In this document: positions 1 through 64,000 of the stretch, in pieces
Position numbering within the stretch: the stretch's first letter is position 1
Layout: each line of letters starts with the position of its first letter
Assembly: GCF_011682145.1 (NCBI RefSeq)
Contig: NZ_WHJH01000004.1
Span: 62,001-126,000, forward strand
Direction of reading: 5' to 3'
Origin: Massilia mucilaginosa
GTDB lineage: Bacteria; Pseudomonadota; Gammaproteobacteria; Burkholderiales; Burkholderiaceae_D
DNA: 64,000 nt
Translations under genes and position numbers: made by a program
Notes under the pieces: generated by a model
What the model saw: only the letters and a program-made list of their open reading frames with translations
Databases searched by the model: none
Told to the model about the DNA's origin: nothing

Positions 1-3000
1 CGTCGTTTCAGCGGATGGTACGACACGCCATCGACCGTGAGCGTCAAGGTGACAGGAACCGACCTGAGCGGCAAATCCGCATCGGATGAGTTCGATATTG
101 TTGTCAGTCCCAATCTCAGCATCGAAGGCACGCCTGGCAATGATGTGTTGAATGGGGGACCCGCGAATGACCGGCTCGACGGATTGGGAGGCGACGATGA
201 ACTCGATGGCGGGCCTGGCTACGATGTTCTGCTCGGCGGCACCGGCAACGATACCTATTCGATCTACGACGAAAGCGACCTCATTTCCGAATACGAAGAC
301 GAGGGCACCGATACGGTTCGTACAACGCTGGCCAGTTACGCGCTGCCCGACAATGTCGAGAATGTTGTGCTCAGCGGCGAGGGCGAGGGCGCGGTCCTGA
401 CCGGCAACACGCTGAACAACCATTTGATTGCCGGTAATGGCATCCAGACGATTGATGGTGGCCTGGGCAAGGACACCATGGCTGGCGGCGCGGGTGACGA
501 CGTATACCTGGTCGACAACACACTCGATGTCGTCGTCGAACTGGCGGGGGACGGGGATGATCATGTCGATGCCAGCGCTACTTTCACCCTGCCAGCCAAT
601 GTGGAATCGCTGACCTTGACAGGCGAGGACAATATCGGTGCCACCGGCAACGCCGACAGCAACCTCATCGTCGGCAATGCGGGCAACAACCGTCTCGATG
701 GCGGCGCCGGCATGGACCGCCTGTTCGGAATGGCGGGCGACGATACCTATATCATCGACAGCATGAATGATGAGATCGAGGACGAAAGCGGCATCGATAC
801 CATCGAGCGCAGCTTTGATTCGCACTACTACCTGATGACGGAGATCGAAAACTTGACCCTGACCGGCAACGCGGTCATCGGTTATGGTAACGAGCTTGAT
901 AACGTCGTTACTGGAAACGGGCTTAATAACAATCTGAGTGGCTTCGCGGGAAATGACCGCCTCTTTGGCAAGGCCGGCAACGATACGCTGTTTGGCGGTG
1001 CCGGTAACGATCAGCTCGCGGGTGGCACGGGCAAAGATTACCTGAAGGGCGAGGCGGGCGATGATGTGTATTTATTCGAACGTGGCGACGGCAACGATCA
1101 GATTGATAACCTGGATGACATCAGCGCCGTCGACACATTACGCTTTGGCAAGGACATTACCGAGAGCGACATCAAAGTGGAGAAGAATAATGGCCGCCTG
1201 ATACTGACAATCAAGGGCACCACGGATTCAGTCTTTTTCGCTAATTATTTTTCCCCCGACGCAATCAATAATGGCGTGTCCGCGAATAATAAGATAGAAC
1301 GCATCGAGTTTGCGAACGGAATTACATGGAATCAGGCCAAGATTCAAAGTTTCATTGATAGCGCGGCAGCGAATAACCGGCCGGACGTCAAGTTGCCGGT
1401 ACCTGCTTTCACGGCCCAGGTTGGCAAGCCTTTCACCTATACAGTGGCCGCCGGGACGATTGTCGATCCCGACCCTGGCGACTCCGTTACGTACAGTATC
1501 CGTGCCGATAAGCTGCCTCTGCCGGCCTGGCTCAAATTCGATCCGGCGTCGCGCACGCTAGCGGGTACACCTGCGTTGGCCGATATTGGTACGACGCCAT
1601 TCCTCCTGATGGGCACCGATAATTATGGCCTGGCTATCGGAACCTATGTTTCGGTCGTGGTCAACCCCGCAAACCGCTCGCCCGTCCTGTCCAGCGCCCT
1701 TGCCGACCAGTCCAATGCGCTTGGCACCGCCTTCAGCTATGTGCTGCCGGCCGGCGCTTTCACCGATCCGGATGCAGGCACCGTGCTTTCCTACAGCGCC
1801 ACCTTGGCCGATGGAGCCGCATTGCCGACGTGGTTGTCGTTCAATGCCACTACCCGTACCTTCGGCGGCACGGCGGCCACGGCGGGAAAATTCAGCGTCA
1901 AGGTGAGCGCCAGGGATAGCGGGAATCTGAGCGCGAGCGATGTCTTCGACCTCACCGTCGGCTTGCAGAATCAGACACTGAGCGGTACCGCCAGCGCCGA
2001 TCAGTTGAACGCCGGTGCCGGTAACGATGTGCTCAATGGCATGGCAGGAAACGACGCGCTCAGCGGCGGCGCCGGCAACGACACGCTCGATGGCGGCGCG
2101 GGCACCGATACCATGACTGGCGGTGCGGGTGACGATACCTATATGGTTGAAGCAGGCGCCGACAAGATCATCGAGAGCGCCAGTGGCGGCACAGATGTTG
2201 TTCGTTCCACAGTGAGCTACATCCTGCCTGCGAATGTGGAAAACCTCACCTTGACTGGTACCGCGCTTGCCGATGCGACAGGCAATGAACTCAACAACGT
2301 CCTGGTCGGTAACGCGGCCAGCAACGTCCTCAACGGCATGGCCGGCATCGATACCATGACTGGCGGCGCTGGCGACGACGTGTACATCGTCGATAATATC
2401 TCCGACGTCGCGATCGAAGCGGCCAACGAAGGCAGCGATACGCTCAAGTCCATTTTCAACAGCACGTTGGCGGCCAATATCGAAGCGCTGTTCCTGACAG
2501 GCTCGGCCGGCGTCAGCGGCACGGGCAACACGCTCAACAACCTGCTTGTTGGCAACATCGCTGACAATGCGCTGAGCGGCGACGCCGGCAACGACCTGCT
2601 CCAGGGCGGCGCTGGTGACGATACGCTGACTGACACCGTGGGCAATAATCTGCTCAATGGCGGCGCCGGCGCCGACAAGCTCACCGGTGGGCTCGGCAAG
2701 GAGATGCTGATGGGCGGCGCCGGCAGCGACGTCATCGTGACGGGCGGGGGCGCCGATATCATCGCGTTCAACCGCGGCGATGGGCAGGATGTGGTCAATG
2801 CGAGTGCCGGCAAGGACGATACCGTTTCGCTGGGCAAGGGCGTGCTGTACGCGGATTTGCTGTTCAAGAAAACCGCGAACGACCTGATCCTCGTTACCGG
2901 AGCGTCCGAACAGATCACCTTCAAGGACTGGTATGCGGCGCCGGCCAATCGCAGCGTTGCCAATCTGCAGATGGTGATCGAAGGCGGCAGCGACTACAAC

Positions 3001-3327
3001 GCCACCTCGGCCAACAAGTTGAACAACAAGAAGGTGGAACAGTTCAACTTCGACGGACTGGTCGGCGCTTTCGATGCAGCCAGGACGGCAACGCCGGCCA
3101 TGACCAGCTGGGCATTGTCGACTTCCCTGCTCAATTTTTACCTGAGCGGAAGCGACACGGCGGCGATAGGCGGTGATCTTGCCTATCAATACGCCGGGAA
3201 TGGCAACCTGTCCTCGATGTCGATGTTGCCAGCCGGCGCATTGTTGTCGAGTCCTGCGTTCGGTGTCAGCGCGCAGCCCCTGCAGGCAGGTTCGGCATTA
3301 CGCGATTTGTCGCCGCAACTTGTCTGA
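1..3327 (+). CDS. RTX/cadherin-like repeat protein, 5'-truncated by the window edge
   Basis: The frame is open back to base 1, so the true start lies outside the window; the first in-frame start is a GTG at 37, giving at least 1096 residues counted from there. Several blocks of glycine-aspartate nonapeptides (GGxGxDxLxGG type, about residues 30-75, 140-440 and 650-930) are typical of calcium-binding RTX repeats. Two Ig/cadherin-like (dystroglycan-type) domains sit at about 447-547 and 548-647, and the first visible residues look like the end of another. After the last repeats comes a haemolysin-type calcium-binding related region and an uncleaved C-terminus ending in LSPQLV, as expected for type I secretion. 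I infer a secreted or surface adhesin-like protein. No enzymatic domain is visible in the part present. Confidence 0.88.
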   Translation, partial: RRFSGWYDTPSTVSVKVTGTDLSGKSASDEFDIVVSPNLSIEGTPGNDVLNGGPANDRLDGLGGDDELDGGPGYDVLLGGTGNDTYSIYDESDLISEYEDEGTDTVRTTLASYALPDNVENVVLSGEGEGAVLTGNTLNNHLIAGNGIQTIDGGLGKDTMAGGAGDDVYLVDNTLDVVVELAGDGDDHVDASATFTLPANVESLTLTGEDNIGATGNADSNLIVGNAGNNRLDGGAGMDRLFGMAGDDTYIIDSMNDEIEDESGIDTIERSFDSHYYLMTEIENLTLTGNAVIGYGNELDNVVTGNGLNNNLSGFAGNDRLFGKAGNDTLFGGAGNDQLAGGTGKDYLKGEAGDDVYLFERGDGNDQIDNLDDISAVDTLRFGKDITESDIKVEKNNGRLILTIKGTTDSVFFANYFSPDAINNGVSANNKIERIEFANGITWNQAKIQSFIDSAAANNRPDVKLPVPAFTAQVGKPFTYTVAAGTIVDPDPGDSVTYSIRADKLPLPAWLKFDPASRTLAGTPALADIGTTPFLLMGTDNYGLAIGTYVSVVVNPANRSPVLSSALADQSNALGTAFSYVLPAGAFTDPDAGTVLSYSATLADGAALPTWLSFNATTRTFGGTAATAGKFSVKVSARDSGNLSASDVFDLTVGLQNQTLSGTASADQLNAGAGNDVLNGMAGNDALSGGAGNDTLDGGAGTDTMTGGAGDDTYMVEAGADKIIESASGGTDVVRSTVSYILPANVENLTLTGTALADATGNELNNVLVGNAASNVLNGMAGIDTMTGGAGDDVYIVDNISDVAIEAANEGSDTLKSIFNSTLAANIEALFLTGSAGVSGTGNTLNNLLVGNIADNALSGDAGNDLLQGGAGDDTLTDTVGNNLLNGGAGADKLTGGLGKEMLMGGAGSDVIVTGGGADIIAFNRGDGQDVVNASAGKDDTVSLGKGVLYADLLFKKTANDLILVTGASEQITFKDWYAAPANRSVANLQMVIEGGSDYNATSANKLNNKKVEQFNFDGLVGAFDAARTATPAMTSWALSTSLLNFYLSGSDTAAIGGDLAYQYAGNGNLSSMSMLPAGALLSSPAFGVSAQPLQAGSALRDLSPQLV

Positions 3328-3340
3328 TTGAGTGACGTCC

Positions 3341-3366
3341 AGAAGCGGGCGAAAACCCGCTTCTTC
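3341..3366 (+). terminator. Hairpin after the RTX gene
   Basis: A perfect 9-bp stem (AGAAGCGGG / CCCGCTTCT) with loop CGAAAA lies 13 bases after the stop codon. The tail TTCCTC is only weakly T-rich, so it is a probable rather than certain intrinsic terminator. The remaining bases up to 3599 hold no gene that I recognise. Confidence 0.55.
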
Positions 3367-3599
3367 CTCGTGCAAGCCGTCCGTCTTACCTCGGGCGGCA
3401 TTTTTACACGAATGGATCCGCGAACGCACTGGTAAATAGTCCGGCAGGGTGCGGCGCGGCGCTGCGTTGATGTCAAGGACGCCATTTACCGCTTTCGTGC
3501 TGGGGTGCAGGGCAATGCGCACCGATTCTGGACGAATGGCAGCCCCTGGAACGATGATCGGCAAATTCGGCAGGGGAAACTAGTCAGAAGGATGCAGTA

Positions 3600-3911
3600 T
3601 CAGGTGGCAACATGAATGATCGGCTTGTGAAAGGCACCGATGACAATCACGTCGTCGATAATCTGGGCCGTCAGTCTGACCTCGCCGTCCAGCAGATCAA
3701 ATCCAATAATCGTATACGACCCGTCGAAAGATGCCTCATAGAAGTCGACAGAGGTCGCCTCTGCAAATTCGTGCCAGGGAGATTCTGTATGCGCTTTTAA
3801 TGCTCGCAACACGCGTCTGTAAAGCACGAGGTCATCGGCCATCAATTTGTTCAGCTGACGCGAAAATATCGAGCCAGATAGATCAAACCGGGCAAACGCG
3901 GGATAGGGCAT
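3600..3911 (-). CDS. Hypothetical protein, second gene of a toxin-antitoxin-like pair
   Basis: The gene encodes 103 residues from an ATG at 3911 that overlaps the stop of the upstream gene (TGATG), so the two are translationally coupled. It is mixed in character, with an Arg/Lys-rich helical N-terminal half and a C-terminal half of short predicted strands (SYTIIGFDLL, VRLTAQIIDDVIVIGAF) ending in HKPIIHVAT. This size, basic N-half and beta-rich C-half resemble ParE/RelE-class or related small toxins, but I cannot assign a family. The small charged protein encoded just upstream fits an antitoxin. The function is inferred from architecture only. Confidence 0.5.
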   Translation of the reverse strand: MPYPAFARFDLSGSIFSRQLNKLMADDLVLYRRVLRALKAHTESPWHEFAEATSVDFYEASFDGSYTIIGFDLLDGEVRLTAQIIDDVIVIGAFHKPIIHVAT

Positions 3912-4129
3912 CAAGAAGCATCTCTTGCTTCATCCAGAAGACGATCAAAGTCGTCTTTTGACATCGGCTGCGGGGGCGTTGTGCAAGCCCGTAAGGCATT
4001 TTCTTCAAGCGCGCGCAGAGTCAGCTCGCTGAACCCTGCGGATGCCAGCGGTGCAGGCGGAACGTCGTTGAGCGCTTTTTCACCATGTTGCTTAGTCAGT
4101 GTGACGGTTTTTTGTGATTTACGGACCAT
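3911..4129 (-). CDS. Small hypothetical protein, possible antitoxin
   Basis: The gene encodes 72 residues. I chose the ATG at 4129 because GGAGG sits 5 bases before it; the frame is open further upstream without a better ribosome site. The protein is hydrophilic, with a basic start (MVRKSQKTVTLTK) and an acidic helical end (SKDDFDRLLDEARDAS), a tail style common in small antitoxins that wrap a partner. It overlaps the next gene by one base, supporting a bicistronic module. No known DNA-binding motif is clear, so the antitoxin role is an inference. Confidence 0.5.
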   Translation of the reverse strand: MVRKSQKTVTLTKQHGEKALNDVPPAPLASAGFSELTLRALEENALRACTTPPQPMSKDDFDRLLDEARDAS

Positions 4130-4359
4130 GTCGTCCTCCATTGTCATGGCGACTTCCCGGCGTGGCAATCGAACAGCAGCACAGGCTTTCGCTGGTAAGC
4201 ATCAGCACGTCGGGCTTCTATCCTTACCGAATTCTCTACATCGTGGGTACATACTATCATGTCCCTGCGCGTGCGCGCATCGAAGCGCGCCCTCAACCAC
4301 GGGGAAAGCCGTCACTTTCGCCAGCTCCATGCTCGGCCTCATACAAAATTCCCAATGAC
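4130..4359. other. Intergenic stretch with no recognised gene
   Basis: This lies between the divergent toxin-antitoxin-like pair and the ahpC control region. Short open frames are present but none has a convincing ribosome site or family similarity. It presumably holds the minus-strand promoter of the small pair. Confidence 0.4.
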
Positions 4360-4437
4360 CCTCATTAATACAAACAATGAGGTGTCCGGCCTATCTTGTC
4401 GTATCATAGAAACCAATGAGAGCTTCTCATTCGATAG
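4360..4437 (+). promoter_or_regulatory. ahpC upstream region with repeated AATGAGR half-sites
   Basis: Two inverted repeats share the half-site AATGAGR: CCTCATT-N9-AATGAGG (4360-4382) and AATGAGA-GCT-TCTCATT (4415-4431). ATAG tetrads occur at 4406 and 4434. The position just before ahpC suggests a peroxide-responsive control site, but the classic OxyR pattern of four ATAG/CTAT tetrads at 11-base intervals does not fit. Confidence 0.4.
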
Positions 4438-4474
4438 TTTTTCTTAACCCACAAAACCACGCACGAGGATATCT

Positions 4475-5038
4475 ATGTCGCTGATCAATACGCAAGTTCC
4501 AGAGTTCAAAACCCAAGCTTTCCACAACGGCAAATTTGTTGAAGTCTCGAACGAGTCGATGAAGGGCAAGTGGTCGGTCGTGATTTTCATGCCTGCCGCG
4601 TTCACCTTCAACTGCCCGACCGAAGTCGAAGATGCAGCCCAGAACTACGCCGAGTTCCAGAAAGCCAACGCGGAAGTGTACATCGTCACCACCGACACCC
4701 ACTTCTCGCACAAAGTCTGGCACGAGACCTCGCCTGCCGTCGGCCAGGCCCAGTTCCCGCTGGTTGGCGATCCAACCCACAAACTGACCCGCGCCTTCGG
4801 CGTGCACATCGAAGAAGAAGGCCTGGCGCTGCGCGGCACCTTCATCATCAACCCGGAAGGCGTCATCAAGACCCTGGAAATCCATGACAACGCCATCGCC
4901 CGCGACGTCAAGGAAACCCTGCGCAAGCTCAAAGCTGCCCAGTTCGTCGCCGCCAACCCAGGCCAGGTTTGCCCAGCCAAGTGGAACGAAGGCGCAAAAA
5001 CCCTGACCCCATCGCTGGACCTGGTCGGCAAGATCTAA
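4475..5038 (+). CDS. ahpC: Alkyl hydroperoxide reductase peroxiredoxin AhpC
   Basis: This 187-residue typical 2-Cys peroxiredoxin matches the family length exactly. The peroxidatic cysteine is C47 in the FTFNCPTE motif and the resolving cysteine is C166 in GQVCPAKW. It reduces hydrogen peroxide and organic hydroperoxides in the cytoplasm and is recycled by AhpF, encoded next. The start follows an ACGAGGA ribosome site. Codon use is biased to preferred codons, as expected for an abundant protein. A strong hairpin separates it from ahpF, which would let ahpC be made in excess of ahpF. Confidence 0.97.
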   Translation: MSLINTQVPEFKTQAFHNGKFVEVSNESMKGKWSVVIFMPAAFTFNCPTEVEDAAQNYAEFQKANAEVYIVTTDTHFSHKVWHETSPAVGQAQFPLVGDPTHKLTRAFGVHIEEEGLALRGTFIINPEGVIKTLEIHDNAIARDVKETLRKLKAAQFVAANPGQVCPAKWNEGAKTLTPSLDLVGKI

Positions 5039-5097
5039 GTAGTCATGCACTAGCAACACCCCGGGGAGGGCGCGGCGCCTTGCGCTGCCTTCCCCGC

Positions 5098-5129
5098 ACC
5101 GGGAACCAGCCCGACGGTTCCCGGTCTTA
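5098..5129 (+). terminator. Hairpin between ahpC and ahpF
   Basis: A perfect 10-bp stem (ACCGGGAACC / GGTTCCCGGT) with an 8-base loop is followed by CTTAATT. It could be a partial terminator or a 3' stabiliser of the ahpC message. It lies only 30 bases before ahpF and lacks a strong T-run, so read-through is likely. Confidence 0.55.
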
Positions 5130-5158
5130 ATTCAAGGCACTTTCTTACGGATATCAAC

Positions 5159-6760
5159 ATGCTTGACGCCACCTTAAAAACCCAGTTGCAAGGCTATTTG
5201 CAAAACCTGCGCGCGCCGATTCGTCTGATCGCCACGCTCGACGACAGCGACAAAAGTGCCGAACTGCGTGAACTGCTGGCCGAGATCAGCAGCCTGTCCG
5301 ATAAAGTCAGTGTTGACGAGTCGGGCACCGACAGCCGCAAGCCCTCATTCGTGATCGCCCGCGAAGGCGAAACCCACGGCGTGCGCTTCGCCGCGATTCC
5401 GCTCGGCCATGAATTCACCTCGCTGGTGCTGGCCTTGCTGTGGACCGGCGGCCATCCGCCCAAAGTGGAACCCGACGTCATCGACGCCATCAAGGCGCTC
5501 GACGAATCGATGGATTTTGACGTGTACATGTCCCTGTCCTGCCACAATTGCCCCGACGTGGTGCAGGCAGCGACCCTGATGGCGGTGTTCAATCCGAAGA
5601 TCCGCACCGTGATCATCGACGGCGGCATGTATCCGGCCGAAGTCGAGGCGCGCCAGGTGATGGCGGTGCCGATGGTCTTCAAGAACGACACCATGTTTAC
5701 GTCCGGTCATATGACCGTGGAAGAACTGGTCGCCAAGCTCGACGTGAATTCGGCTGACCGTGAAGCGAAGAAACTCAATCAAAAATCCGCCTACGACATG
5801 CTGATCGTCGGCGGCGGCCCGGCCGGCGCGGCAGCGGCGGTGTATGCGGCCCGCAAAGGCATCCGTGTCGGCGTGGCGGCGGAGCGCTTCGGCGGCCAGG
5901 TCAACGACACCATGGCCATCGAGAACTATATCTCGGTGCTGGAAACCGACGGGCCCAAATTCGCCGCCGCCCTTGAGGCGCAGGTTCGTCATTACGAAGT
6001 CGATATCATGAACCTGCAGCGGGCCGAGCGCATCGTTCCCGCGGCCACGCCGGGCGGCCTGGTCGAGGTGCACATGGAAAACGGCGGCGTGCTCAAGGCG
6101 CGCAGCGTGATCGTCTCGACCGGCGCGCGCTGGAGGAATGTCAACGTGCCCGGCGAAGCCGAGTACAAGAACAAGGGCGTGGCGTATTGCCCGCATTGCG
6201 ATGGTCCATTGTTCAAAGGCAAGCGCGTGGCCGTGATTGGCGGCGGCAACTCGGGCGTGGAAGCGGCGATCGACCTGGCCGGCATCGTCCAGCACGTTAC
6301 CCTGGTCGAGTTTGCCGATGCGCTGAAAGCCGACGCGGTGCTGGTCAACAAGCTCAAAAGCCTGTCGAACGTGACCATTCACGTCAATGCGCAGACCACC
6401 GAGATTACCGGTGATGGCCAGAAGGTCAATGGCCTCGGCTACAAGGATCGTGCGACCGGTGCCGAGCATCACGTGGCGCTGGAAGGCGTGTTCGTGCAAA
6501 TCGGCCTGGTGCCGAATACCGAGTTCCTGAAAGGGACTTTGGAGCTGAGCAAGTACGGCGAGATTGTCGTCGACGCCAAATGCCACACTAGCCTGCCCGG
6601 CGTGTTTGCCGCCGGCGACGTGACCACGGTGCCGTACAAGCAGATCGTGGTCGCTGCGGGCGAAGGATCGAAAGCGGCACTGTCCGCCTTCGATTACCTG
6701 ATTCGCCAGCCAGTGGTGACTGATGTTGCCAAGGAAGAGGAAGTGGCGGAAGCGGCCTGA
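5159..6760 (+). CDS. ahpF: Alkyl hydroperoxide reductase subunit F
   Basis: This 533-residue flavoprotein disulfide reductase passes electrons from NAD(P)H to AhpC. It shows the expected order: an N-terminal double thioredoxin-like domain with CHNC at 128-131, an FAD-binding [10 protein letters not shown] motif near 218, the thioredoxin-reductase-type redox centre CPHC at 344-347, an NAD(P)H-binding [10 protein letters not shown] just after it, and a C-terminal FAD motif ([10 protein letters not shown]). Length agrees with the family (about 520). It is co-directional with ahpC, 120 bases downstream, and ends before a strong bidirectional terminator. Confidence 0.97.
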
Positions 6761-6784
6761 TTTCCGGTTTGCATCGCTGTCCCG

Positions 6785-6816
6785 CAAAAACGCCCGGTGT
6801 CGACCGGGCGTTTTTG
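6785..6816. terminator. Bidirectional intrinsic terminator
   Basis: A perfect 14-bp stem (CAAAAACGCCCGGT and its complement) surrounds a GTCG loop, with A-run and T-run on either side. It serves both ahpF (plus strand) and the convergent aldehyde dehydrogenase gene (minus strand). Confidence 0.93.
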
Positions 6817-6825
6817 TTTGCATGC

Positions 6826-8256
6826 TTACACGCCGCAGTAAGCAGTCTTGACGGTGGTAAAGAACTCGGCCGCGTACGTGCCCTGTTCGCGCGAGCCGTA
6901 GCTCGACCCTTTGCGCCCGCCAAACGGCACGTGGTAGTCGACGCCCGCAGTCGGCACATTGACCATCACCATGCCCGCTTCGGCGTGGCGCTTGAAGTGG
7001 GTCGCATGCTTGAGCGAGGTGGTGACGATGCCGCTGGCCAGGCCGAACTCGGTATCGTTGGCCATGGCTAATGCGTGCTCGTAGCTGTCGGCAGGAATGA
7101 CCATGCCGACCGGGCCGAAGATTTCTTCGCGGCTGATGCGCATGTCGTTGCTGCATTCGGTAAACAGGGCCGGTCGCAGGAAGAAGCCCGGCGTGGCGCA
7201 CTCGACCCGTTCGCCGCCGAAGGCCAGGGTGGCGCCTTCTTCGCGGCCGATACCGATGTATGCCATATCCTGGTCGAGCTGGCTCTGGTCGACCACCGGG
7301 CCGATGTCGATGCCGGCGCCGAGCGCGTCGCCAACCGTCAGGGCAGCCAGTTTTTCTTTCATGGCGGCTACAAAGGCCGGGTAGATGCCCTTTTCGACGA
7401 TCAGGCGGCTCGACGCCGTGCAGCGCTGGCCGGTCGAGAAGAACGAGCCCTGCACCGCGCAGTTGACGGCGGTGGCGAGGTCGGCATCGTTGAGCACGAT
7501 CAGCGGATTCTTGCCGCCCATCTCGATCTGCACCTTGGCCATGCGTCCGATGGCGGCGGACGCCACCTTGGCGCCGGTCGCGGCCGAGCCGGTGAAGCTG
7601 ATCGCGTTGACGCGGCGGTCATGCAGGAAGGCCTGGCCGACCACGCTGCCGCGGCCCATCACCAGGTTGAACACGCCCGGCGGCAGGCCGGCGCGGCTGA
7701 TGATTTCGGTCAAGGCCCAGACGCTGGCCGGCACCAGCTCGGCCGGCTTGATCAGCACGCAGTTGCCGTAGGCCAGCGCCGGTGCGATTTTCCAGGATGG
7801 AATGGCGATCGGGAAATTCCACGGTGCGATGATGCCGACCACGCCGACCGGCTCGCGCGTGACTTCCACGTCGAGGTTGGGACGCACGGACGGCAGCTTG
7901 TCGCCGCGCAGGCGCAGGCATTCCTGGGCGAAGAATTTGAAGATGGCGCCGGCGCGGGCGACTTCGCCGATGCCTTCGGGACGGGTCTTGCCTTCCTCGC
8001 GCGAGAGCAGGGTGCCGAGCTCTTCTTTGCGGGCCAGGATTTCGCTGCCGATCTTGTCGAGCGCGTCCGCGCGCAGCTGGATGTTGGACAGCGCCCAGCC
8101 CGGTGCGGCGGCAGCGGCGGCGGCAATCGCCAGCTCGGTTTGCTGCGCGTCGGCCTGGGCGTAGTGACCGATGATGTCGTTCGTGTTCGATGGGTTGATG
8201 TTGGCGGAAGACGAAGCGCCGTCGACCCAGGCGCCGTTGATATAGTTCTGTTTCAT
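6826..8256 (-). CDS. NAD(P)+-dependent aldehyde dehydrogenase, possible 2-oxoglutarate-semialdehyde dehydrogenase
   Basis: This 476-residue protein is a complete aldehyde dehydrogenase: PWNFP in the cofactor domain, FTGSAATG, the general base glutamate in EMGGKNPL and the catalytic cysteine C279 in GQRCTAS. It resembles the short ALDH group that includes 2,5-dioxopentanoate (2-oxoglutarate semialdehyde) dehydrogenases of sugar-acid pathways, but substrate cannot be fixed from sequence alone. It follows a TonB receptor gene on the same strand with a 166-base gap. That receptor carries the arabinose-type operator, so co-transcription would make this a second semialdehyde dehydrogenase of the pathway. 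A different ALDH is encoded inside the main arabinose operon. Confidence 0.85.
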   Translation of the reverse strand: MKQNYINGAWVDGASSSANINPSNTNDIIGHYAQADAQQTELAIAAAAAAAPGWALSNIQLRADALDKIGSEILARKEELGTLLSREEGKTRPEGIGEVARAGAIFKFFAQECLRLRGDKLPSVRPNLDVEVTREPVGVVGIIAPWNFPIAIPSWKIAPALAYGNCVLIKPAELVPASVWALTEIISRAGLPPGVFNLVMGRGSVVGQAFLHDRRVNAISFTGSAATGAKVASAAIGRMAKVQIEMGGKNPLIVLNDADLATAVNCAVQGSFFSTGQRCTASSRLIVEKGIYPAFVAAMKEKLAALTVGDALGAGIDIGPVVDQSQLDQDMAYIGIGREEGATLAFGGERVECATPGFFLRPALFTECSNDMRISREEIFGPVGMVIPADSYEHALAMANDTEFGLASGIVTTSLKHATHFKRHAEAGMVMVNVPTAGVDYHVPFGGRKGSSYGSREQGTYAAEFFTTVKTAYCGV

Positions 8257-8422
8257 GGAAGCTTTCTACGTGGCTCGCAAGGGCTCGCGATGCGTGTTTA
8301 TCAAAAAACAAGAGCTTACCATTGCGGGCGCAATGCTGCCGGCGGGAGGGCGCCGATCAGGGGGTGTTGTGCCGATTGCGGCGCTTATCGCGAGCGCCGG
8401 CAACCGGCCTTCATCAAATGGA

Positions 8423-11062
8423 TCAATGCTTGTAATGCAAGGCCAGGCCCACCGCCCGGTCATACCTGCGCGTATCGCGCACCAAACCCGGGTCCTTGTT
8501 GAAATAATCGTGATACGGCTGGTCCAGCAGATTATTCCCATCCAGCGTCACGGTCAGCTGCTTGCTGATCCGGTACGACAAGGACCCGTCCAGCGAGCGT
8601 AACGGCGCCACATACAAGTCCAGCTTGTCGTTGCCGCGATAGCGTTCCTCGGCCATGAACTTCGAGCGCCAGTTGTACGCCAGGCGCGCCGACCAGGCCT
8701 CCTTCTCGTACAGCCCGACCAGGTTGTAGGAGGTCTTCGACATCCCCAGGAATGCCGATTCGCGCCCGTCCGGGTTGGTCTGCTTGCCGGTGATGTAGGT
8801 GAAGTTCGCCTCCAGTCCCAGCCCGCTGAGCATCCCCGGCAGGAAGTCGTAAAACTGCCGGTAGCTCATCTCGAAGCCTTCCAGGTTGGCCTTGGACAGG
8901 TTGTACCGGCGCGTTACATCGTATTCGCGGCCATCGATGATTTCGCGCGCCGCCTTTTCCACTGAACGGTCGGTAAACTTGTGCTTGAAAACGGTCCCGG
9001 TGAGGGAACCGGTTGGCGCGAAATACCATTCCAGCGCCACGTCGATATTATCCGACCTGGTCGGCCGCAGGTTCGGATTGCCCGCCGTGCCGGTGCCGAC
9101 GATGCCCGACGAGTTCGCGGTCGCCGCCACGCCGTCGGTCAGACGCAGCGCCGGATTGTAATCGGCAAATGCCGGCCGCTCGACCGCGCGGCCGGCGACC
9201 ACGCGCCCCACCAGGGTCGGGCGCAGGTCCGCGCGCAGCGCAAAACTCGGCAGCACGTCGGTGCGGCTGGTATCGACCGACACCGGCGCCACCACGCCGA
9301 CGATCGACGAATTGCCCTTGAGCGTCTGTTCGGTGCGCACCACGCGCGCGCCCACCACGCCGCTGATCGGCACGCCCATGTGGAAGCCGAATTTGGCCTT
9401 CGCATACAGGGCCGAGGTGCGTTCCACGTCGCTGTAGTACGACAGTGGATTGTCTTCCAGCTGCGCCGGCGAACCGGTGAGGATGGTGCGCACCACGTCG
9501 GTGTGATCGAGGATGTAGTTATAGTCGGCCACCACGTAGCGGTTCACGCCATAGTTGCCGCCGGTCGGCGCCGACAGGGTCCACAAGCCCGGGAATTGGC
9601 TCGCCGGCACGCCCTTTTGCGGGCTATTGTCGTACCACATATCGCGAATCCCGCGCGACGACGCCTTGCGCTCGGCCAGGCGCACGCCGCCGGCCAGCTC
9701 CTTCACAAAACCGAGGATGCCGTTATCAATGGCGTCGTACACCACATCGCCGCGCCAGTCGTTGGACGTGCCCTGGCGCGCGTTGGCGATGTCGGTGCCG
9801 CCGCGCACGCGGAATTTTGCGTCGTCCGGGTTTTCCATGTTCGTGCCCGGGAAGTCCATGTAGCCGCCGCCCGCACGCACCGCGCCCACGAAGCCGCGCG
9901 CGGTGTAATCGAAATCGAAAATCACGCGCCGCTCCTTGAAGTAGCTGGCGGTACGCGCCACTTCGGTGGTGAACCGCAGCTTGGGCGTGGCATCCCAGCG
10001 CGCGCCCAGCGCCACCTGCTCGTTGCTTACATCGTGCTGGTAGGCCTGGGTCGACGCAAAGCCCGGCGCATCCTGGTTCAGGCGCGTGATGGTATCGAGA
10101 TTGTTGGTGCCCGGCTTGGTGGTGATGGTCGCGCCGGCGAAGTGCGGCGGGAATCCGATCATGAAATTGTTCTGGTAGCGGTGGTCGATATTCGTGCGGA
10201 AGCCTTCCGCGAATACTTCCACGGTTGGCGCCGGGCGCCACTGCAGCGCAAAATTGCCCGCCTCGCGTTTGCGGTCGCCGTTGCCCATGAAGCGGCCGAA
10301 GTTCTCGGCGCCGGTGATGCCGTTGTCGATCGGGAGCGGAAAGCCGGCGAACGCCACCTCATCATGATAGCGCCCGCGCTGGTACGACAGGCCGACCAGC
10401 GCGCCGATCTCGCCGATGCCGGTTTTCCAGCGGTCGCTGAACATCGCGCTCACGTCGGGATTATTGGTCTTGGCCTTGTCGCGGTTTTCGACGCGCGCGT
10501 TCAGCTTGATTTGCCGTCCCTTGAAATCGAACGGCCGGTTGGTGCGCACGTCGATCACGCCGGCGGTGCCGCCTTCGGGCAGGTCGCCGCCCTGGGTCTT
10601 GTAGACATCGATCCGCTGCAGCATGGACGCCGGCACATCGGCCAGGTACAGGCTGCGGCCGGTATCGGAGAAGAACTCGCGCCCGTTCAGGAGTGCGACC
10701 ACGCCGCCGAGGCCGCGGATGATCACGGTGCCCGCTTCACCGGCGCCGCGCGTGACCTGCACGCCAGTGACGCGCTGCAGGATTTCGGCCACGTTCTTGT
10801 CGGGGAACTTGCCGATATCGTCGGCGACGATGGAGTCGACCACCTGGTCGGCGTTTTTCTTGATCGCCTGCGCGCTTTGCGCCGCCTTGCGCACGCCGCT
10901 GACGGTGACCACCGCCGTATCAGCCGGTGCGGGAATCGCTTCCTGGGCGGCTACGCAGAGGTGCGTCAGCATGCCTGTGGCGAGCAGGGAAGCGACCAGC
11001 GATTTGAGGACGATCGGATGGGCCGCGCGGGAGCGGCCACGGGCGAGGGCGGGATGGTTCAT
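8423..11062 (-). CDS. TonB-dependent outer-membrane receptor (carbohydrate type)
   Basis: The 879-residue protein has a signal peptide (hydrophobic stretch about 19-39), a TonB-box-like VVTVSGVR, a plug domain (FPDKNVAEILQRVTGVQ, VIIRGL) and a long beta-barrel ending in an aromatic-containing strand (VGLALHYKH). It belongs to the large TonB receptor group of Xanthomonas/Caulobacter that imports plant oligosaccharides. Its closest relative here is the receptor at 32841-35483, of almost equal length. Its promoter shares the operator found before the arabinose operons, so I infer a role in arabino-oligosaccharide uptake. The pullulanase gene upstream is an alternative context and would suggest maltodextrins. 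Confidence 0.93.
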   Translation of the reverse strand: MNHPALARGRSRAAHPIVLKSLVASLLATGMLTHLCVAAQEAIPAPADTAVVTVSGVRKAAQSAQAIKKNADQVVDSIVADDIGKFPDKNVAEILQRVTGVQVTRGAGEAGTVIIRGLGGVVALLNGREFFSDTGRSLYLADVPASMLQRIDVYKTQGGDLPEGGTAGVIDVRTNRPFDFKGRQIKLNARVENRDKAKTNNPDVSAMFSDRWKTGIGEIGALVGLSYQRGRYHDEVAFAGFPLPIDNGITGAENFGRFMGNGDRKREAGNFALQWRPAPTVEVFAEGFRTNIDHRYQNNFMIGFPPHFAGATITTKPGTNNLDTITRLNQDAPGFASTQAYQHDVSNEQVALGARWDATPKLRFTTEVARTASYFKERRVIFDFDYTARGFVGAVRAGGGYMDFPGTNMENPDDAKFRVRGGTDIANARQGTSNDWRGDVVYDAIDNGILGFVKELAGGVRLAERKASSRGIRDMWYDNSPQKGVPASQFPGLWTLSAPTGGNYGVNRYVVADYNYILDHTDVVRTILTGSPAQLEDNPLSYYSDVERTSALYAKAKFGFHMGVPISGVVGARVVRTEQTLKGNSSIVGVVAPVSVDTSRTDVLPSFALRADLRPTLVGRVVAGRAVERPAFADYNPALRLTDGVAATANSSGIVGTGTAGNPNLRPTRSDNIDVALEWYFAPTGSLTGTVFKHKFTDRSVEKAAREIIDGREYDVTRRYNLSKANLEGFEMSYRQFYDFLPGMLSGLGLEANFTYITGKQTNPDGRESAFLGMSKTSYNLVGLYEKEAWSARLAYNWRSKFMAEERYRGNDKLDLYVAPLRSLDGSLSYRISKQLTVTLDGNNLLDQPYHDYFNKDPGLVRDTRRYDRAVGLALHYKH

Positions 11063-11107
11063 GGGTCTCCATTATCGTTATTGAGCTAGATGCTCTTGTT
11101 TGCCCGA

Positions 11108-11175
11108 ATAATAGGGGACGCGCACGAAATGCTCCAATCATGTTTTTGCCGAAGGTGATACCGATCCGGGTATCG
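11108..11175 (-). promoter_or_regulatory. LysR-type operator and promoter of the TonB receptor gene
   Basis: Read on the minus strand: CGATACC-N6-GGTATCA (11175-11156), 15 bases, TGATTGGA (11140-11133) containing the -35 box TTGGAG (11137-11132), an 18-base spacer, and -10 box TATTAT (11113-11108). The spacing is identical to the modules at 32711, 40603 and 52067. The operator would be centred near -65, the usual place of a LysR activator. Confidence 0.78.
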
Positions 11176-11186
11176 GCGACACCCGT

Positions 11187-11227
11187 GTCGTCCCCGGCCT
11201 TGGCGGCCCGCCACGGCCGGGGACGAC
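11187..11227. terminator. GTCGTCCCCG-type hairpin downstream of the pullulanase gene
   Basis: A perfect 13-bp stem (GTCGTCCCCGGCC and complement) encloses a 15-base loop. It has no T-run. A related stem, sharing the GTCGTCCCCG arm, occurs at 45109-45150, so this is a dispersed hairpin repeat that may also protect or end the pullulanase message. Confidence 0.55.
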
Positions 11228-11242
11228 GCTACTTTTGATGGC

Positions 11243-14200
11243 CTAGTCGTCGTTCTGCCAGAACGGACCATTCTCCACGAACACCACCGTCGTGCGCGGC
11301 GGGATGCTGAAGGTACCGCTGGCGCGCTCGTAGCTCGCCGTCCTGGCCAGCCGGTCGTTGTTCGACTTGCGCTGCACCTTGTGCAGCGCCAGCTTGCGCC
11401 CTTTGAGTTCATCGATCGTGATGCGCTTCGCGACCTTGTCCACATTGAAGAAGGTCACCACGCTGCCGTACTTCGCCCCCGGATAGCGCTTGCCGTCGAT
11501 GCTCATCGCGATCAAGCCGGCGATCTGCTGCGGCCCCGTGTTGTGAAACCTGAGCCGCTCGCTCACATCGTTCGCGCTGCGCAGGCGGAACAGGGTGCTG
11601 TCCTTGCGAATCGCCAGCAGGTCGATGAAATAGTCGCGCGCCGACACAATCGCCGCCATATCGGGCTTGATCAGCGCATTGGCCAGAATCGGCGACATCA
11701 GTTCCCAGTTAGCCTTGTTCACGCCCGCCATCGGCAAGCCAACCCCGAAATTATTCGACTGGTAGCCAAAATCGAGGCGGTTGAACCAGTCGCCGGCGTT
11801 GTAGCTGTCGCGGTCGAGCGACTTCGAACGCAGGATCTCCTGCCCCGCGTGGAAGAAGGGCACGCCCTGCGACAGCATGTTGATCGCCGCGCCCAGGTTC
11901 TGCACGCGCACGCGATCGGCCAGGCTGGTCGACTGCGGCAGCTTGAACGCGTTCAGGTCGAACAGGGTCTGGTTATCGTGCGCTTCGACGTAGTTGATGG
12001 TCTCCGCCGGACTGGCCGCAAACCCCGCCTTCTGCCCGAAATAGTCGATATCCGCGTTCTTGCGCAGCACGCCCGCGCGGTCGGTAAAACTGTAGTCGCG
12101 CAGGGTGCCCGACAAGCCCACCTTGATCAAGTCGCCCAGGCGCAGCAAGTCGTCCTTCGTTTGCGTGCTGGTCGCATTCGGGTCGGTAAAGGCGCCGTTG
12201 ATGAAGCCCTGCTGGCTGATCAGATCGGCCCCGCCATCGCAGCAGCCGCCGCCACGCACGGCGTCGCGCAAGCGGTCGTTGAACGAACCGACGCCGGTGC
12301 CGAACATATTGGCCTGGCGCGCCTGCACGAAGCGCGCATCGTTGCCGACCGCGCCGAAGTTCCAGGCCTCGCCGTACAGATAGATGTCGCGCTGCGCTGC
12401 GCGGTCGACCTTCGTTTTCAGATCGGTGATGACCGACAGCGGCGCCATGCCCATGATGTCGAAGCGGAAGCTGTCGACCTTGTAGCCGGTGGCCCAGGTG
12501 ACCACGGAGTCGGTCATCAGCTTGGCCATCATCGCGTTTTCGGCGGCGGTGTCGGCGCAACAGCTGTCGTTGATGATCGCGCCGCTCGGGTTGAGGCGGT
12601 AATAGTAGGTCGGCACGATCTTGTCGAGCACCGACAGCGGGCCTTGCTGCGAGCCGCTGGTGTGGTTGTAGACCACGTCCATCGTCACGCGCAAACCTTG
12701 TTCGTGCAGCGACTTGATCATGGCGCGGAACTCGCGCACGCGCACCGCGCCGTCGTTGGCATCGGTCGCAAAACTGCCATCGGGCGCGCTGTAATGGACC
12801 GGATCGTAGCCCCAGTTGAAGCAGTCGCTGTCGCCGGCGGCTGCGACTGCGGCCTGCTGCGTCTCGGCGTTGGCGGCGGCGTTCGGAATGGCTGGCGTGG
12901 TGCAGCCGGTTTCATTCACGCTGGCGATGTCGAAACTGGGCAGCAGGTGGATGTGGCTCATGCCGGCGCGCTGCAATGCGCGCAGGTGGCGCATGCCGTT
13001 CGAATTCACATCGGTGAAAGCGAGGAATTTGCCGCGATGCGCCGCCGGTACGGTCATGTCGCTGGCGCTGAAATCGCGCACCTGCAGCTCGTACAGCGAG
13101 ATATCGGTCGGATGGTCGAGGCGCGCAATTGCATGGTCATCCCAGCCGGCCGGTTTCAGCGCCGCGCTGTCGAGGTTTGCGACAAAGCTGCGCTGGCCGT
13201 TGGCGTTCAGGCTCAATGAATACGGATCGGTGACCACGTTGCTGACCACCGTGTTGTGCGCCCAGCGCGACAGCACGTTGACCGTATAGGTGTAGTAGGC
13301 GCGGTTGGTCCACGCCGTGTTGGGAGCGGTGTAGTGCCACACGCCGCTGCTGCCGTCGCGCGTCATCGGCACGCTGCTGGCGCTGCTGGTCGTGGCGTCC
13401 GCATACACATTGAGCGCGACCGACTTGGCGGTCGGCGCCCACACGCGAAAGGTCGGCACGCCGGCGCGGTTGAAGGTCGCGCCCAGCGCGCTGTTGGCGG
13501 CGGCCGGGGCGAACAACGCGTCGAGCAGGCCGGCCGTTTGCAGCGACGTGACCTGTACCAGCTTGCCGGCCGCATCGAACTGCGCGATGGCGAACTGGCC
13601 GCTGACCCTGGCCGGCAGGCCGGCCAGGTCGGCGCTGGACAGCGTCAACGCGGTGGACGCGGCCAGGTGCGGATACTTCGCTTGCAGCGCCGGCGGCAAC
13701 GCACCGGCGACGCGCAGCGCGATGCTGCCATCGGCGCCGGTGACGCCATCCGGCGCGGAACCCATGCCGCCGCTGGCCGCGTAAAACAGCTTGTAGCTGG
13801 CAGCAGGCGGCGTGCCGGGCCAGACCAAGGTATCGGGCGAGAGCCAGTGCGCGGCGGCGTTGGCCAGATTGCCGAAGCTGATTGCCGGGGCGCTGGTGTA
13901 GACCTTGCAGTCGCCTTCGAGCAGCCAGAGCTCCTGGCCGCGGGTGGCGATGTCCGCAGCAAAATCGCCGGCCTGGTCGCTCGCGCAGTTCTTGTTGCCG
14001 CTACCATCGGTAAGCAGGAAGTCGATTCTGGTTTTGGTGGCGTCGACCGCAATGTCGACATAGCCGCCGTAGCTATCGCTGGCGGCCAGCATGAACCGGT
14101 CCCTGATCCATTCCACGCTCGGCTTGGCGGGGCCCGACCAGGAATACACGCCCCACTGCGCTTCATCGCGCTGGGTGCGGCGGTAATGCATGCGGATGGT

Positions 14201-14383
14201 GCCGGGCGCCACGGCCGCAATCGAGACCGAAGCGCGCTGGACCGATTCCGACATCGTCGCCGGTGCCTGCGTGCTGCTGCCGGGGGCATCGGAACCGCCG
14301 CAGGCCGCGAGCAGGCTGGCGCACAGACTCGTGATGAGCAGGCGTGAAGGGATGAGTGAAGTAATACTACCTAGAGAATGCAT
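11243..14383 (-). CDS. pulA: Pullulanase-type alpha-1,6-glucosidase lipoprotein (GH13)
   Basis: The start is the ATG at 14383, preceded by AGGAG at a 7-base distance; an in-frame TTG lies 6 bases earlier. The 1046-residue product is a lipoprotein (lipobox LAAC, C28). After N-terminal pullulanase-specific domains and a CBM48-like module (TFRVWAPTAKSV), the GH13 barrel shows all four conserved regions: DVVYNHT, FRFDIMG (nucleophile D642), LYGEAWN (acid/base E672) and VEAHDNQ (D803). It debranches alpha-1,6 links in pullulan, glycogen or limit dextrins, probably at the outer membrane. Length and layout match the pullulanase type alpha-1,6-glucosidase family. A palindrome upstream may be its operator. 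Confidence 0.92.
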   Translation of the reverse strand: MHSLGSITSLIPSRLLITSLCASLLAACGGSDAPGSSTQAPATMSESVQRASVSIAAVAPGTIRMHYRRTQRDEAQWGVYSWSGPAKPSVEWIRDRFMLAASDSYGGYVDIAVDATKTRIDFLLTDGSGNKNCASDQAGDFAADIATRGQELWLLEGDCKVYTSAPAISFGNLANAAAHWLSPDTLVWPGTPPAASYKLFYAASGGMGSAPDGVTGADGSIALRVAGALPPALQAKYPHLAASTALTLSSADLAGLPARVSGQFAIAQFDAAGKLVQVTSLQTAGLLDALFAPAAANSALGATFNRAGVPTFRVWAPTAKSVALNVYADATTSSASSVPMTRDGSSGVWHYTAPNTAWTNRAYYTYTVNVLSRWAHNTVVSNVVTDPYSLSLNANGQRSFVANLDSAALKPAGWDDHAIARLDHPTDISLYELQVRDFSASDMTVPAAHRGKFLAFTDVNSNGMRHLRALQRAGMSHIHLLPSFDIASVNETGCTTPAIPNAAANAETQQAAVAAAGDSDCFNWGYDPVHYSAPDGSFATDANDGAVRVREFRAMIKSLHEQGLRVTMDVVYNHTSGSQQGPLSVLDKIVPTYYYRLNPSGAIINDSCCADTAAENAMMAKLMTDSVVTWATGYKVDSFRFDIMGMAPLSVITDLKTKVDRAAQRDIYLYGEAWNFGAVGNDARFVQARQANMFGTGVGSFNDRLRDAVRGGGCCDGGADLISQQGFINGAFTDPNATSTQTKDDLLRLGDLIKVGLSGTLRDYSFTDRAGVLRKNADIDYFGQKAGFAASPAETINYVEAHDNQTLFDLNAFKLPQSTSLADRVRVQNLGAAINMLSQGVPFFHAGQEILRSKSLDRDSYNAGDWFNRLDFGYQSNNFGVGLPMAGVNKANWELMSPILANALIKPDMAAIVSARDYFIDLLAIRKDSTLFRLRSANDVSERLRFHNTGPQQIAGLIAMSIDGKRYPGAKYGSVVTFFNVDKVAKRITIDELKGRKLALHKVQRKSNNDRLARTASYERASGTFSIPPRTTVVFVENGPFWQNDD

Positions 14384-14473
14384 GTGCAACTCCTGAAGAG
14401 GGAGGGATGTGCAGCGGCGCCCTTGTCCTTAATACGTCATTCTTGTGGCGCCACTGGCGATCGGCATAGTGCC

Positions 14474-14494
14474 GATGTAATATTACTACACATC
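14474..14494 (-). promoter_or_regulatory. Palindrome upstream of the pullulanase gene
   Basis: The perfect palindrome GTAATATTAC (14477-14486) lies inside a wider GATGT...ACATC dyad, 90 bases before the pullulanase start. A similar GTAATACTAC lies inside the first codons (14361-14370). This could be a regulator site or an AT-rich -10 region; no regulator is identified. Confidence 0.35.
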
Positions 14495-14556
14495 GTTTCA
14501 GGAATTACATGGATATCAAGTCGAATCGGCCTGCACCGCCGCCGGTGTCGCCGCCG

Positions 14557-14956
14557 GTGTCAGGTCTGACATTCGGACACGGCCTCAGCGTTAAACCGGC
14601 TCCACCGCCGGTGTCAGGTCTGACATTCGGACACGACTTCAGCCTTTAAAGCCCGGAAAACAGTACTTAAGGTTGGGCTTGTGTCCGAATGTCAGACCTG
14701 ACACCCGGAGGAAGGTTGGGCTTGTGTCCGAATGTCAGACCTGACACCCGGAGGAGACACCCGGAGGAAGGTTGGGCTTGTGTCCGAATGTCAGACCTGA
14801 CACCCGGAGGGACAGACACCCGGAGGGACACCCGGAGGATTGACCCTCAGAGGATTAGTTGAGGTCGTGTCCGAATGTCAGACCTGACACCGGGGACGGT
14901 TGAGGTCGTGTCCGAATGTCAGACCTGACACCGGGGACGAATGTCAGACCTGACAC
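14557..14956. repeat. Array of a 24-bp TGTCAGACCTGACA-containing repeat
   Basis: Seven complete copies of a 24-bp unit are present. Two are in one orientation (14557-14580, 14611-14634) and five in the other (14681-14704, 14724-14747, 14780-14803, 14867-14890, 14908-14931), followed by a 19-base partial copy at 14938-14956. Each unit begins GTGTCCGAATGTCAG and ends CCTGACAC, so it holds an inner dyad (TGTCAG/CTGACA) and outer complementary ends (GTGTC/GACAC). Copies sit in longer direct repeats with CCGGAGG or CCGGGGA linkers. The array fills the gap between the cdsA-like gene and the pullulanase promoter; no gene lies within it. Confidence 0.93.
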
Positions 14957-15004
14957 CGGGGAGACATGACACCGGGGAGACGACACCGGGGAGGGGGCGG
15001 TGCG

Positions 15005-15937
15005 TTAAGGCAGTGCCCAGATCCAGCGCACGATGTGGAAGAAGACCGGGGCGGCGAAACCGAGCGAATCGAGGCGGTCCATGTAGCCGCCGTGGCCGGC
15101 GATGCCGGTGCCCCAGTCCTTGGCGCCGAGCGAGCGCTTCACGCCGGACATCACCAGGCCGCCCATGACACCGCCGATGACGATCAGCGCGGCCATGCCG
15201 GCAGCCTGCAGCGGCGTGAACGGTGTGACAAAAGCCAGCAGCGCGCCGATCCCCATCGTCGCCAGGCCGCCGCCGAGCAAGCCTTCCCAGGTCTTGTTGG
15301 GGCTCAGTTTGGGCACCATCTTGTGCTTGCCGAAGAGTTTGCCGAAGATGTACTGCAGCACATCGCTGATCTGCACGATGAAGACGAAGAAGAACAGCAA
15401 CTGGGCGTTATGGCCACGGAAGCTCGGGATGTCGAGCATCAGCAGCGCCGGCGCGTGGCTCACGCCGTACACGCAGAACATCACCGCGAACAGGATGCGC
15501 GCGTTGCGCGACAAAAAGTCATCGGTATCCTGGCTGATCGCGCTGGCGGCCGAGATGAGGAAGAAGATATACACCGGGATCATGATCGCGAACAGGCCAT
15601 ACCACTGGGTCCACAGCAGCCAGTACTGGGCCGGCAGGGCGATGAAAAAGGCGATGAACAGCGGCCAGTAATCGCTCTTGCGGGTCGGCGTGAGGGTGAG
15701 GAACTCGCGCAGCGCCATCAGCGAGGCGAAGCCGAACACCACGATCGTCACATAGCGGCCCAGCACCAGCGCCGAAAACAGCACAACCGCCATGATCCAC
15801 CAGGCGTTGATGCGGGCGTTCAGGTTGACGATGGTCGCATTGCCGGGATTCCTGAGCCGCAGCACGAAGCCGATGCTCGAGGCGAGGACCAGGATCGCCA
15901 GCAGGATCTGGCCGGTCAGCATGAATAAGGGAGTCAT
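15005..15937 (-). CDS. cdsA: Phosphatidate cytidylyltransferase (CDP-diglyceride synthase)
   Basis: This 310-residue integral membrane protein has about eight hydrophobic segments. The CdsA signature is near the C-terminus: SGVKRSLGAKDWG followed by GHGGYMDRLDSL, carrying the metal- and CTP-binding aspartates. It converts phosphatidic acid and CTP to CDP-diacylglycerol in the inner membrane. It lies 10 bases downstream of a plsC-like acyltransferase gene, so the pair makes and activates phosphatidic acid. The variant with this length and neighbour resembles the accessory YnbB-like group rather than the housekeeping cdsA of the rpsB-frr region, which is an inference. Confidence 0.9.
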   Translation of the reverse strand: MTPLFMLTGQILLAILVLASSIGFVLRLRNPGNATIVNLNARINAWWIMAVVLFSALVLGRYVTIVVFGFASLMALREFLTLTPTRKSDYWPLFIAFFIALPAQYWLLWTQWYGLFAIMIPVYIFFLISAASAISQDTDDFLSRNARILFAVMFCVYGVSHAPALLMLDIPSFRGHNAQLLFFFVFIVQISDVLQYIFGKLFGKHKMVPKLSPNKTWEGLLGGGLATMGIGALLAFVTPFTPLQAAGMAALIVIGGVMGGLVMSGVKRSLGAKDWGTGIAGHGGYMDRLDSLGFAAPVFFHIVRWIWALP

Positions 15938-15947
15938 CGGGGTCTTT

Positions 15948-16559
15948 TCAGAAAGTATCGGCCAGGTCGCAAACGGCCTGGTGCATGCGGGCGATGAAGG
16001 TTTCCTTGTCTTCGCCGCGGTCGTTGTAGAGCGGCGCGCCGAAGTGCGAGCGGCACAGCAGCGGTAGCGGAAACGGCGCGCCCTTGGGCAGCGCGCGGTG
16101 CAGGTTTTGCTGGTACACCGGGATCAAGGCCAGGGTCGGGCGGTCTTTGCTCAAGTGATACAGGCCGGACTTGAACTCGCCCGGCAGGGTCGTATCCCTG
16201 CGCGTGCCCTCGGGGAAGACGATCAGCGAATCTTGCTGGTCGAGCGCGGTTTTCAGCGGCACCAGCGCATCCGCGCCGCCTTTTTCGCGATCGACCAGCA
16301 CCACATTGAGCAGCGTGTGCGCGATGTAGCGGCGCATGGCGGTCTTGTTCCAGTAATCGGCGCCGGCGACGGGCCGGGTGCGGTCGCGCATGGCCGGCGG
16401 AATGGCGGCCAGCAGGCCGGTGGTATCGAGGTGGCTGGTGTGATTGGCGAAAAAGACGCAGGGATGAACGGGCGGTACATCGTAAAAGGCGGCACCGCCG
16501 ACGACCAGGCGCTGCAAGCCGAGCAAGATATCGCGCTGCAGGCGGAAAAAGGGGTTCAA
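15948..16559 (-). CDS. plsC: 1-acyl-glycerol-3-phosphate acyltransferase (PlsC family)
   Basis: The 203-residue protein carries the acyltransferase HX4D motif (NHTSHLD, H40 to D45) and the substrate-binding FPEGTR near residue 116. It would acylate lysophosphatidic acid at the inner membrane. It is the first gene of a two-gene unit with the cytidylyltransferase downstream. It is short compared with typical PlsC (about 240) but has both essential motifs. Confidence 0.88.
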   Translation of the reverse strand: MNPFFRLQRDILLGLQRLVVGGAAFYDVPPVHPCVFFANHTSHLDTTGLLAAIPPAMRDRTRPVAGADYWNKTAMRRYIAHTLLNVVLVDREKGGADALVPLKTALDQQDSLIVFPEGTRRDTTLPGEFKSGLYHLSKDRPTLALIPVYQQNLHRALPKGAPFPLPLLCRSHFGAPLYNDRGEDKETFIARMHQAVCDLADTF

Positions 16560-16692
16560 AGTTGGGCTTTCTGTTCGGGCTGGCGGTACACGGTCAGCGG
16601 TCGAGTATCTTTAATCGGTACTAAAGCGGCCAAGTGTAAATGTTATTTAACTGTCTATCAACATTAATATTTTTACCTGTGCAACTTTTCCC

Positions 16693-16894
16693 ACAACCGG
16701 GGTCAGAGCTCTAATCTGCAATTAGTTGTCGTTTCGTGAGCCGCATATTGGAGGGAATGCGCGCTGATGGGTTTGTTACTCTGGTCGGTTTTTTTGCTTC
16801 TATAGAGGGAGAGCGTCTCTTGAGTGAGCTCGTGGGACTGTGCGGAAATATTGGGATGGAAATAGTTTCGAATTAGAGCTCTGACCCCGGTTGT
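16693..16894. repeat. Element bounded by a perfect 23-bp inverted repeat
   Basis: The ends are ACAACCGGGGTCAGAGCTCT plus AAT (16693-16715) and the exact complement (16872-16894). The 156 bases between hold no gene. A degenerate third copy (TCAGATGTCAGAGCCCGGTT) follows near 16949-16970. No target-site duplication is evident. It could be a small non-autonomous mobile element or a pair of dispersed repeats. The surrounding gap (16560-16975) holds nothing else that I recognise. Confidence 0.75.
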
Positions 16895-16975
16895 AGGAGG
16901 TCGGAGCTCTATTTGGGGTTTGTCTGACCTCTGACGGGCAATGTTTCGAATCAGATGTCAGAGCCCGGTTGGGGC

Positions 16976-19558
16976 TCAGCCTTGGGCGATGCGGCCGGCG
17001 ATGTGGGCCAGGGCTGCGTCGACCTGGTCGATCAGGATCAGGCACAGGTCGCCTTCGCCCAGGCGCGCCAGCGCAGTGTCGATGGCGATGAACTCGCCGT
17101 TGATTTCGTCAACGTGGGTGGTGCGCACGGCCCCGGCCAGGCCCTGGCGCAGCAGGGCGACCACTTCGCCGTCGGCGCGCCCGCGCTGGCACTGGTCCTG
17201 GTACAGCAGCACGTCGTCGAACGCCGCGCCGAGAATCTCGGTCTGCTGGCGGATGTCTTCGTCGCGCCGGTCGCCCGCGCCGCTGATGACCACCGAACGC
17301 CGCTTGGCGGGCATGCTTTCCACCGCGCCCACCAACGCCAGGATCGCGTCGGGATTGTGGCCGTAGTCGGCAATCACGGTCGCGCCGCGGTAGCTGAAGA
17401 CGTTGAAGCGCCCCGGCGCGTTGTCGCTTTCGTTGGCGAACGATGCGAGGCCGGCGCGGATGTCGTCCCACGAGGTGCCGACCGCCCATGCCGCCGCCAC
17501 CGAGGCCATCACGTTGTCGACCTGGAAGCCGATGCTGCCGCCGCGCGTGATCGGCACTTCGGCCAGCGCGATGCGGTGCTCGATCTTGCCCTGGGCGGCG
17601 ACCAGCATGGCGCCGTCCACATACACCACGCGCTGCCCTTGGGCGCGGTGGGTCGACATGACCGGGTGCCCCGCGTCGGCGGTGAAGAAGGTGACGCTGC
17701 CACGGCAGTTGTTGGCCATGCCCACCACCGCCGGGTCATTCGCGTTCAATACCGCGACGCCGCTGTCGGCGACATTTTGCACGATCACGCGCTTGAGCAC
17801 CGCCAGGTCTTCGACCGTGGTGATGTAGTTCAGGCCCAGGTGGTCGCCGGCGCCGATGTTGGTGACCACGGCAACCTGGCAGCGATCGAACGCCAGGCCT
17901 TCGCGCAGCAGGCCGCCACGGGCGGTCTCGAATACGGCGGCGTCGACGTCGGGATGGAGCAGCACGTTGCGCGCGCTGCGCGGGCCGCTGCAGTCGCCGC
18001 TGTCGATGCGGCGGCCTTCGATGTAGACGCCGTCGGTGTTGGTCATGCCGGTGCGCAGGCCGCCCGCCGTGAGCAGGTGGGCGATCAGGCGCACCGTGGT
18101 GGTCTTGCCGTTGGTGCCGGTCACGGCGACCACCGGAATGCGGCCGTCGTCGCCGTCGGCGAACATCGAGGAGATGATCGCTTCGCCGACCGGGCGGCCT
18201 TTGCCGAACGAGGGCGAGAGGTGCATGCGCAGGCCCGGCGCGGCGTTGACTTCGACGATGCCGCCGTTCTGTTCTTCGATCGGTTTGAGCACGCTGTCGC
18301 ACACCAGGTCGACGCCGCAGATGTCGAGGCCCACCATGTGGGCGGCGGCGATCGCGCGCGCGGCGACTTCGGGATGGACGTCGTCGGTGACGTCGCTGGC
18401 CGCGCCGCCGGTCGAGAGGTTGGCGTTATTGCGCAGAACGACGCGCTGGCCCTTGGCGGCGACCGATTCGGCCACCAGCCCTTGCTTGGCCAGGCTGGCC
18501 AGCGCGATGTCGTCGAAGCGGATCTTGGTCAGCGAGGTCGCATGGCCATTCCCGCGGCGCGGGTCGAGGTTGACCTGTTCGACCAGTTCGCGCACGCTGT
18601 GCTTGCCGTCGCCAACCACGATCGGCGGGTCGCGCCGCGCGGCGGCAATGAGTTTGTTGCCGATGACGAGCAGGCGGAAGTCGTGGCCGGGCAGGTAGCG
18701 TTCGACCAGGATGTCGTCGCGGAATTCAGCGGCGGCGTGGTAGCCGGCCACCAGCTGTTCGCGGGTGGTGACGTTGACGGTGACGCCCTTGCCCTGGTTG
18801 CCGTCCTTCGGCTTGATGACGACCGGCAGGCCGATTTCCAGCGCGGCGGCCCAGGCGTCGTCCGGGTCCGCGGCCACGCGCCCGAGCGGCACCGGCACGC
18901 CGGCCGCGTGCAGCAGTTTCTTGGTCAGTTCTTTATCTTGCGCGATCGATTCGGCAATCGCGCCGGTGCTGTCGATTTCGGCGGCCTGGATCTTGCGCTG
19001 GCGGCTGCCCCAGCCGAACATGACCAGGCTGCCGTCGGTCAGGCGCCGGAACGGGATGTTGCGGGCCAGCGCGGCTTGGACGATGGCGCCGGTGCTGGGC
19101 CCTAAGCGCACGTCTTCGTCGAGGTCGCGCAGTTGCAGCAGGGCGGCGCCAAGGTCGAACGCAGTGTCGTCGGCGGCGGCGGCGCACAGTTGCGCGGCCA
19201 GGTCCATGGCCAGGCGGCCGACCACTTCTTCGGAGTACTCGACCACGACCTGGAAGATGCCATCTTCGGGCGTGGCGGTGGTGCGGCTGAAGGTGACCGG
19301 GCAGCCGGCTTGCGCCTGCAGGCCGAGCGCCGCCAGTTCCAGCACCTGGGCCATGGCGATGCGGTCGTGGTGGCCGAGCGTTTGCAGCGGGCTCATTTCG
19401 GGGAAGCGCGCGCGCAGGCGCTCTTCGAAGCCGGGCAGGGCGCCGACATCTTGTTCGGCACCGGTGCAGGCGACGATCGCTTCGATCGAGGTGTGGGGGC
19501 TCCAGAGGTTGGGGCCGCGCAGGGCCCGTACGCGAGATACTTCCATAAAGCGTTTCAT
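16976..19558 (-). CDS. cphA: Cyanophycin synthetase CphA
   Basis: The 860-residue protein has the full three-part layout: an N-terminal domain (about 1-160), an ATP-grasp domain (about 220-475, with VVIKPKDGNQGKGV and VEVNAAPG) that adds aspartate to the backbone, and a Mur-ligase domain with an intact P-loop (VTGTNGKTTT near 477) and the C-terminal DYGHNPDA motif that adds arginine side chains. It polymerises multi-L-arginyl-poly-L-aspartate, a nitrogen and carbon store. It lies 83 bases downstream of the cphA' paralogue on the same strand. No cyanophycinase gene is visible in the window. Confidence 0.95.
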   Translation of the reverse strand: MKRFMEVSRVRALRGPNLWSPHTSIEAIVACTGAEQDVGALPGFEERLRARFPEMSPLQTLGHHDRIAMAQVLELAALGLQAQAGCPVTFSRTTATPEDGIFQVVVEYSEEVVGRLAMDLAAQLCAAAADDTAFDLGAALLQLRDLDEDVRLGPSTGAIVQAALARNIPFRRLTDGSLVMFGWGSRQRKIQAAEIDSTGAIAESIAQDKELTKKLLHAAGVPVPLGRVAADPDDAWAAALEIGLPVVIKPKDGNQGKGVTVNVTTREQLVAGYHAAAEFRDDILVERYLPGHDFRLLVIGNKLIAAARRDPPIVVGDGKHSVRELVEQVNLDPRRGNGHATSLTKIRFDDIALASLAKQGLVAESVAAKGQRVVLRNNANLSTGGAASDVTDDVHPEVAARAIAAAHMVGLDICGVDLVCDSVLKPIEEQNGGIVEVNAAPGLRMHLSPSFGKGRPVGEAIISSMFADGDDGRIPVVAVTGTNGKTTTVRLIAHLLTAGGLRTGMTNTDGVYIEGRRIDSGDCSGPRSARNVLLHPDVDAAVFETARGGLLREGLAFDRCQVAVVTNIGAGDHLGLNYITTVEDLAVLKRVIVQNVADSGVAVLNANDPAVVGMANNCRGSVTFFTADAGHPVMSTHRAQGQRVVYVDGAMLVAAQGKIEHRIALAEVPITRGGSIGFQVDNVMASVAAAWAVGTSWDDIRAGLASFANESDNAPGRFNVFSYRGATVIADYGHNPDAILALVGAVESMPAKRRSVVISGAGDRRDEDIRQQTEILGAAFDDVLLYQDQCQRGRADGEVVALLRQGLAGAVRTTHVDEINGEFIAIDTALARLGEGDLCLILIDQVDAALAHIAGRIAQG

Positions 19559-19641
19559 CCTAAGTGTTGCGCTGGTGCGTCGCTGCGCCCTCGGGCGTTG
19601 ACACTGCCGGCAGCCCGGCCATCCGGCCGGGCGCTGTGTTG

Positions 19642-21837
19642 TTAAAGTTTGGCTTTGGTGGGTTTACTGGCGTTGCCCGCGGCCGTGTCGAAGGTGCGCA
19701 GGCCGGCGCCGATCAGCGCGACCGGCACGTCCAGCGCCCACGCCGCCGCCACCGCCGCCAGCACCGTTTCGGGATACTGGGCGGTGCCCGGTTTGAGCGT
19801 GGACATCCGCAGCAGCACCGTCTCGGCCGCGCCGTCGCCGAGCACCACGTCCTGGCCGCGCATGAACACCGCGCGCTGGCCGGCGGCGCGGTGCGCCACG
19901 ATCACCGGCAGTTCCGGGTCGACCGCGTAGAAAATCACGCTGCCGTCGCACAGGCCGGCCAGTTCCGCCACGCGCGCGTCGGCGCCGTTGAGGACCGCCG
20001 CGCCGTCGGGCAAAATCACGTCGACCTGGCTGCGGATCACGTTGGCCATGCCGTCGGCGTCAATAATGTGATATTCCGCCAGCGCTTCCTGGCCTTCCAT
20101 GTCGGTCACCACGCCGACCGTGCACTTGTCGTAGGCCAGGCCTTCGGACAGGATCATGCGCGCATTGCTCTCGAAAACAGCCGCTTCGACGGTACGGTTG
20201 ATCAGCAGGCGCTGGCCGGCGTCGAAGGTCATGGCGTTTTCGCTCGAGACCTGGCGCTGGTCGAGGAACAGGCCCTGGCCGCTGACCACGCCCGTGTGCT
20301 TGCCGGTCAGGTTGACCAGGCAGCCGATCAGGCGCGCAATCAGGCTGGTGCCCCTGGTGCCGGTCACGCCGATGATGGGAATGCGTCCGCTTTCGCCGTC
20401 GGCGAACAGGTGCTCGATGATGGCCGTGCCGACCGGACGCGCCGCGCCCTGGCCGGGTTTCAGGTGGGCCAAGAGGCCCGGGCTGGCGTTGACTTCGATG
20501 ATGGCGCCGCGCTGCTCGTCGAGCGGACGGGTGATGTCTTCGGCCACCAGGTCGATGCCGGCGATGTCCAGGCCGACGATGCGCGCGGCCAGTGCGGCGG
20601 CGTGCGCGATTGACGGGTGCACCAGGTCGGTGACGTCGATGGCGACGTTGCCGTTCGGCTGGATCAGCACTTTCTGGCCGGCCAGCGGCACCGAGTGCGC
20701 AGTCATTCCCTGGCGTTCGAGTTCGAGGATGATTTCGGCCGAGACGTCGGGCTTGACCGGGTTCAGTGGCGCGTCTTCGCCTTCGCCGCGGCGCGGGTCG
20801 GTGTTGATCTGGCTGTTGACCAGCGCGACGATGTCGCCCACGCCGTCGCCGGTGACCCAGAGCGACTCGCCCCTGGCCGCGGCGACCATGCGCGTGCCGA
20901 CCACCAGCAGGCGGTGTTCGTCGCCGGGGATGAAGCGCTCGACGATCACGCTGGCGCTGTCGCCCTTGCGCGCGGCCAGGTGGTAGGCTTTTTCGACGTC
21001 GGCCTGGGTCATCAGGTTGAGCGAGACGCCGCGTCCGTGGTTGCCGTCGTAAGGTTTGAGCACGACCGGCAGGCCGATGTCCTGCGCTTCTTCCCATGCG
21101 GCGGCCGCGCTGCGTACCAGGCTGCCCTCGGGCACCGGCACGCCGCACGATTGCAGCAGGGTCTTGGTCAGGTCCTTGTCGCTGGCGATGCTCTCGGCAA
21201 TGGCGCTGGTGCGGTCGGTTTCGGCGGTCCAGATGCGGCGCTGGGCGGCGCCGTGGCCAAGCTGCACCAGGTTGCCGTCGGTGAGGCGGATGAACGGGAT
21301 CTTGCGCTCGGTGGCCGCTTCGACGATGTGCGCCGTGCTGGGACCGAGGCAGTGGCGGTCGACGACGTCTTTCAGTGTGGCGACGGCGGCGTCCAGATCG
21401 AACGCGGTGTCGTTAATGGCCGCCATCAGCAGCGCGCGGCCGGCGTCGAGCGCGGCCAGGCCGACTTGTTCCTGGCGCGTGCGGAAGGCCATCTTGTAGA
21501 CGCCATGCTGGCCGGTGGAGCGGGTCTTGCCGAAACCGGTGCGCATGCCTGCCAGGTTTTGCAGCTCAAGAACGACATGTTCGAGGATGTGGCCGGACCA
21601 GGTGCCTTCGCGCAGGCGTTCCAGAAAGCCGCCGCGCTCACCCACGCCGCAGCGGTGTTCGATCAGGCCCGGCAGCGACGCGGTGAGGCGCTCGTACAGG
21701 CCGGGCAGCAGGTTCGACGGAAACTCTTCCAGCTCGCCAATATCCAGCCACGCCTCGATCACCGGGCGATAGGTCCAGATGTTGGGTCCGCGCAGGTGAC
21801 TTACCCGCAGAACACTGATTTCTTTCTTCTTTGTCAT
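19642..21837 (-). CDS. Second cyanophycin synthetase, CphA'/CphA2-like
   Basis: This 731-residue paralogue of CphA keeps the N-terminal and ATP-grasp domains (VVLKPYDGNHGRGV, IEVNASPG). Its Mur-ligase P-loop reads VTGTRGTSL near residue 489, so the essential Lys-Thr of GKTT is replaced. The protein stops before the C-terminal ligase lobe that holds DYGHNP in CphA. It should therefore elongate but not ligate arginine, as reported for CphA2 enzymes that polymerise beta-Asp-Arg dipeptides; that role is inferred here. Tandem cphA'-cphA pairs are known in Burkholderiales. It is first in the operon and divergent from the ABC transporter gene. Confidence 0.88.
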   Translation of the reverse strand: MTKKKEISVLRVSHLRGPNIWTYRPVIEAWLDIGELEEFPSNLLPGLYERLTASLPGLIEHRCGVGERGGFLERLREGTWSGHILEHVVLELQNLAGMRTGFGKTRSTGQHGVYKMAFRTRQEQVGLAALDAGRALLMAAINDTAFDLDAAVATLKDVVDRHCLGPSTAHIVEAATERKIPFIRLTDGNLVQLGHGAAQRRIWTAETDRTSAIAESIASDKDLTKTLLQSCGVPVPEGSLVRSAAAAWEEAQDIGLPVVLKPYDGNHGRGVSLNLMTQADVEKAYHLAARKGDSASVIVERFIPGDEHRLLVVGTRMVAAARGESLWVTGDGVGDIVALVNSQINTDPRRGEGEDAPLNPVKPDVSAEIILELERQGMTAHSVPLAGQKVLIQPNGNVAIDVTDLVHPSIAHAAALAARIVGLDIAGIDLVAEDITRPLDEQRGAIIEVNASPGLLAHLKPGQGAARPVGTAIIEHLFADGESGRIPIIGVTGTRGTSLIARLIGCLVNLTGKHTGVVSGQGLFLDQRQVSSENAMTFDAGQRLLINRTVEAAVFESNARMILSEGLAYDKCTVGVVTDMEGQEALAEYHIIDADGMANVIRSQVDVILPDGAAVLNGADARVAELAGLCDGSVIFYAVDPELPVIVAHRAAGQRAVFMRGQDVVLGDGAAETVLLRMSTLKPGTAQYPETVLAAVAAAWALDVPVALIGAGLRTFDTAAGNASKPTKAKL

Positions 21838-22099
21838 GTCGTTATTTCTTGATAACAGGCTTGGCGTTGTTCACGCCCTAAGACCTCGTGAGGCTTTTCG
21901 AAGCGCATCATGTTGTATACTTGCTAGAGACGAAGCTTACCGTGCTGAACCGATTTCTGCCAGTCTGGATTCCCGAACGCGTCGCGCGGGCCTGCTCCGC
22001 AGCATGCCGGTTCGGCGTCCCAGGGAGCCCTGCTACCGGCGCCCACGTTGAACAATTTCCGCCCGTAAATTCGTGGCCCAGAGCCGGAACCGCACTACG

Positions 22100-24376
22100 A
22101 TGACTATCAATCCATCTGTTTCTCCTATGACGACGGGCACCGGCCCGCTTTCCCTGCCCGAACACTGGCAGGCTGACGTCGCTAAAAAACTTGCACCAGG
22201 GGAAAACGTTTTAAGTGGCGTCGAGGTTGACCTCGATGCCAAATTGCATTTCAAAAAAGGCCTGGTGGTGGTCACCAGCCGCCGTTTGCTGGCCCGCGCG
22301 CCGGGCGAAAGCGCGTGGCGCGAGTGGGCTTTCCGCCCCGGACTGTCGCTCACGCACCACGATCACGCCGGTGTCGGCCATCTGCAATTGTTCGACGAGC
22401 AAGGTTTATTGACCTCCTGGCGTTTCACTCTGGGGCAGAACCTGCACGCGATCCGCGTGCTCGACCATTTCAGCGAGCAGCGCGACAGTTTCCTGAGCGG
22501 CTTGCCGGTGCAGTCGGCCGAGCAGGATGTGTGTCCGAGCTGCAAGGCGCCACTGGAACCGGGGCAGGATGAATGTCCGATCTGCACCAAGGTGCTGTAC
22601 ACGCCGCCGTCGACCTGGACCCTGTTCCGCCTGTGGCGCTTCGCCAAGCCGTACAGCGGGCAGCTCGGGCTGGGCTTCTTTTTGATGCTGGCCAGTACCG
22701 CGGCGCATATGATACCGCCGTATCTGACCATGCCGCTGATGGATAACGTGTTGATACCGTTCCAGAACGGGCAGCCGGTCGACCAGCGACTGGTGTGGAT
22801 GTATATGGCCGGCTTGTTCGGCTCGGCCGTGCTGGCCTGGCTGCTGGGCTGGGGCAAGACCTACGTGCTGGCGCTGGTGTCGGAACGGATGGGCGCCGAC
22901 CTGCGCTCGGCCACCTATGAACACCTGATGAAGCTGTCGCTGGAGTATTTCGGCGGCAAGCGCACCGGCGATCTGATGTCGCGCATTGGCAGCGGCAGCG
23001 ACCGCATTTGCGTGTTTTTATCCTTGCACCTGCTCGATTTTGCGTCCGACGTGCTGATGATTATCATGACCGGGGTGATCCTGTGCTCGATCAATCCGAT
23101 GCTGGCCGTCATTACCCTGGTGCCGCTGCCGTTTATCGCGTGGATGATCCACATCGTGCGCGACCGCCTGCGCACCGGCTTCGAGAAAATCGACCGGGTC
23201 TGGGGCGAAGTGACCAATGTGCTGGCCGATACCATTCCCGGCGTGCGCGTGGTGAAAGCCTTTGCCCAGGAACAGCGCGAAGCGACCCGTTTCCGCGATG
23301 CGAACAAACATAACCTGGCCGTCAACGATAAATTGAACCGGGTCTGGTCGCTGTTTTCGCCGACCGTGTCGTTCCTGACCGAACTCGGTTTGCTGGTGGT
23401 GTGGGTATTCGGCATCTGGCTGGTATCGAACAAGAACATCACGGTCGGCGTGCTGACCTTGTTCATTACGTACAGCAGCCGGTTTTATGGCCGCCTCGAT
23501 TCGATGAGCCGCATTGTGTCGGTGACGCAGAAGTCGGCATCGGCCGCCAAGCGCATTTTCGATATTCTCGATCATGTATCGAGCGTTCCGGAGCCGGTCA
23601 ATCCGGTCAAGCTGGACAAGATCGAAGGGCGCATCGATTTGCGCGAAGTCGGTTTCCGTTACGGTAACCGCGCGGTCAATCGCGGTATTTCGCTCAATAT
23701 CAAGGCCGGTGAATTCGTCGGCCTGGTGGGGCATAGCGGATCGGGCAAGAGCACCCTGGTCAATCTGATCTGCCGTTTCTACGACGTGTCGGAAGGGGCG
23801 ATTCTGCTCGATGGCGTCGATATCCGTTCGTTCGCGGTGTCCGATTACCGCAAGAATATCGGGCTGGTGCTGCAGGAGCCGTTTTTGTTCTTCGGCACCA
23901 TCGCCGAGAATATCGCTTACGGCAAGCCGCATGCGACGCGCGAGGAAATCATCGCGTCGGCCCGCGCGGCGCATGCGCACGAATTCATCCTGCGCCTGCC
24001 GCAGGGTTACGATTCGATGGTGGGCGAGCGCGGGCAGGGCTTGTCGGGCGGCGAACGCCAGCGCATTTCGATTGCGCGCGCCTTGCTGATCGACCCGCGC
24101 ATTCTGATCATGGATGAAGCGACTTCGTCGGTCGATTCGGAAACCGAAAAAGAAATCCAGAAAGCGCTCGATAACCTGGTGCAGGGCCGCACCACGATCG
24201 CCATCGCGCACCGTCTGTCGACCCTGCACCGGGCCGACCGCCTGGTGGTCCTGGACCGCGGCGTGGTGATGGAAGAGGGTAGCCACGATGAATTGATGGC
24301 GCGTGAAGGCGCATATTTCCGGCTGTACGAAGCGCAGGCGCGCAACGTCGATACGGATATGGACGACAAGGATTGA
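22100..24376 (+). CDS. Cyanophycin-associated ABC exporter-type protein with zinc-ribbon
   Basis: I chose the ATG at 22100 (758 residues); a GTG nine codons earlier is possible. An N-terminal domain of about 190 residues contains two CxxC pairs (CPSC...CPIC, about 145-165) that look like a zinc ribbon. Then come six transmembrane helices (about 200-480) and a nucleotide-binding domain with Walker A GHSGSGKST (about 544), signature LSGGERQR, Walker B ILIMDEA and the IAHRLST switch histidine. This is a half-transporter of exporter type. It is divergent from cphA'-cphA and coupled to the DUF1854 gene, an arrangement I recall as cyanophycin-associated. The substrate is unknown; arginine-aspartate peptides or a helper function are possible. 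Confidence 0.88.
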   Translation: MTINPSVSPMTTGTGPLSLPEHWQADVAKKLAPGENVLSGVEVDLDAKLHFKKGLVVVTSRRLLARAPGESAWREWAFRPGLSLTHHDHAGVGHLQLFDEQGLLTSWRFTLGQNLHAIRVLDHFSEQRDSFLSGLPVQSAEQDVCPSCKAPLEPGQDECPICTKVLYTPPSTWTLFRLWRFAKPYSGQLGLGFFLMLASTAAHMIPPYLTMPLMDNVLIPFQNGQPVDQRLVWMYMAGLFGSAVLAWLLGWGKTYVLALVSERMGADLRSATYEHLMKLSLEYFGGKRTGDLMSRIGSGSDRICVFLSLHLLDFASDVLMIIMTGVILCSINPMLAVITLVPLPFIAWMIHIVRDRLRTGFEKIDRVWGEVTNVLADTIPGVRVVKAFAQEQREATRFRDANKHNLAVNDKLNRVWSLFSPTVSFLTELGLLVVWVFGIWLVSNKNITVGVLTLFITYSSRFYGRLDSMSRIVSVTQKSASAAKRIFDILDHVSSVPEPVNPVKLDKIEGRIDLREVGFRYGNRAVNRGISLNIKAGEFVGLVGHSGSGKSTLVNLICRFYDVSEGAILLDGVDIRSFAVSDYRKNIGLVLQEPFLFFGTIAENIAYGKPHATREEIIASARAAHAHEFILRLPQGYDSMVGERGQGLSGGERQRISIARALLIDPRILIMDEATSSVDSETEKEIQKALDNLVQGRTTIAIAHRLSTLHRADRLVVLDRGVVMEEGSHDELMAREGAYFRLYEAQARNVDTDMDDKD

Positions 24377-24858
24377 TGATGGCAAGCGCAGCAAGTTCGG
24401 TATTCACATTGAGCCGCGACAGTTTCGGCAAATTGACGTTGACGGCGGAAGACGGCGAAGTGCATGTGGGCGTGTCGCCGGTGCGCGCGTTCCCGATCCA
24501 GGCGCCGGACCAGGGTATTTCGATGGTGCTTTCGAATGGCAAGGAAGTCGGCTGGATCGACAGTCTGGCGGCACTGCCAGCGCCGATTCGGGAATTGGTG
24601 CAAGATGACCTCGATGGGCGCGAATTCATGCCGGTGATTTACCATATTGTCAGTGTCAGCAGTTTTGCCACGCCATGCACATGGGAAGTCAAGACCGACC
24701 GGGGCGATACCGCGTTTACGCTCAAGGGCGAAGAAGATATCCGCCGGATCGGCGACGCGTCGCTGCTGGTGGCCGATAACCACGGCATCCAGTTTCTGAT
24801 CCGCGATATGTTCACCATCGACAAGCACAGCCGGAAGATTCTCGACCGGTTTTTATGA
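24376..24858 (+). CDS. DUF1854 family protein, cyanophycin-associated
   Basis: This 160-residue soluble protein starts at the ATG overlapping the ABC gene stop (TGATG), indicating translational coupling. It matches the DUF1854 pattern: an early VSPVRAFPI, a mid IDSLAALP, and a C-terminal DASLLVADNHGIQFLIRD. No catalytic motif is evident and no signal peptide is present. The strict pairing with the ABC gene beside cyanophycin synthetases suggests an accessory of the transporter or of cyanophycin handling. The molecular role is unknown. Confidence 0.85.
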   Translation: MMASAASSVFTLSRDSFGKLTLTAEDGEVHVGVSPVRAFPIQAPDQGISMVLSNGKEVGWIDSLAALPAPIRELVQDDLDGREFMPVIYHIVSVSSFATPCTWEVKTDRGDTAFTLKGEEDIRRIGDASLLVADNHGIQFLIRDMFTIDKHSRKILDRFL

Positions 24859-24879
24859 TGGCGTTTTGATGGAGTATGC

Positions 24880-25182
24880 ATGCACTATTTGTTATGTTAC
24901 GACCTGGCCCCGGATTATCTTGAAACACGCGGCAAATACCGCAACGCGCATTTGAAACTGGCGTGGGAAGCGCAGGAACGCGGTGAACTGATCATGGGCG
25001 GCGCGTTTTCCGATCCGGCCGATATGTCGGTGCTGTTCTTCCAGAGCGAATCGCCGGCGCTGGTGGAGGCGTTTGCCAAGGCCGATCCGTATCTGCTGCA
25101 TGGCGTGGTGACCGGGTATAAGGTCCGGCAGTGGAATACCGTGGTCGGCAAGGATGCATTCAATCCTTTGCGGCCCGAGTAA
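24880..25182 (+). CDS. YciI family protein
   Basis: The 100-residue protein has the YciI fold signature: MHYLLCYDL start, RNAHL with a conserved histidine, GGAFSDPAD, and the FAKADPYLLHGVV segment. YciI proteins are small ferredoxin-like cytoplasmic proteins, some thought to be enzymes through a His-Asp pair, mostly of unknown role. It follows DUF1854 by 21 bases, so it may belong to the same transcript. Confidence 0.88.
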   Translation: MHYLLCYDLAPDYLETRGKYRNAHLKLAWEAQERGELIMGGAFSDPADMSVLFFQSESPALVEAFAKADPYLLHGVVTGYKVRQWNTVVGKDAFNPLRPE

Positions 25183-25205
25183 GACCGCTAAGCTCCAAAC
25201 CGTCT

Positions 25206-25223
25206 CCCCCGCGCAGGCGGGGG
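25206..25223. repeat. Short GC hairpin (CCCCCGC/GCGGGGG)
   Basis: A 7-bp perfect stem with loop GCAG lies between the YciI gene and the patatin gene. It has no T-run. It may slow or end transcription or be part of a dispersed repeat. Confidence 0.4.
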
Positions 25224-25255
25224 GCCATAGCACGCCTGAATTCAACCGGAAACCC

Positions 25256-27448
25256 ATGCGCGCCTTCCACGCCTCTGTCTTCCTCCTCCTCGCCGTCTTC
25301 CACGCCACCGTCCTCGCCGCCGATCCTCCCAAACGCCCCAAAATCGGCCTGGTGTTATCCGGCGGCGGCGCACGCGGCGTGGCCCACATCGGCGTCCTCA
25401 AAGTCCTTGAAGAGATGCGCATCCCGGTCGACTACGTGGTCGGCACCAGCATGGGCTCGATCGTGGCCGGCGCCTACGCCATGGGCAACCGTCCGGACGA
25501 GCTGGAAAAGCGCATCGCCGCCGTGGAATGGAACAATGTCCTCACCGACAGCCCGCCGCGCCTGGAGCGCTCGACCTACGCCAAGGCGACCGAGCGCAAG
25601 AACATCGTCAGCGGCGAGATCGGCTTTTCCGACGCCGAAATGCGCCTGCCGCGCGGCCTGAACTACGGCCAGCAGATCGAATTCTTCTTCAACACACTGG
25701 CGGCGAAAACCGGCGACGTGACCCACTTCGACGAGCTCGACATTCCCTTCCGCGCCATCGCCACCGACATCGAAAACGGCAAGATGGTCGTGCTCGAACG
25801 CGGCGGCATCGCCCGCGCGATGCGGGCCAGCATGTCGGTGCCGGGCGTGTTCGCCCCGGTCGAGATCGACGACCGCGCGCTGCTCGACGGCGGCCTGGTG
25901 CGCAACCTGCCGGTCGACGTGGCGCGCTCCATGGGGGCCGACATCATCATCGCCGTCAACCTCGGCACGCCGCTGCTCAAGCGCGACAAGATCGTGTCGG
26001 CCTTCGGCGTCGGCCAGCAGATGCTCAACATCCTCACCGAGCAGAACGTCGAAGCGTCGCTGCGCGAGCTGACGCCGAACGACGTGCTGATCCTGCCGCA
26101 ACTGGGCGACTTCAGCGCCGCCGACTTTGAAAACTCCGCCAAGACCATCGACATGGGCGAGGCCGCCGCGCGCGTGGTGGCCGATCGCCTGGCGCCGCTG
26201 GCCTTGTCCGACGCCGATTTCAAGGCGCACCTGGCGGCGCGCGCGGCGCGCCATCCGGCGGTGGTCAAGGTCAATTCGGTACGCATCGATACGAAACAGT
26301 TGAAAAATGTCAGCGAGAGTTTCATCAACCGCAAATTCTCGATCAAAGCTGGCCAGGCCTTCAGCACGGCGGAACTGCACGCCAATATGAACAGCCTGTA
26401 TTCGACGGGCGACTTCGAAAACGTCACGCACCGTTTCGAACAAGGGCCGGAAGGACGCACCCTGGTGATCGAACCGGTCGAGAAGGAATGGGGACCGAAT
26501 TACCTGCAGGCGGGCGTGCGCCTGTCGACCGATCTGGCCGGCGAAAGCGACTTTACGATCTTGCTGGCGCATCGCGGCAAATGGCTGACGCGCTCCGGCC
26601 TCGAATGGCGCAATACCGTCTCGCTCGGGCAGGTCAATTCGTTTGCCTCGCAGCTGTATCAACCGCTTGGCGGCGAAAGCCGCTGGTACGTGGCACCGTC
26701 GGTGCGTTTTTCGCAGAACAAGGATAACCTGATCATCAACGACAAGGCGGTGGCGACCTACAGCGCCAAGCAGGCCTCAGTCGGCATCGACCTGGTCAAT
26801 CACGTGGATGACGACAGCACCTTCAAGGTGGGCCTGGAACGCGGTACCGAACGGTCGGACCCGAGTATCGGCGTGTCGCAGCTGACCACCGAGAAAAGCC
26901 AGATCGGCGTGGTGAAATTCGAATACGTGCAGGACCGGCTGGACGACTGGGTATTTCCATCGACCGGCAATTACAGCTTTGTGAACGCGCGGATCGCCCC
27001 GACCTCGGTTGGCGCCACGGTCGAATACAAGCGGCTCGAAGTGGGGCACGAAATGGCGTGGAACCGTGGCCCGCACCGGTTCAGCGTGGCCGGACGGGCG
27101 GGCCATTTGTGGGGCGATGATTTACCGCTGATGGAGTTGTTTTCGCTGGGCGGTTTTTTGAATTTGTCCGGCTACCAGGCGCGCCAGTTCCTCGGCGGCG
27201 ATTATCTGTTCGGGCGCGGCGTGTACACGCGTAAAATGACCTTGCTGGGGGCGCGCAATGTGTACCTGGGCGGTTCGGTTGAACTGGGCAAGATGACGCG
27301 GCGTTTGAACGGCGACCAGATGGAGCGGGCGCAGTTTGCCGGCTCCCTGTTCGGCGCGGTCAATACCGCGCTGGGGCCGTTCACCGTGGCGGTTGGGGTG
27401 GGCGAGCGAGGCAACCAGACGTTTTATCTGTTCTTCGGTAAGCCGTGA
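25256..27448 (+). CDS. Patatin-like phospholipase with outer-membrane barrel (type Vd autotransporter-like)
   Basis: The 730-residue protein begins at the ATG at 25256 with a signal peptide (FLLLAVFHATVLAA). The patatin domain follows: oxyanion loop SGGGARG (36-41), nucleophile S65 in GTSMG, and the catalytic aspartate D211 in DGG. A POTRA-like region (about 340-405) and a 16-strand-type surface-antigen barrel (about 410-730, ending TFYLFFGKP) complete the PlpD-like layout. It is predicted to place a phospholipase A outside the outer membrane or in the periplasm. The following gap to 27725 holds no gene that I recognise. Confidence 0.92.
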   Translation: MRAFHASVFLLLAVFHATVLAADPPKRPKIGLVLSGGGARGVAHIGVLKVLEEMRIPVDYVVGTSMGSIVAGAYAMGNRPDELEKRIAAVEWNNVLTDSPPRLERSTYAKATERKNIVSGEIGFSDAEMRLPRGLNYGQQIEFFFNTLAAKTGDVTHFDELDIPFRAIATDIENGKMVVLERGGIARAMRASMSVPGVFAPVEIDDRALLDGGLVRNLPVDVARSMGADIIIAVNLGTPLLKRDKIVSAFGVGQQMLNILTEQNVEASLRELTPNDVLILPQLGDFSAADFENSAKTIDMGEAAARVVADRLAPLALSDADFKAHLAARAARHPAVVKVNSVRIDTKQLKNVSESFINRKFSIKAGQAFSTAELHANMNSLYSTGDFENVTHRFEQGPEGRTLVIEPVEKEWGPNYLQAGVRLSTDLAGESDFTILLAHRGKWLTRSGLEWRNTVSLGQVNSFASQLYQPLGGESRWYVAPSVRFSQNKDNLIINDKAVATYSAKQASVGIDLVNHVDDDSTFKVGLERGTERSDPSIGVSQLTTEKSQIGVVKFEYVQDRLDDWVFPSTGNYSFVNARIAPTSVGATVEYKRLEVGHEMAWNRGPHRFSVAGRAGHLWGDDLPLMELFSLGGFLNLSGYQARQFLGGDYLFGRGVYTRKMTLLGARNVYLGGSVELGKMTRRLNGDQMERAQFAGSLFGAVNTALGPFTVAVGVGERGNQTFYLFFGKP

Positions 27449-27725
27449 ATACGATCCGTCTCGATTGCTCGCTACCAATGCACTGCCACTGGAGTCCGGA
27501 CAGGTGGTGTTTTCTGACGGTTTCATTCCCCGCAAAGATTCATGCTCGGTTGACAGCCAAAAGCGAACACAGACGAAAGACGACACATCGCTATCAAAAA
27601 GCATAAAGGATGGGAAGGGTGGGGCTTGAGAATCCAAGCGTTGTTGACGCTGTCGGCATTGAAGCTGTATCGGACAGCATTGTCCTGTCGATCCTCGACT
27701 CGTGGTACTGGTCGGATGAACGTGA

Positions 27726-28178
27726 TCATTTGCTGCCGTACTGGTCCGGGTTAACCACTTCAAGCAGGTGCCGCTCAATGGCTTCCTCGTCCACGGCGAT
27801 GCCGTCAACCTGTGCAAGTCCTTCCGGTTCAATGCCTTCGGGCAGGAGCTGCAAAGCGCCCACGCAGTCCCGGCCAATGGCTGCGAGAAGGTCGAACGCT
27901 TCGACAGAGCCTGTCTTGAACCGGGCCGCAACACGTTTACGGATAATATCGCTGTCCGCCAGCAGGCCCTCGAAGTAGTGCGAGACGCTTGCTCCCTTGA
28001 GCGGCTCATTATGGAGATTGAACGGCATCGACAGCGAGATGGCTCGCCCACGCTGGGAGCTGCGCCAGGCGGTGTCGTACTGTAGCTCGGAGTCCCCATT
28101 GGCGTTGACCGTCCAACAGCCAACGTAATCCCCATTGGCCCAGAGATGCAGTGTTTGGCTGTGCGAGCGGCGGCCCAT
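27726..28178 (-). pseudogene. Truncated HipA (N-terminal domain only)
   Basis: About 150 residues match only the N-terminal subdomain of HipA (LSMPF, HYFEGLLADSDIIRKRVAARF, FDLLAAIGRDCVGALQLLPEG). The frame stops where full HipA (about 440 residues) continues into the kinase domain, and no kinase motif is found downstream to 27449. The ATG at 28178 follows the hipB stop by two bases; a GTG at 28187 overlapping hipB is also possible. In three-part HipBST systems the separate HipS protein corresponds to this domain, but no HipT kinase is present here. I read it as a truncated remnant that might still act as an antitoxin partner. Confidence 0.72.
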
Positions 28179-28180
28179 GC

Positions 28181-28444
28181 TTACCACTCCGCCGAGACGC
28201 TTGCAGTAAAGGTATCCCGCTCGCCCAGGCGAAGCTCCAGTTCAATTGCCGAGCACCAGCTGAGCAGCTGCTTGACGCTGATTTCGTCAGGATGTTTCTC
28301 AAGGTACGAGATGCGATTCTGGCTCAAGCCGACACGACTGGCTACCGCCGTCTGGGTGAGCTTACGCCGTTTGCGGGTCGATACGAGCAGCAGGCCGAGC
28401 TGTGGCGCGGTGAGGAGAAGATGGGGCGTGGGCGCGAAAGCCAT
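28181..28444 (-). CDS. hipB: HipB-like XRE family antitoxin/repressor
   Basis: This 87-residue protein has a helix-turn-helix XRE domain (about 12-70): LGLLLVSTRKRRKLTQTAVA, then the recognition helix in GLSQNRISYLE. Length and order match HipB, which represses its own operon and neutralises HipA. It sits directly before the hipA fragment. Four TAKCC-type motifs lie just upstream at 28454-28548 and fit as its operators. Confidence 0.87.
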   Translation of the reverse strand: MAFAPTPHLLLTAPQLGLLLVSTRKRRKLTQTAVASRVGLSQNRISYLEKHPDEISVKQLLSWCSAIELELRLGERDTFTASVSAEW

Positions 28445-28453
28445 GGAAGAAAA

Positions 28454-28548
28454 TATCCGCTATTCAGATAGGTCCATTTAATCTGAATACCGGCTAAAGT
28501 CAATTTGGCCGAATTGCAGCTAAATCAGAGATAGCCGAATTGCGGATA
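28454..28548 (-). promoter_or_regulatory. Four HipB-operator-like motifs before hipB
   Basis: Motifs: TATCCGCTATTCAGATA (28454-28470), TAATCTGAATACCGGCTA (28479-28496, reverse orientation), TTGGCCGAATTGCAGCTA (28505-28522) and TAGCCGAATTGCGGATA (28532-28548). The first two form a perfect TATTCAGAT/ATCTGAATA inverted repeat. They resemble the TATCC-N8-GGATA operators known for E. coli HipB, with 7 instead of 8 central bases. Confidence 0.6.
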
Positions 28549-28822
28549 AACCCGAGGCCAGGGTGCCGCCACTGGGTCTGCTGGGTTGGAGTCGCTTCAA
28601 GGTCAGGAGGCATCTTGACTCGTCGGCAAGCTGCCAGGCAAGCTCAGGCAACAGGCTGGTGGTCGCAGTCAATGCGGATGGATGGGAGAAACAGGTGAAA
28701 TGCGCGTTGTGCCGCCGCGTGCATGATCGCGTTGTTGTGTCCGTCCGATAGCAAAACCCGAGGAAAAGTCAGTTCCGGTAACGATGGCGCTGCCCTTGAG
28801 GCAAGGGGCGCTGCAAATTCGC
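28549..28822. other. Intergenic stretch without recognised features
   Basis: No gene with a ribosome site or recognisable product was found. It separates the hipB promoter region from the 3' end of the exonuclease gene. Confidence 0.4.
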
Positions 28823-29383
28823 TTAGCGGCGCAGCCGGGCATCGCCAACGATGTAAGGCAGCAGCCGCGCGATATTGCGGGCGTCGTCGATGCCGCGATG
28901 GTGGGCGCCTTCGAACTTCATGCCGGCCAGGCGGATGGCTTCGCCCAGCCCCGGTTTCTTGGACAGCTTCTGGCGCTCCGCCATCAGGCGCTTGAGGTTC
29001 GCATGCGAGGCGCTGATCGGGTAGGGGAGCTTGTGGAATGCGCAGTCCTGGTGCAGCTGTTTCAGGTCGTAGTCGCCCCAGGAACAGAAAATGAAGTCGC
29101 TGTATTGATAGAGCCAGGTCTTGAAGTGGCCGATCGCTTCTTCGAACAGCGGCGCACCGTCGACGTCCTTTTGCCCGATTGAGGTAAGCGTGGTGCAGAA
29201 CGGCGTGAGCCGCGGGTGGCGCACCGGACGAATGAAGGTCTGGAATTCATCGACCACGGCGAGGCTGGCGCCATCGACCATCACGGCGCCGATCTCGATG
29301 ATTTCCATATGGTCGCGTGGCACCGTGCTCTTGTCGCAGCAGGTGGCTTCAACGTCGATGACGAGATAACGGGATGCTTGCAT
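28823..29383 (-). CDS. DEDDh 3'-5' exonuclease (ERI-1/KapD-like)
   Basis: The 186-residue protein has the exonuclease I (D10 and E12 in VIDVEAT), II (SWGDYD) and III (HHRGIDDARN) motifs of the DEDDh superfamily. Its single-domain form, without a polymerase-binding tail, resembles the ERI-1/KapD-like group that trims RNA or single-stranded DNA ends. The cytoplasmic substrate here is not known. It appears to be transcribed alone. Confidence 0.88.
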   Translation of the reverse strand: MQASRYLVIDVEATCCDKSTVPRDHMEIIEIGAVMVDGASLAVVDEFQTFIRPVRHPRLTPFCTTLTSIGQKDVDGAPLFEEAIGHFKTWLYQYSDFIFCSWGDYDLKQLHQDCAFHKLPYPISASHANLKRLMAERQKLSKKPGLGEAIRLAGMKFEGAHHRGIDDARNIARLLPYIVGDARLRR

Positions 29384-29494
29384 TCAGTTGAATTTCCTTA
29401 TGTGGTTAAAACGCTACTATAACCAACATCGGGAGACGGCCGGAAAAAGCCTCTTTTACAGCCGCTCCCCTCATGCGCTTCTTCCACGCTTCTT

Positions 29495-31324
29495 CTATTT
29501 TGCCGATGCAATCCAGCGCTCCACCCGCGCTTCCAGCAGCGGCAGCGGCAAGGTGCCGTCGCCGATCACCACTTCATGAAACCTGGGCAGGCTGAATTTC
29601 TCGCCCATCGCCTTGCGCGCCCGCTCGCGCAATTCCAGTATCTTGAGCGCGCCGATTTTGTAGCTCAGCGCCTGCGCCGGCCACACCATGTAGCGCTCGA
29701 TCTGGTTTTTGGCGCGCGCTTCGCTGTAGCCGAGCGTCTTGCTGGCGTACGCAATCGCCTGTTCGCGGGTCCAGCCTTTGGCGTGCATGCCGGTATCGAC
29801 CACCAGCCTGACGGCGCGCAGCAATTCATCGTTCAGGTGACCGAAGTACGCTTCCGGATCGTCGTACAAGCCGAATTCGTGCCCCAGGGTTTCCGCATAC
29901 AGCGCCCAGCCTTCGGTAAACGCCCCGATATTCGGATTTTCGGTATTGAATTTGCGGAAATCCGGTACGTCGAGTTCTTTCAGCAGGCCCGCATGGAAAT
30001 GGTGGCCGGGCTGGCCTTCGTGCAGGTACAAGGTCACCATGCCGGTGCGGCTGTAATCCTTTGGATCGTTCACGACCGCCCAGAACACGCCCGGATGCGA
30101 GCCGTCGGCCGCTGCCGGCGTGTAGTGATCGGACGCGGTGGCGCGGGTCAATTCGGGCTCCAGCTGCAATCCGAGCGGCGCTTTCGGCAGCAGTGAAAAC
30201 AGCGCGGGCAGCTTGGTCTTGACCTTGCTGTCGATCTGGCGATATGCGTCAAGCACCTCCTCCTCGGTCTTGAAGGTCTTGAATTTGGCCTGCGCTTCGA
30301 CCCATTGCGGCAGTGCCTCCGGCGGGCCGCTGTATCCGAGCTTGGGGCCGAGCAGCGCCCATTGCTGCCCGATGCGCGCCACTTCCTTGAGCCCTAGTTG
30401 ATGAATCTCGTCGGGATTCATCGAGACCGTGGTGCGGTCCTTGATCTGCGCCTGGTACCACGCCGCGCCATTCGGCAGCGCGCTCCAGCCGTCGCTCGCA
30501 CGGCTGGCGGGCAGGTATTCCTTTTCCAGATAAAGCGCGAGCCGGTCGAGGGCGGGGGACAGCCGCGTGGCGATCATTGCGCGGTACGCCGCTGTCAGAC
30601 GGTCTTTATCCGTCTGCGAAAACGCCGCCGGCAGATTCTTGATCGGCGTGTAAAAGATATTCGCTTCCGGCGTGGCGCTGCGCAGTTGCCGGAACTGCGG
30701 CAGCATCGCCACCGCGATCGCTTTCGGCTGCACGATGCCGCGCCTGACGCCTTCGCGCATATTGGCAATCGCCTGGTCGATCCAGGCTGGCAGCTGGTTC
30801 AGGCGATTCAGGTAATCCCCGTACTGGGCGACGGTATTGAAGGGCTGCGAACCGGTGCCGCTGGCGTAATTGGCCAGGGTGCCGGGCACGTTATCGAGGT
30901 GGTTCAGCGGGAGCAAGTGCTCGGGGAATTTTTCCAGGCTCAGACCGCTGTCGAGCTCGAAGGCCAACATAGCGTAATTGAGCTGCTCCGCCTCGCTCAG
31001 ACGGGTGCGCGGGATGGCTTTGAGCTGGCTTTGCATGCGCCGGTACAGCGCAAACTGGCGGCTGCGGCGCGCAGGCGACATGCTCATTCCCAGCTCGCCG
31101 TTATAGCGGCTGTCGCCGTTGGCGGTAATGAGCAGCGGGTCGAAATGCGCGCGTGCGCGATAAAAAGCATCTGCCAGTTTATGCAGTTGGCTCGCGGAGG
31201 CGGACGACGCGCTGGCGGCGGATGGCGCGGCCGGCGGCGCCGCGCTGGCGCCGCAAACAGGTGACATCAACACGGCCAGCAATGCCGTGGTTCCGAGCAG
31301 CGGGCGGGAAAGGCTGAAACGCAT
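29495..31324 (-). CDS. DUF885 family putative zinc metallopeptidase, exported
   Basis: The 609-residue protein starts with a signal peptide and an Ala/Ser-rich stretch (to about 45). It carries the DUF885 metal site HEGQPGHH at 435-442 and the downstream glutamate in FTEGWALYAE. The family is mostly helical and thought to be metallopeptidase-like; substrates are generally unknown. Length is normal for the family. It is divergent from the glycosyltransferase gene. Confidence 0.9.
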   Translation of the reverse strand: MRFSLSRPLLGTTALLAVLMSPVCGASAAPPAAPSAASASSASASQLHKLADAFYRARAHFDPLLITANGDSRYNGELGMSMSPARRSRQFALYRRMQSQLKAIPRTRLSEAEQLNYAMLAFELDSGLSLEKFPEHLLPLNHLDNVPGTLANYASGTGSQPFNTVAQYGDYLNRLNQLPAWIDQAIANMREGVRRGIVQPKAIAVAMLPQFRQLRSATPEANIFYTPIKNLPAAFSQTDKDRLTAAYRAMIATRLSPALDRLALYLEKEYLPASRASDGWSALPNGAAWYQAQIKDRTTVSMNPDEIHQLGLKEVARIGQQWALLGPKLGYSGPPEALPQWVEAQAKFKTFKTEEEVLDAYRQIDSKVKTKLPALFSLLPKAPLGLQLEPELTRATASDHYTPAAADGSHPGVFWAVVNDPKDYSRTGMVTLYLHEGQPGHHFHAGLLKELDVPDFRKFNTENPNIGAFTEGWALYAETLGHEFGLYDDPEAYFGHLNDELLRAVRLVVDTGMHAKGWTREQAIAYASKTLGYSEARAKNQIERYMVWPAQALSYKIGALKILELRERARKAMGEKFSLPRFHEVVIGDGTLPLPLLEARVERWIASAK

Positions 31325-31467
31325 GAAGGTTCCTTGTAGGTGGATTGAGGAGAACCGAAGCAGGATAGCGCAAATGACCGGGGCTGGGCAGCCCGCTCAC
31401 GCTGTATGATGAGCGGCGCTTCGCGCCCGCCGGCGCCAGCGCGCTTGATCCACTTTCTGGAAGCGCC

Positions 31468-32748
31468 ATGTCCGATTATTCGACCGTTTTGCCGCACATT
31501 GTCGTGGTCACCACCGGCTCGGCCGGCGACCTGTTTCCATTCCTGCGGGTCGCGCTGCGGCTACGCGAGCGCGGCCACCCCACCACGGTGCTTGCGCCCC
31601 TCATGCACGAGGCGCTGGTGCGCCAGGCCGGCCTGGCCTTCCATCCGCTGCCGGCCGATCCGGCGGTGCTCGACAATCCCGACCTGTGGCATCCGCGCCG
31701 CGGCTTCGGCGTGGTCTGGCGCGCCATGCGCCCCGGCATGGAAGCGATGCAGGCCTTCGTGGCGGCCTTGCCGCGCGAGCAGCCATGCGTACTGCTGGTG
31801 CATCCCCTGGCCGTGGCGCATGCCGACCTGTGCCGCGCGGACCGTCCCGGCTTGCGGATCGTGGCCGGCTACCTGGCGCCATCGAACCTGCGCACCGTGC
31901 ACGATCTGCCGGTACTGGGGCCGTTCCCGATACCGGGCTGGATGCCGTTGAAGGTGCGGCGCTGGCTCTGGAACATGGTCGAGGCAACGGCCATCAACCC
32001 GGTCGTCGTGCCTGAACTGAACGCGGCCCGGCAAGCGCAGGGCCGCGCGCCCATTGCCAGCTACATGGACGAGATGTATGGGGTGCCCGATCTGTCCGTA
32101 AGCTTGTTTCCGGAATGGTTCGGCGGGCGCCAGCCGGACTGGCCGTCGCCGCTGCTGTGCGGCGATTTTCCGCTGTACGATCCGCATCCGGAGGCGTCGA
32201 TCGCGCCGGCGCTGCTGCAATTCATGCGCGCCGGCAGTGCCCCCATCATCGTCACCCACGGTACCGCCAACCTGCACGCCGCCAGGTTCTTCAGCAGCGC
32301 CCTGGCGGCGGCTGAGCGGCTGGGCCGGCGCATCGTGTTCCTCACGGCACACCGGGCGCAGGTGCCGGCAACCCTGCCGCCAACGGCCTTCTGGCAGGAT
32401 TACTGCCCGCTGGCAGCCTTGCTGCCGGACGCGGCGGCACTCGTGCACCACGGCGGCATCGGCACCACGGCGGTTGCCTTGCGCGCCGGTACGCCTCAAC
32501 TGGTCGTGCCGATGGCCTACGACCAGTTCGACAACGGCGTGCGCGTCACGGCCCTGCATGCCGGATTGACCTTGAAGGCGGAGCGCGCCACTACCCGCAC
32601 CCTGGCCGACGCCTTGCAGCGCCTGCTGCAATCGCCCGAGATTCATGTCGGCTGCGCGGCTGTCAAAGAGCGTATGGCGAGCGGGGGAGCGTTGGACGGC
32701 ATGATCGATGTCATATCAAAAACGGTATCGAAAAGCGGAAAAATATGA
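31468..32748 (+). CDS. Glycosyltransferase, GT1/UGT-like
   Basis: The 426-residue protein has the GT-B layout of the GT1 family: an N-terminal GSAGDLFPFL loop and a C-terminal nucleotide-sugar region (HHGGIGTTAVALRAGTPQLVVPMAYDQFDNG) like rhamnosyltransferases and sterol glucosyltransferases. It probably transfers a sugar to a lipid or small molecule; the acceptor is unknown. Its last codons overlap the operator of the downstream TonB receptor promoter (32711-32778). Confidence 0.87.
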   Translation: MSDYSTVLPHIVVVTTGSAGDLFPFLRVALRLRERGHPTTVLAPLMHEALVRQAGLAFHPLPADPAVLDNPDLWHPRRGFGVVWRAMRPGMEAMQAFVAALPREQPCVLLVHPLAVAHADLCRADRPGLRIVAGYLAPSNLRTVHDLPVLGPFPIPGWMPLKVRRWLWNMVEATAINPVVVPELNAARQAQGRAPIASYMDEMYGVPDLSVSLFPEWFGGRQPDWPSPLLCGDFPLYDPHPEASIAPALLQFMRAGSAPIIVTHGTANLHAARFFSSALAAAERLGRRIVFLTAHRAQVPATLPPTAFWQDYCPLAALLPDAAALVHHGGIGTTAVALRAGTPQLVVPMAYDQFDNGVRVTALHAGLTLKAERATTRTLADALQRLLQSPEIHVGCAAVKERMASGGALDGMIDVISKTVSKSGKI

Positions 32749-32778
32749 TTGGATTGATTCTTTGGCTTTCCTTACTAT
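32711..32778 (+). promoter_or_regulatory. LysR-type operator and promoter of the arabinose TonB receptor operon
   Basis: TCATATC-N6-GGTATCG (32711-32730), 15 bases, TGATTGGA (32746-32753) with -35 TTGGAT (32749-32754), an 18-base spacer, and -10 TACTAT (32773-32778). The right half-site is perfect, the left is 5 of 7. The operator lies inside the end of the glycosyltransferase gene. Confidence 0.76.
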
Positions 32779-32840
32779 CCGGTTCAAGGGCTAAAAATAC
32801 CCAAGAATCATATAACTAGAACCAAAAGCCAAGGAGACGT

Positions 32841-35483
32841 ATGACATCGCACGCACAAGGCCCCGTCGCGGCCGTTTTTTGCTCCCCCTTGTTCGGCACC
32901 CCCTTCATCCGCAGCCCCTTGACCCTGAAGCTGATCGTGGCGGCCCTGGCCGGCGCCGGCATGCTGAGCGGCGCCTCGGTCCGGGCGCAGGATGCCATCG
33001 CCGCCGACACCACCAGCGTGGTCACCGTCTCGGGCGTGCGCAAGGCCGCCCAGAGCGCCCAGGCGATCAAGCGCAATTCCGATGAAGTGATCGATTCCAT
33101 CGTGGCCGAGGAAGCCGGCAAGTTCCCCGATAAAAACGTCGCCGAAATGCTCGGCCGCGTCACCGGGGTGCAGATCCGCCGCGAAAACGGCGAAGCGCGC
33201 GAAGTCGTCATCCGTGGCTTGCCGGGCCTGGTGACTCTGCTTAACGGCCGCGAAATGTTCACCGCCGGCAAAGAGGGCCGCAGCCTGTACCTGGCCGACA
33301 TTCCCGCCGCCATGCTGCAACGGGTGGATGTGTACAAGACCCAGGGCGCCGAGATGGTCGAAGGCGGCACCGCCGGCGTGATCGATGTGCGCACCGCGCG
33401 TCCGTTCGATGCCAAGGGCTTCGCGTCGAGCCTTACCGCGCGCGTGGAAAACCGCGACAAATCCAAAACCAACGATCCCAATCTGTCTGGCATGATCTCG
33501 AACCGCTGGAAAACCGGTTACGGCGAGATTGGCGCGCTGGCCGGCCTGTCCTACCAGGATGGCAACTACCACGACGAAATCACCTGGAATTCGCCGCCGA
33601 AGGACCGCGCCGCCGATCTCGGCGCCGGCATCTCCGCGCCGGACGAGCTGGGCCATGTGCTGTACCAGGGCCAGCGCAAGCGCGTGGCAGGCAACTTTGC
33701 CGTGCAGTGGCGTCCGAATTCGGCATTGGAGTTCTTTGCCGAAGGCATCTCGACCGAAATCCATCACGACGCCGAGCGCCAGTTTTATGTGGGCGCGCTC
33801 GGGCTGAACAAGAATTCCAGCTACACCCTGATTCCCGGCACCAACCAGGTGCAGACCGTCACTTCGCCCGACAGCAAGCCGTTCGCGCTCGGCTCGACCC
33901 AGGCGCCGCACGACTACTCGCTGGGCAGCCAGGGCGCCATCGGTGCGCGCTGGAATGTGTCGCCGACCTGGCGCGTGACGACCGAACTGGCGCGCACCTT
34001 GAGCAAGGTTACCCAGGAGTTTCCCATCGTCGACCTGGTGGCGGCACCGCCTACCATTACCGGCAATACTTACGTGAACGGCGGAGCGCAGTTTTCCTAT
34101 CCCGGTTACGACATGAGCAACCCGAACAATTACCGGGTCGCTACCTTCTTCGACAATCACAGCCACGCCGAAAGCCGCGCGACCGACTGGCGCGCCGACG
34201 CCACCTGGACCCCGGAAGAAGACGGCTTCATCAAGGATGTGTCGACCGGCGTGCGGGTCGCCAAGCGCAAGGCGGCGTATGTGCACGAGCTGGACGGCTT
34301 CCGTCCGGCGCCGGGCAACATTGCCCTGGGCTCGGTGCCTGGCCTGGCCTGCAACTCGATGCCGATGGCGGGCGACTACGGCATGGCTTCATGGGTGACG
34401 CCGTGCGCCGGCTTCATGCACGACCATATCGGCGACCTGCGCAAGCTGTTCGGCGACGGCAGCAAGTCGGCGGAAGACAAGCTGTCCCAGTTCAACAACC
34501 AGGAAACCACCTACGCCATCTATACCAAGGCCAAGTACGGCTTCACGGCCGGCCACATCCCGGTCGAGGGCACGGTCGGGGTGCGCGTGGTGCAGACCAA
34601 GGGTGTGCTGAGCGGCTATTCGCAGGCCAACGGCGTGATCGTGCCGGTATCGAGCACGCCATCGTCGACCGACGTGCTGCCGAACGCCACCCTCAAGGCC
34701 ATGATCCTGCCGGAGGTGCAGGCACGCCTGACCGCCGGCAAGTCCATGCAGCGCGCCAACTTTGACCAGTTCAATCCGGGCGTCTCGTACAACGTGCCGA
34801 GCACCACGGTGCAAGCGGTGGGCACGGGCGGCAATCCGAACCTGAAACCCATCGAAGGCAATAACTTCGATGCTGCGATGGAATGGTATTTCGCACCGAC
34901 CGGCTCGCTCACGGGCACCGTGTTCCGGCATGACTTCAAGAACTACATTCTGACCAGTTCGACCAAGGAAACCTACAACGGCATCGTCTACGACGTGAAC
35001 CGTCCGCGCAACATGTCCAAGGGCACGCTGCAAGGCGTGGAACTGTCTTACCAGCAGTTCTACGACAAGCTGCCGGGCTGGCTGGGCGGCTTCGGCCTGC
35101 AGGCGAACGTGACCTACATGAAGGGCGACCTGACCGACACTGGCGGCGTGCTGAAACCGTTCGTCGGCATGTCCAAGCTGTCGTACAACATTGTCGGCCT
35201 GTACGAGCGCGATGGCTGGTCCGGCCGCGTGGCCTACAACTGGCGCGACAAGTATGTGGACACCTTCAACTACCGTGGCCTGGGTTTCGACCTGATCGTC
35301 GATCCGATCAAGACCATGGACGCCTCGCTCTCCTACAAGATCAGCGAAGCGATGAGCGTGACTGTGGACGTGGAGAACTTGCTTGATCGTAAGTACCACG
35401 ATTACCATGGCGTGGACAGCAACCCGCGCGACATCCGCCGCTACGACCGCGTGGTGGGCTTGTCGCTGCGCTACAAGATGTAA
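32841..35483 (+). CDS. TonB-dependent outer-membrane receptor, arabinose locus
   Basis: The 880-residue protein has a signal segment (about 28-50), a TonB-box-like VVTVSGVR, a plug (FPDKNVAEMLGRVTGVQ, VVIRGLPG) and a beta-barrel ending VVGLSLRYKM. It is a close paralogue of the receptor at 8423-11062. As first gene of a unit with a sugar symporter, a cytoplasmic GH43, mutarotase and lactonase, it most likely imports arabino-oligosaccharides across the outer membrane. The start follows an AAGGAGA ribosome site. Confidence 0.93.
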   Translation: MTSHAQGPVAAVFCSPLFGTPFIRSPLTLKLIVAALAGAGMLSGASVRAQDAIAADTTSVVTVSGVRKAAQSAQAIKRNSDEVIDSIVAEEAGKFPDKNVAEMLGRVTGVQIRRENGEAREVVIRGLPGLVTLLNGREMFTAGKEGRSLYLADIPAAMLQRVDVYKTQGAEMVEGGTAGVIDVRTARPFDAKGFASSLTARVENRDKSKTNDPNLSGMISNRWKTGYGEIGALAGLSYQDGNYHDEITWNSPPKDRAADLGAGISAPDELGHVLYQGQRKRVAGNFAVQWRPNSALEFFAEGISTEIHHDAERQFYVGALGLNKNSSYTLIPGTNQVQTVTSPDSKPFALGSTQAPHDYSLGSQGAIGARWNVSPTWRVTTELARTLSKVTQEFPIVDLVAAPPTITGNTYVNGGAQFSYPGYDMSNPNNYRVATFFDNHSHAESRATDWRADATWTPEEDGFIKDVSTGVRVAKRKAAYVHELDGFRPAPGNIALGSVPGLACNSMPMAGDYGMASWVTPCAGFMHDHIGDLRKLFGDGSKSAEDKLSQFNNQETTYAIYTKAKYGFTAGHIPVEGTVGVRVVQTKGVLSGYSQANGVIVPVSSTPSSTDVLPNATLKAMILPEVQARLTAGKSMQRANFDQFNPGVSYNVPSTTVQAVGTGGNPNLKPIEGNNFDAAMEWYFAPTGSLTGTVFRHDFKNYILTSSTKETYNGIVYDVNRPRNMSKGTLQGVELSYQQFYDKLPGWLGGFGLQANVTYMKGDLTDTGGVLKPFVGMSKLSYNIVGLYERDGWSGRVAYNWRDKYVDTFNYRGLGFDLIVDPIKTMDASLSYKISEAMSVTVDVENLLDRKYHDYHGVDSNPRDIRRYDRVVGLSLRYKM

Positions 35484-35570
35484 GTCCTGGCTGGAAAATG
35501 ATCGTCCCGGAAGCGTTGCGTGGAAATTGAACGCAGCGCTTTCTGTCCTTGTATGGCTGAGAAAGTTTGC

Positions 35571-36938
35571 ATGAATACGCTCGATAAGAATTCCCAGAAA
35601 TTATCCACGCTCGAAAAAGTCGGCTTCGGTACCGGCGACATGGCGCTCAACGTCGTGATCTCGTCGATGATGCTGCTCATTACCTTCTTCTACACCGACA
35701 TCTACGGCCTGCGCACCGAGCACCTGGCGCTGCTGTTCGTGGTGGTCAAGGTGGTCGGCGCGGTGGCCGACCTGGCCATGGGGCAGGTGACCGACCGCTT
35801 CACTTCCCGCTTCGGGCGCTATCGGCCATGGCTGCTGTGGCTGTGCGTTCCCTATGGCGTCAGCGTGTTTTTCGTGTTCACCACGCCAAGCTGGGGCTAC
35901 GACGCCAAGCTGGTGTGGGCGTACTCGACCTACATCCTGATGACCCTGATGACGGCCGGGGTCGGCATTCCGTATATTTCCCTGATCAGCGGACTGACCA
36001 GCGATCCGCAGGAGCGCCTCTCGGCCAACGGCTACCGCCTGTTCTTCGCCAAGGTCGGCGCCTTCATGGTGACCATCATCGTGCCCAAGCTGGCGGAAAA
36101 ATGGGGCGCGGGGGACCTGGCCGTCGGCTACCAGGCCGCGATGGCGCTGATGGCGGTGATGGGCGTGGGCCTGTTCCTGTTCTGCGTGTTCACTACGAAA
36201 GAACGGGTGATCCACGTGGTCGAGCGCCAGCCTTTGATGGAACAGTTCAAACTGCTGATGCGCAACGACCAGTGGCTGATCCTGTGCGGCGTGTGCCTGA
36301 CCGGCACCGTCGGCTACGTGGTGCGCGGCTCGGTCGCCATCTACTACGCCATGTATTACCTCGGCGGCGACACCGATACCGTGGCGGCCTTTCTGTCGAC
36401 CGGCGTGGCGGCGGCGATCCTGTCGATGGTGGCCTCGACCTGGATCACCAAGTCCTACTGCAAGGTCAAGCTGTTCCGCTATACCCAGATCGGCGTGGCC
36501 CTGATCAGCGTGCTGATGTACGTCGCCATCAAGCCGGGCGACATGGTGCTGGCCTTTGTCCTGTATTTCTTGCTCTCGTTCGTGGTCGACCTGCACGCGC
36601 CGGTGTTCTGGTCGGCGATTGCCGAAACCATCGACTACGGCCACGTCAAGACCGGCAAGCGCGTCTCCGGCTTTGCCTTCGGTGGTATTTCGGTGTGCCA
36701 GAAGGCCGGCATGGCTGTGGCCGGCGGCATGGTCGGCCTGCTGCTGACGTATTTCCAGTACGTGCCGAACCAGGCGCAAAGCCCGCTGGCGCTGAGCGGC
36801 ATCGCGCTGATGCTGACCGTGATCCCCGGTTTTTTCCACTTCCTGATGGGCATGCTGATGTTCAAGTACCGCATCACCGACAGCTACTACGACGAGGTCA
36901 AGACCGACCTGCGCAGCGCCGGCTTCGCCACCACTTAA
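35571..36938 (+). CDS. GPH-family sugar:cation symporter
   Basis: I use the ATG at 35571 (455 residues); earlier in-frame starts exist at 35553 and 35520. The protein has about 12 transmembrane helices and the GPH signature region (DRFTSRFGRYRPWLL) after helix 2, plus LHAPVFWSAIAETIDYGHVKTGKR late in the protein. GPH carriers move pentosides, hexuronides or disaccharides with Na+ or H+. Here it should bring arabino-oligosaccharides or arabinosides into the cytoplasm for the GH43 encoded 19 bases downstream. Confidence 0.9.
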   Translation: MNTLDKNSQKLSTLEKVGFGTGDMALNVVISSMMLLITFFYTDIYGLRTEHLALLFVVVKVVGAVADLAMGQVTDRFTSRFGRYRPWLLWLCVPYGVSVFFVFTTPSWGYDAKLVWAYSTYILMTLMTAGVGIPYISLISGLTSDPQERLSANGYRLFFAKVGAFMVTIIVPKLAEKWGAGDLAVGYQAAMALMAVMGVGLFLFCVFTTKERVIHVVERQPLMEQFKLLMRNDQWLILCGVCLTGTVGYVVRGSVAIYYAMYYLGGDTDTVAAFLSTGVAAAILSMVASTWITKSYCKVKLFRYTQIGVALISVLMYVAIKPGDMVLAFVLYFLLSFVVDLHAPVFWSAIAETIDYGHVKTGKRVSGFAFGGISVCQKAGMAVAGGMVGLLLTYFQYVPNQAQSPLALSGIALMLTVIPGFFHFLMGMLMFKYRITDSYYDEVKTDLRSAGFATT

Positions 36939-36957
36939 TTTACCAGACCCAATCATC

Positions 36958-37902
36958 ATGCAGATCCTGACACCCCTGATCGAGCAACGCGCCGATCCGT
37001 TCATGTACAAACACAGCGACGGCTATTACTATTTCACCGCCTCGGTGCCGGAATACGACCGCATCGAAGTGCGCCGCGCGCGCACGATTGCGGAACTTGC
37101 GGGCGCGCCCGCGGTCGATGTATGGCGCAAACCGGATTCGGGACCGTACAGCGAACTGCTGTGGGCGCCGGAGATCCACTTCAACCAGGGCGCGTGGTAT
37201 GTCTACTTCGCCGCCGCCCCGAGCCGTGAGATCAAACACAAACTGTTCCAGCACCGCATGTACGCCGTCCGCAACACCAGCGCCAATCCGCTTGAAGGCG
37301 AGTGGGAATTCATGGGTCGAATCGACACCGGCATCGACACCTTTTGCCTGGACGCCACCACGTTCACGCACGGCGGCGTGCTGTACTACCTGTGGGCGCA
37401 AAAGCACGAGGCCATCGAAGGCAACTCCAACCTCTACATCGCGCCGATGGCCACGCCGTGGCAGCTGGGCGGCCCGCCGGTCATGCTCAGCAAACCCGAG
37501 TTCGGCTGGGAAATCCGCGGCTTCCGGGTCAACGAAGGGCCGTCCGTGCTCAAGCGCAACGGCAAGATCTTCATCAGCTACTCGGCCAGCGCCACCGACG
37601 AGAACTACGCGATGGGCTTGCTGTGGGCCGACGACAACGCCGACCCGCTCGATCCGGCAGCGTGGACCAAGCTGCCCGAGCCGGTGCTGCAGACCTGCTA
37701 CGAGCACGGCATCTACGGCCCGGGCCACAACAGTTTTACTTATGGCGAGGATGGCGACACGGTGATGCTGGTGTACCATGCCCGTACCTACACCGAGATC
37801 GTCGGCGACCCCCTGTGGAACCCCGACCGCCACACCTTCGTCAAGCCATTGCGATGGGACGAGCAGGGCATGCCCGTGTTCGGACGCCCCTCACTCTCTT
37901 GA
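36958..37902 (+). CDS. Cytoplasmic GH43 arabinosidase
   Basis: The 314-residue protein lacks a signal peptide. It has the GH43 five-blade propeller pattern: base D13 in EQRADPFMY, D132 in TFCLDATTF and acid E193 in RVNEGPSVL. It resembles the exo-alpha-1,5-L-arabinofuranosidase group (GH43 subfamily 26-like) that releases arabinose from short oligosaccharides. Position directly after a symporter fits an intracellular role. Subfamily and exact linkage are inferred. Confidence 0.87.
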   Translation: MQILTPLIEQRADPFMYKHSDGYYYFTASVPEYDRIEVRRARTIAELAGAPAVDVWRKPDSGPYSELLWAPEIHFNQGAWYVYFAAAPSREIKHKLFQHRMYAVRNTSANPLEGEWEFMGRIDTGIDTFCLDATTFTHGGVLYYLWAQKHEAIEGNSNLYIAPMATPWQLGGPPVMLSKPEFGWEIRGFRVNEGPSVLKRNGKIFISYSASATDENYAMGLLWADDNADPLDPAAWTKLPEPVLQTCYEHGIYGPGHNSFTYGEDGDTVMLVYHARTYTEIVGDPLWNPDRHTFVKPLRWDEQGMPVFGRPSLS

Positions 37903-37932
37903 CTCGCCTGGACCAATCTAACGAGGAGCACC

Positions 37933-38994
37933 GTGCAAGCCAGTATCACGCAAGCCGCATTCGGCCACCTGCCCGACGGCAGGGCGGCCACCTTGTTCAC
38001 CCTGACCAATCCGAACGGGCTGGTGGTGAAGATCACCAATTTCGGCGGCATCATCACCGAAATCCACGCGCCCGACCGCCACGGCGCGCTGGCCGACATC
38101 ACGCTCGGCTTCGACAGCGTCGCGCCGTATGTGAAGGAGTCGCCGTACTTCGGCGCCTTGATCGGACGCTACGGCAACCGCCTGCGCGACGGCCGCTTCA
38201 CGCTCGACGGCCAGGTGGTGCAACTGCCGGCCAACGACGGCGCGCATCATCTGCACGGCGGCGAGCTGGGCTACCACCGCGTGCTGTGGCGCGCGATTCC
38301 TTTCCAGGAAGGCGACTCGGTCGGCCTGACCCTGATCTACCGCAGCCCGGACGGCGAACAGGGCTATCCCGGCACGCTGGACGTGACCGTGGTATACGAA
38401 CTGACCGCCGGCAACGAACTGGTGGTGACCTTCGACGCCGTGACCGACAAGGCCACGCCGGTCAACCTGACCCAGCACGCGTACTTCAACCTGGCCGGCA
38501 AGGGCGACATCCTCGGCCATCTGCTGCGGATCGACGCCGATGCGTATACGCCGATCGACGGCACCCTGATTCCGACCGGGGAACTGGCGCCGGTGGCAGG
38601 CACCGCGTTCGACTTCCGCACGCCGCACGCGATTGGCGAGCGCATCGGCAACGATGAAGAACAGTTGCTCCACGGCAGTGGCTACGATCACAATTTCGTG
38701 CTCAACAAGCCGGCGCGCAAGGCGATGACCCTGGCCGCGCGCGTGCATGAGCCGGTGTCGGGCCGGGTGCTGGAACTGTTCACCGGGGAACCGGGGGTGC
38801 AGTTTTACAGCGGCAATTTCCTCGATGGCAGTTTGACGGGCAAGGGCCAGGCCTACGGCTATCGCAGCGGCTTTTGCCTCGAACCCCAGCATTTCCCGGA
38901 TTCGCCGAACCAGAGCGCTTTTCCGGATACCATCTTGCGTCCCGGTGAAGAATATGCGACCGTATCCCGGTACAAATTTTCGGTGGAGAAGTGA
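37933..38994 (+). CDS. galM: Aldose 1-epimerase (mutarotase)
   Basis: The start is GTG at 37933 with GAGGAG ahead. The 353-residue protein has the GalM residues H182 (LTQHAYFNLAG) and E317 (CLEPQHFPDSPNQ), as well as NRLRDGRF and HHLHGG. It interconverts sugar anomers, here supplying the anomer of L-arabinose used by the sugar dehydrogenase. Its stop overlaps the start of the lactonase gene (TGATG). Confidence 0.95.
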   Translation: MQASITQAAFGHLPDGRAATLFTLTNPNGLVVKITNFGGIITEIHAPDRHGALADITLGFDSVAPYVKESPYFGALIGRYGNRLRDGRFTLDGQVVQLPANDGAHHLHGGELGYHRVLWRAIPFQEGDSVGLTLIYRSPDGEQGYPGTLDVTVVYELTAGNELVVTFDAVTDKATPVNLTQHAYFNLAGKGDILGHLLRIDADAYTPIDGTLIPTGELAPVAGTAFDFRTPHAIGERIGNDEEQLLHGSGYDHNFVLNKPARKAMTLAARVHEPVSGRVLELFTGEPGVQFYSGNFLDGSLTGKGQAYGYRSGFCLEPQHFPDSPNQSAFPDTILRPGEEYATVSRYKFSVEK

Positions 38995-39854
38995 TGCTTG
39001 AATTAATGGTCGACGCGAAAAATGCGCTGGGTGAATGCGTGCTGTGGTGCGAGCGCAGCGGGCGGGTATTCTGGACCGATATCCTCGGTTCGACCTTGTG
39101 GGCGCATCATCCGGCCACGGGCGTCACGCGCAGCTGGACCATGCCGGAACGGCTGGCCTCGTTCGCCCTGACCGATCACGACGAGCGCTTGCTGGTGGGG
39201 CTGGCCACGCGGCTGGCGTTTTTCGAGCTGGACAGCGGAGTCGTGACGTCCATCTGCGAGGTCGAGGCCGGCCTGAGCACGCGCCTCAATGACGGCCGCT
39301 GCGACCGCCAGGGGCGCTTCGTGTTCGGCACCTTCAACGAAGTCGAGCCGCGCCTGCCGATCGGCAGCTTTTACCGGCTCAACCGCGATTTGCGCCTGGA
39401 GCTCCTGCAGCTGCCGCATGTGGCGATTGCCAACAGCATCTGTTTCAGTCCGGACGGCGCGACCATGTACTACTGCGATTCGCCGGACCGGGTGATCCGC
39501 TGCTGCGATTACGACGTGGTCAGCGGCGCGCTGTCGAACCTGCGCGTGTTTGCGCAGGTGGAGGGCGAGGGCGAGCCGGACGGATCGTGCGTGGATGCGC
39601 GCGGGTATGTGTGGAACGCCCAGTGGGGAGCGGGCAAGCTGGTGCGCTATGCGCCGGACGGCAGCATCGACCGCAGCGTCGCCTTGCCGGCCAGCCAGCC
39701 GAGCTGCGTGGCGTTCGGCGGCGCGCTGCTCGATCAGCTGTACGCGACCAGCGCGCGGGTGGGGCTGGCGGCGCCGGGGGCGGCCGATGGCGGCTTGTTC
39801 ACGGGGACCATGCCGGGCGTGCGGGGACTGCCGGAGAGCCGGTTTGTTTGCTGA
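38994..39854 (+). CDS. SMP-30/regucalcin family lactonase, probable L-arabinolactonase
   Basis: The 286-residue six-blade propeller starts at the ATG at 38994, coupled to galM. It shows metal- and substrate-site segments LGECVLW, RLNDGRCDRQGRF, IANSICFSPDG and GEPDGSCVDARGYVWNAQWG. The family hydrolyses aldonolactones. In this locus the substrate should be L-arabino-lactone, product of the SDR dehydrogenase, giving L-arabonate for the dehydratase. Function is inferred from context. Confidence 0.9.
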   Translation: MLELMVDAKNALGECVLWCERSGRVFWTDILGSTLWAHHPATGVTRSWTMPERLASFALTDHDERLLVGLATRLAFFELDSGVVTSICEVEAGLSTRLNDGRCDRQGRFVFGTFNEVEPRLPIGSFYRLNRDLRLELLQLPHVAIANSICFSPDGATMYYCDSPDRVIRCCDYDVVSGALSNLRVFAQVEGEGEPDGSCVDARGYVWNAQWGAGKLVRYAPDGSIDRSVALPASQPSCVAFGGALLDQLYATSARVGLAAPGAADGGLFTGTMPGVRGLPESRFVC

Positions 39855-39902
39855 CGCGTGCTTCCCGTGCTGTGTGACCGCAGCGATCCTTGCAAGGCAA
39901 GT

Positions 39903-40074
39903 CTATCTCTCCAGCGTTGCCAATGAAATAGACGTAGCAGCGTATACGACAGGCATGCCCTTGCTATTCCATCTCCCACCGGTCAATTTCGCTCCGCCGC
40001 CTCCTAGCCTCGGTTGCGTGGTACTTGGCTGTGTGCCTGGCAATGCGCCATACGATCTGGCCGTGCCCGCGCAC
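39903..40074 (-). pseudogene. Frameshifted and truncated RES-domain toxin remnant
   Basis: On the minus strand a GTG (40074) overlaps the antitoxin stop and reads IVWRIARHTAKYHAT, the usual N-terminus of RES toxins. That frame stops at 39964, but a second frame continues with GGGAKLTGGRWNSKGMPVVYAATSISLATLE, the core RES signature, and stops at 39903. RES toxins are about 150 residues and degrade NAD+. Here only about 57 codons in two frames remain, running into the 3' side of the lactonase gene. It is clearly non-functional. Confidence 0.8.
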
Positions 40075-40509
40075 TATGCCACTACCCCATACTCAATTCT
40101 CCCGAGTGTGTCGAGCACCAGTTCGTAGCCGACTTCCGTGTCGAGCAACGCAAGCGGTGCTTCGCCGCCGAGAGAGCGATTGATTCGGACGATCCAGCGC
40201 CGGGTGGAATCTTCGTCGTCAAGAACTTCAAGCGTTCGTTTCCAAACGCGGTACGCTCGGTACAGGCGGTCCTGCTCAGTCGACGACAGCAAGGTTTTTG
40301 TGAATGCGATCTGTCAGGGTGTGCGGTGGAAGGCGCAGGTGGTCGAGCAGTCTCTCCTGAGTGATGCCAAAACGGCTTGCCAGCGCAGAAATCACGCTCG
40401 CAGGGGTTCCACTGCGCAGTCGACTGATGACGACCGACGTATCGCCCGCAAAAGCGTCGTCAATCGTGTCGGAGAGCATACTTGTGTCGTCAATGATGGA
40501 ATAGGCCAT
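40074..40509 (-). pseudogene. MbcA/ParS/Xre-type antitoxin gene with a frameshift
   Basis: The ATG at 40509 follows a GGAG ribosome site. The first frame reads to SALASRFGITQERLLDHLRLPPHTL (HTH-like) and stops at 40276; the matching second half (EQDRLYRAYRVWKRTLEV, RWIVRINRSLGGEAPLALLDTEVGYELVLDTLGRIEYGV) is in another frame ending at 40074. Joined at a run of five A (plus-strand T-run 40295-40299), they give a normal 140-residue DUF2384 antitoxin. One base too many in the run explains the break. The partner RES toxin is also decayed, supporting real loss rather than a reading error. Confidence 0.8.
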
Positions 40510-40546
40510 GGTTTCTCCAGTCAGGATGGGGGAATCGTGTCTCATT

Positions 40547-40566
40547 GCCAGATGACGTCATCTGGC
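40547..40566. promoter_or_regulatory. Perfect 20-bp palindrome upstream of the antitoxin remnant
   Basis: GCCAGATGAC/GTCATCTGGC is a perfect dyad 38 bases before the antitoxin start. Such sites are typical operators of autoregulated Xre-RES modules. It also lies 37 bases upstream of the arabonate dehydratase operator. Confidence 0.6.
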
Positions 40567-40602
40567 TACTCTACATTTAGATCCAGCTTTGCAGATTGAG
40601 TT

Positions 40603-40670
40603 CGATATCATTATCGATATCACTATCGCCAAAAAAGTGATTGGAAAGGCATCCCAAGAATCTTTAGTAT
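40603..40670 (+). promoter_or_regulatory. LysR-type operator and promoter of the arabonate dehydratase operon
   Basis: CGATATC-N6-GATATCA (40603-40622), 15 bases, TGATTGGA (40638-40645) with -35 TTGGAA (40641-40646), an 18-base spacer, and -10 TAGTAT (40665-40670). Spacing is identical to the other three modules. An A-tract lies directly before TGATTGGA. Confidence 0.78.
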
Positions 40671-40734
40671 TCCTCTATCGCTGCCGAACGACGACATGAG
40701 TTCGAGACGGCATCAGAACAACCAGGAGGAATAC

Positions 40735-42474
40735 ATGTCTGAGACGAAAAAGCCGAAACTGCGCTCCGCGGAATGGTTCGGCACCCAGGATAAAAACGGT
40801 TTCATGTACCGCAGCTGGATGAAAAACCAGGGCATCCCCGACCACGAGTTTCAAGGCAAGCCGATCATCGGCATCTGCAACACCTGGTCCGAACTGACTC
40901 CTTGCAACGCGCATTTCCGCCAACTGGCCGAACACGTCAAGAAGGGCATCCTCGAAGCGGGCGGTTTCCCGGTCGAGTTCCCGGTGTTTTCCAACGGCGA
41001 ATCGAACCTGCGCCCGACCGCCATGCTCACCCGTAACCTGGCCAGCATGGACGTGGAAGAATCGATCCGCGGCAATCCGATGGACGCCGTGGTGCTGCTG
41101 GTCGGCTGCGACAAGACCACGCCGGCCCTGCTGATGGGCGCGGCCAGCGTCGACCTGCCGACCATCGTCGTCAGCGGCGGCCCGATGCTCAACGGTAAGC
41201 TGAACGGCAAGAACATCGGTTCCGGCACCGCCGTCTGGCAGTTGCACGAACAGATGAAGGCCGGCACCATTACCCTGCACCAGTTCATGTCCGCCGAGTC
41301 CGGCATGTCGCGCTCGGCCGGTACCTGCAACACCATGGGTACGGCCTCGACCATGGCCTGCATGGCGGAAGCGCTCGGCACCTCGCTGCCGCACAATGCC
41401 GCCATTCCCGCCGTCGACTCGCGCCGCTATGTGCTGGCGCACATGTCGGGCATCCGCATCGTCGAGATGGTGCAGGAAGACTTGCGCCTGTCCAAGATCC
41501 TGACGCGTGAAGCGTTCGAGAACGCGATCAAGGTCAACGCCGCCATCGGTGGCTCGACCAACGCCGTGATCCACCTGAAAGCCATTGCCGGGCGCATCGG
41601 CGTGCCGCTCGAACTGGAAGACTGGACTGCGATCGGCAAGGGCACCCCGACCATCGTCGACCTGCTGCCGTCCGGGCGCTACCTGATGGAAGAGTTTTAC
41701 TACGCCGGCGGCCTGCCGGGCGCGATCCGCCGCCTGGGCGAGGGCGACCTGCTGCCGCACAAGGGCGCGCTCACCGTCAACGGCAAGAGCCTGTGGCAGA
41801 ACTGCGAAGAAGCGCCGATCCACGACGACGAGGTGATCCGTCCGCTGGCCAGGCCGCTGATCGAGGATGGCGGCATCTGCATCCTGCGCGGCAACCTGGC
41901 GCCGCGCGGCGCCGTGCTCAAGCCGTCGGCCGCCTCGCCGCACCTGATGAAACATCGCGGCAAGGCTGTCGTGTTCGAGGATTTCGAGCACTACAAGAAC
42001 CGCATCCTCGACCCGGACCTCGATGTCGATGCCGATTCGATCCTGGTCATGAAAAACTGCGGGCCGAAGGGTTATCCCGGCATGGCCGAAGTTGGCAACA
42101 TGGGCTTGCCGCCCAAGCTGCTGGCCCAGGGCGTGACCGACATGGTGCGCATTTCGGACGCGCGCATGAGCGGCACCGCCTACGGCACCGTGGTGCTGCA
42201 CGTGGCGCCGGAAGCGATGGCCGGCGGACCGCTGGGCATCGTGCAGGATGGCGACTTCATTGCACTCGACTGCCACAACGGCAGCCTGAACCTGGATATC
42301 TCGGACGAAGAAATGACCAGCCGCCTGGCGGCCCGTGCCGGTTCACAAGCGCCGGTGGCCAAGAGCGGCTACCAGAAGTTGTACATCGACCATGTACTGC
42401 AGGCCGATGAAGGCTGCGACTTCGACTTCCTGCTCGGCAGCCGCGGCTCGGCCGTGCCACGCCATTCCCATTAA
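40735..42474 (+). CDS. L-arabonate dehydratase (IlvD/Edd family)
   Basis: The ATG at 40735 follows AGGAGGA. The 579-residue protein has the Fe-S cysteines of the family at C48 (IGICNTWSE), C125 (GCDKTTP) and C198 (GTCNTMGT). The sugar-acid branch (WFGTQDKNGFMYRSWMKNQG start) includes L-arabonate and related pentonate dehydratases with a [2Fe-2S] cluster. It converts L-arabonate to L-2-keto-3-deoxyarabonate in the cytoplasm. It is first in an operon that encodes the next steps. D-xylonate or D-fuconate activity cannot be excluded. Confidence 0.92.
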   Translation: MSETKKPKLRSAEWFGTQDKNGFMYRSWMKNQGIPDHEFQGKPIIGICNTWSELTPCNAHFRQLAEHVKKGILEAGGFPVEFPVFSNGESNLRPTAMLTRNLASMDVEESIRGNPMDAVVLLVGCDKTTPALLMGAASVDLPTIVVSGGPMLNGKLNGKNIGSGTAVWQLHEQMKAGTITLHQFMSAESGMSRSAGTCNTMGTASTMACMAEALGTSLPHNAAIPAVDSRRYVLAHMSGIRIVEMVQEDLRLSKILTREAFENAIKVNAAIGGSTNAVIHLKAIAGRIGVPLELEDWTAIGKGTPTIVDLLPSGRYLMEEFYYAGGLPGAIRRLGEGDLLPHKGALTVNGKSLWQNCEEAPIHDDEVIRPLARPLIEDGGICILRGNLAPRGAVLKPSAASPHLMKHRGKAVVFEDFEHYKNRILDPDLDVDADSILVMKNCGPKGYPGMAEVGNMGLPPKLLAQGVTDMVRISDARMSGTAYGTVVLHVAPEAMAGGPLGIVQDGDFIALDCHNGSLNLDISDEEMTSRLAARAGSQAPVAKSGYQKLYIDHVLQADEGCDFDFLLGSRGSAVPRHSH

Positions 42475-42480
42475 CATCCA

Positions 42481-42508
42481 CGGCTGGTGTCAGACCTGAC
42501 ACCAGCCG
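42481..42508. repeat. 13-bp hairpin containing the TGTCAGACCTGACA core
   Basis: CGGCTGGTGTCAG, AC, and the exact complement form a near-perfect dyad between the dehydratase and AraD1 genes. The inner 14 bases are the same dyad found in the 14.5-kb array. It may modulate message stability inside the operon. Confidence 0.7.
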
Positions 42509-42526
42509 GTGACACGGAGACACATC

Positions 42527-43519
42527 ATGTTACTCGTCCAATTTACCAATGAAGCCGGCGCCCGCCGCGTTGCCGTGCTCGAACAAGACCTGCTGCGCGT
42601 TGTCGATGGCTATGCCAGCACCTACGCCCTGGCGCAAAAAGCCATCGCAAGCAAGACCACGCTGGCCGAACTGGCCGCCGCCGCCATCGGCGCCGAGATC
42701 CATTCCTTTGAGGCGGTCGCGACCGCCGGCCGCCTGCTGGCGCCGCTCGACCATCTTGATGCCGCCCACTGCTACGTCACCGGCACCGGCCTGACCCACC
42801 TCGGCAGCGCCGACACGCGCGACGCCATGCACAAGAAAATCGGCGGCGATGTCGAGACCTTGAGCGACAGCATGAAAATGTTCCGCATGGGCGTGGAAGG
42901 CGGCAAGCCCGCCGACGGCGCGCGCGGCGTGCAGCCGGAATGGTTCTACAAGGGCGACGGCTCGGTGGTGCGCGCCAGCGGCCAGCCTTTGCTGATGCCC
43001 GACTTCGCCCTCGACGGCGGCGAAGAGCCCGAAATCGCCGGTCTGTATCTGATCGGCGACGACGGCCAGCCGCACCGCCTCGGCTACGCCATCGGCAACG
43101 AATTCTCGGACCACGTGACCGAGCGCCAGAATTACCTGTACCTGGCCCACTCCAAGCTGCGCAATTGCGGCCTCGGCCCGGCGCTGCTGGCCGGCGAACT
43201 GCCCGCGCATGTGGCCGGCACCTCGCGCATCATCGCGGCCGATGGTTCCGTGCGCTGGGAAAAGGATTTTGTCAGCGGCGAGCAGAATATGTCGCACTCG
43301 ATCGCCAACCTGGAATACCACCACTTCAAGTACGGCCTGTTCAACCGCGCCGGCGACGTCCACATCCATTTCTTCGGCACCGCCACCTTGAGCGTGGCCG
43401 ACAACATCACGGTCCTGGCCGGCGAAACATTCGAGATCGCATCTCCCGTCTTCGGCCCGGCCCTGCGCAACCGCCTCGACCGTGAGCAATCCACCTTTAC
43501 GAAAGTACACGCTTTATGA
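42527..43519 (+). CDS. FAH-family AraD1/GguC-like protein, probable L-2-keto-3-deoxyarabonate dehydratase
   Basis: I use the ATG at 42527 (330 residues) preceded by CGGAG. The C-terminal half has the fumarylacetoacetate-hydrolase-fold metal region (EEPEIAGLYLIGDDG, GYAIGNEFSDH). In this operon position, between arabonate dehydratase and semialdehyde dehydrogenase genes, the missing step is dehydration of L-2-keto-3-deoxyarabonate to 2-oxoglutarate semialdehyde. In the classic Azospirillum pathway that step uses a DHDPS-type enzyme, so an FAH-fold protein here is a non-homologous substitute. The assignment is inferred. Confidence 0.8.
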   Translation: MLLVQFTNEAGARRVAVLEQDLLRVVDGYASTYALAQKAIASKTTLAELAAAAIGAEIHSFEAVATAGRLLAPLDHLDAAHCYVTGTGLTHLGSADTRDAMHKKIGGDVETLSDSMKMFRMGVEGGKPADGARGVQPEWFYKGDGSVVRASGQPLLMPDFALDGGEEPEIAGLYLIGDDGQPHRLGYAIGNEFSDHVTERQNYLYLAHSKLRNCGLGPALLAGELPAHVAGTSRIIAADGSVRWEKDFVSGEQNMSHSIANLEYHHFKYGLFNRAGDVHIHFFGTATLSVADNITVLAGETFEIASPVFGPALRNRLDREQSTFTKVHAL

Positions 43520-45087
43520 CCATTACCGGTGAAGCATTGATCGGCGGACACGCCGTCCGCGGCAACGGCGGCGCGTTCCAGGCTGTCGATCCATCCACCC
43601 GCGCGCCGATCGCGCCGTCCTTTTACATGGTCGACGCCGCCCAGATCGATGAAGCCTGCCGCCTGGCGGAAGCGGCTTTCGATCCGTTCCGCGCAAGCAG
43701 CAATGAAGCGCGCGCGACTTTCCTGGAAACCATCGCGGCCCAGATCCTGGAACTCGGCGACGAGCTGATCGTACGCGCAATGACCGAATCCGGCCTGCCG
43801 CGCGCCCGTCTCGAAGGCGAACGCGGCCGCACCACGGGCCAGCTGAAGCTGTTCGCGGAACTGCTGCGCGAAGGTTCGTGGGCCGACGTGCGCATCGACA
43901 GCGCCTTGCCGGAGCGCCAGCCGCTGCCGCGTCCCGACCTGCGCCTGCGCATGATTGGACTCGGCCCCGTTGCCGTGTTCGCCGCGAGTAACTTCCCGCT
44001 GGCGTTTTCGGTGGCCGGTGGCGATACCGCCGCCGCGCTGGCGGCCGGCTGCCCGGTCGTGCTGAAAGCCCATTCCGCCCATCCGGGCACCTCCGAACTG
44101 GTGGCGCGCGCCGTGCTCAAGGCGATTGAACTGTGCAAGCTGCCGGTAGGCGTGTTCGCGCTGCTGACCGGCACCGGCAACGGCATCGGCCAGAGCCTGG
44201 TGGCGCATCCGTCGATCAAGGCGGTTGGCTTTACCGGCTCGCGTTCGGGCGGACAAGCGCTGATGGCCGTGGCCGCCGCGCGTCCGCAGCCGATTCCTGT
44301 GTATGCGGAAATGAGCAGCATCAATCCGTTTTACCTGATGCCATCGGCGCTGGCCGCGCGCGGCGAGCAGATCGCGACCGCCTTTGCCGGCTCGATGACC
44401 ATGGGCGTCGGCCAGTTCTGCACCAATCCCGGCCTCGTGCTGGGTTTGAAAGGTCCGGATTTCGACCGCTTTGCCGACCAGGCGGCGCAGGCTTTGTCAA
44501 GCATCGACGCGGGGACCATGCTGACGGCGGGCATCGCTTCGGCCTATCAGAGGGGCGTGCACAAGCTGGCGCAGCACGAGGCGGTCGATTCCTTGAAGGA
44601 AGCGACGCACACGGAAGGCAAGGGCGGTCCGGCCTTGTTCCGCACCAGCGGCAAGGCGTTCCTGAGCGAACAGGCGCTGCATGGCGAGATTTTCGGACCG
44701 GCATCGCTGCTGGTCGCCTGCGACAGCGTCGAGGAAATGCGCGCCATCACGGAAGGCCTGGAAGGACAACTGACCGCGACCGTGCAGATGGACGAGGGCG
44801 ACACCGAACTGGTGCGTGCCTTGCTGCCTGTGCTGGAGCGTAAGGTTGGCCGGATCCTGGCCAATGGCATGCCGACCGGCGTGGAAGTATCGACGGCGAT
44901 GGTGCATGGCGGACCGTTTCCGGCGACGTCGGACGGGCGCAGCAGCTCGGTGGGGACGGCGGCGATCCAGCGCTTCCTGCGGCCGGTGTGCTACCAGAAC
45001 CTGGCGCAGAGTTTGCTGCCGGAAGTGCTGCGCGACGATCATGAGGGCGTGTGGCGCCGCCGGGATGGGGCGTTGACGAAGTCCTGA
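43516..45087 (+). CDS. 2-oxoglutarate-semialdehyde (2,5-dioxopentanoate) dehydrogenase
   Basis: The 523-residue protein starts at an ATG overlapping the AraD1 stop (ATGA). It belongs to the long ALDH group with ASNFPLAFSVAGGDTAAALAAG in the cofactor region, base E265 (YAEMSS) and nucleophile C302 (GQFCTNPG), typical of 2,5-dioxovalerate dehydrogenases (KGSADH type III-like). It oxidises 2-oxoglutarate semialdehyde to 2-oxoglutarate with NAD(P)+, the last step of the oxidative pentose route, feeding the TCA cycle. Confidence 0.93.
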   Translation: MTITGEALIGGHAVRGNGGAFQAVDPSTRAPIAPSFYMVDAAQIDEACRLAEAAFDPFRASSNEARATFLETIAAQILELGDELIVRAMTESGLPRARLEGERGRTTGQLKLFAELLREGSWADVRIDSALPERQPLPRPDLRLRMIGLGPVAVFAASNFPLAFSVAGGDTAAALAAGCPVVLKAHSAHPGTSELVARAVLKAIELCKLPVGVFALLTGTGNGIGQSLVAHPSIKAVGFTGSRSGGQALMAVAAARPQPIPVYAEMSSINPFYLMPSALAARGEQIATAFAGSMTMGVGQFCTNPGLVLGLKGPDFDRFADQAAQALSSIDAGTMLTAGIASAYQRGVHKLAQHEAVDSLKEATHTEGKGGPALFRTSGKAFLSEQALHGEIFGPASLLVACDSVEEMRAITEGLEGQLTATVQMDEGDTELVRALLPVLERKVGRILANGMPTGVEVSTAMVHGGPFPATSDGRSSSVGTAAIQRFLRPVCYQNLAQSLLPEVLRDDHEGVWRRRDGALTKS

Positions 45088-45108
45088 ATCGCCGCAGCTA
45101 CTAAAGGT

Positions 45109-45150
45109 CCGTCGTCCCCGCCGAGGGCCGCCTTGGCGCGGGGACGACGG
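45109..45150. repeat. CCGTCGTCCCCG hairpin in the arabinose operon
   Basis: A perfect 12-bp stem with an 18-base loop lies between the semialdehyde dehydrogenase and SDR genes. It is related to the hairpin at 11187-11227 (shared GTCGTCCCCG arm). It has no T-run. Confidence 0.6.
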
Positions 45151-45171
45151 CGGAAAAACGTTGGAGACACC

Positions 45172-45939
45172 ATGAAAAAATCAGCCACCTACCCGAGCCT
45201 GTCAGGCAAACGGGTATTCATCACCGGCGGCGGCACTGGCATCGGCGAGTCGCTGGTCGCCTCGTTCGCCGCCCAGGGCGCCCAGGTCGCCTTCGTGGAC
45301 ATCGTGCGCGACGCCAGCGAAGCGCTGTGCCTGCGCGTCGCCGAATCCGGCGCCCCGGCACCGCTCTTCCGCCACTGCGACATCACCGACATCCCCGCCC
45401 TGCAAGCGACCATGGCCGACCTGGCCGCGCAGCTGGGCGACTTCGACATCCTGGTCAACAACGCCGCCAACGACCAGCGCCACCAGACCGAAGACGTCAG
45501 TGTCGAATTCTACGACCAGCGCATCGCCATCAACCAGCGCCCCATGTTCTTCACCTGCCAGTCGGTCCTCGCCGGCATGAAGAAGAAGGGCCTTGGCTCC
45601 ATCATCAATGTCGGCTCCATGTCGTGGCACGCCAAGAACGGCGGCTACCCGGTCTACACCGCCACCAAGGCGGCCACGGTCGGCCTGACCCGCGGCCTGG
45701 CGCGCGACTTCGGCGCCCACGGCATCCGCGTCAACACCGTCACGCCCGGCTGGGTCATGACCGCCCGCCAGCTCGACCTGTGGGTCGATGAAGCCGGCAA
45801 GGCCGACATCAAGCGCAACCAGTGCCTGCCCGGTCCGCTGATGCCGGACGACATCTCGGCCATGATCCTGTTCCTCGCCTCCGACGACAGCGCCATGTGC
45901 ACCGGCCAGGATTTCGTGGTCGACGCCGGCTGGATCTGA
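45172..45939 (+). CDS. SDR sugar dehydrogenase, probable L-arabinose 1-dehydrogenase
   Basis: The ATG at 45172 follows a TGGAGA site; 255 residues. Rossmann motif TGGGTGIGES (near 15-24), NNAAND, S149 in GSMSW, and Y162/K166 in YTATK give a complete classical SDR. The early HCDITD suggests NAD binding at the adenine pocket. It resembles D-xylose and L-arabinose 1-dehydrogenases. In this operon it should oxidise L-arabinose to the lactone hydrolysed by the SMP-30 protein. Confidence 0.88.
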   Translation: MKKSATYPSLSGKRVFITGGGTGIGESLVASFAAQGAQVAFVDIVRDASEALCLRVAESGAPAPLFRHCDITDIPALQATMADLAAQLGDFDILVNNAANDQRHQTEDVSVEFYDQRIAINQRPMFFTCQSVLAGMKKKGLGSIINVGSMSWHAKNGGYPVYTATKAATVGLTRGLARDFGAHGIRVNTVTPGWVMTARQLDLWVDEAGKADIKRNQCLPGPLMPDDISAMILFLASDDSAMCTGQDFVVDAGWI

Positions 45940-45989
45940 CCCCGCTTTCCAACATAACACCCAAAACAAAAACGATTCAGGAGACAAGC

Positions 45990-47540
45990 ATGAACATCAT
46001 CCAACGCAGCATCGCCGCCATCAGCCTGCTTACCGTCAGCGCGTGGCCGGCGTTCGCCGCGGTCAACGTGACCATCGACGCCGGCAAGCCAGGCCCGGTC
46101 ATCAACAAGAACGTCTACGGCCAGTTCGCCGAGCACCTCGGCACCGGCATCTACGAAGGCATGTACGTCGGCCCAGGTTCCAAAATTCCGAACACCAAGG
46201 GCTGGCGCAACGACGTCGTCGGCGCCCTGAAGCAACTGCACGTGCCGCTGGTGCGCTGGCCGGGCGGCTGCTTCGCCGATGAATATCACTGGAAAGACGG
46301 CATTGGCCCGCGCGCCAAGCGTCCGGTCAAGGTCAATACCAACTGGGGCGGGGTGGAAGAGAGCAACGCCGTCGGCACGCACGAATTTTTCGACCTGGTC
46401 GACCTGCTGGGCGCGCACGCCTACGTCAACGGCAACCTCGGTTCCGGCACCGTGCAGGAAATGGCGGACTGGGTCGAGTACATGACCTCCGACAGCAAAT
46501 CGAGCCTGGCCAACCTGCGCCGCAAGAATGGGCGCGACAAGCCGTTCAAGGTCGCCTACTTCGCGATCGGCAACGAGGCCTGGGGTTGCGGCGGCAATAT
46601 GACGCCCGAGCACTACACCAATCTGTACAAGAATTACGAGACGATGCTCAAGGCGCCGAAGGAAAGCCGGCCCCTGATGATCGCCAGCGGCGGTAACGAT
46701 CACGACACCAAGTGGACCGATGTGATCAGCAAGAACGCCAAGGCGCAAACCTCGGCCATCAGCTTTCACTACTACACCATCCCGACCGGCAAGTGGGAAG
46801 GCAAGGGCGCAGCCACCGGTTTCGCCGAGCCGCACTGGATCTCGACCCTGGCGAATACCTTGAAAATCGATTCGATGATCAAGAACAATATCGCCGTACT
46901 GGACAAGAACGATCCCGAGAAGAAAATTGGCTTGTACGTGGATGAATGGGGCACCTGGTACGACGTGGAAACCGGCACCACGCCCGGCTTCCTGTTCCAG
47001 CAGAACACCTTGCGCGATGCGGTGGTGGCCGCGCTCAACTTCAACATTTTCCACCAGCACGCCGACCGCGTTCACATGACCAATATTGCGCAGATGGTCA
47101 ATGTGCTGCAGGCCATGATTCTGACGGAAAAGGACAAGATGCTGCTGACGCCGACCTATCACGCCTTCCACATGTACGTGCCGTTCCAGGATGCGACCTC
47201 GTTGCCGCTGACGGTGGCGGACGACACGGCCTACACCTTGGGCGAGACCACGATTGTCGGCATCAGCGCGTCGGCGGCGCGGGCCAAGGATGGCAAGCTG
47301 TACCTGTCGCTGGTCAACACCAATCCGGGCAAGCCGGCGGATGTGGTGGTCAATGTGTCGGGTAAGCAGTTGGCGGCGGCGACTGGCCGCGTGCTGACGG
47401 CAACGGCAATGGACGCGCACAACACCTTCCAGAACCCGCAAGCCATCAAGCCGGCGCCGTTCAGTGCCAAGGCGAATGGCGGTAAACTGACGGTGACCGT
47501 GCCGGCGAAAGCGGTTGTGGTGGTGGCGCTGGAAGGCTGA
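45990..47540 (+). CDS. Exported GH51 alpha-L-arabinofuranosidase
   Basis: I use the ATG at 45990, 6 bases after an AGGAGA site; 516 residues. It starts with a signal peptide (SIAAISLLTVSAWPAFA). GH51 catalytic residues are E196 (GNEAWGCGG, acid/base) and E319 (YVDEWGTWYDVE, nucleophile). It removes terminal alpha-L-arabinofuranosyl groups from arabinan, arabinoxylan or oligosaccharides, in the periplasm or outside. Most bacterial GH51 enzymes are cytoplasmic, so the clear export signal is notable. Confidence 0.94.
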   Translation: MNIIQRSIAAISLLTVSAWPAFAAVNVTIDAGKPGPVINKNVYGQFAEHLGTGIYEGMYVGPGSKIPNTKGWRNDVVGALKQLHVPLVRWPGGCFADEYHWKDGIGPRAKRPVKVNTNWGGVEESNAVGTHEFFDLVDLLGAHAYVNGNLGSGTVQEMADWVEYMTSDSKSSLANLRRKNGRDKPFKVAYFAIGNEAWGCGGNMTPEHYTNLYKNYETMLKAPKESRPLMIASGGNDHDTKWTDVISKNAKAQTSAISFHYYTIPTGKWEGKGAATGFAEPHWISTLANTLKIDSMIKNNIAVLDKNDPEKKIGLYVDEWGTWYDVETGTTPGFLFQQNTLRDAVVAALNFNIFHQHADRVHMTNIAQMVNVLQAMILTEKDKMLLTPTYHAFHMYVPFQDATSLPLTVADDTAYTLGETTIVGISASAARAKDGKLYLSLVNTNPGKPADVVVNVSGKQLAAATGRVLTATAMDAHNTFQNPQAIKPAPFSAKANGGKLTVTVPAKAVVVVALEG

Positions 47541-47570
47541 TTACTGCGGACAGCGTTGCCATTCGCACCA

Positions 47571-47626
47571 CCGCCCCGTCGTCCCCGCATCTGCGTGGAG
47601 TCGTTTCCGGCAGTGCCGGAAACGAC
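47571..47626. repeat. Intergenic hairpin before the GH43 endo-arabinanase gene
   Basis: GTCGTTTCCGGCA, one base, and the exact complement form a 13-bp stem at 47600-47626. A CGTCGTCCCCGC arm like those of the other hairpins precedes it at about 47577. It may be a compound dispersed repeat. Confidence 0.6.
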
Positions 47627-47655
47627 GGTCTCGCGTTCACTTGGGAATTTTCACA

Positions 47656-48666
47656 ATGCGTTCTTTGATCCGATCGCTCGCCTGTATCGCCAGCATTTTC
47701 CTCTCCACCGCCCACGCCAAACAAGTCAGCGTCCACGACCCCGTCATGGCCAAGGAAGGCAACACCTTCTACCTGTTCAGCACCGGCCCCGGCATCACCT
47801 TCTACAGTTCGCCAGACATGCGCAACTGGAAGGAAGAAGGCCGCGTATTCCCGGGCGAACCCGCCTGGGCCAAAACAGCCGCCCCCAGCTTCAACGACCA
47901 CATCTGGGCGCCGGACATCTACTTTCACGACGGAAAATACTACCTCTACTATTCCGTCTCCGGTTTTGGTAAAAACACCTCCGGCATCGGGGTGACCACC
48001 AACGCCACCCTGAACCCGCGCGCCGCCAACTATCAATGGCAAGACCAGGGCATGGTCCTGCAATCGATCCCCGGCCGCGACAACTGGAACGCCATCGACC
48101 CCAACATCGTGGACGACAGCAGCGGCACGCCGTGGATGTCGTTCGGCTCGTTCTGGAGCGGCATCAAGCTGGTCAAGCTGGATGCCTCGCGCACCCGCCT
48201 GGCCGAGCCGCAAGCCTGGCACACCATCGCCCAACGCACGCGTCCGGCCGGCGTGCCCGAGGAAGAAGCCGGCCCGGCCGAAATCGAAGCCCCCCACATC
48301 CTCAAAAAGAATGGCTATTACTACCTGTTCGTCTCCTGGGGCCTGTGCTGCAAGAAAGAAGCGAGCACCTACCACGTGGTCATGGGCCGCTCGAAACAGG
48401 TCACCGGCCCCTACCTCGACCGCGCCGGCAAGGACATGGCCAAAGGCGGCGGCTCGCTGCTCATCGACGGCAACGCGCAGTGGAAGGGCGTCGGCCACAA
48501 CAGCGCCTACACAATCGACGGCAAGGACCTGCTGGTCATGCACGCCTACGAAACCGCCGACAACTACCTGCAAAAGCTCAAAATCCTCGACATGGCGTGG
48601 GACCAGGACGGCTGGCCCACGGTCGACCCGCAAGACCTGAACCGCTACCAGAGCAAGCAACGATAA
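47656..48666 (+). CDS. Exported GH43 endo-1,5-alpha-L-arabinanase
   Basis: The ATG at 47656 gives 336 residues with a signal peptide (SLACIASIFLSTAHA). GH43 residues are D28 (SVHDPVM), D148 (NAIDPNIVDD) and E211 (EIEAPHIL). Features such as VHDPVMAKEGNTFYLFSTGPG and WAPDIYFHDGKYYLYYS match arabinan endo-1,5-alpha-L-arabinosidases (subfamily 4/5 type). It cuts the arabinan backbone into oligosaccharides that the TonB receptors can import. Confidence 0.92.
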   Translation: MRSLIRSLACIASIFLSTAHAKQVSVHDPVMAKEGNTFYLFSTGPGITFYSSPDMRNWKEEGRVFPGEPAWAKTAAPSFNDHIWAPDIYFHDGKYYLYYSVSGFGKNTSGIGVTTNATLNPRAANYQWQDQGMVLQSIPGRDNWNAIDPNIVDDSSGTPWMSFGSFWSGIKLVKLDASRTRLAEPQAWHTIAQRTRPAGVPEEEAGPAEIEAPHILKKNGYYYLFVSWGLCCKKEASTYHVVMGRSKQVTGPYLDRAGKDMAKGGGSLLIDGNAQWKGVGHNSAYTIDGKDLLVMHAYETADNYLQKLKILDMAWDQDGWPTVDPQDLNRYQSKQR

Positions 48667-48673
48667 GGCTGTC

Positions 48674-51031
48674 ATGAAACGACACTTCCTGGCTGTCGCG
48701 CTGACGGCGGCCTGCGCGCTGCCGGCGGTCGCCGCCGAACGCTTTGCGCTGGCCGACGTGCGCCTCACCGCCAGCCCCTTCCTCGACGCCCAGAACACCA
48801 ACCTGCGCTACCTGATGGCGCTCGAGCCCGACAAGCTGCTGGCGCCATTCCAGCGCGAAGCCGGCCTCCCGCTCAAGCAGGAAAGCTATGGCAACTGGGA
48901 GTCTAGCGGCCTCGACGGTCACATGGGCGGCCATTACCTGTCGGCCATGGCGCTGATGTTTGCTGCGAGCGGCGACCAGGAAGTGCTGGGGCGCCTGAAC
49001 TACACCATCGCTGAACTCAAAAAGTGCCAGGAAGCGAACGGCAACGGCTACCTGGGCGGCATTCCCGGCGGCGCCGATGCGTGGCAGGCCGTTGCCAAAG
49101 GCAAGCTCGAAGCGGACCACTTCTCGGTCAACGGCAAGTGGGTGCCCTGGTACAACCTGCACAAGGTCTACGCCGGCTTGCGCGATGCCTATCGCTACGC
49201 CGGCAACGAGGACGCGCGCGCGATGCTGATCTCGCTGTCGGACTGGGCCTTGAAGCTCACCTCCTCGCTGACGCCCGAACAGATGCAGGCGATGCTGCGC
49301 AGCGAGCACGGCGGCATGAACGAGGCCTTCGCCGACGTCTACCAGATCACGGGCGACAAAAAATACCTGGCGCTGGCGATGCGCTTTTCGCACCAGGCCA
49401 TCCTGGAACCGCTGCTCACGTCCCAGGACAAGCTGAGCGGCCTGCATGCCAACACGCAAATTCCCAAAGTCATCGGCTTTCAGCGCATCGGCGAGCTGAG
49501 CGGGGAGCGGACATGGCACGATGCCGCGCAGTATTTCTGGACCACGGTGCGCGAACGGCGCACGGTCGCCATCGGCGGCAACAGCGTCAAGGAGCACTTC
49601 CACGACGATCAGGACTTTTCGCCGATGGTGAACGAGGTTGAGGGCCCCGAGACCTGCAACACCTACAACATGCTGCGCCTGACGGACCTGCTGTTCCTCA
49701 GGGACCAGCAGGTGCGCTATGCCGATTACGTGGAGCGCGCGCTGTACAACCACATCCTGTCGTCGCAGCGCCCGCTTGATGGCGGCTTTGTGTACTTCAC
49801 GCCGATGCGGCCGAACCATTACCGCGTGTATTCGCAGGCCGACAAGGCGATGTGGTGCTGCGTCGGCTCGGGCATCGAGAGCCAGTCGAAATATGGCGAA
49901 TTCATCTACGCGCACGATGGCGACGCGCTGTTCGTGAATCTGTTCATCCCGTCCACCCTGCACTGGCGCGCGCAGGACGTGAAGCTGAGCCAGACAACCG
50001 GCTTTCCGGACGAAGGCAAGACGCGCCTGAGAATCGAATCGGACAAGGCATTCACGCTCAAGCTGCGCTATCCGGGCTGGGTCAGGCGCGGGGCGCTGCA
50101 GCTCAGGGTCAACGGCAAGCCGGTCAAGGTCGATGGCGAGCCGGGCGCGTACGTGAGCCTGCGGCGCGCATGGCGCAAGGGCGATACGGTCGATGTCACC
50201 TTGCCGATGCACACCACGCTGGAGCAGATGCCGGACAAGAGCGACTATTACGCGGTCCTGCACGGGCCGATCGTGCTGGCGGCCAAGACACAGTTGTTCG
50301 CGGATGAAAAGCTGAACTTTGCCGCCAATGCCACACGCATGGGGCATATTGCATCCGGGCCAGTGTGCCCGCTGGAGGCGGCGCCGGTTTTTGTGAGCAA
50401 TACGCGCGACTTCGTGGCGCGCTTCAAGCCGGTCAAGGGACTGCCGCTGACCTTCACGGCGCCCGGGCTGATCCAGGGGAAGGGTGCCGGGAGCCTGCGG
50501 CTGATGCCGTTCTTCCGCCTGCACGATGCGCGCTACATGGTGTACTGGCCGTATTCGACGCCGGCCAACCTGGCGCTCACGCAGGCGGCCACCGCCAGGG
50601 GCGAGGCGGAGCGGCTGGCCTTGACTGCGCTGACCATCGACCAGGTGGCGCCGGGCGAGCAGCAGCCGGAGTCCGATCATGGCTACCAGGCTGAAGGCGG
50701 CGATGCCGGGGTGAACAAGGGCAAGCACTGGCGCCATGCGAGCGGGTGGTTCAGTTATGTGCTCAGCGATGCCAAGCTGGAGGCGGTGGTGCTCAGGCTC
50801 AGTTTCTCGACCCTGGATGCGGGGCGCAAGTTCGATGTGGTGGTCAATGGCGAGACGATTGCGGCCGTGCAGCTCGATGCGCCGGCGGGACCGGAGGTGT
50901 ACACGCGCGATATCGCGATTCCCGCCGCAATCGCGGCGGGGTCGGCGGGCAAGCTCACCGTGAAGTTTGTTGCCAAACCGGGTTCGTTGGCGGGCGGATT
51001 ATATGGATTACGCTTGTTGCGAGCCGGTTGA
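48674..51031 (+). CDS. Exported GH127 beta-L-arabinofuranosidase
   Basis: The 785-residue protein has a signal peptide (FLAVALTAACALPAVAA). GH127 (DUF1680) features include the zinc/catalytic set E326 and C328 (PETCNTYNML) and C395-C396 (MWCCVGSGIESQ), where one cysteine acts as nucleophile, plus GGHYLSAMA and WYNLHKVYAGL. It splits beta-L-arabinofuranosyl links such as those on hydroxyproline-rich plant glycoproteins. It extends the locus to both anomeric types of arabinofuranoside. It lies 7 bases after the GH43 gene. Confidence 0.94.
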   Translation: MKRHFLAVALTAACALPAVAAERFALADVRLTASPFLDAQNTNLRYLMALEPDKLLAPFQREAGLPLKQESYGNWESSGLDGHMGGHYLSAMALMFAASGDQEVLGRLNYTIAELKKCQEANGNGYLGGIPGGADAWQAVAKGKLEADHFSVNGKWVPWYNLHKVYAGLRDAYRYAGNEDARAMLISLSDWALKLTSSLTPEQMQAMLRSEHGGMNEAFADVYQITGDKKYLALAMRFSHQAILEPLLTSQDKLSGLHANTQIPKVIGFQRIGELSGERTWHDAAQYFWTTVRERRTVAIGGNSVKEHFHDDQDFSPMVNEVEGPETCNTYNMLRLTDLLFLRDQQVRYADYVERALYNHILSSQRPLDGGFVYFTPMRPNHYRVYSQADKAMWCCVGSGIESQSKYGEFIYAHDGDALFVNLFIPSTLHWRAQDVKLSQTTGFPDEGKTRLRIESDKAFTLKLRYPGWVRRGALQLRVNGKPVKVDGEPGAYVSLRRAWRKGDTVDVTLPMHTTLEQMPDKSDYYAVLHGPIVLAAKTQLFADEKLNFAANATRMGHIASGPVCPLEAAPVFVSNTRDFVARFKPVKGLPLTFTAPGLIQGKGAGSLRLMPFFRLHDARYMVYWPYSTPANLALTQAATARGEAERLALTALTIDQVAPGEQQPESDHGYQAEGGDAGVNKGKHWRHASGWFSYVLSDAKLEAVVLRLSFSTLDAGRKFDVVVNGETIAAVQLDAPAGPEVYTRDIAIPAAIAAGSAGKLTVKFVAKPGSLAGGLYGLRLLRAG

Positions 51032-51065
51032 TGGAATGCGAGAAAGCCGGCTCGCTGCGCTTGGC

Positions 51066-51707
51066 CTACACCGGCGGCATGTGGGGAATATAGCCTTCGA
51101 CGAAAAATCCGCGGAAATCCCCGGAGTAACTATGGTGTATGGGCCGGTCGCCAGGGTTATAGGCTGTGGTGAAGGTAAGCCGATGCTCTTCATTGGGTCG
51201 AATATTATCGTAAATCAGTATTGACGAATATTCCGCGCCTTCTTCATAGCCATAGGCGACGACCTGATGATCGTTGTGGAATTCAAAAATGCTGCGGGCC
51301 CTGGTCAGGGCCAGTGCGCATGGCTGGCCCTGGTCGATCAGATTTTTCAGTCGCGGGAATTCTATTTCGCGGGTAGCGCGCCCCACGCCCATGCCAAACC
51401 AGGTCGGGTGATCGTTAATGCGCATGAAATCGAAATATTTGAAGGCGTTGATCAAGATGCTGTGGATCAGCCGGTCGTAGATGAAGTCGCCGAGCGGCGT
51501 GCCATCGGCCGGAAGCGCGGTGTCGCCCGGTATCGGGAGGGTGTTGTACCAAAAGTCGAGCGCCGCGAATGCCATGCCGCCGCAGCGGCCGTAGGTAGTG
51601 ATGTCGATGCCAAGCTCGGGAATCTTGACAACATGGTTGACGAAGCTGTTGACGAATTTGAAGCCGTGTTGCACCGGATGGAATGAAGTCATGCTCATTT
51701 TGCTCAC
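51066..51707 (-). CDS. Papain-like (C39-like) fold protein of unknown role
   Basis: The 213-residue protein starts TSFHPVQHGFKFVNSF and contains C42 in YGRCGGMAFAALDFW, H147 in NDHQVVAYGYEE and D167 in LIYDNIRP. The order Cys, His, Asp with these flanks matches a C39-like cysteine-peptidase fold. No transporter or peptide substrate is encoded nearby and no signal peptide is evident. It stands convergent to the GH127 gene. It could be a protease, transglutaminase or acyltransferase-like enzyme; I do not know its function. Confidence 0.75.
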   Translation of the reverse strand: MSKMSMTSFHPVQHGFKFVNSFVNHVVKIPELGIDITTYGRCGGMAFAALDFWYNTLPIPGDTALPADGTPLGDFIYDRLIHSILINAFKYFDFMRINDHPTWFGMGVGRATREIEFPRLKNLIDQGQPCALALTRARSIFEFHNDHQVVAYGYEEGAEYSSILIYDNIRPNEEHRLTFTTAYNPGDRPIHHSYSGDFRGFFVEGYIPHMPPV

Positions 51708-52066
51708 CTTGGATATCTGGAATTCTTACAAGCCTATGGAAAATGTTATTGGACCGCTTGATTGTCTACGTCACTTCTCATCTCATCTCCTGTTTCCGCA
51801 ATTCGCTATTGCTGCCGCATAAACATGCACCGGGCATTCTTTTGCTGTTCTCCCGATGAGCGAATCAGTGGAGTGTAGGCGGGCGGGTGGGCACCGGCTT
51901 TGAGTCGCCACAAGCAGTACAGCCTATTCGTTTTGGCAAGAATGCCCGGCGCAAGCGCTACGTTTCGGCATGCAAGGTGGCAAGGGAGGCGCCGCGCGAC
52001 GGTTCCTCGCTCAGCCCGGAGGCCGGCCCGCCGGGGCGGCGGATGTGGCGCGCTGAAGGATCGATC
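51708..52066. other. Intergenic stretch before the sugar ABC operator
   Basis: It presumably includes the minus-strand promoter of the C39-like gene. I see no other supported feature. Confidence 0.4.
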
Positions 52067-52134
52067 CGATACCCATTTTGGTATCGCATCCATCAAAAAA
52101 TTGATTGGATGGCTATGTGACTTTCTCATAAGAT
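52067..52134 (+). promoter_or_regulatory. LysR-type operator and promoter of the furanose ABC operon
   Basis: The perfect dyad CGATACC-N6-GGTATCG (52067-52086), 15 bases, TGATTGGA (52102-52109) with -35 TTGGAT (52105-52110), an 18-base spacer, and -10 TAAGAT (52129-52134). It is the best copy of the four-fold module. Confidence 0.82.
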
Positions 52135-52186
52135 AGGGTAATAAAAGGAGTCCCGAATTCCACCCCTAAAAAACAGGAGACAACAC

Positions 52187-53155
52187 ATGAACACCACCCG
52201 CAGGGCCGTTCTGGCCACCGCATTGCTTGGCGCTTTCACCGCTTTCACCGCTTTTCCCGCTTTGGCCGCCAAACCGCTGACCATCGGCTTTTCCCAGGTC
52301 GGCGCCGAAAGCGAATGGCGCACCGCCAACACCATCTCGATCAAGGAGGCCGCCAAGAAGGAAGGCGTCAACCTCAAGTTCGCCGACGCCCAGCAGCGCC
52401 AGGAAAACCAGGTCAAGGCGATCCGCTCCTTCATCGCCCAGCGGGTTGACGTGATCGCGTTCTCGCCCGTGGTCGAATCCGGCTGGGAAACCGTGCTGCG
52501 CGAAGCCAAAGCCGCCAAGATTCCGGTCATCCTCACCGATCGTGCCGTCAACGTGACCGATACGTCGCTATATGCCGCTTTCATCGGCTCCGACTTCGTC
52601 GAAGAAGGCCGCCGCGCCGCCCGCTGGCTGGTCGAACGCGCCGCCAAAACCCCTGATCGCACGTTCAACATCGTCGAACTGCAGGGAACCGTCGGCTCCG
52701 CACCCGCCATCGACCGCAAGAACGGCTTTGCCGAAGTTATCGCCGGCAATCCCAAGCTGAAGATCACCCGTTCCCAGACCGGCGACTTTACCCGCGCCAA
52801 GGGCAAGGAAGTGATGGAAGCCTTCCTCAAGGCACAGGGCAAGGATATCCATGTGCTCTACGCACACAACGACGACATGGCCATCGGCGCCATCCAGGCC
52901 ATCGAAGAAGCCGGACTGAAACCGGGCGTCGATATCCTGGTGATCTCGATTGACGGCGTCAAAGGCGCGTTCCAGGCCATGATCGCCGGCAAGATGAACG
53001 TCACGGTCGAGTGCAGCCCGCTGCTCGGGCCGCAGCTGATGTCGATCGCACGCGATGTCGTCGCCGGCAAGCCGGTGCCGAAGCGCATCACGACGGTCGA
53101 GGGCGTGTTCCCGGCTGAAGTGGCTGCCAAGGAACTGCCGAACCGCAAATACTAG
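52187..53155 (+). CDS. ytfQ: Periplasmic furanose-binding protein, YtfQ-like
   Basis: The 322-residue protein has a signal peptide (ATALLGAFTAFTAFPALAA) and the sugar-binding type 1 fold of ribose/galactofuranose binders: TIGFSQVGAESEWRTAN, DVIAFSPVVESGWE, LYAHNDDMAIGAIQAIEEAG and ISIDGVKGA. In E. coli YtfQ binds galactofuranose and also arabinose furanose forms. Here L-arabinofuranose is the likely ligand. It is followed by an ATPase and two permease genes. Confidence 0.92.
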   Translation: MNTTRRAVLATALLGAFTAFTAFPALAAKPLTIGFSQVGAESEWRTANTISIKEAAKKEGVNLKFADAQQRQENQVKAIRSFIAQRVDVIAFSPVVESGWETVLREAKAAKIPVILTDRAVNVTDTSLYAAFIGSDFVEEGRRAARWLVERAAKTPDRTFNIVELQGTVGSAPAIDRKNGFAEVIAGNPKLKITRSQTGDFTRAKGKEVMEAFLKAQGKDIHVLYAHNDDMAIGAIQAIEEAGLKPGVDILVISIDGVKGAFQAMIAGKMNVTVECSPLLGPQLMSIARDVVAGKPVPKRITTVEGVFPAEVAAKELPNRKY

Positions 53156-53163
53156 GCCTTGCC

Positions 53164-54690
53164 ATGATCAAGGCACCGAACGCCGCCGCTCCGGTGCTGG
53201 GGCTGCACGGCATCAGCAAGCAATTTCCCGGCGTGAAGGCGCTCAGCGATGTGGGCCTGGCACTGTACGCCGGGGAAGTCCACACCTTGATGGGCCAGAA
53301 CGGCGCCGGCAAGTCCACCTTGATCAAGGTGCTGACCGGCGTGTACGCGCCCGACAGCGGCAGCATCGTCATGGAAGGGCGGGAAATCCGCCCCGGCTCG
53401 ACCCAGGATGCGCAGCGCCTGGGCATCAGCACGGTGTATCAGGAAGTGAACCTGTGCCCGAACCTGTCGGTGGCCGAGAATATTTTCATCGGCCGCTATC
53501 CGCGCAAGTTCGGCATGGTCGACTGGCGCGGCATGCGCGCGCAGGCAAGCAAGCTGCTGGAACAGCTGGAAGTGCGCATCGACGTGCGCGCCCAGTTGTC
53601 CAGCTTTCCGCTGGCGATCCAGCAGATGGTGGCGATTTCGCGCGCGCTCAATATTTCGGCACGCGTGCTCATTCTGGACGAGCCGACCTCCAGCCTCGAC
53701 GAGGCCGAAGTCCAGCTGCTGTTCCGCGTGCTGCGCAAACTGCGCGACCAGGGCATGGCGATCCTGTTCGTGACCCATTTCCTGGACCAGACCTACGCGA
53801 TTTCGGACCGCATCACCGTCATGCGCAACGGCGAGCGCGAGGGCGAGTATGCCTGCGCCGAGCTGTCGCGCCTGGCGCTGGTGAACAAGATGGTCGGTGC
53901 GCCCGATGCCAGCGAGCATCCGGCCGACCTGGTGCATCCGGGCGCCGCGAGGGAAGCGCCAGCCGTCCTGCTGCAAGCGCGTGGCCTGGGACGCAAGGGC
54001 GCGCTGGCGCCGCTCGACCTCGACATCCGCGCCGGCGACATGCTGGGCCTGTGCGGACTGCTCGGATCGGGCCGCACCGAGCTGGCGCGCCTGCTGTTCG
54101 GGGCCGACAAGGCCGACAGCGGCACCTTGCGCATCGGCGAACGCAGCCACCCCTTCGGTTCGCCGCGCGACGCCATCGAGGCCGGTATAGGATTTTGCTC
54201 CGAAGACCGCAAGCACGAAGGCGCCATCCTCGAACTGTCGGTGCGCGAGAACATGATCCTGGCCTTGCAGGCACGCGCCGGCATGTTGCGCGCGATCCCC
54301 TTGCGCCAGCAGCAGGCGCTGGCGCAGGACTATGTAAAGTGGCTGGGCATCAAGACGGCCGATATCGAGACACCGATTGGTTCGCTGTCGGGCGGCAACC
54401 AGCAGAAAGTGCTGCTGGCGCGCTGGCTGGTGACCAAGCCGGCGATGCTGATCCTCGACGAACCAACGCGCGGCATCGACGTGCGCGCCAAACAGGAAAT
54501 CATGGATTACGTTAGCGGACTTTGTCGTAAAGGGATGGCAATTCTGTTCATCTCCTCCGAACTCCCGGAAGTTCTGCGCTGTAGCGACCGGCTGGTCGTC
54601 ATGCGCGACCGCAAGGCCTGCGGCGAATACCAGCGCGGCGAACTGGACGACACCTCGGTGCTGCAAGTGATCGCCGGAGAAGCGGCATGA
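53164..54690 (+). CDS. ytfR: Sugar ABC transporter ATPase, YtfR-like
   Basis: The 508-residue protein is a fused double ATPase of the carbohydrate uptake type 2 family. The first half has Walker A GQNGAGKST and ILDEPTSSLDEAE; the second has a degenerate P-loop (GLLGSGRTE), the signature LSGGNQQK and LDEPTRGIDVRAK. Such asymmetry is normal in this family. It powers import by the two permeases encoded after it. Its stop overlaps the next start (ATGA). Confidence 0.94.
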   Translation: MIKAPNAAAPVLGLHGISKQFPGVKALSDVGLALYAGEVHTLMGQNGAGKSTLIKVLTGVYAPDSGSIVMEGREIRPGSTQDAQRLGISTVYQEVNLCPNLSVAENIFIGRYPRKFGMVDWRGMRAQASKLLEQLEVRIDVRAQLSSFPLAIQQMVAISRALNISARVLILDEPTSSLDEAEVQLLFRVLRKLRDQGMAILFVTHFLDQTYAISDRITVMRNGEREGEYACAELSRLALVNKMVGAPDASEHPADLVHPGAAREAPAVLLQARGLGRKGALAPLDLDIRAGDMLGLCGLLGSGRTELARLLFGADKADSGTLRIGERSHPFGSPRDAIEAGIGFCSEDRKHEGAILELSVRENMILALQARAGMLRAIPLRQQQALAQDYVKWLGIKTADIETPIGSLSGGNQQKVLLARWLVTKPAMLILDEPTRGIDVRAKQEIMDYVSGLCRKGMAILFISSELPEVLRCSDRLVVMRDRKACGEYQRGELDDTSVLQVIAGEAA

Positions 54691-55730
54691 TGGCCTCGCC
54701 GGCCCGGGCCGCCGTGAAACAAGACGCCACGCCTTTGATGGGGGCGCTGGCGCGCCATCCGCTGTTCCGTCCGCTGGCAGCCCTGGCGGTGCTGCTGCTG
54801 ATCGACCTGGTCGCCATTCCTGGCTTCTTCCACATTTCCATCAAGGACGGCCACCTGTACGGCAGCCTGATCGACATCATCAACCGCGCCGCCCCGCTGA
54901 TGCTGGCCGCGCTCGGCATGACCCTGGTGATCGCCACGCGCGGCATCGATATTTCGGTCGGCGCGGTGGTGGCGCTGTCGGGCACGGTGGCGGCCATGCT
55001 GATCGGCGGTGGCCCGCAAGCGGAAACACCGCTGGTGTGGGCACTGGCGGCGGCCATGGGCGCCGCGCTTCTGTGCGGGCTGTGGAACGGGGTGCTGGTC
55101 TCAGCGCTGGGCTTGCAGCCGATCGTCGCCACCCTGATCCTGATGGTGGCGGGCAGGGGACTGGCGCAGTTGCTCACCGACGGACAGATCGTCACGGTCT
55201 ACTACGAACCGTTCTTCTTCCTCGGCGGCGGCTACTTTGCCGGCCTGCCGTTTTCGCTCACGGTGGTGGCGCTGGTGTTCGCGGTCATCGCGCTGATGAT
55301 GCGCAAAACCGCGCTCGGCCTGTTCATCCAGGCGGTCGGCATCAACCCGGTGGCGGCGCGCCTGGCGGGCCTGAAAACCGCCTCGCTGATCATTTTCGTG
55401 TACGTGTTCTGCGCCGCCTGCGCCGGCCTCGCCGGGCTGATGATCAGTTCCAACATCAAAAGCGCGGACGCCAACAACGCCGGCCTGCTGCTCGAACTCG
55501 ACGCCATCCTGGCCGTGACCCTGGGCGGCACCTCGCTCGCCGGCGGCAAATTCAGCCTGGTCGGCAGCGTGATCGGCGCGCTCATCATCCAGACCCTGAC
55601 CTACACCATCTACTCGCTCGGCGTGCCGCCGGAAGTGAACATGGTGGTCAAGTCGGTGGTCGTGTTCCTCGTCTGCCTGTCGCAATCGGCGGAATTCAAA
55701 CAATTGTTTTCGCGTGCGAGGACTGCATGA
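54687..55730 (+). CDS. ytfT: Sugar ABC transporter permease, YtfT-like
   Basis: The 347-residue inner-membrane protein has about ten hydrophobic segments and the BPD_transp_2 pattern (LVIATRGIDISVGAVVALSG; later LDAILAVTLGGTSLAGG). It overlaps ytfR by four bases and yjfF by four bases (ATGA), a tight operon. It forms a heterodimeric channel with the YjfF-like partner. Confidence 0.92.
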   Translation: MMASPARAAVKQDATPLMGALARHPLFRPLAALAVLLLIDLVAIPGFFHISIKDGHLYGSLIDIINRAAPLMLAALGMTLVIATRGIDISVGAVVALSGTVAAMLIGGGPQAETPLVWALAAAMGAALLCGLWNGVLVSALGLQPIVATLILMVAGRGLAQLLTDGQIVTVYYEPFFFLGGGYFAGLPFSLTVVALVFAVIALMMRKTALGLFIQAVGINPVAARLAGLKTASLIIFVYVFCAACAGLAGLMISSNIKSADANNAGLLLELDAILAVTLGGTSLAGGKFSLVGSVIGALIIQTLTYTIYSLGVPPEVNMVVKSVVVFLVCLSQSAEFKQLFSRARTA

Positions 55731-56689
55731 AATCGCCTTACTTTACCCCGCTGGTCACGGTCGTCCTGCTGCTGGCCATGCTCGGCATCGGCGGGGCCGT
55801 GTATCCGGGCCTGCTGTCGGTGCAGGTGATCCTGAACTTGTTGATCGATAACGCCTTCCTGCTGGTGCTGGCGATCGGCATGAGTTTTGTGATTTTGTCC
55901 GGCGGCATCGACCTGTCGGTCGGCTCGGTGCTGGCGCTGGCCACCATGATCTCGGCCTGGCTGCTGCAGGTGGCGCACTGGCCGCCGCTGGCGGTGATCG
56001 CTGTCGTGCTGCTGCTGGGCGCGCTGTTCGGCGGCGGCATGGGCGCCATGATTCATTACTTCAAGCTGCAACCCTTCATCGTCACCCTGGCCGGCATGTT
56101 CCTGGCGCGCGGCCTGTGCTACCTGATCAGCATTAACTCGATCACCATCGAAGACCCGCTGTACCTGGCCATGTCGCAAACCCAGCTCGGCTTTCTGGGC
56201 GGCTTTGTGTCGCCCAGCGCGCTCATTGCACTGCTGATGCTGGGGCTGGCGATTTTCCTGGCCCACTTCACCGCCTTCGGGCGCGGCGTGTATGCCATCG
56301 GCGGCAACGAGCAGTCGGCCCTGATGATGGGCTTGCCGGTGGCGCGCACCAAGGTGCTGGTGTACGCCTTCAGCGGCTTTTGCGCGGCCCTGGCGGGGGT
56401 GCTGTTTTCGTTCTACATGCTGTCGGGCTACGGCCTGCATGCGCAGGGCACCGAGCTGGACGCCATTGCGGCGGTGGTGATCGGCGGCACCTTGCTTAGC
56501 GGCGGCTATGGCTATGTGGCTGGCGCGCTGTCCGGCGTGCTGGTGCTGGGCACGATCCAGACCCTGATCGCCTTCGACGGCACGCTCAGCTCGTGGTGGA
56601 CCAGGATTGTCATCGGCGCCTTGCTGTTCATCTTCTGCGTGGTCCAGCGCCTGATGGCCATGGGCGCGGCACGGCGCGCTGCGGCCTGA
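55727..56689 (+). CDS. yjfF: Sugar ABC transporter permease, YjfF-like
   Basis: The 320-residue permease has the same family signature (VILSGGIDLSVGSVLALATM; TELDAIAAVVIGGTLLSGG). It starts in the ATGA overlap with ytfT. Together YtfQ, YtfR, YtfT and YjfF make a complete pentofuranose importer. Its last codon and stop form the first unit of a 15-bp tandem repeat. Confidence 0.92.
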   Translation: MKSPYFTPLVTVVLLLAMLGIGGAVYPGLLSVQVILNLLIDNAFLLVLAIGMSFVILSGGIDLSVGSVLALATMISAWLLQVAHWPPLAVIAVVLLLGALFGGGMGAMIHYFKLQPFIVTLAGMFLARGLCYLISINSITIEDPLYLAMSQTQLGFLGGFVSPSALIALLMLGLAIFLAHFTAFGRGVYAIGGNEQSALMMGLPVARTKVLVYAFSGFCAALAGVLFSFYMLSGYGLHAQGTELDAIAAVVIGGTLLSGGYGYVAGALSGVLVLGTIQTLIAFDGTLSSWWTRIVIGALLFIFCVVQRLMAMGAARRAAA

Positions 56690-56764
56690 CGCGGCGCGGC
56701 CTGACGCGGCGCGGACTGACGCGGCCCGGCCTGACGCGGCCCGGCCTGACGCGGCCCGGCCTGA
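56685..56764 (+). repeat. 15-bp tandem repeat, five copies, across the yjfF stop codon
   Basis: Units of CCTGACGCGGCCCGG (or GCGCGG variants) begin at 56685, 56700, 56715, 56730 and 56745, with a partial sixth. The TGA of the first unit is the yjfF stop, and every unit repeats it. The repeat fills most of the gap to the GH43 gene and could change copy number by slippage. Confidence 0.9.
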
Positions 56765-56797
56765 TCTCATTCCAACTACAAGCAACAGGAGACAACA

Positions 56798-57751
56798 ATG
56801 ATCAAATACGCACTGGGCGCACTCGCGCTCGGCTTCGCCACGGGCATCGCTTGCGCCGCCAACCCCATCATCAGCAATATCTTCACGGCCGACCCGGCCG
56901 CGCTGGTCGACAAGGGCCGCGTGTACCTGTATGTCGGCCACGATGAGGCGAAACCGGACGGCAAGGATTACGTGATGAATGAATGGCGCGTGTATTCCTC
57001 GTGCGATATGAAAACCTGGAAAGAGCATGGCTCGCCGGTGCAGTTTTCCACCTTCAAATGGGCCGGGCGCGATGCCTGGGCGGCCGACATCACTGAGCGC
57101 GGCGGCAAATACTATTTCTATTCCACGGTCGAGCACAAGACGATTCCCGGCAAGGCCATTGGCGTGGCGGTGTCCGACAGCCCGACCGGCCCCTTCTTGG
57201 ACGCGCGCGGCAGCGCCTTGGTCAGCAACGACATGACCCGTCACATCGATATTTTGTGGGACGACATCGACCCGGGCGTCTTCGTCGATACCGATGGCCA
57301 GGCCTGGCTGTACTGGGGCAACACGGTTCTCAAGTACGCCAAACTCAAGGCCAATATGACCGAACTGGACGGCCCGATCATGACGCACGCGATCGATTCG
57401 TTCACCGAAGCCCCGTACGTGCACAAGCGCGGCGCCACCTACTACATGTCGTATTCGCGTTACTTCCCCGAAGAGATGGTGTACGCCACCAGCGCCAGCC
57501 CGGCCGGCCCGTGGACCTTCAAGGGCGTGATCATGGACAAGAACGAGAAGGTCAAGACCATTCACCAGGCCATCATCGACTTCAACGGCAAGTCCTACGT
57601 GTTCTATCACAACGCCAAATTGCCGGGCGGCGGAGAATTCCGCCGTTCGGTGGCGGTCGAGGAATTGCATTACAAGCTCGATGGCAGCATCAAGTTCGTG
57701 CCGCAGACGGTCAGCGGGCCGGCCGCCAACCCGTCGCCGGGCTGCCAATGA
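56798..57751 (+). CDS. Exported GH43 arabinofuranosidase/xylosidase
   Basis: The 317-residue protein has a signal peptide (GALALGFATGIACA). GH43 residues appear in FTADPAALV, DIDPGVFVDTDG and FTEAPYVHKRG. It differs from the endo-arabinanase in the same locus and looks like an exo-acting alpha-L-arabinofuranosidase or beta-xylosidase. It probably trims oligosaccharides in the periplasm and is part of the ABC transporter operon. Linkage specificity cannot be told from sequence. Confidence 0.88.
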   Translation: MIKYALGALALGFATGIACAANPIISNIFTADPAALVDKGRVYLYVGHDEAKPDGKDYVMNEWRVYSSCDMKTWKEHGSPVQFSTFKWAGRDAWAADITERGGKYYFYSTVEHKTIPGKAIGVAVSDSPTGPFLDARGSALVSNDMTRHIDILWDDIDPGVFVDTDGQAWLYWGNTVLKYAKLKANMTELDGPIMTHAIDSFTEAPYVHKRGATYYMSYSRYFPEEMVYATSASPAGPWTFKGVIMDKNEKVKTIHQAIIDFNGKSYVFYHNAKLPGGGEFRRSVAVEELHYKLDGSIKFVPQTVSGPAANPSPGCQ

Positions 57752-57800
57752 TATCCAGATCGGTATGTTGCAACGCGTACCGATATCAATCAGGGGTATG
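57749..57800 (+). promoter_or_regulatory. Operator-like region before lysR
   Basis: TGATATC-N6-GGTATGT (57749-57768) resembles the four arabinose operators. It is followed by ATCGGTA-N12-TACCGAT (57759-57784) and a further CGATATC (57781-57787). The TGATTGGA element is absent. It suggests autoregulation by the LysR protein from a different geometry. Confidence 0.6.
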
Positions 57801-57805
57801 ATTCC

Positions 57806-58750
57806 ATGATGGAGACACTCAACCCCAACTGGTTTTTAAAGGCGCGCCTGAAAACGCGCCAGCTGCTGCTGCTGATCGCGCTCGACGACCACCGCAACAT
57901 CCACCGCGCCGCCGAGGCGCTGCACATGACCCAGCCGGCGGCGTCGAAACAGATCAAGGATCTGGAAGAGATGCTCGACGTCAAGCTGTTCGAGCGCCTG
58001 CCGCGCGGCATGGAGCCGACCATGTTCGGCGAAACCATGGTGCGCCACGCCCGCATGGCGCTGACCAGCCTGGCGCTTGCGCACGACGATATCGTGGCCC
58101 TGAAAGCCGGGCTGGCGGGGCAGGTCGAGGTGGGCGTGATCATGACCCCCGCCATGGCGCTGCTGCCGCGCGCGATTGCGCGCATCAAGGAGCAGGCGCC
58201 GATGCTGCGGATCGGTGCGCATGTGGAGACGAGCAATATCCTGCTCGACAAGCTGCAGCACGGCATGCTCGACTTCATGATCGGGCGCATTCTCGAAAAG
58301 GAGAATTCCGCCGGTCTCATCTACGAAGAGTTGAACGAGGAACCGGCCTGCGCGGTGGTGCGGGTGGGCCATCCATTGCTGGAAGTCGAGCAGCTCGAAC
58401 TGAAGCACATCGCCGGCCAGCCGTGGATCTTGCCGCCGCACGGCAGCATCTTGCGGCACCGCTTCGACATGATGTTCCGCCGCGCCGGGCTCGACATTCC
58501 CGTGAACGTGGTCGATACCACCGCGCTGCTGCTGATCACGGCGCTGCTGCAGCAGACCGATTCGCTGCATGTGATGCCGGTCGACGTGGCCAGGTATTAC
58601 GCCTCGCTCAATGTGCTGAGCATCCTGCCGATCGAGTTGCCCTGCAAGATGGATGCCTTCGGTATCATTCGCCAGAAAGACCATTTGCTGTCGCCGGGCG
58701 CCGAACTGCTGTTGCAGGCGGTCCGCGTGACGGCGCAGGAAATGGTTTGA
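57806..58750 (+). CDS. LysR-family regulator, GbpR-like, likely arabinose regulon controller
   Basis: The 314-residue protein has an N-terminal winged helix-turn-helix (about 18-75: IHRAAEALHMTQPAASKQIKDLE) and a ligand-binding domain with VEVGVIMTPAMALLPRAI. It resembles GbpR-type LysR regulators of sugar-binding protein genes. The gene follows the furanose ABC/GH43 operon and has operator-like sequences before it. I infer that it binds CGATAYC-N6-GRTATCR and activates the four promoters in this window, with arabinose or an intermediate as inducer. Confidence 0.9.
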   Translation: MMETLNPNWFLKARLKTRQLLLLIALDDHRNIHRAAEALHMTQPAASKQIKDLEEMLDVKLFERLPRGMEPTMFGETMVRHARMALTSLALAHDDIVALKAGLAGQVEVGVIMTPAMALLPRAIARIKEQAPMLRIGAHVETSNILLDKLQHGMLDFMIGRILEKENSAGLIYEELNEEPACAVVRVGHPLLEVEQLELKHIAGQPWILPPHGSILRHRFDMMFRRAGLDIPVNVVDTTALLLITALLQQTDSLHVMPVDVARYYASLNVLSILPIELPCKMDAFGIIRQKDHLLSPGAELLLQAVRVTAQEMV

Positions 58751-58769
58751 TCCCCCCACTTTTGCGAGC

Positions 58770-59279
58770 ATGTCGATGAGCAATGACACTACCCCCGCGC
58801 GTCCGCGCGAGATCACCCTGCGGTTCCTGGCCGAGCCGACCGACGTCAACTTCGGCGGCAAGGTCCACGGCGGCGCCGTGATGAAATGGATCGACCAGGC
58901 CGGCTACGCCTGCGCGGTCGGCTGGAGCGGCTATTACTGCGTCACCGTGTATATCGGCGGCATCCGCTTTTATAAACCCATCTTCATCGGCCAGATCGTC
59001 GAAGTGAAGGCGATGGTTGTCCATACAGGCAACTCCAGCATGCACATCGCCATCGATGTCTCGGCCACCGAACCGAAGACCGGCGCGCGCAAGCGCACCA
59101 CGCGCTGCCTGATCGTGTTCGTGGCGGTCGACACTGCCGGCGACAGCGTCAAAGTGCCGTCCTGGATCCCGGTCGGCGAGGACGACAAGCGCTTCGAGCA
59201 GTACGCCGTCCACATGGCCGCGTTGCGCAAAGAGCAAGAAGAAGAGCTGCTCGCCACCGAGACATCGTCTTCTGTGTGA
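58770..59279 (+). CDS. Acyl-CoA thioesterase, hot-dog fold (YciA-like)
   Basis: The 169-residue protein has the acyl-CoA thioester hydrolase motif NFGGKVHGGAVMKWIDQAG, with the catalytic aspartate, and a long C-terminal acidic helix (RKEQEEELLATE). It hydrolyses acyl-CoA in the cytoplasm. It follows lysR by 19 bases but has no obvious link to arabinose use. Confidence 0.9.
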   Translation: MSMSNDTTPARPREITLRFLAEPTDVNFGGKVHGGAVMKWIDQAGYACAVGWSGYYCVTVYIGGIRFYKPIFIGQIVEVKAMVVHTGNSSMHIAIDVSATEPKTGARKRTTRCLIVFVAVDTAGDSVKVPSWIPVGEDDKRFEQYAVHMAALRKEQEEELLATETSSSV

Positions 59280-59332
59280 CAATATCGCCACACTTTGTGG
59301 TTTTTCGGTGAAAATTATTCAGTTTCCAAACA

Positions 59333-59348
59333 GTTATGTTCGCTAACG
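59333..59348 (+). promoter_or_regulatory. GTTATGTTCGCTAACG motif upstream of the first OmpA gene
   Basis: The same 13-base core GTTATGTTCGCTA recurs at 63564 before the second lipoprotein gene. It overlaps the GTTCG-N4-CGAAC dyad. The regulator is unknown; it may be a promoter element of this cell-surface gene group. Confidence 0.4.
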
Positions 59349-59479
59349 AACCGAACGAGTGTTGTGGATAAGGAATAGTGGATACCGAGCTAAGCACAAA
59401 GGCATTAGCGAAAACGACAGCAGCGATAAACCAACGGGCAGGCCCAGTCTGCCCCAACACATAAACGAGAGAATACAAC

Positions 59480-60619
59480 ATGACCCTGACTAAGAAAATC
59501 GGTACTCTGAGCGCAATCGGCTTCGCCATGCTGGCAGCACAAGCATCGGCACAAGACCAATTCGTGAATCCAGAGTGGGCGAACAGCGCCACCTACATTG
59601 GTGCCGGTATCGGCCAGACGCGCAGCTACACCAAAGCGGCTCCGGTCATCAAAAACCTGAACGCCCAGGGCGGGTTTGTCAATTCGTGGAGTTCCGACGA
59701 AAAAGACATGGGTTACAAATTGTTCGTTGGTAAGCAACTGAGCCGCTACTTCGCTGTGGAAGCTGGTTTCTTTGATCTGGGCAACTTCAACGTCCATACC
59801 CGTAACAACCTGGGCGGCGTTGTGAACGCTGAACAGAAGTACAAAGGCGTGAACCTGGACCTGATCGCGCAAGTGCCGATGAGCGAGCGTTTCTCGGTCT
59901 ACGGCCGTGCCGGTATGCACTACACCAAAGCAACGACCCAATTCTCGGGTAACCGCGCTGTTGGCCTGTTCGCTGGCGAATCGAGCGAGAAGAAGCTGAA
60001 CCCGAAATTCGGCGTTGGCCTGGAATACAAATTCACCGAAGCGCTGGCTCTGCGCGCCGAAGCTGAAAACTATCGCATCGACGACGCACTGCGCAGCAAC
60101 GGCAACACCAAGATGTACTCGCTGAACCTGGTCTACAAACTGGGTCGTCCGGCAGCATCGGCACCAATGCCGGCACCAGCCCCGGCGCCAATGCCGGAAG
60201 CGACGCCAGCACCGGCGCCGGCACCAATGCCAGCACCAGCACCGGCCCCAGTGCCAGTGTCGGAAAAAGTCTCGTTCGCTGCTGAAGCCCTGTTCGACTT
60301 CGACAAATCGGTTGTCAAGCCAGAAGGCAAAGCAGCTCTGGACGATCTGCTGAACAAGCTGCAAGGCATGAACACCGAAGTCATGGTCACCGTCGGCCAC
60401 ACCGATTCGGTGGGTTCCGATGCTTACAACCAGAAACTGTCGCTGCGCCGCGCTGAAGCTGTCAAAGCTTACATCGTGTCGAAAGGTGTTGAAACCTCGC
60501 GCGTCTACACCGAAGGCAAGGGCGAGACCCAGCCAGTTGCAGAAAACAACTCGGCAGAAGGCCGCGCTAAAAACCGTCGCGTGACGGTTGAAGTGGTCGG
60601 TACCCGTACTGCCAAGTAA
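59480..60619 (+). CDS. OmpA-family outer-membrane protein 1
   Basis: The 379-residue protein has a signal peptide cut after ASA (about 24), an eight-strand OmpA-type barrel (about 28-215), a Pro/Ala/Met-rich hinge (about 220-260) and a peptidoglycan-binding OmpA C-domain (FDFDKSVVKPEGK, GHTDSVGSDAYNQKLSLRRAEAV, NRRVTVEV). It anchors the outer membrane to the wall. Codon use is strongly biased toward GCT, GGT and CGT, unlike the GC-ending choices of its paralogue at 62284, which suggests a very abundant protein. A terminator follows. Confidence 0.95.
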   Translation: MTLTKKIGTLSAIGFAMLAAQASAQDQFVNPEWANSATYIGAGIGQTRSYTKAAPVIKNLNAQGGFVNSWSSDEKDMGYKLFVGKQLSRYFAVEAGFFDLGNFNVHTRNNLGGVVNAEQKYKGVNLDLIAQVPMSERFSVYGRAGMHYTKATTQFSGNRAVGLFAGESSEKKLNPKFGVGLEYKFTEALALRAEAENYRIDDALRSNGNTKMYSLNLVYKLGRPAASAPMPAPAPAPMPEATPAPAPAPMPAPAPAPVPVSEKVSFAAEALFDFDKSVVKPEGKAALDDLLNKLQGMNTEVMVTVGHTDSVGSDAYNQKLSLRRAEAVKAYIVSKGVETSRVYTEGKGETQPVAENNSAEGRAKNRRVTVEVVGTRTAK

Positions 60620-60633
60620 TCCTTCGCTTCACT

Positions 60634-60671
60634 AAAAAGCCGCCGCGCCCCTTGGGGCCGGCGGCTTTTTT
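60634..60671 (+). terminator. Intrinsic terminator after OmpA 1
   Basis: AAAAAGCCGCC...CCCC-TT-GGGG...GGCGGCTTTTTT forms a long GC stem with a six-T tail, 15 bases after the stop codon. Confidence 0.9.
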
Positions 60672-60819
60672 GCATTTTCGGTCGAAAGTGTTGTTGGAGT
60701 AATGAAAATTCTCCATTTAAAAATTCTACGTACGGTTCCGCACGGAGTGGAGAGTGGCAACAGGCAATAGTGAAGGACGTTGCCGTTGTCCGGCCACAAG
60801 CTCACCCGAAGGAATCATA

Positions 60820-62253
60820 ATGAATATCAGAAAACACGCGAACGTCCTCATGTGCGCCGCAGGATTGCTCGCCGTCTCCTTCCTCGCCGCTTGCGGCGGG
60901 GGCGGGGACCAGGGACGCGACCCGATTCTCGGCCAGCCGGCCGCCGCCCTGGTCAGCGTTGCCGTCACACCAGCGAGCGCCACCGTGCTGACCGCCGACA
61001 CGCGCCAGTTCACCGCCACCGCCACCTATGCCGATGGTTCCTCGCGCGACGTGACGGCCGATGCGGCCTGGCTGTCCGCCTCGCCCGGCATTGCCGGCGT
61101 GACCCCGTCCAAAGGCCTGGCCACCGGCATCAGCGCCGGCAGCGCCGCCATCAGCGCCACCTTTTCCAGCAAAACCGGGGCCGCCACCCTGGTCGTGACG
61201 ACGCCGCTGCCGCCACCGCCGCCCGTGGTCACCTTGACCTCGATCACCGTCACGCCGTCGAGCGCGACCATTGCGCCCGGCGCGACCCAGCAATTTATCG
61301 CTGTCGGCAATTACTCGGATAAATCGACCGCCATCATCACCAACTCAGTGACCTGGAGTTCGGGCACGACCGCCAACGGCACCATCCTGCCGTCCGGCAT
61401 GGCGACCGGCGTCGCGGCCGGTATCACCACCATCAGCGCCAGCAGCGGCGGCCAGAGCGCCGGCGCCGTGCTCACCGTCAGCGTGCCGCCCGTGGTGCCG
61501 GTGATCCCGCCGGTTGTCGTACCGCCCGTTGTTCCACCGGTTGTGCCGCCAGTCGTGGTGCCACCTGTAACGCCGCCAGTCGTTCCGCCAGTCGTCGAGC
61601 CACCGGTCACGCCGCCAGTCGTTCCCCCAGTCGTTCCGCCAGTCGTTCCGCCAGCGGCCGACATCAGCCTTGGCCGTGCCGCCAGCTTCGCCGTCCTCGC
61701 CGGTACCTCGATCACCAATAATTCCGGTGGCACCACCCTGGTGACCGGCGACGTCGGCTCCCCATCGCAAACCACCGCGCCGGTCCAGTCCGCCGGTTAC
61801 GCCAATTACAGCTCGGGCCAGATCCTGGCCGGCGCCCTGGCCGACTTGCAGGTTGCGGTGACCAGCGCCAATGCGCAAACCTGCACCGTCAATTCCGCCT
61901 CGGGCATCGATCTCGGCGGCCTGGTGCTCAAGCCGGGCGTGTACTGCTATGCCGGCGCCATCAGCATCACCGGCACCTTTACCATGGACGGCCCGGGCGT
62001 CTACATCTTCCGCACCGCGTCCACGCTCAACAGCACGGCCAACGCCGTGGTGGCGCTGACCGGCGGCGCTTCCGCTGGCAGCGTGTACTGGATTCCGGCC
62101 GGACCGACCACCCTGGGCGCGAACGGCGTCTTCAAGGGATCGATCCTGAGCCAGTCGGCCGCCATTACCGTCGGCGACAACACGACCCTGCAAAGCGGCC
62201 GTACGCTCAGCGGCGCCGCGGTCACCCTGCGCAATAACCAGATCAGCAAATAA
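60820..62253 (+). CDS. Big2-domain lipoprotein with ice-binding-like (DUF3494) domain
   Basis: I use the ATG at 60820, after CCGAAGGAATC; 477 residues. It is a lipoprotein (FLAAC, C25). Two bacterial Ig-like Big2 domains follow (SVAVTPASATVLTADTRQFTA and SITVTPSSATIAPGATQQFIA). A Pro-Val linker (about 227-280) leads to a C-terminal domain (about 285-477: LGRAASFAVLAGTSITN, LGGLVLKPGVYCY, GPGVYIFRTASTL, LRNNQISK) typical of DUF3494 ice-binding proteins and adhesins. It is likely a surface-displayed adhesive or ice-binding protein; actual ice binding is unproven. Confidence 0.88.
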   Translation: MNIRKHANVLMCAAGLLAVSFLAACGGGGDQGRDPILGQPAAALVSVAVTPASATVLTADTRQFTATATYADGSSRDVTADAAWLSASPGIAGVTPSKGLATGISAGSAAISATFSSKTGAATLVVTTPLPPPPPVVTLTSITVTPSSATIAPGATQQFIAVGNYSDKSTAIITNSVTWSSGTTANGTILPSGMATGVAAGITTISASSGGQSAGAVLTVSVPPVVPVIPPVVVPPVVPPVVPPVVVPPVTPPVVPPVVEPPVTPPVVPPVVPPVVPPAADISLGRAASFAVLAGTSITNNSGGTTLVTGDVGSPSQTTAPVQSAGYANYSSGQILAGALADLQVAVTSANAQTCTVNSASGIDLGGLVLKPGVYCYAGAISITGTFTMDGPGVYIFRTASTLNSTANAVVALTGGASAGSVYWIPAGPTTLGANGVFKGSILSQSAAITVGDNTTLQSGRTLSGAAVTLRNNQISK

Positions 62254-62283
62254 GCCGGCCTTCCATTTTTCCGAAAGAACATC

Positions 62284-63426
62284 ATGACATTAGCAAAACA
62301 TATCGGCGCCCTGAGCGTCATCGGCTGCGCCCTGCTGGCGAGCCAGGCAGCCCGGGCCGACGAGCCTTTCGTCAATCCGGAGTGGGCCAACAGCGCGTGG
62401 TACATCGGCGCCGGCCTCGGCCAGTCGCGCGCCAATATCGACAATGAACGCCTGACGCGCAGCCTGACCGCCAACGGCGCCAGCCTGTCGTCCTTCAAGG
62501 TCGACGAGCGCGAGCTGGCCTATAAACTGTACGTCGGCAAGCAGCTGAACCGCTACTTCGCGCTCGAGGCCGGCTTTTTCGACCTCGGCAAGTTCGGCTT
62601 CGACGCCACCACCTCGCAAAATGGCCGGCTGGTGGGCGAAGCGGGTTTCCGCGGCGTCAACATGGACCTGGTCGGTCAGCTGCCGCTGTCCGAGCGCTTC
62701 TCGGTGCTGGGCCGGGTCGGCATGAATTACGCCAAGGCCAGCACCCATTTCAGCGGCAACCGCCTGTTCGCGGTGACCAATCCCAACCCGAGCGAGCGCA
62801 AGCTCAATGCCAAGGCCGGACTGGGACTGGAATACAAATTCAGCGAAGCGCTGGCGCTGCGCGCTGAAGTCGAGCGTTACCGCGTCAACGATGCCGTCGG
62901 CAATCGCGGCGATGTCGACCTGGCGTCGGTGAGCCTGGTGTACAAGCTCGGACGTCCCGCGGCGAGCCGCCCGGTACCCGTCACGCCGGTGGCGCCTGCC
63001 GCGCCAAGCGTGACGCCGGCGCCGGCCATTGTCCAGCCGGCCCCGGCCGCGCCGGTGCTTGTATCGGAAAAAGTATCGTTCGCCGCCGAAGCGCTGTTCG
63101 ACTTCGACAAGTCGGTGGTCAAGCCGGCAGGCAAGGCTGCCCTCGACGATCTGCTGGGCAAGCTGCAAGGCATGAACACTGAAGTGATGGTTACCGTCGG
63201 CCACACCGACTCGGTCGGTTCGGACGCCTACAACCAGAAGCTGTCGATGCGCCGCGCCGAAGCGGTCAAAGCCTACATCGCGTCGAAAGGCGTCGACAGC
63301 GCGCGCATCTACACCGAAGGCAAGGGCGAATCGCAACCGGTGGCCGATAACAACAGCGCCGAAGGGCGCGCCAAAAACCGCCGCGTGACGGTGGAAGTGG
63401 TCGGCACCCGCAGCGTCAACAAGTAA
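62284..63426 (+). CDS. OmpA-family outer-membrane protein 2
   Basis: The 380-residue paralogue of the protein at 59480 has the same opening after the signal peptide (FVNPEWANSAWYIGAG) and a nearly identical C-terminal OmpA domain (FDFDKSVVKPAGK, GHTDSVGSDAYNQKLSMRRAEAV). The barrel differs more and the hinge is shorter (PVTPVAPAAPSVTPAPA). Codon use is the GC-rich average of the window. It follows the lipoprotein gene by 30 bases, so both are probably co-transcribed. Confidence 0.95.
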   Translation: MTLAKHIGALSVIGCALLASQAARADEPFVNPEWANSAWYIGAGLGQSRANIDNERLTRSLTANGASLSSFKVDERELAYKLYVGKQLNRYFALEAGFFDLGKFGFDATTSQNGRLVGEAGFRGVNMDLVGQLPLSERFSVLGRVGMNYAKASTHFSGNRLFAVTNPNPSERKLNAKAGLGLEYKFSEALALRAEVERYRVNDAVGNRGDVDLASVSLVYKLGRPAASRPVPVTPVAPAAPSVTPAPAIVQPAPAAPVLVSEKVSFAAEALFDFDKSVVKPAGKAALDDLLGKLQGMNTEVMVTVGHTDSVGSDAYNQKLSMRRAEAVKAYIASKGVDSARIYTEGKGESQPVADNNSAEGRAKNRRVTVEVVGTRSVNK

Positions 63427-63563
63427 TCCACCCGCAACAATTGCTTGACCGGGGGCAGAGCCCGGCCTGACCCGCCTTGTCCATTCTTTCCCACGCAGGG
63501 CGGGAATGGCCGCAGCGGGACTTTTCCGTTGTAATTAAGTACAATGTTGCCAATCTTTAAGTC

Positions 63564-63579
63564 GTTATGTTCGCTATCG
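63564..63579 (+). promoter_or_regulatory. GTTATGTTCGCTATCG motif upstream of the second lipoprotein gene
   Basis: This shares 15 of 16 bases with the motif at 59333. A GCACA-N4-TGTGC dyad follows at about 63580. It marks a likely promoter region of the next cassette. Confidence 0.4.
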
Positions 63580-63662
63580 CACAGAATTGTGCGTTGCGGA
63601 AGACAATCATGTTGAATACATCTCGTAACGACGAGAAATTTTCATTCCCCAAGGAAGATTTA

Positions 63663-64000
63663 ATGAACATCCAAAAACATACAAGAACTTTGCTCTGCGC
63701 AACCGGCTTGCTGGCTGCGGCGGTGCTCGCCGCGTGCGGCGGCAGCAGCGACAACGGCCGTGATCCGATCCTGGGCCTGCCGGCTGCGGAACTGGTCAGC
63801 GTCAGCGTTACCCCGGCCACGGCCACTGTCCTGGTTGGTGCCAGCCAGCAATTCATGGCCACCGCCAGCTATGCCGACGGCACCTCGCGCAACGTGACGG
63901 CCCTGTCGACCTGGGCCTCGGCCTCGCCGGCCATCGCCCGCGTCACCCCTGCGGGTGGCCTGGCAACCGGCCTGACCCCGGGCAGCGCAGCCATTACCGC
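63663..64000 (+). CDS. Big2-domain lipoprotein, 3'-truncated by the window edge
   Basis: An AAGGAAG site precedes the ATG at 63663. The 112 visible residues have a lipobox (VLAAC, C25), then GRDPILGLPAAELVSVSVTPATATVLVGASQQF, which matches the lipoprotein at 60820 nearly residue by residue (GRDPILGQPAAALVSVAVTP). It is the second lipoprotein of a duplicated OmpA-lipoprotein cassette. Whether it also carries an ice-binding-like domain cannot be seen. Confidence 0.9.
   Translation, partial: MNIQKHTRTLLCATGLLAAAVLAACGGSSDNGRDPILGLPAAELVSVSVTPATATVLVGASQQFMATASYADGTSRNVTALSTWASASPAIARVTPAGGLATGLTPGSAAIT

Follow-up and report, generated by a model that had tools for sequence, protein, structure and literature searches.

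A recurrent promoter module of arabinose-use genes in Massilia mucilaginosa and its probable activation by a LysR-type regulator

Four similar stretches of DNA precede sugar-use genes in a 64,000-nucleotide piece of the Massilia mucilaginosa genome (the whole stretch analysed, hereafter the window), which raises the question of whether they constitute one regulatory device and which protein acts on it. The sequence-only reading of the window had regarded them as operator-promoter modules of an L-arabinose regulon that is probably controlled by a LysR-type activator. Sequence comparison indicates that the four-promoter switch is real and well supported, and its mechanism appears conventional. 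We consider the module to be a promoter in its entirety, serving an L-arabinose (pectic arabinan) regulon whose activator would be the LysR-type protein of the gene at 57806; the probability assigned to this reading is about 0.9.

Such a switch would give the use of plant-derived arabinose a regulator, an operator and a regulon that can be tested, in a large family of bacteria that live in soil and the rhizosphere. It would link TonB receptors and secreted enzymes lacking an assigned substrate to arabinan, and offer a compact arabinose-responsive promoter beyond AraC control. Protein and site co-vary tightly from genus to genus, which also makes the system a good case for spacing reading by LysR proteins and for DNA bending.

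Anatomy and rarity of the module

Direct reading and a script both showed that each of the four modules (Table 1) consists of a 20-base dyad block, 15 bases, TGATTGGA and TTGGAN-N18-TANNAT. The fixed spacing described by the sequence-only reading, 15 bases after the dyad and 18 bases between TTGGAN and TANNAT, was confirmed at all four sites, together with its A-rich tract, found as a run of at least five A ahead of TGATTGGA in every module. The shared consensus CGATAYC-N6-GRTATCR stood only in part: the dyad block and its spacing occur at all four promoters, but CGATAYC fails at 32711, where a weaker left half begins with TCATATC. Compared with the 20-base operator as first described, the 32711 site carries two mismatches when read on the plus strand and one on the other strand; compared with the core GATAYC-N6-GRTATC-N16-TGATTGG, it carries one.

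Numbered from the first G of GATAYC, the core comprises the operator (positions 1-18), a 16-base gap containing the A-run at about 28-32, TGATTGG (35-41), TTGGAN (38-43), 18 bases and TANNAT (62-67). Among 42 non-redundant instances, pre-selected for at least four A at positions 27-33, positions 28-33 were 74-98% A. Columns free of this selection were also conserved, namely A42 and T47-A48-T49 (74, 64, 79 and 81%), AAA at 8-10 in the dyad core, TA at 62-63 and AT at 66-67. From TTGGAN to TA...T the spacer measured 18 bases in 31 of 34 non-redundant modules. When the distance from operator to TGATTGG was varied over 6-26 bases in 79 related loci, 57 matches fell at 16 and 0-6 at any other value. 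The AT-rich dyad core is separated from the A-tract by about 21 bases, equal to two helical turns. With a transcription start assumed about 7 bases past the -10 box, the first dyad would lie near -65, the A-tract near -45 and a second dyad, GAT-N9-ATC, near -32; since this second dyad is partly set by the selected TGATTGG, only half of it counts as independent. Sequence and conservation are consistent with a LysR-type layout, that is, a dyad near -65 with a second site over the -35 region.

Table 1. Positions of the modules, operator-like sites and genes (window positions unless a contig handle is given; PWM, weight-matrix score)
Feature	Position	Strand	Remarks
ytfQ module	52067-52134	+	Read directly from sequence
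Operator IR1 of ytfQ promoter, GATACC-N6-GGTATC	52068-52085	+	Module PWM 76.6, training-set member
A-tract between the two putative binding sites, ytfQ promoter	52095-52100	+	Sequence; column profile
Putative second site ABS/IR2, GAT-N9-ATC-like, here GAT-N9-ATG	52103-52117	+	Inferred; overlaps -35 box
ytfQ promoter, TTGGAT-N18-TAAGAT	52105-52134	+	Sequence; upstream of ytfQ (52187-53155)
Module of arabonate dehydratase operon	40604-40670 (20-base block from 40603)	+	Operator 40604-40621; -10 TAGTAT 40665-40670; PWM 77.9, training-set member
Module of TonB receptor 2/GPH symporter/GH43/mutarotase/SGL operon	32712-32778 (block from 32711)	+	PWM 66.7, training-set member
Module of TonB receptor 1 and the aldehyde dehydrogenase behind it	11108-11174 (block from 11175)	-	PWM 49.4, training-set member
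Weaker module outside the window (L253)	G000:C390:17461 (host genome)		2 mismatches; before secreted GH43 with ricin-type lectin domains; PWM 36.8
Weaker module outside the window (L254)	G000:C222:227880 (host genome)		3 mismatches; before pectate lyase; PWM 24.9
Operator-like GATATCCAGATCGGTATG, GATATC-N6-GGTATG, upstream of lysR	57750-57767	+	1 mismatch to GATAYC-N6-GRTATC; overlaps GH43 gene end
Second operator-like repeat, GATATC-N7-GGTATG	57782-57802	+	Runs into TATGAT just before lysR start; proposed autoregulatory site
LysR-type regulator proposed for the modules	57806-58750	+	Second ATG at 57809; PF00126 and PF03466
Transporter operon: ytfQ-like, ytfR-like, two permeases, GH43	52187-57751	+	Domain/family matches
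L-arabonate dehydratase-like, AraD1/GguC, aldehyde dehydrogenase, SDR	40696-45939	+	Family matches
Alpha-L-arabinofuranosidase (PF06964), GH43, GH127 beta-L-arabinofuranosidase-like	45822-51031	+	Domain matches
TonB receptor 2, GPH symporter, GH43, mutarotase, SGL lactonase-like	32841-39854	+	Domain/family matches
TonB receptor 1 (8423-11062) and alpha-ketoglutaric-semialdehyde-dehydrogenase-like (6826-8256)	6826-11062	-	Latter: best model 516 vs cut-off 770

The sequence-only reading had also suggested scanning the genome with the composite pattern, and the host assembly of 7,702,761 bases (7.70 Mb, 416 contigs) was searched accordingly. At up to three mismatches the window yielded 4 matches against 0.02 expected, a number reached by 0 of 100 dinucleotide shuffles. 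The whole genome yielded 13 matches, and the three exact ones plus one with a single mismatch are the four window modules; the other nine carry two or three mismatches, and the reversed pattern matched once. No random spread was found, as modules with 0-1 mismatch occur at only four places in 7.7 Mb, all within the arabinose region. In a refined scan that demanded AAA and allowed TSATTNG, the four modules were recovered at 0 mismatches along with two degenerate sites (2 and 3 mismatches), and the reversed control also gave two matches. With the weight matrix, the four modules on which it was trained score 49-78, the next match in the window scores -1.1 and the highest score among 20 shuffled windows is -7.4. 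Chance as the source of the four modules is ruled out by the shuffles, the genome-wide rarity and the sharp gap of 16.

Four similar 67-base stretches within one region might also be explained by recent copying of a mobile or duplicated promoter cassette, with no selected design behind them. However, the bases between the conserved positions vary freely among the four window modules, while the same positions are kept across independent promoters and genera. The copied cassette was rejected on both counts, and its probability is considered virtually nil.

Genes behind the modules and reach of the regulon

The genes that follow the modules form, according to their family matches, a set by which L-arabinose from arabinan would be taken up and broken down oxidatively. 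The assignment to the L-arabinose regulon claimed in the sequence-only reading fits this content, which includes L-arabonate dehydratase-like, AraD1, lactonase-like, ytfQ/ytfR-like, GH43, arabinofuranosidase and GH127 genes; the pathway itself is assigned from gene families and general knowledge. The AraD1 match exceeds its curated cut-off, the L-arabinonate dehydratase model reaches 830 against a cut-off of 882, the YtfQ and YtfR models score under their curated NCBIfam cut-offs, and the SDR and aldehyde dehydrogenase names are likewise best matches beneath theirs. For the dehydratase gene, the ATG at 40735 seems the likelier start, judging from the AGGAGG ahead of that codon. The immediate upstream neighbour of the TonB receptor 1 promoter is a pullulanase-type gene (11243-14389, minus strand) of the same orientation, with the module between them.

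Two weaker modules (L253 and L254 in Table 1), both outside the training data of the weight matrix, were found elsewhere in the host genome. Since the reversed control of the scan also gave two matches, they rest mainly on their downstream genes, their matrix scores and the corresponding sites carried by GH43 and pectate-lyase-kind genes in the close relatives G148 and G138 (domains checked for the G148 pair). The host regulon probably comprises six sites rather than four, reaching the secreted GH43 and the pectate lyase.

In eight genomes of the same genus, the modules whose locus was retrieved stand before the dehydratase, TonB receptor 2, ytfQ, GH43-like and pectate-lyase genes and one unidentified gene (L244), and a module precedes TonB receptor 1 in five of the eight (G111, with a partial match to this receptor, G138, G148, G181 and G192). 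In relatives generally, the genes after the module are mostly those for the dehydratase, TonB receptors 2 and 1, ytfQ, aldehyde dehydrogenase and GH43. Other genera displayed further targets: chvE and dgoK in Janthinobacterium LM6 (L165:6326 and L165:16247), chvE in genus g28 (L166 exceeds the ChvE cut-off), genes with a similar leader peptide in genus g14, and in genus g26 a weakly porin-like gene, with the module 58 bases from lysR (67%). Three genomes of genus g28 contain two tandem modules 137 bases apart (G153:C1:1751853/1751990, G061:C26:237104/236967 and G175:C30:189551/189688); those of G153 stand upstream of chvE, as if serial promoters shared one control.

The modules before chvE and dgoK imply that the regulon is not strictly one for L-arabinose everywhere. 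L-arabinose and D-galactose have a common configuration, which makes a broader sugar response plausible. It can be asked on these grounds whether D-galactose or D-fucose is the effector, and defines the regulon, as much as L-arabinose, so that the term arabinose regulon would be too narrow. A precedent is GbpR of Agrobacterium, likened here by description, a LysR protein that according to excerpts of PMC4086400 regulates chvE in the presence of sugars. In contrast to the chvE of GbpR, the host transporter under the module is of the ytfQ type, and TonB receptors and glycosidases are included. All six host sites precede genes consistent with the use of arabinose, arabinan or pectin, although the substrates of the TonB receptors are only presumed, and a regulon equally devoted to D-galactose or D-fucose is judged unlikely, if still worth attention.

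Co-occurrence of the module with a LysR-type regulator

The protein encoded at 57806 exceeds the cut-offs of both PF00126 (HTH_1, 73.6 bits) and PF03466 (LysR_substrate, 106.2 bits), and a search of solved structures returned general LysR relatives only (best E 4.8e-19). Its distribution was compared with that of the module over 195 genomes of the family, in which the ortholog (E <= 1e-90) is present in 70 and a refined module (AAA demanded, TSATTGG, at most two mismatches) in 72; counts tabulated for the reversed pattern were 0. Both occur together in 69 genomes, the LysR ortholog alone in one (G094), a module-like match alone in three (G002, G019 and G132) and neither in 122, corresponding to a Fisher p of 6e-48 when shared ancestry is ignored. 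The refined pattern had been shaped on matches of an earlier, looser pattern in the same 195 genomes, blind to the presence of LysR. That looser pattern matched 116 genomes, comprising 69 of the 70 with the ortholog and 47 of the 125 without it, and many of its matches in ortholog-free genomes look like chance matches in coding sequence. The two features also vary together within genera: both are present in four and absent from eight of 12 g18 genomes, and present in two and absent from three of five g4 genomes. The 13 g1 genomes comprise nine with both, G094 and three with neither, and the ten g32 genomes comprise three with both, G132 and six with neither.

The module also adjoins the regulator gene. 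From named genomes, 79 distinct loci were collected (the best 80 of 87 relatives being retained), and the stretch around lysR contains a module with at most two mismatches in 56 of them (57 matches; reversed control 0 of 79). By weight matrix, which many of these loci had fed, 73 of the 79 score at least 20, with a second match at that level in five. The expected promoter is cut off in four of the remaining six (L071, L098, L102 and L103), L093 is a short contig on which lysR alone was matched, and L094 is unexplained; this last locus encodes an 81%-identical LysR, and its 13.6 kb showed neither a match to ytfQ or the dehydratase nor a convincing module. In Massilia and Janthinobacterium, lysR mostly follows the ytfQ-ytfR-permease genes, usually with GH43 in between, and the module stands at ytfQ.

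A different arrangement was observed in distant relatives, which provide the most stringent test of the LysR link. With a matrix trained without those loci (44 instances after redundancy removal) and applied to about 350 bases before lysR, the best match in 13 of 13 loci (L108-L119 and L121) fell between lysR and its divergent neighbour and was aimed away from lysR. These loci belong to Polaromonas, Burkholderia, Paraburkholderia, Pseudoxanthomonas and unclassified Burkholderiales, with LysR identities of 49-59%, and include near-duplicates, which reduces the number of independent lineages to about five or six. Each locus outscores all 200 of its dinucleotide shuffles, the 16-base gap is retained despite letter drift, and the divergent neighbour, where identified, encodes arabonate dehydratase, aldehyde dehydrogenase or AraD1. 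Divergence of lysR from its target operon was found in L108-L119, L121 and L167, among others, whereas the host lysR follows GH43. The matrix scan detected no module at lysR in L101 and L103 (74-77% LysR identity), in which lysR lies apart from its target; L101 has a match of 26.3 at ytfQ. Orthologs outside the order are rare (2 of 368 other genomes of the class at E <= 1e-75, giving three loci). L204 fits (21.0), and the matches at L205 (-3.0) and L206 (7.7, opposite direction) are not convincing; all three exceed their own shuffles. Taken with the distribution over the family, the divergent adjacency in distant genera supports the LysR protein at 57806 as the probable regulator, the role for which it had been singled out from the sequence alone.

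A LysR paralogue (L168, G000:C111:34941-35846 of the host genome, 42% identical) is encoded beside dgoA/dgoK-like genes and an ABC transporter; this related protein is probably another sugar regulator, with a site of its own. It could be supposed that another protein, notably this paralogue, binds the module, leaving the LysR protein at 57806 as a bystander, considering their relatedness, a look-alike element in the upstream region of the paralogue gene (one base off, by eye) and the dgoK and chvE modules of Janthinobacterium LM6. However, the paralogue occurs in 28 of the 195 genomes (E <= 1e-90), with G065, G069, G107, G113 and G171 having neither LysR ortholog nor refined module, and it is missing at that threshold from 46 of the 69 genomes with both. 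Moreover, in distant genera it is the LysR ortholog itself that modules adjoin. Because its distribution does not follow that of the module, the paralogue was rejected as the regulator, and control by a protein other than the LysR at 57806 is regarded as very improbable.

The sequence-only reading had mentioned a similar site before lysR, and GATATCCAGATCGGTATG was indeed located there. Of 58 non-redundant loci with at least 75% identity, 41 have an operator-like site with at most two mismatches within 90 bases before lysR (reversed pattern 1 of 58). Thirty-eight of these 41 sites lie at -22 to -24, mostly as GATATC-N6-GATATG/T, and a few bases ahead of the start codon their right half passes into TATGAT or TATTAT. 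In the window the repeat at 57782 has N7 and therefore falls outside the counted sites, the counted one being at -56. If the TATGAT/TATTAT box is a -10 element, lysR would yield a leaderless transcript, whose synthesis the operator would block. Autorepression of lysR through an operator over its -10-like box is accordingly proposed as probable from these sequences.

Proposed mechanism and related systems

LysR proteins usually activate from about -65. A LysR dimer is supposed to occupy the GATAYC-N6-GRTATC dyad near -65 as its tight site (IR1/RBS), and the second dimer of the tetramer would touch a weaker dyad, approximately GATTGGA-N4-TATC, over the -35 box (IR2/ABS). A bend of the DNA between the two sites may be eased or preset by the A-tract near -45, which lies two helical turns away from the AT-rich core of the first dyad. 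The inducer is presumably L-arabinose or a close derivative; once it is bound, the tetramer is expected to shift, relaxing the bend and engaging RNA polymerase at a promoter that is poor by itself (TTGGAN, 18-base spacer, TANNAT). This picture of the usual tetramer activation with an inducer-relaxed bend is inferred from the match between the module and the LysR promoter layout given in excerpts of PMC5002191, in which a strong IR1 and a weak IR2 are bound cooperatively with inducer, AT-rich DNA is required for flexibility and hypersensitivity appears near -50.

The overlap of the putative second site with the -35 box, by which an occupied promoter could be blocked, together with the apparent cover of the -10-like box of lysR itself, might instead point to a LysR protein that acts on the module mainly as a repressor released by sugar. 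Against this, the TTGGAN -35 box is poor and the main dyad lies near -65, the usual activating position and in line with the layout of the PMC5002191 excerpts, so that a repressor seems improbable and activation remains the favoured mode.

The module resembles the canonical LysR promoter in its tight dyad near -65, weak dyad over -35 and AT-rich linker near -45. It differs in that IR1 is GAT-N12-ATC (T-N12-A) instead of the textbook T-N11-A and that the linker is a strict A-tract. A wider claim, that a single LysR protein commands the whole pectic-arabinan programme of the Oxalobacteraceae through an unusually rigid promoter and that the system recurs in other Burkholderiales and in Pseudoxanthomonas, seems evenly poised between right and wrong when taken as a whole. 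The programme would embrace a secreted pectate lyase and GH43, TonB receptors, arabinosidases, ABC uptake and oxidative catabolism. The promoter would combine the T-N12-A dyad, a phased A-tract, a second dyad shorter by three bases on the -35 box and an 18-base spacer, and a possibly leaderless lysR would be shut by an operator fused to its -10 box.

Among known regulators, PcaQ of Sinorhizobium and Agrobacterium also belongs to the LysR family, and TIGR02424 is the best NCBIfam match of the 57806 protein. The score of 182.6 bits against an equivalog cut-off of 303.8 led to rejection of the protein as PcaQ itself, and its presumed targets are arabinose-type, not protocatechuate genes. The PcaQ skeleton ATA-N10-TAT (excerpts of PMC5002191) is also contained in the first dyad of the module, which compared with PcaQ has GATAYC arms with an N6 core and a position of -65 counted from an inferred start. 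PcaQ is reported to be autorepressed, according to parts of PMC12285266. For Halomonas, excerpts of PMC5507952 describe AraR, a LysR-family protein predicted to control the oxidative L-arabinose pathway, with araR divergent from its operon. The AraR regulon has another transporter set and a second regulator of the GntR family in those excerpts, and the likeness is one of description. The open-licence PMC matches listed contained no description of this motif or regulator in Massilia, Janthinobacterium or Oxalobacteraceae.

Two further neighbourhoods were noticed in other parts of the window. Two adjoining cyanophycin-synthetase-like proteins (PF18921 with ATP-grasp, one with Mur-ligase domains) are encoded at 16976-21837 on the minus strand, and at 59480-63426 on the plus strand an ice-binding-like protein with Ig-like domains (60754-62253) is flanked by two OmpA-type proteins.
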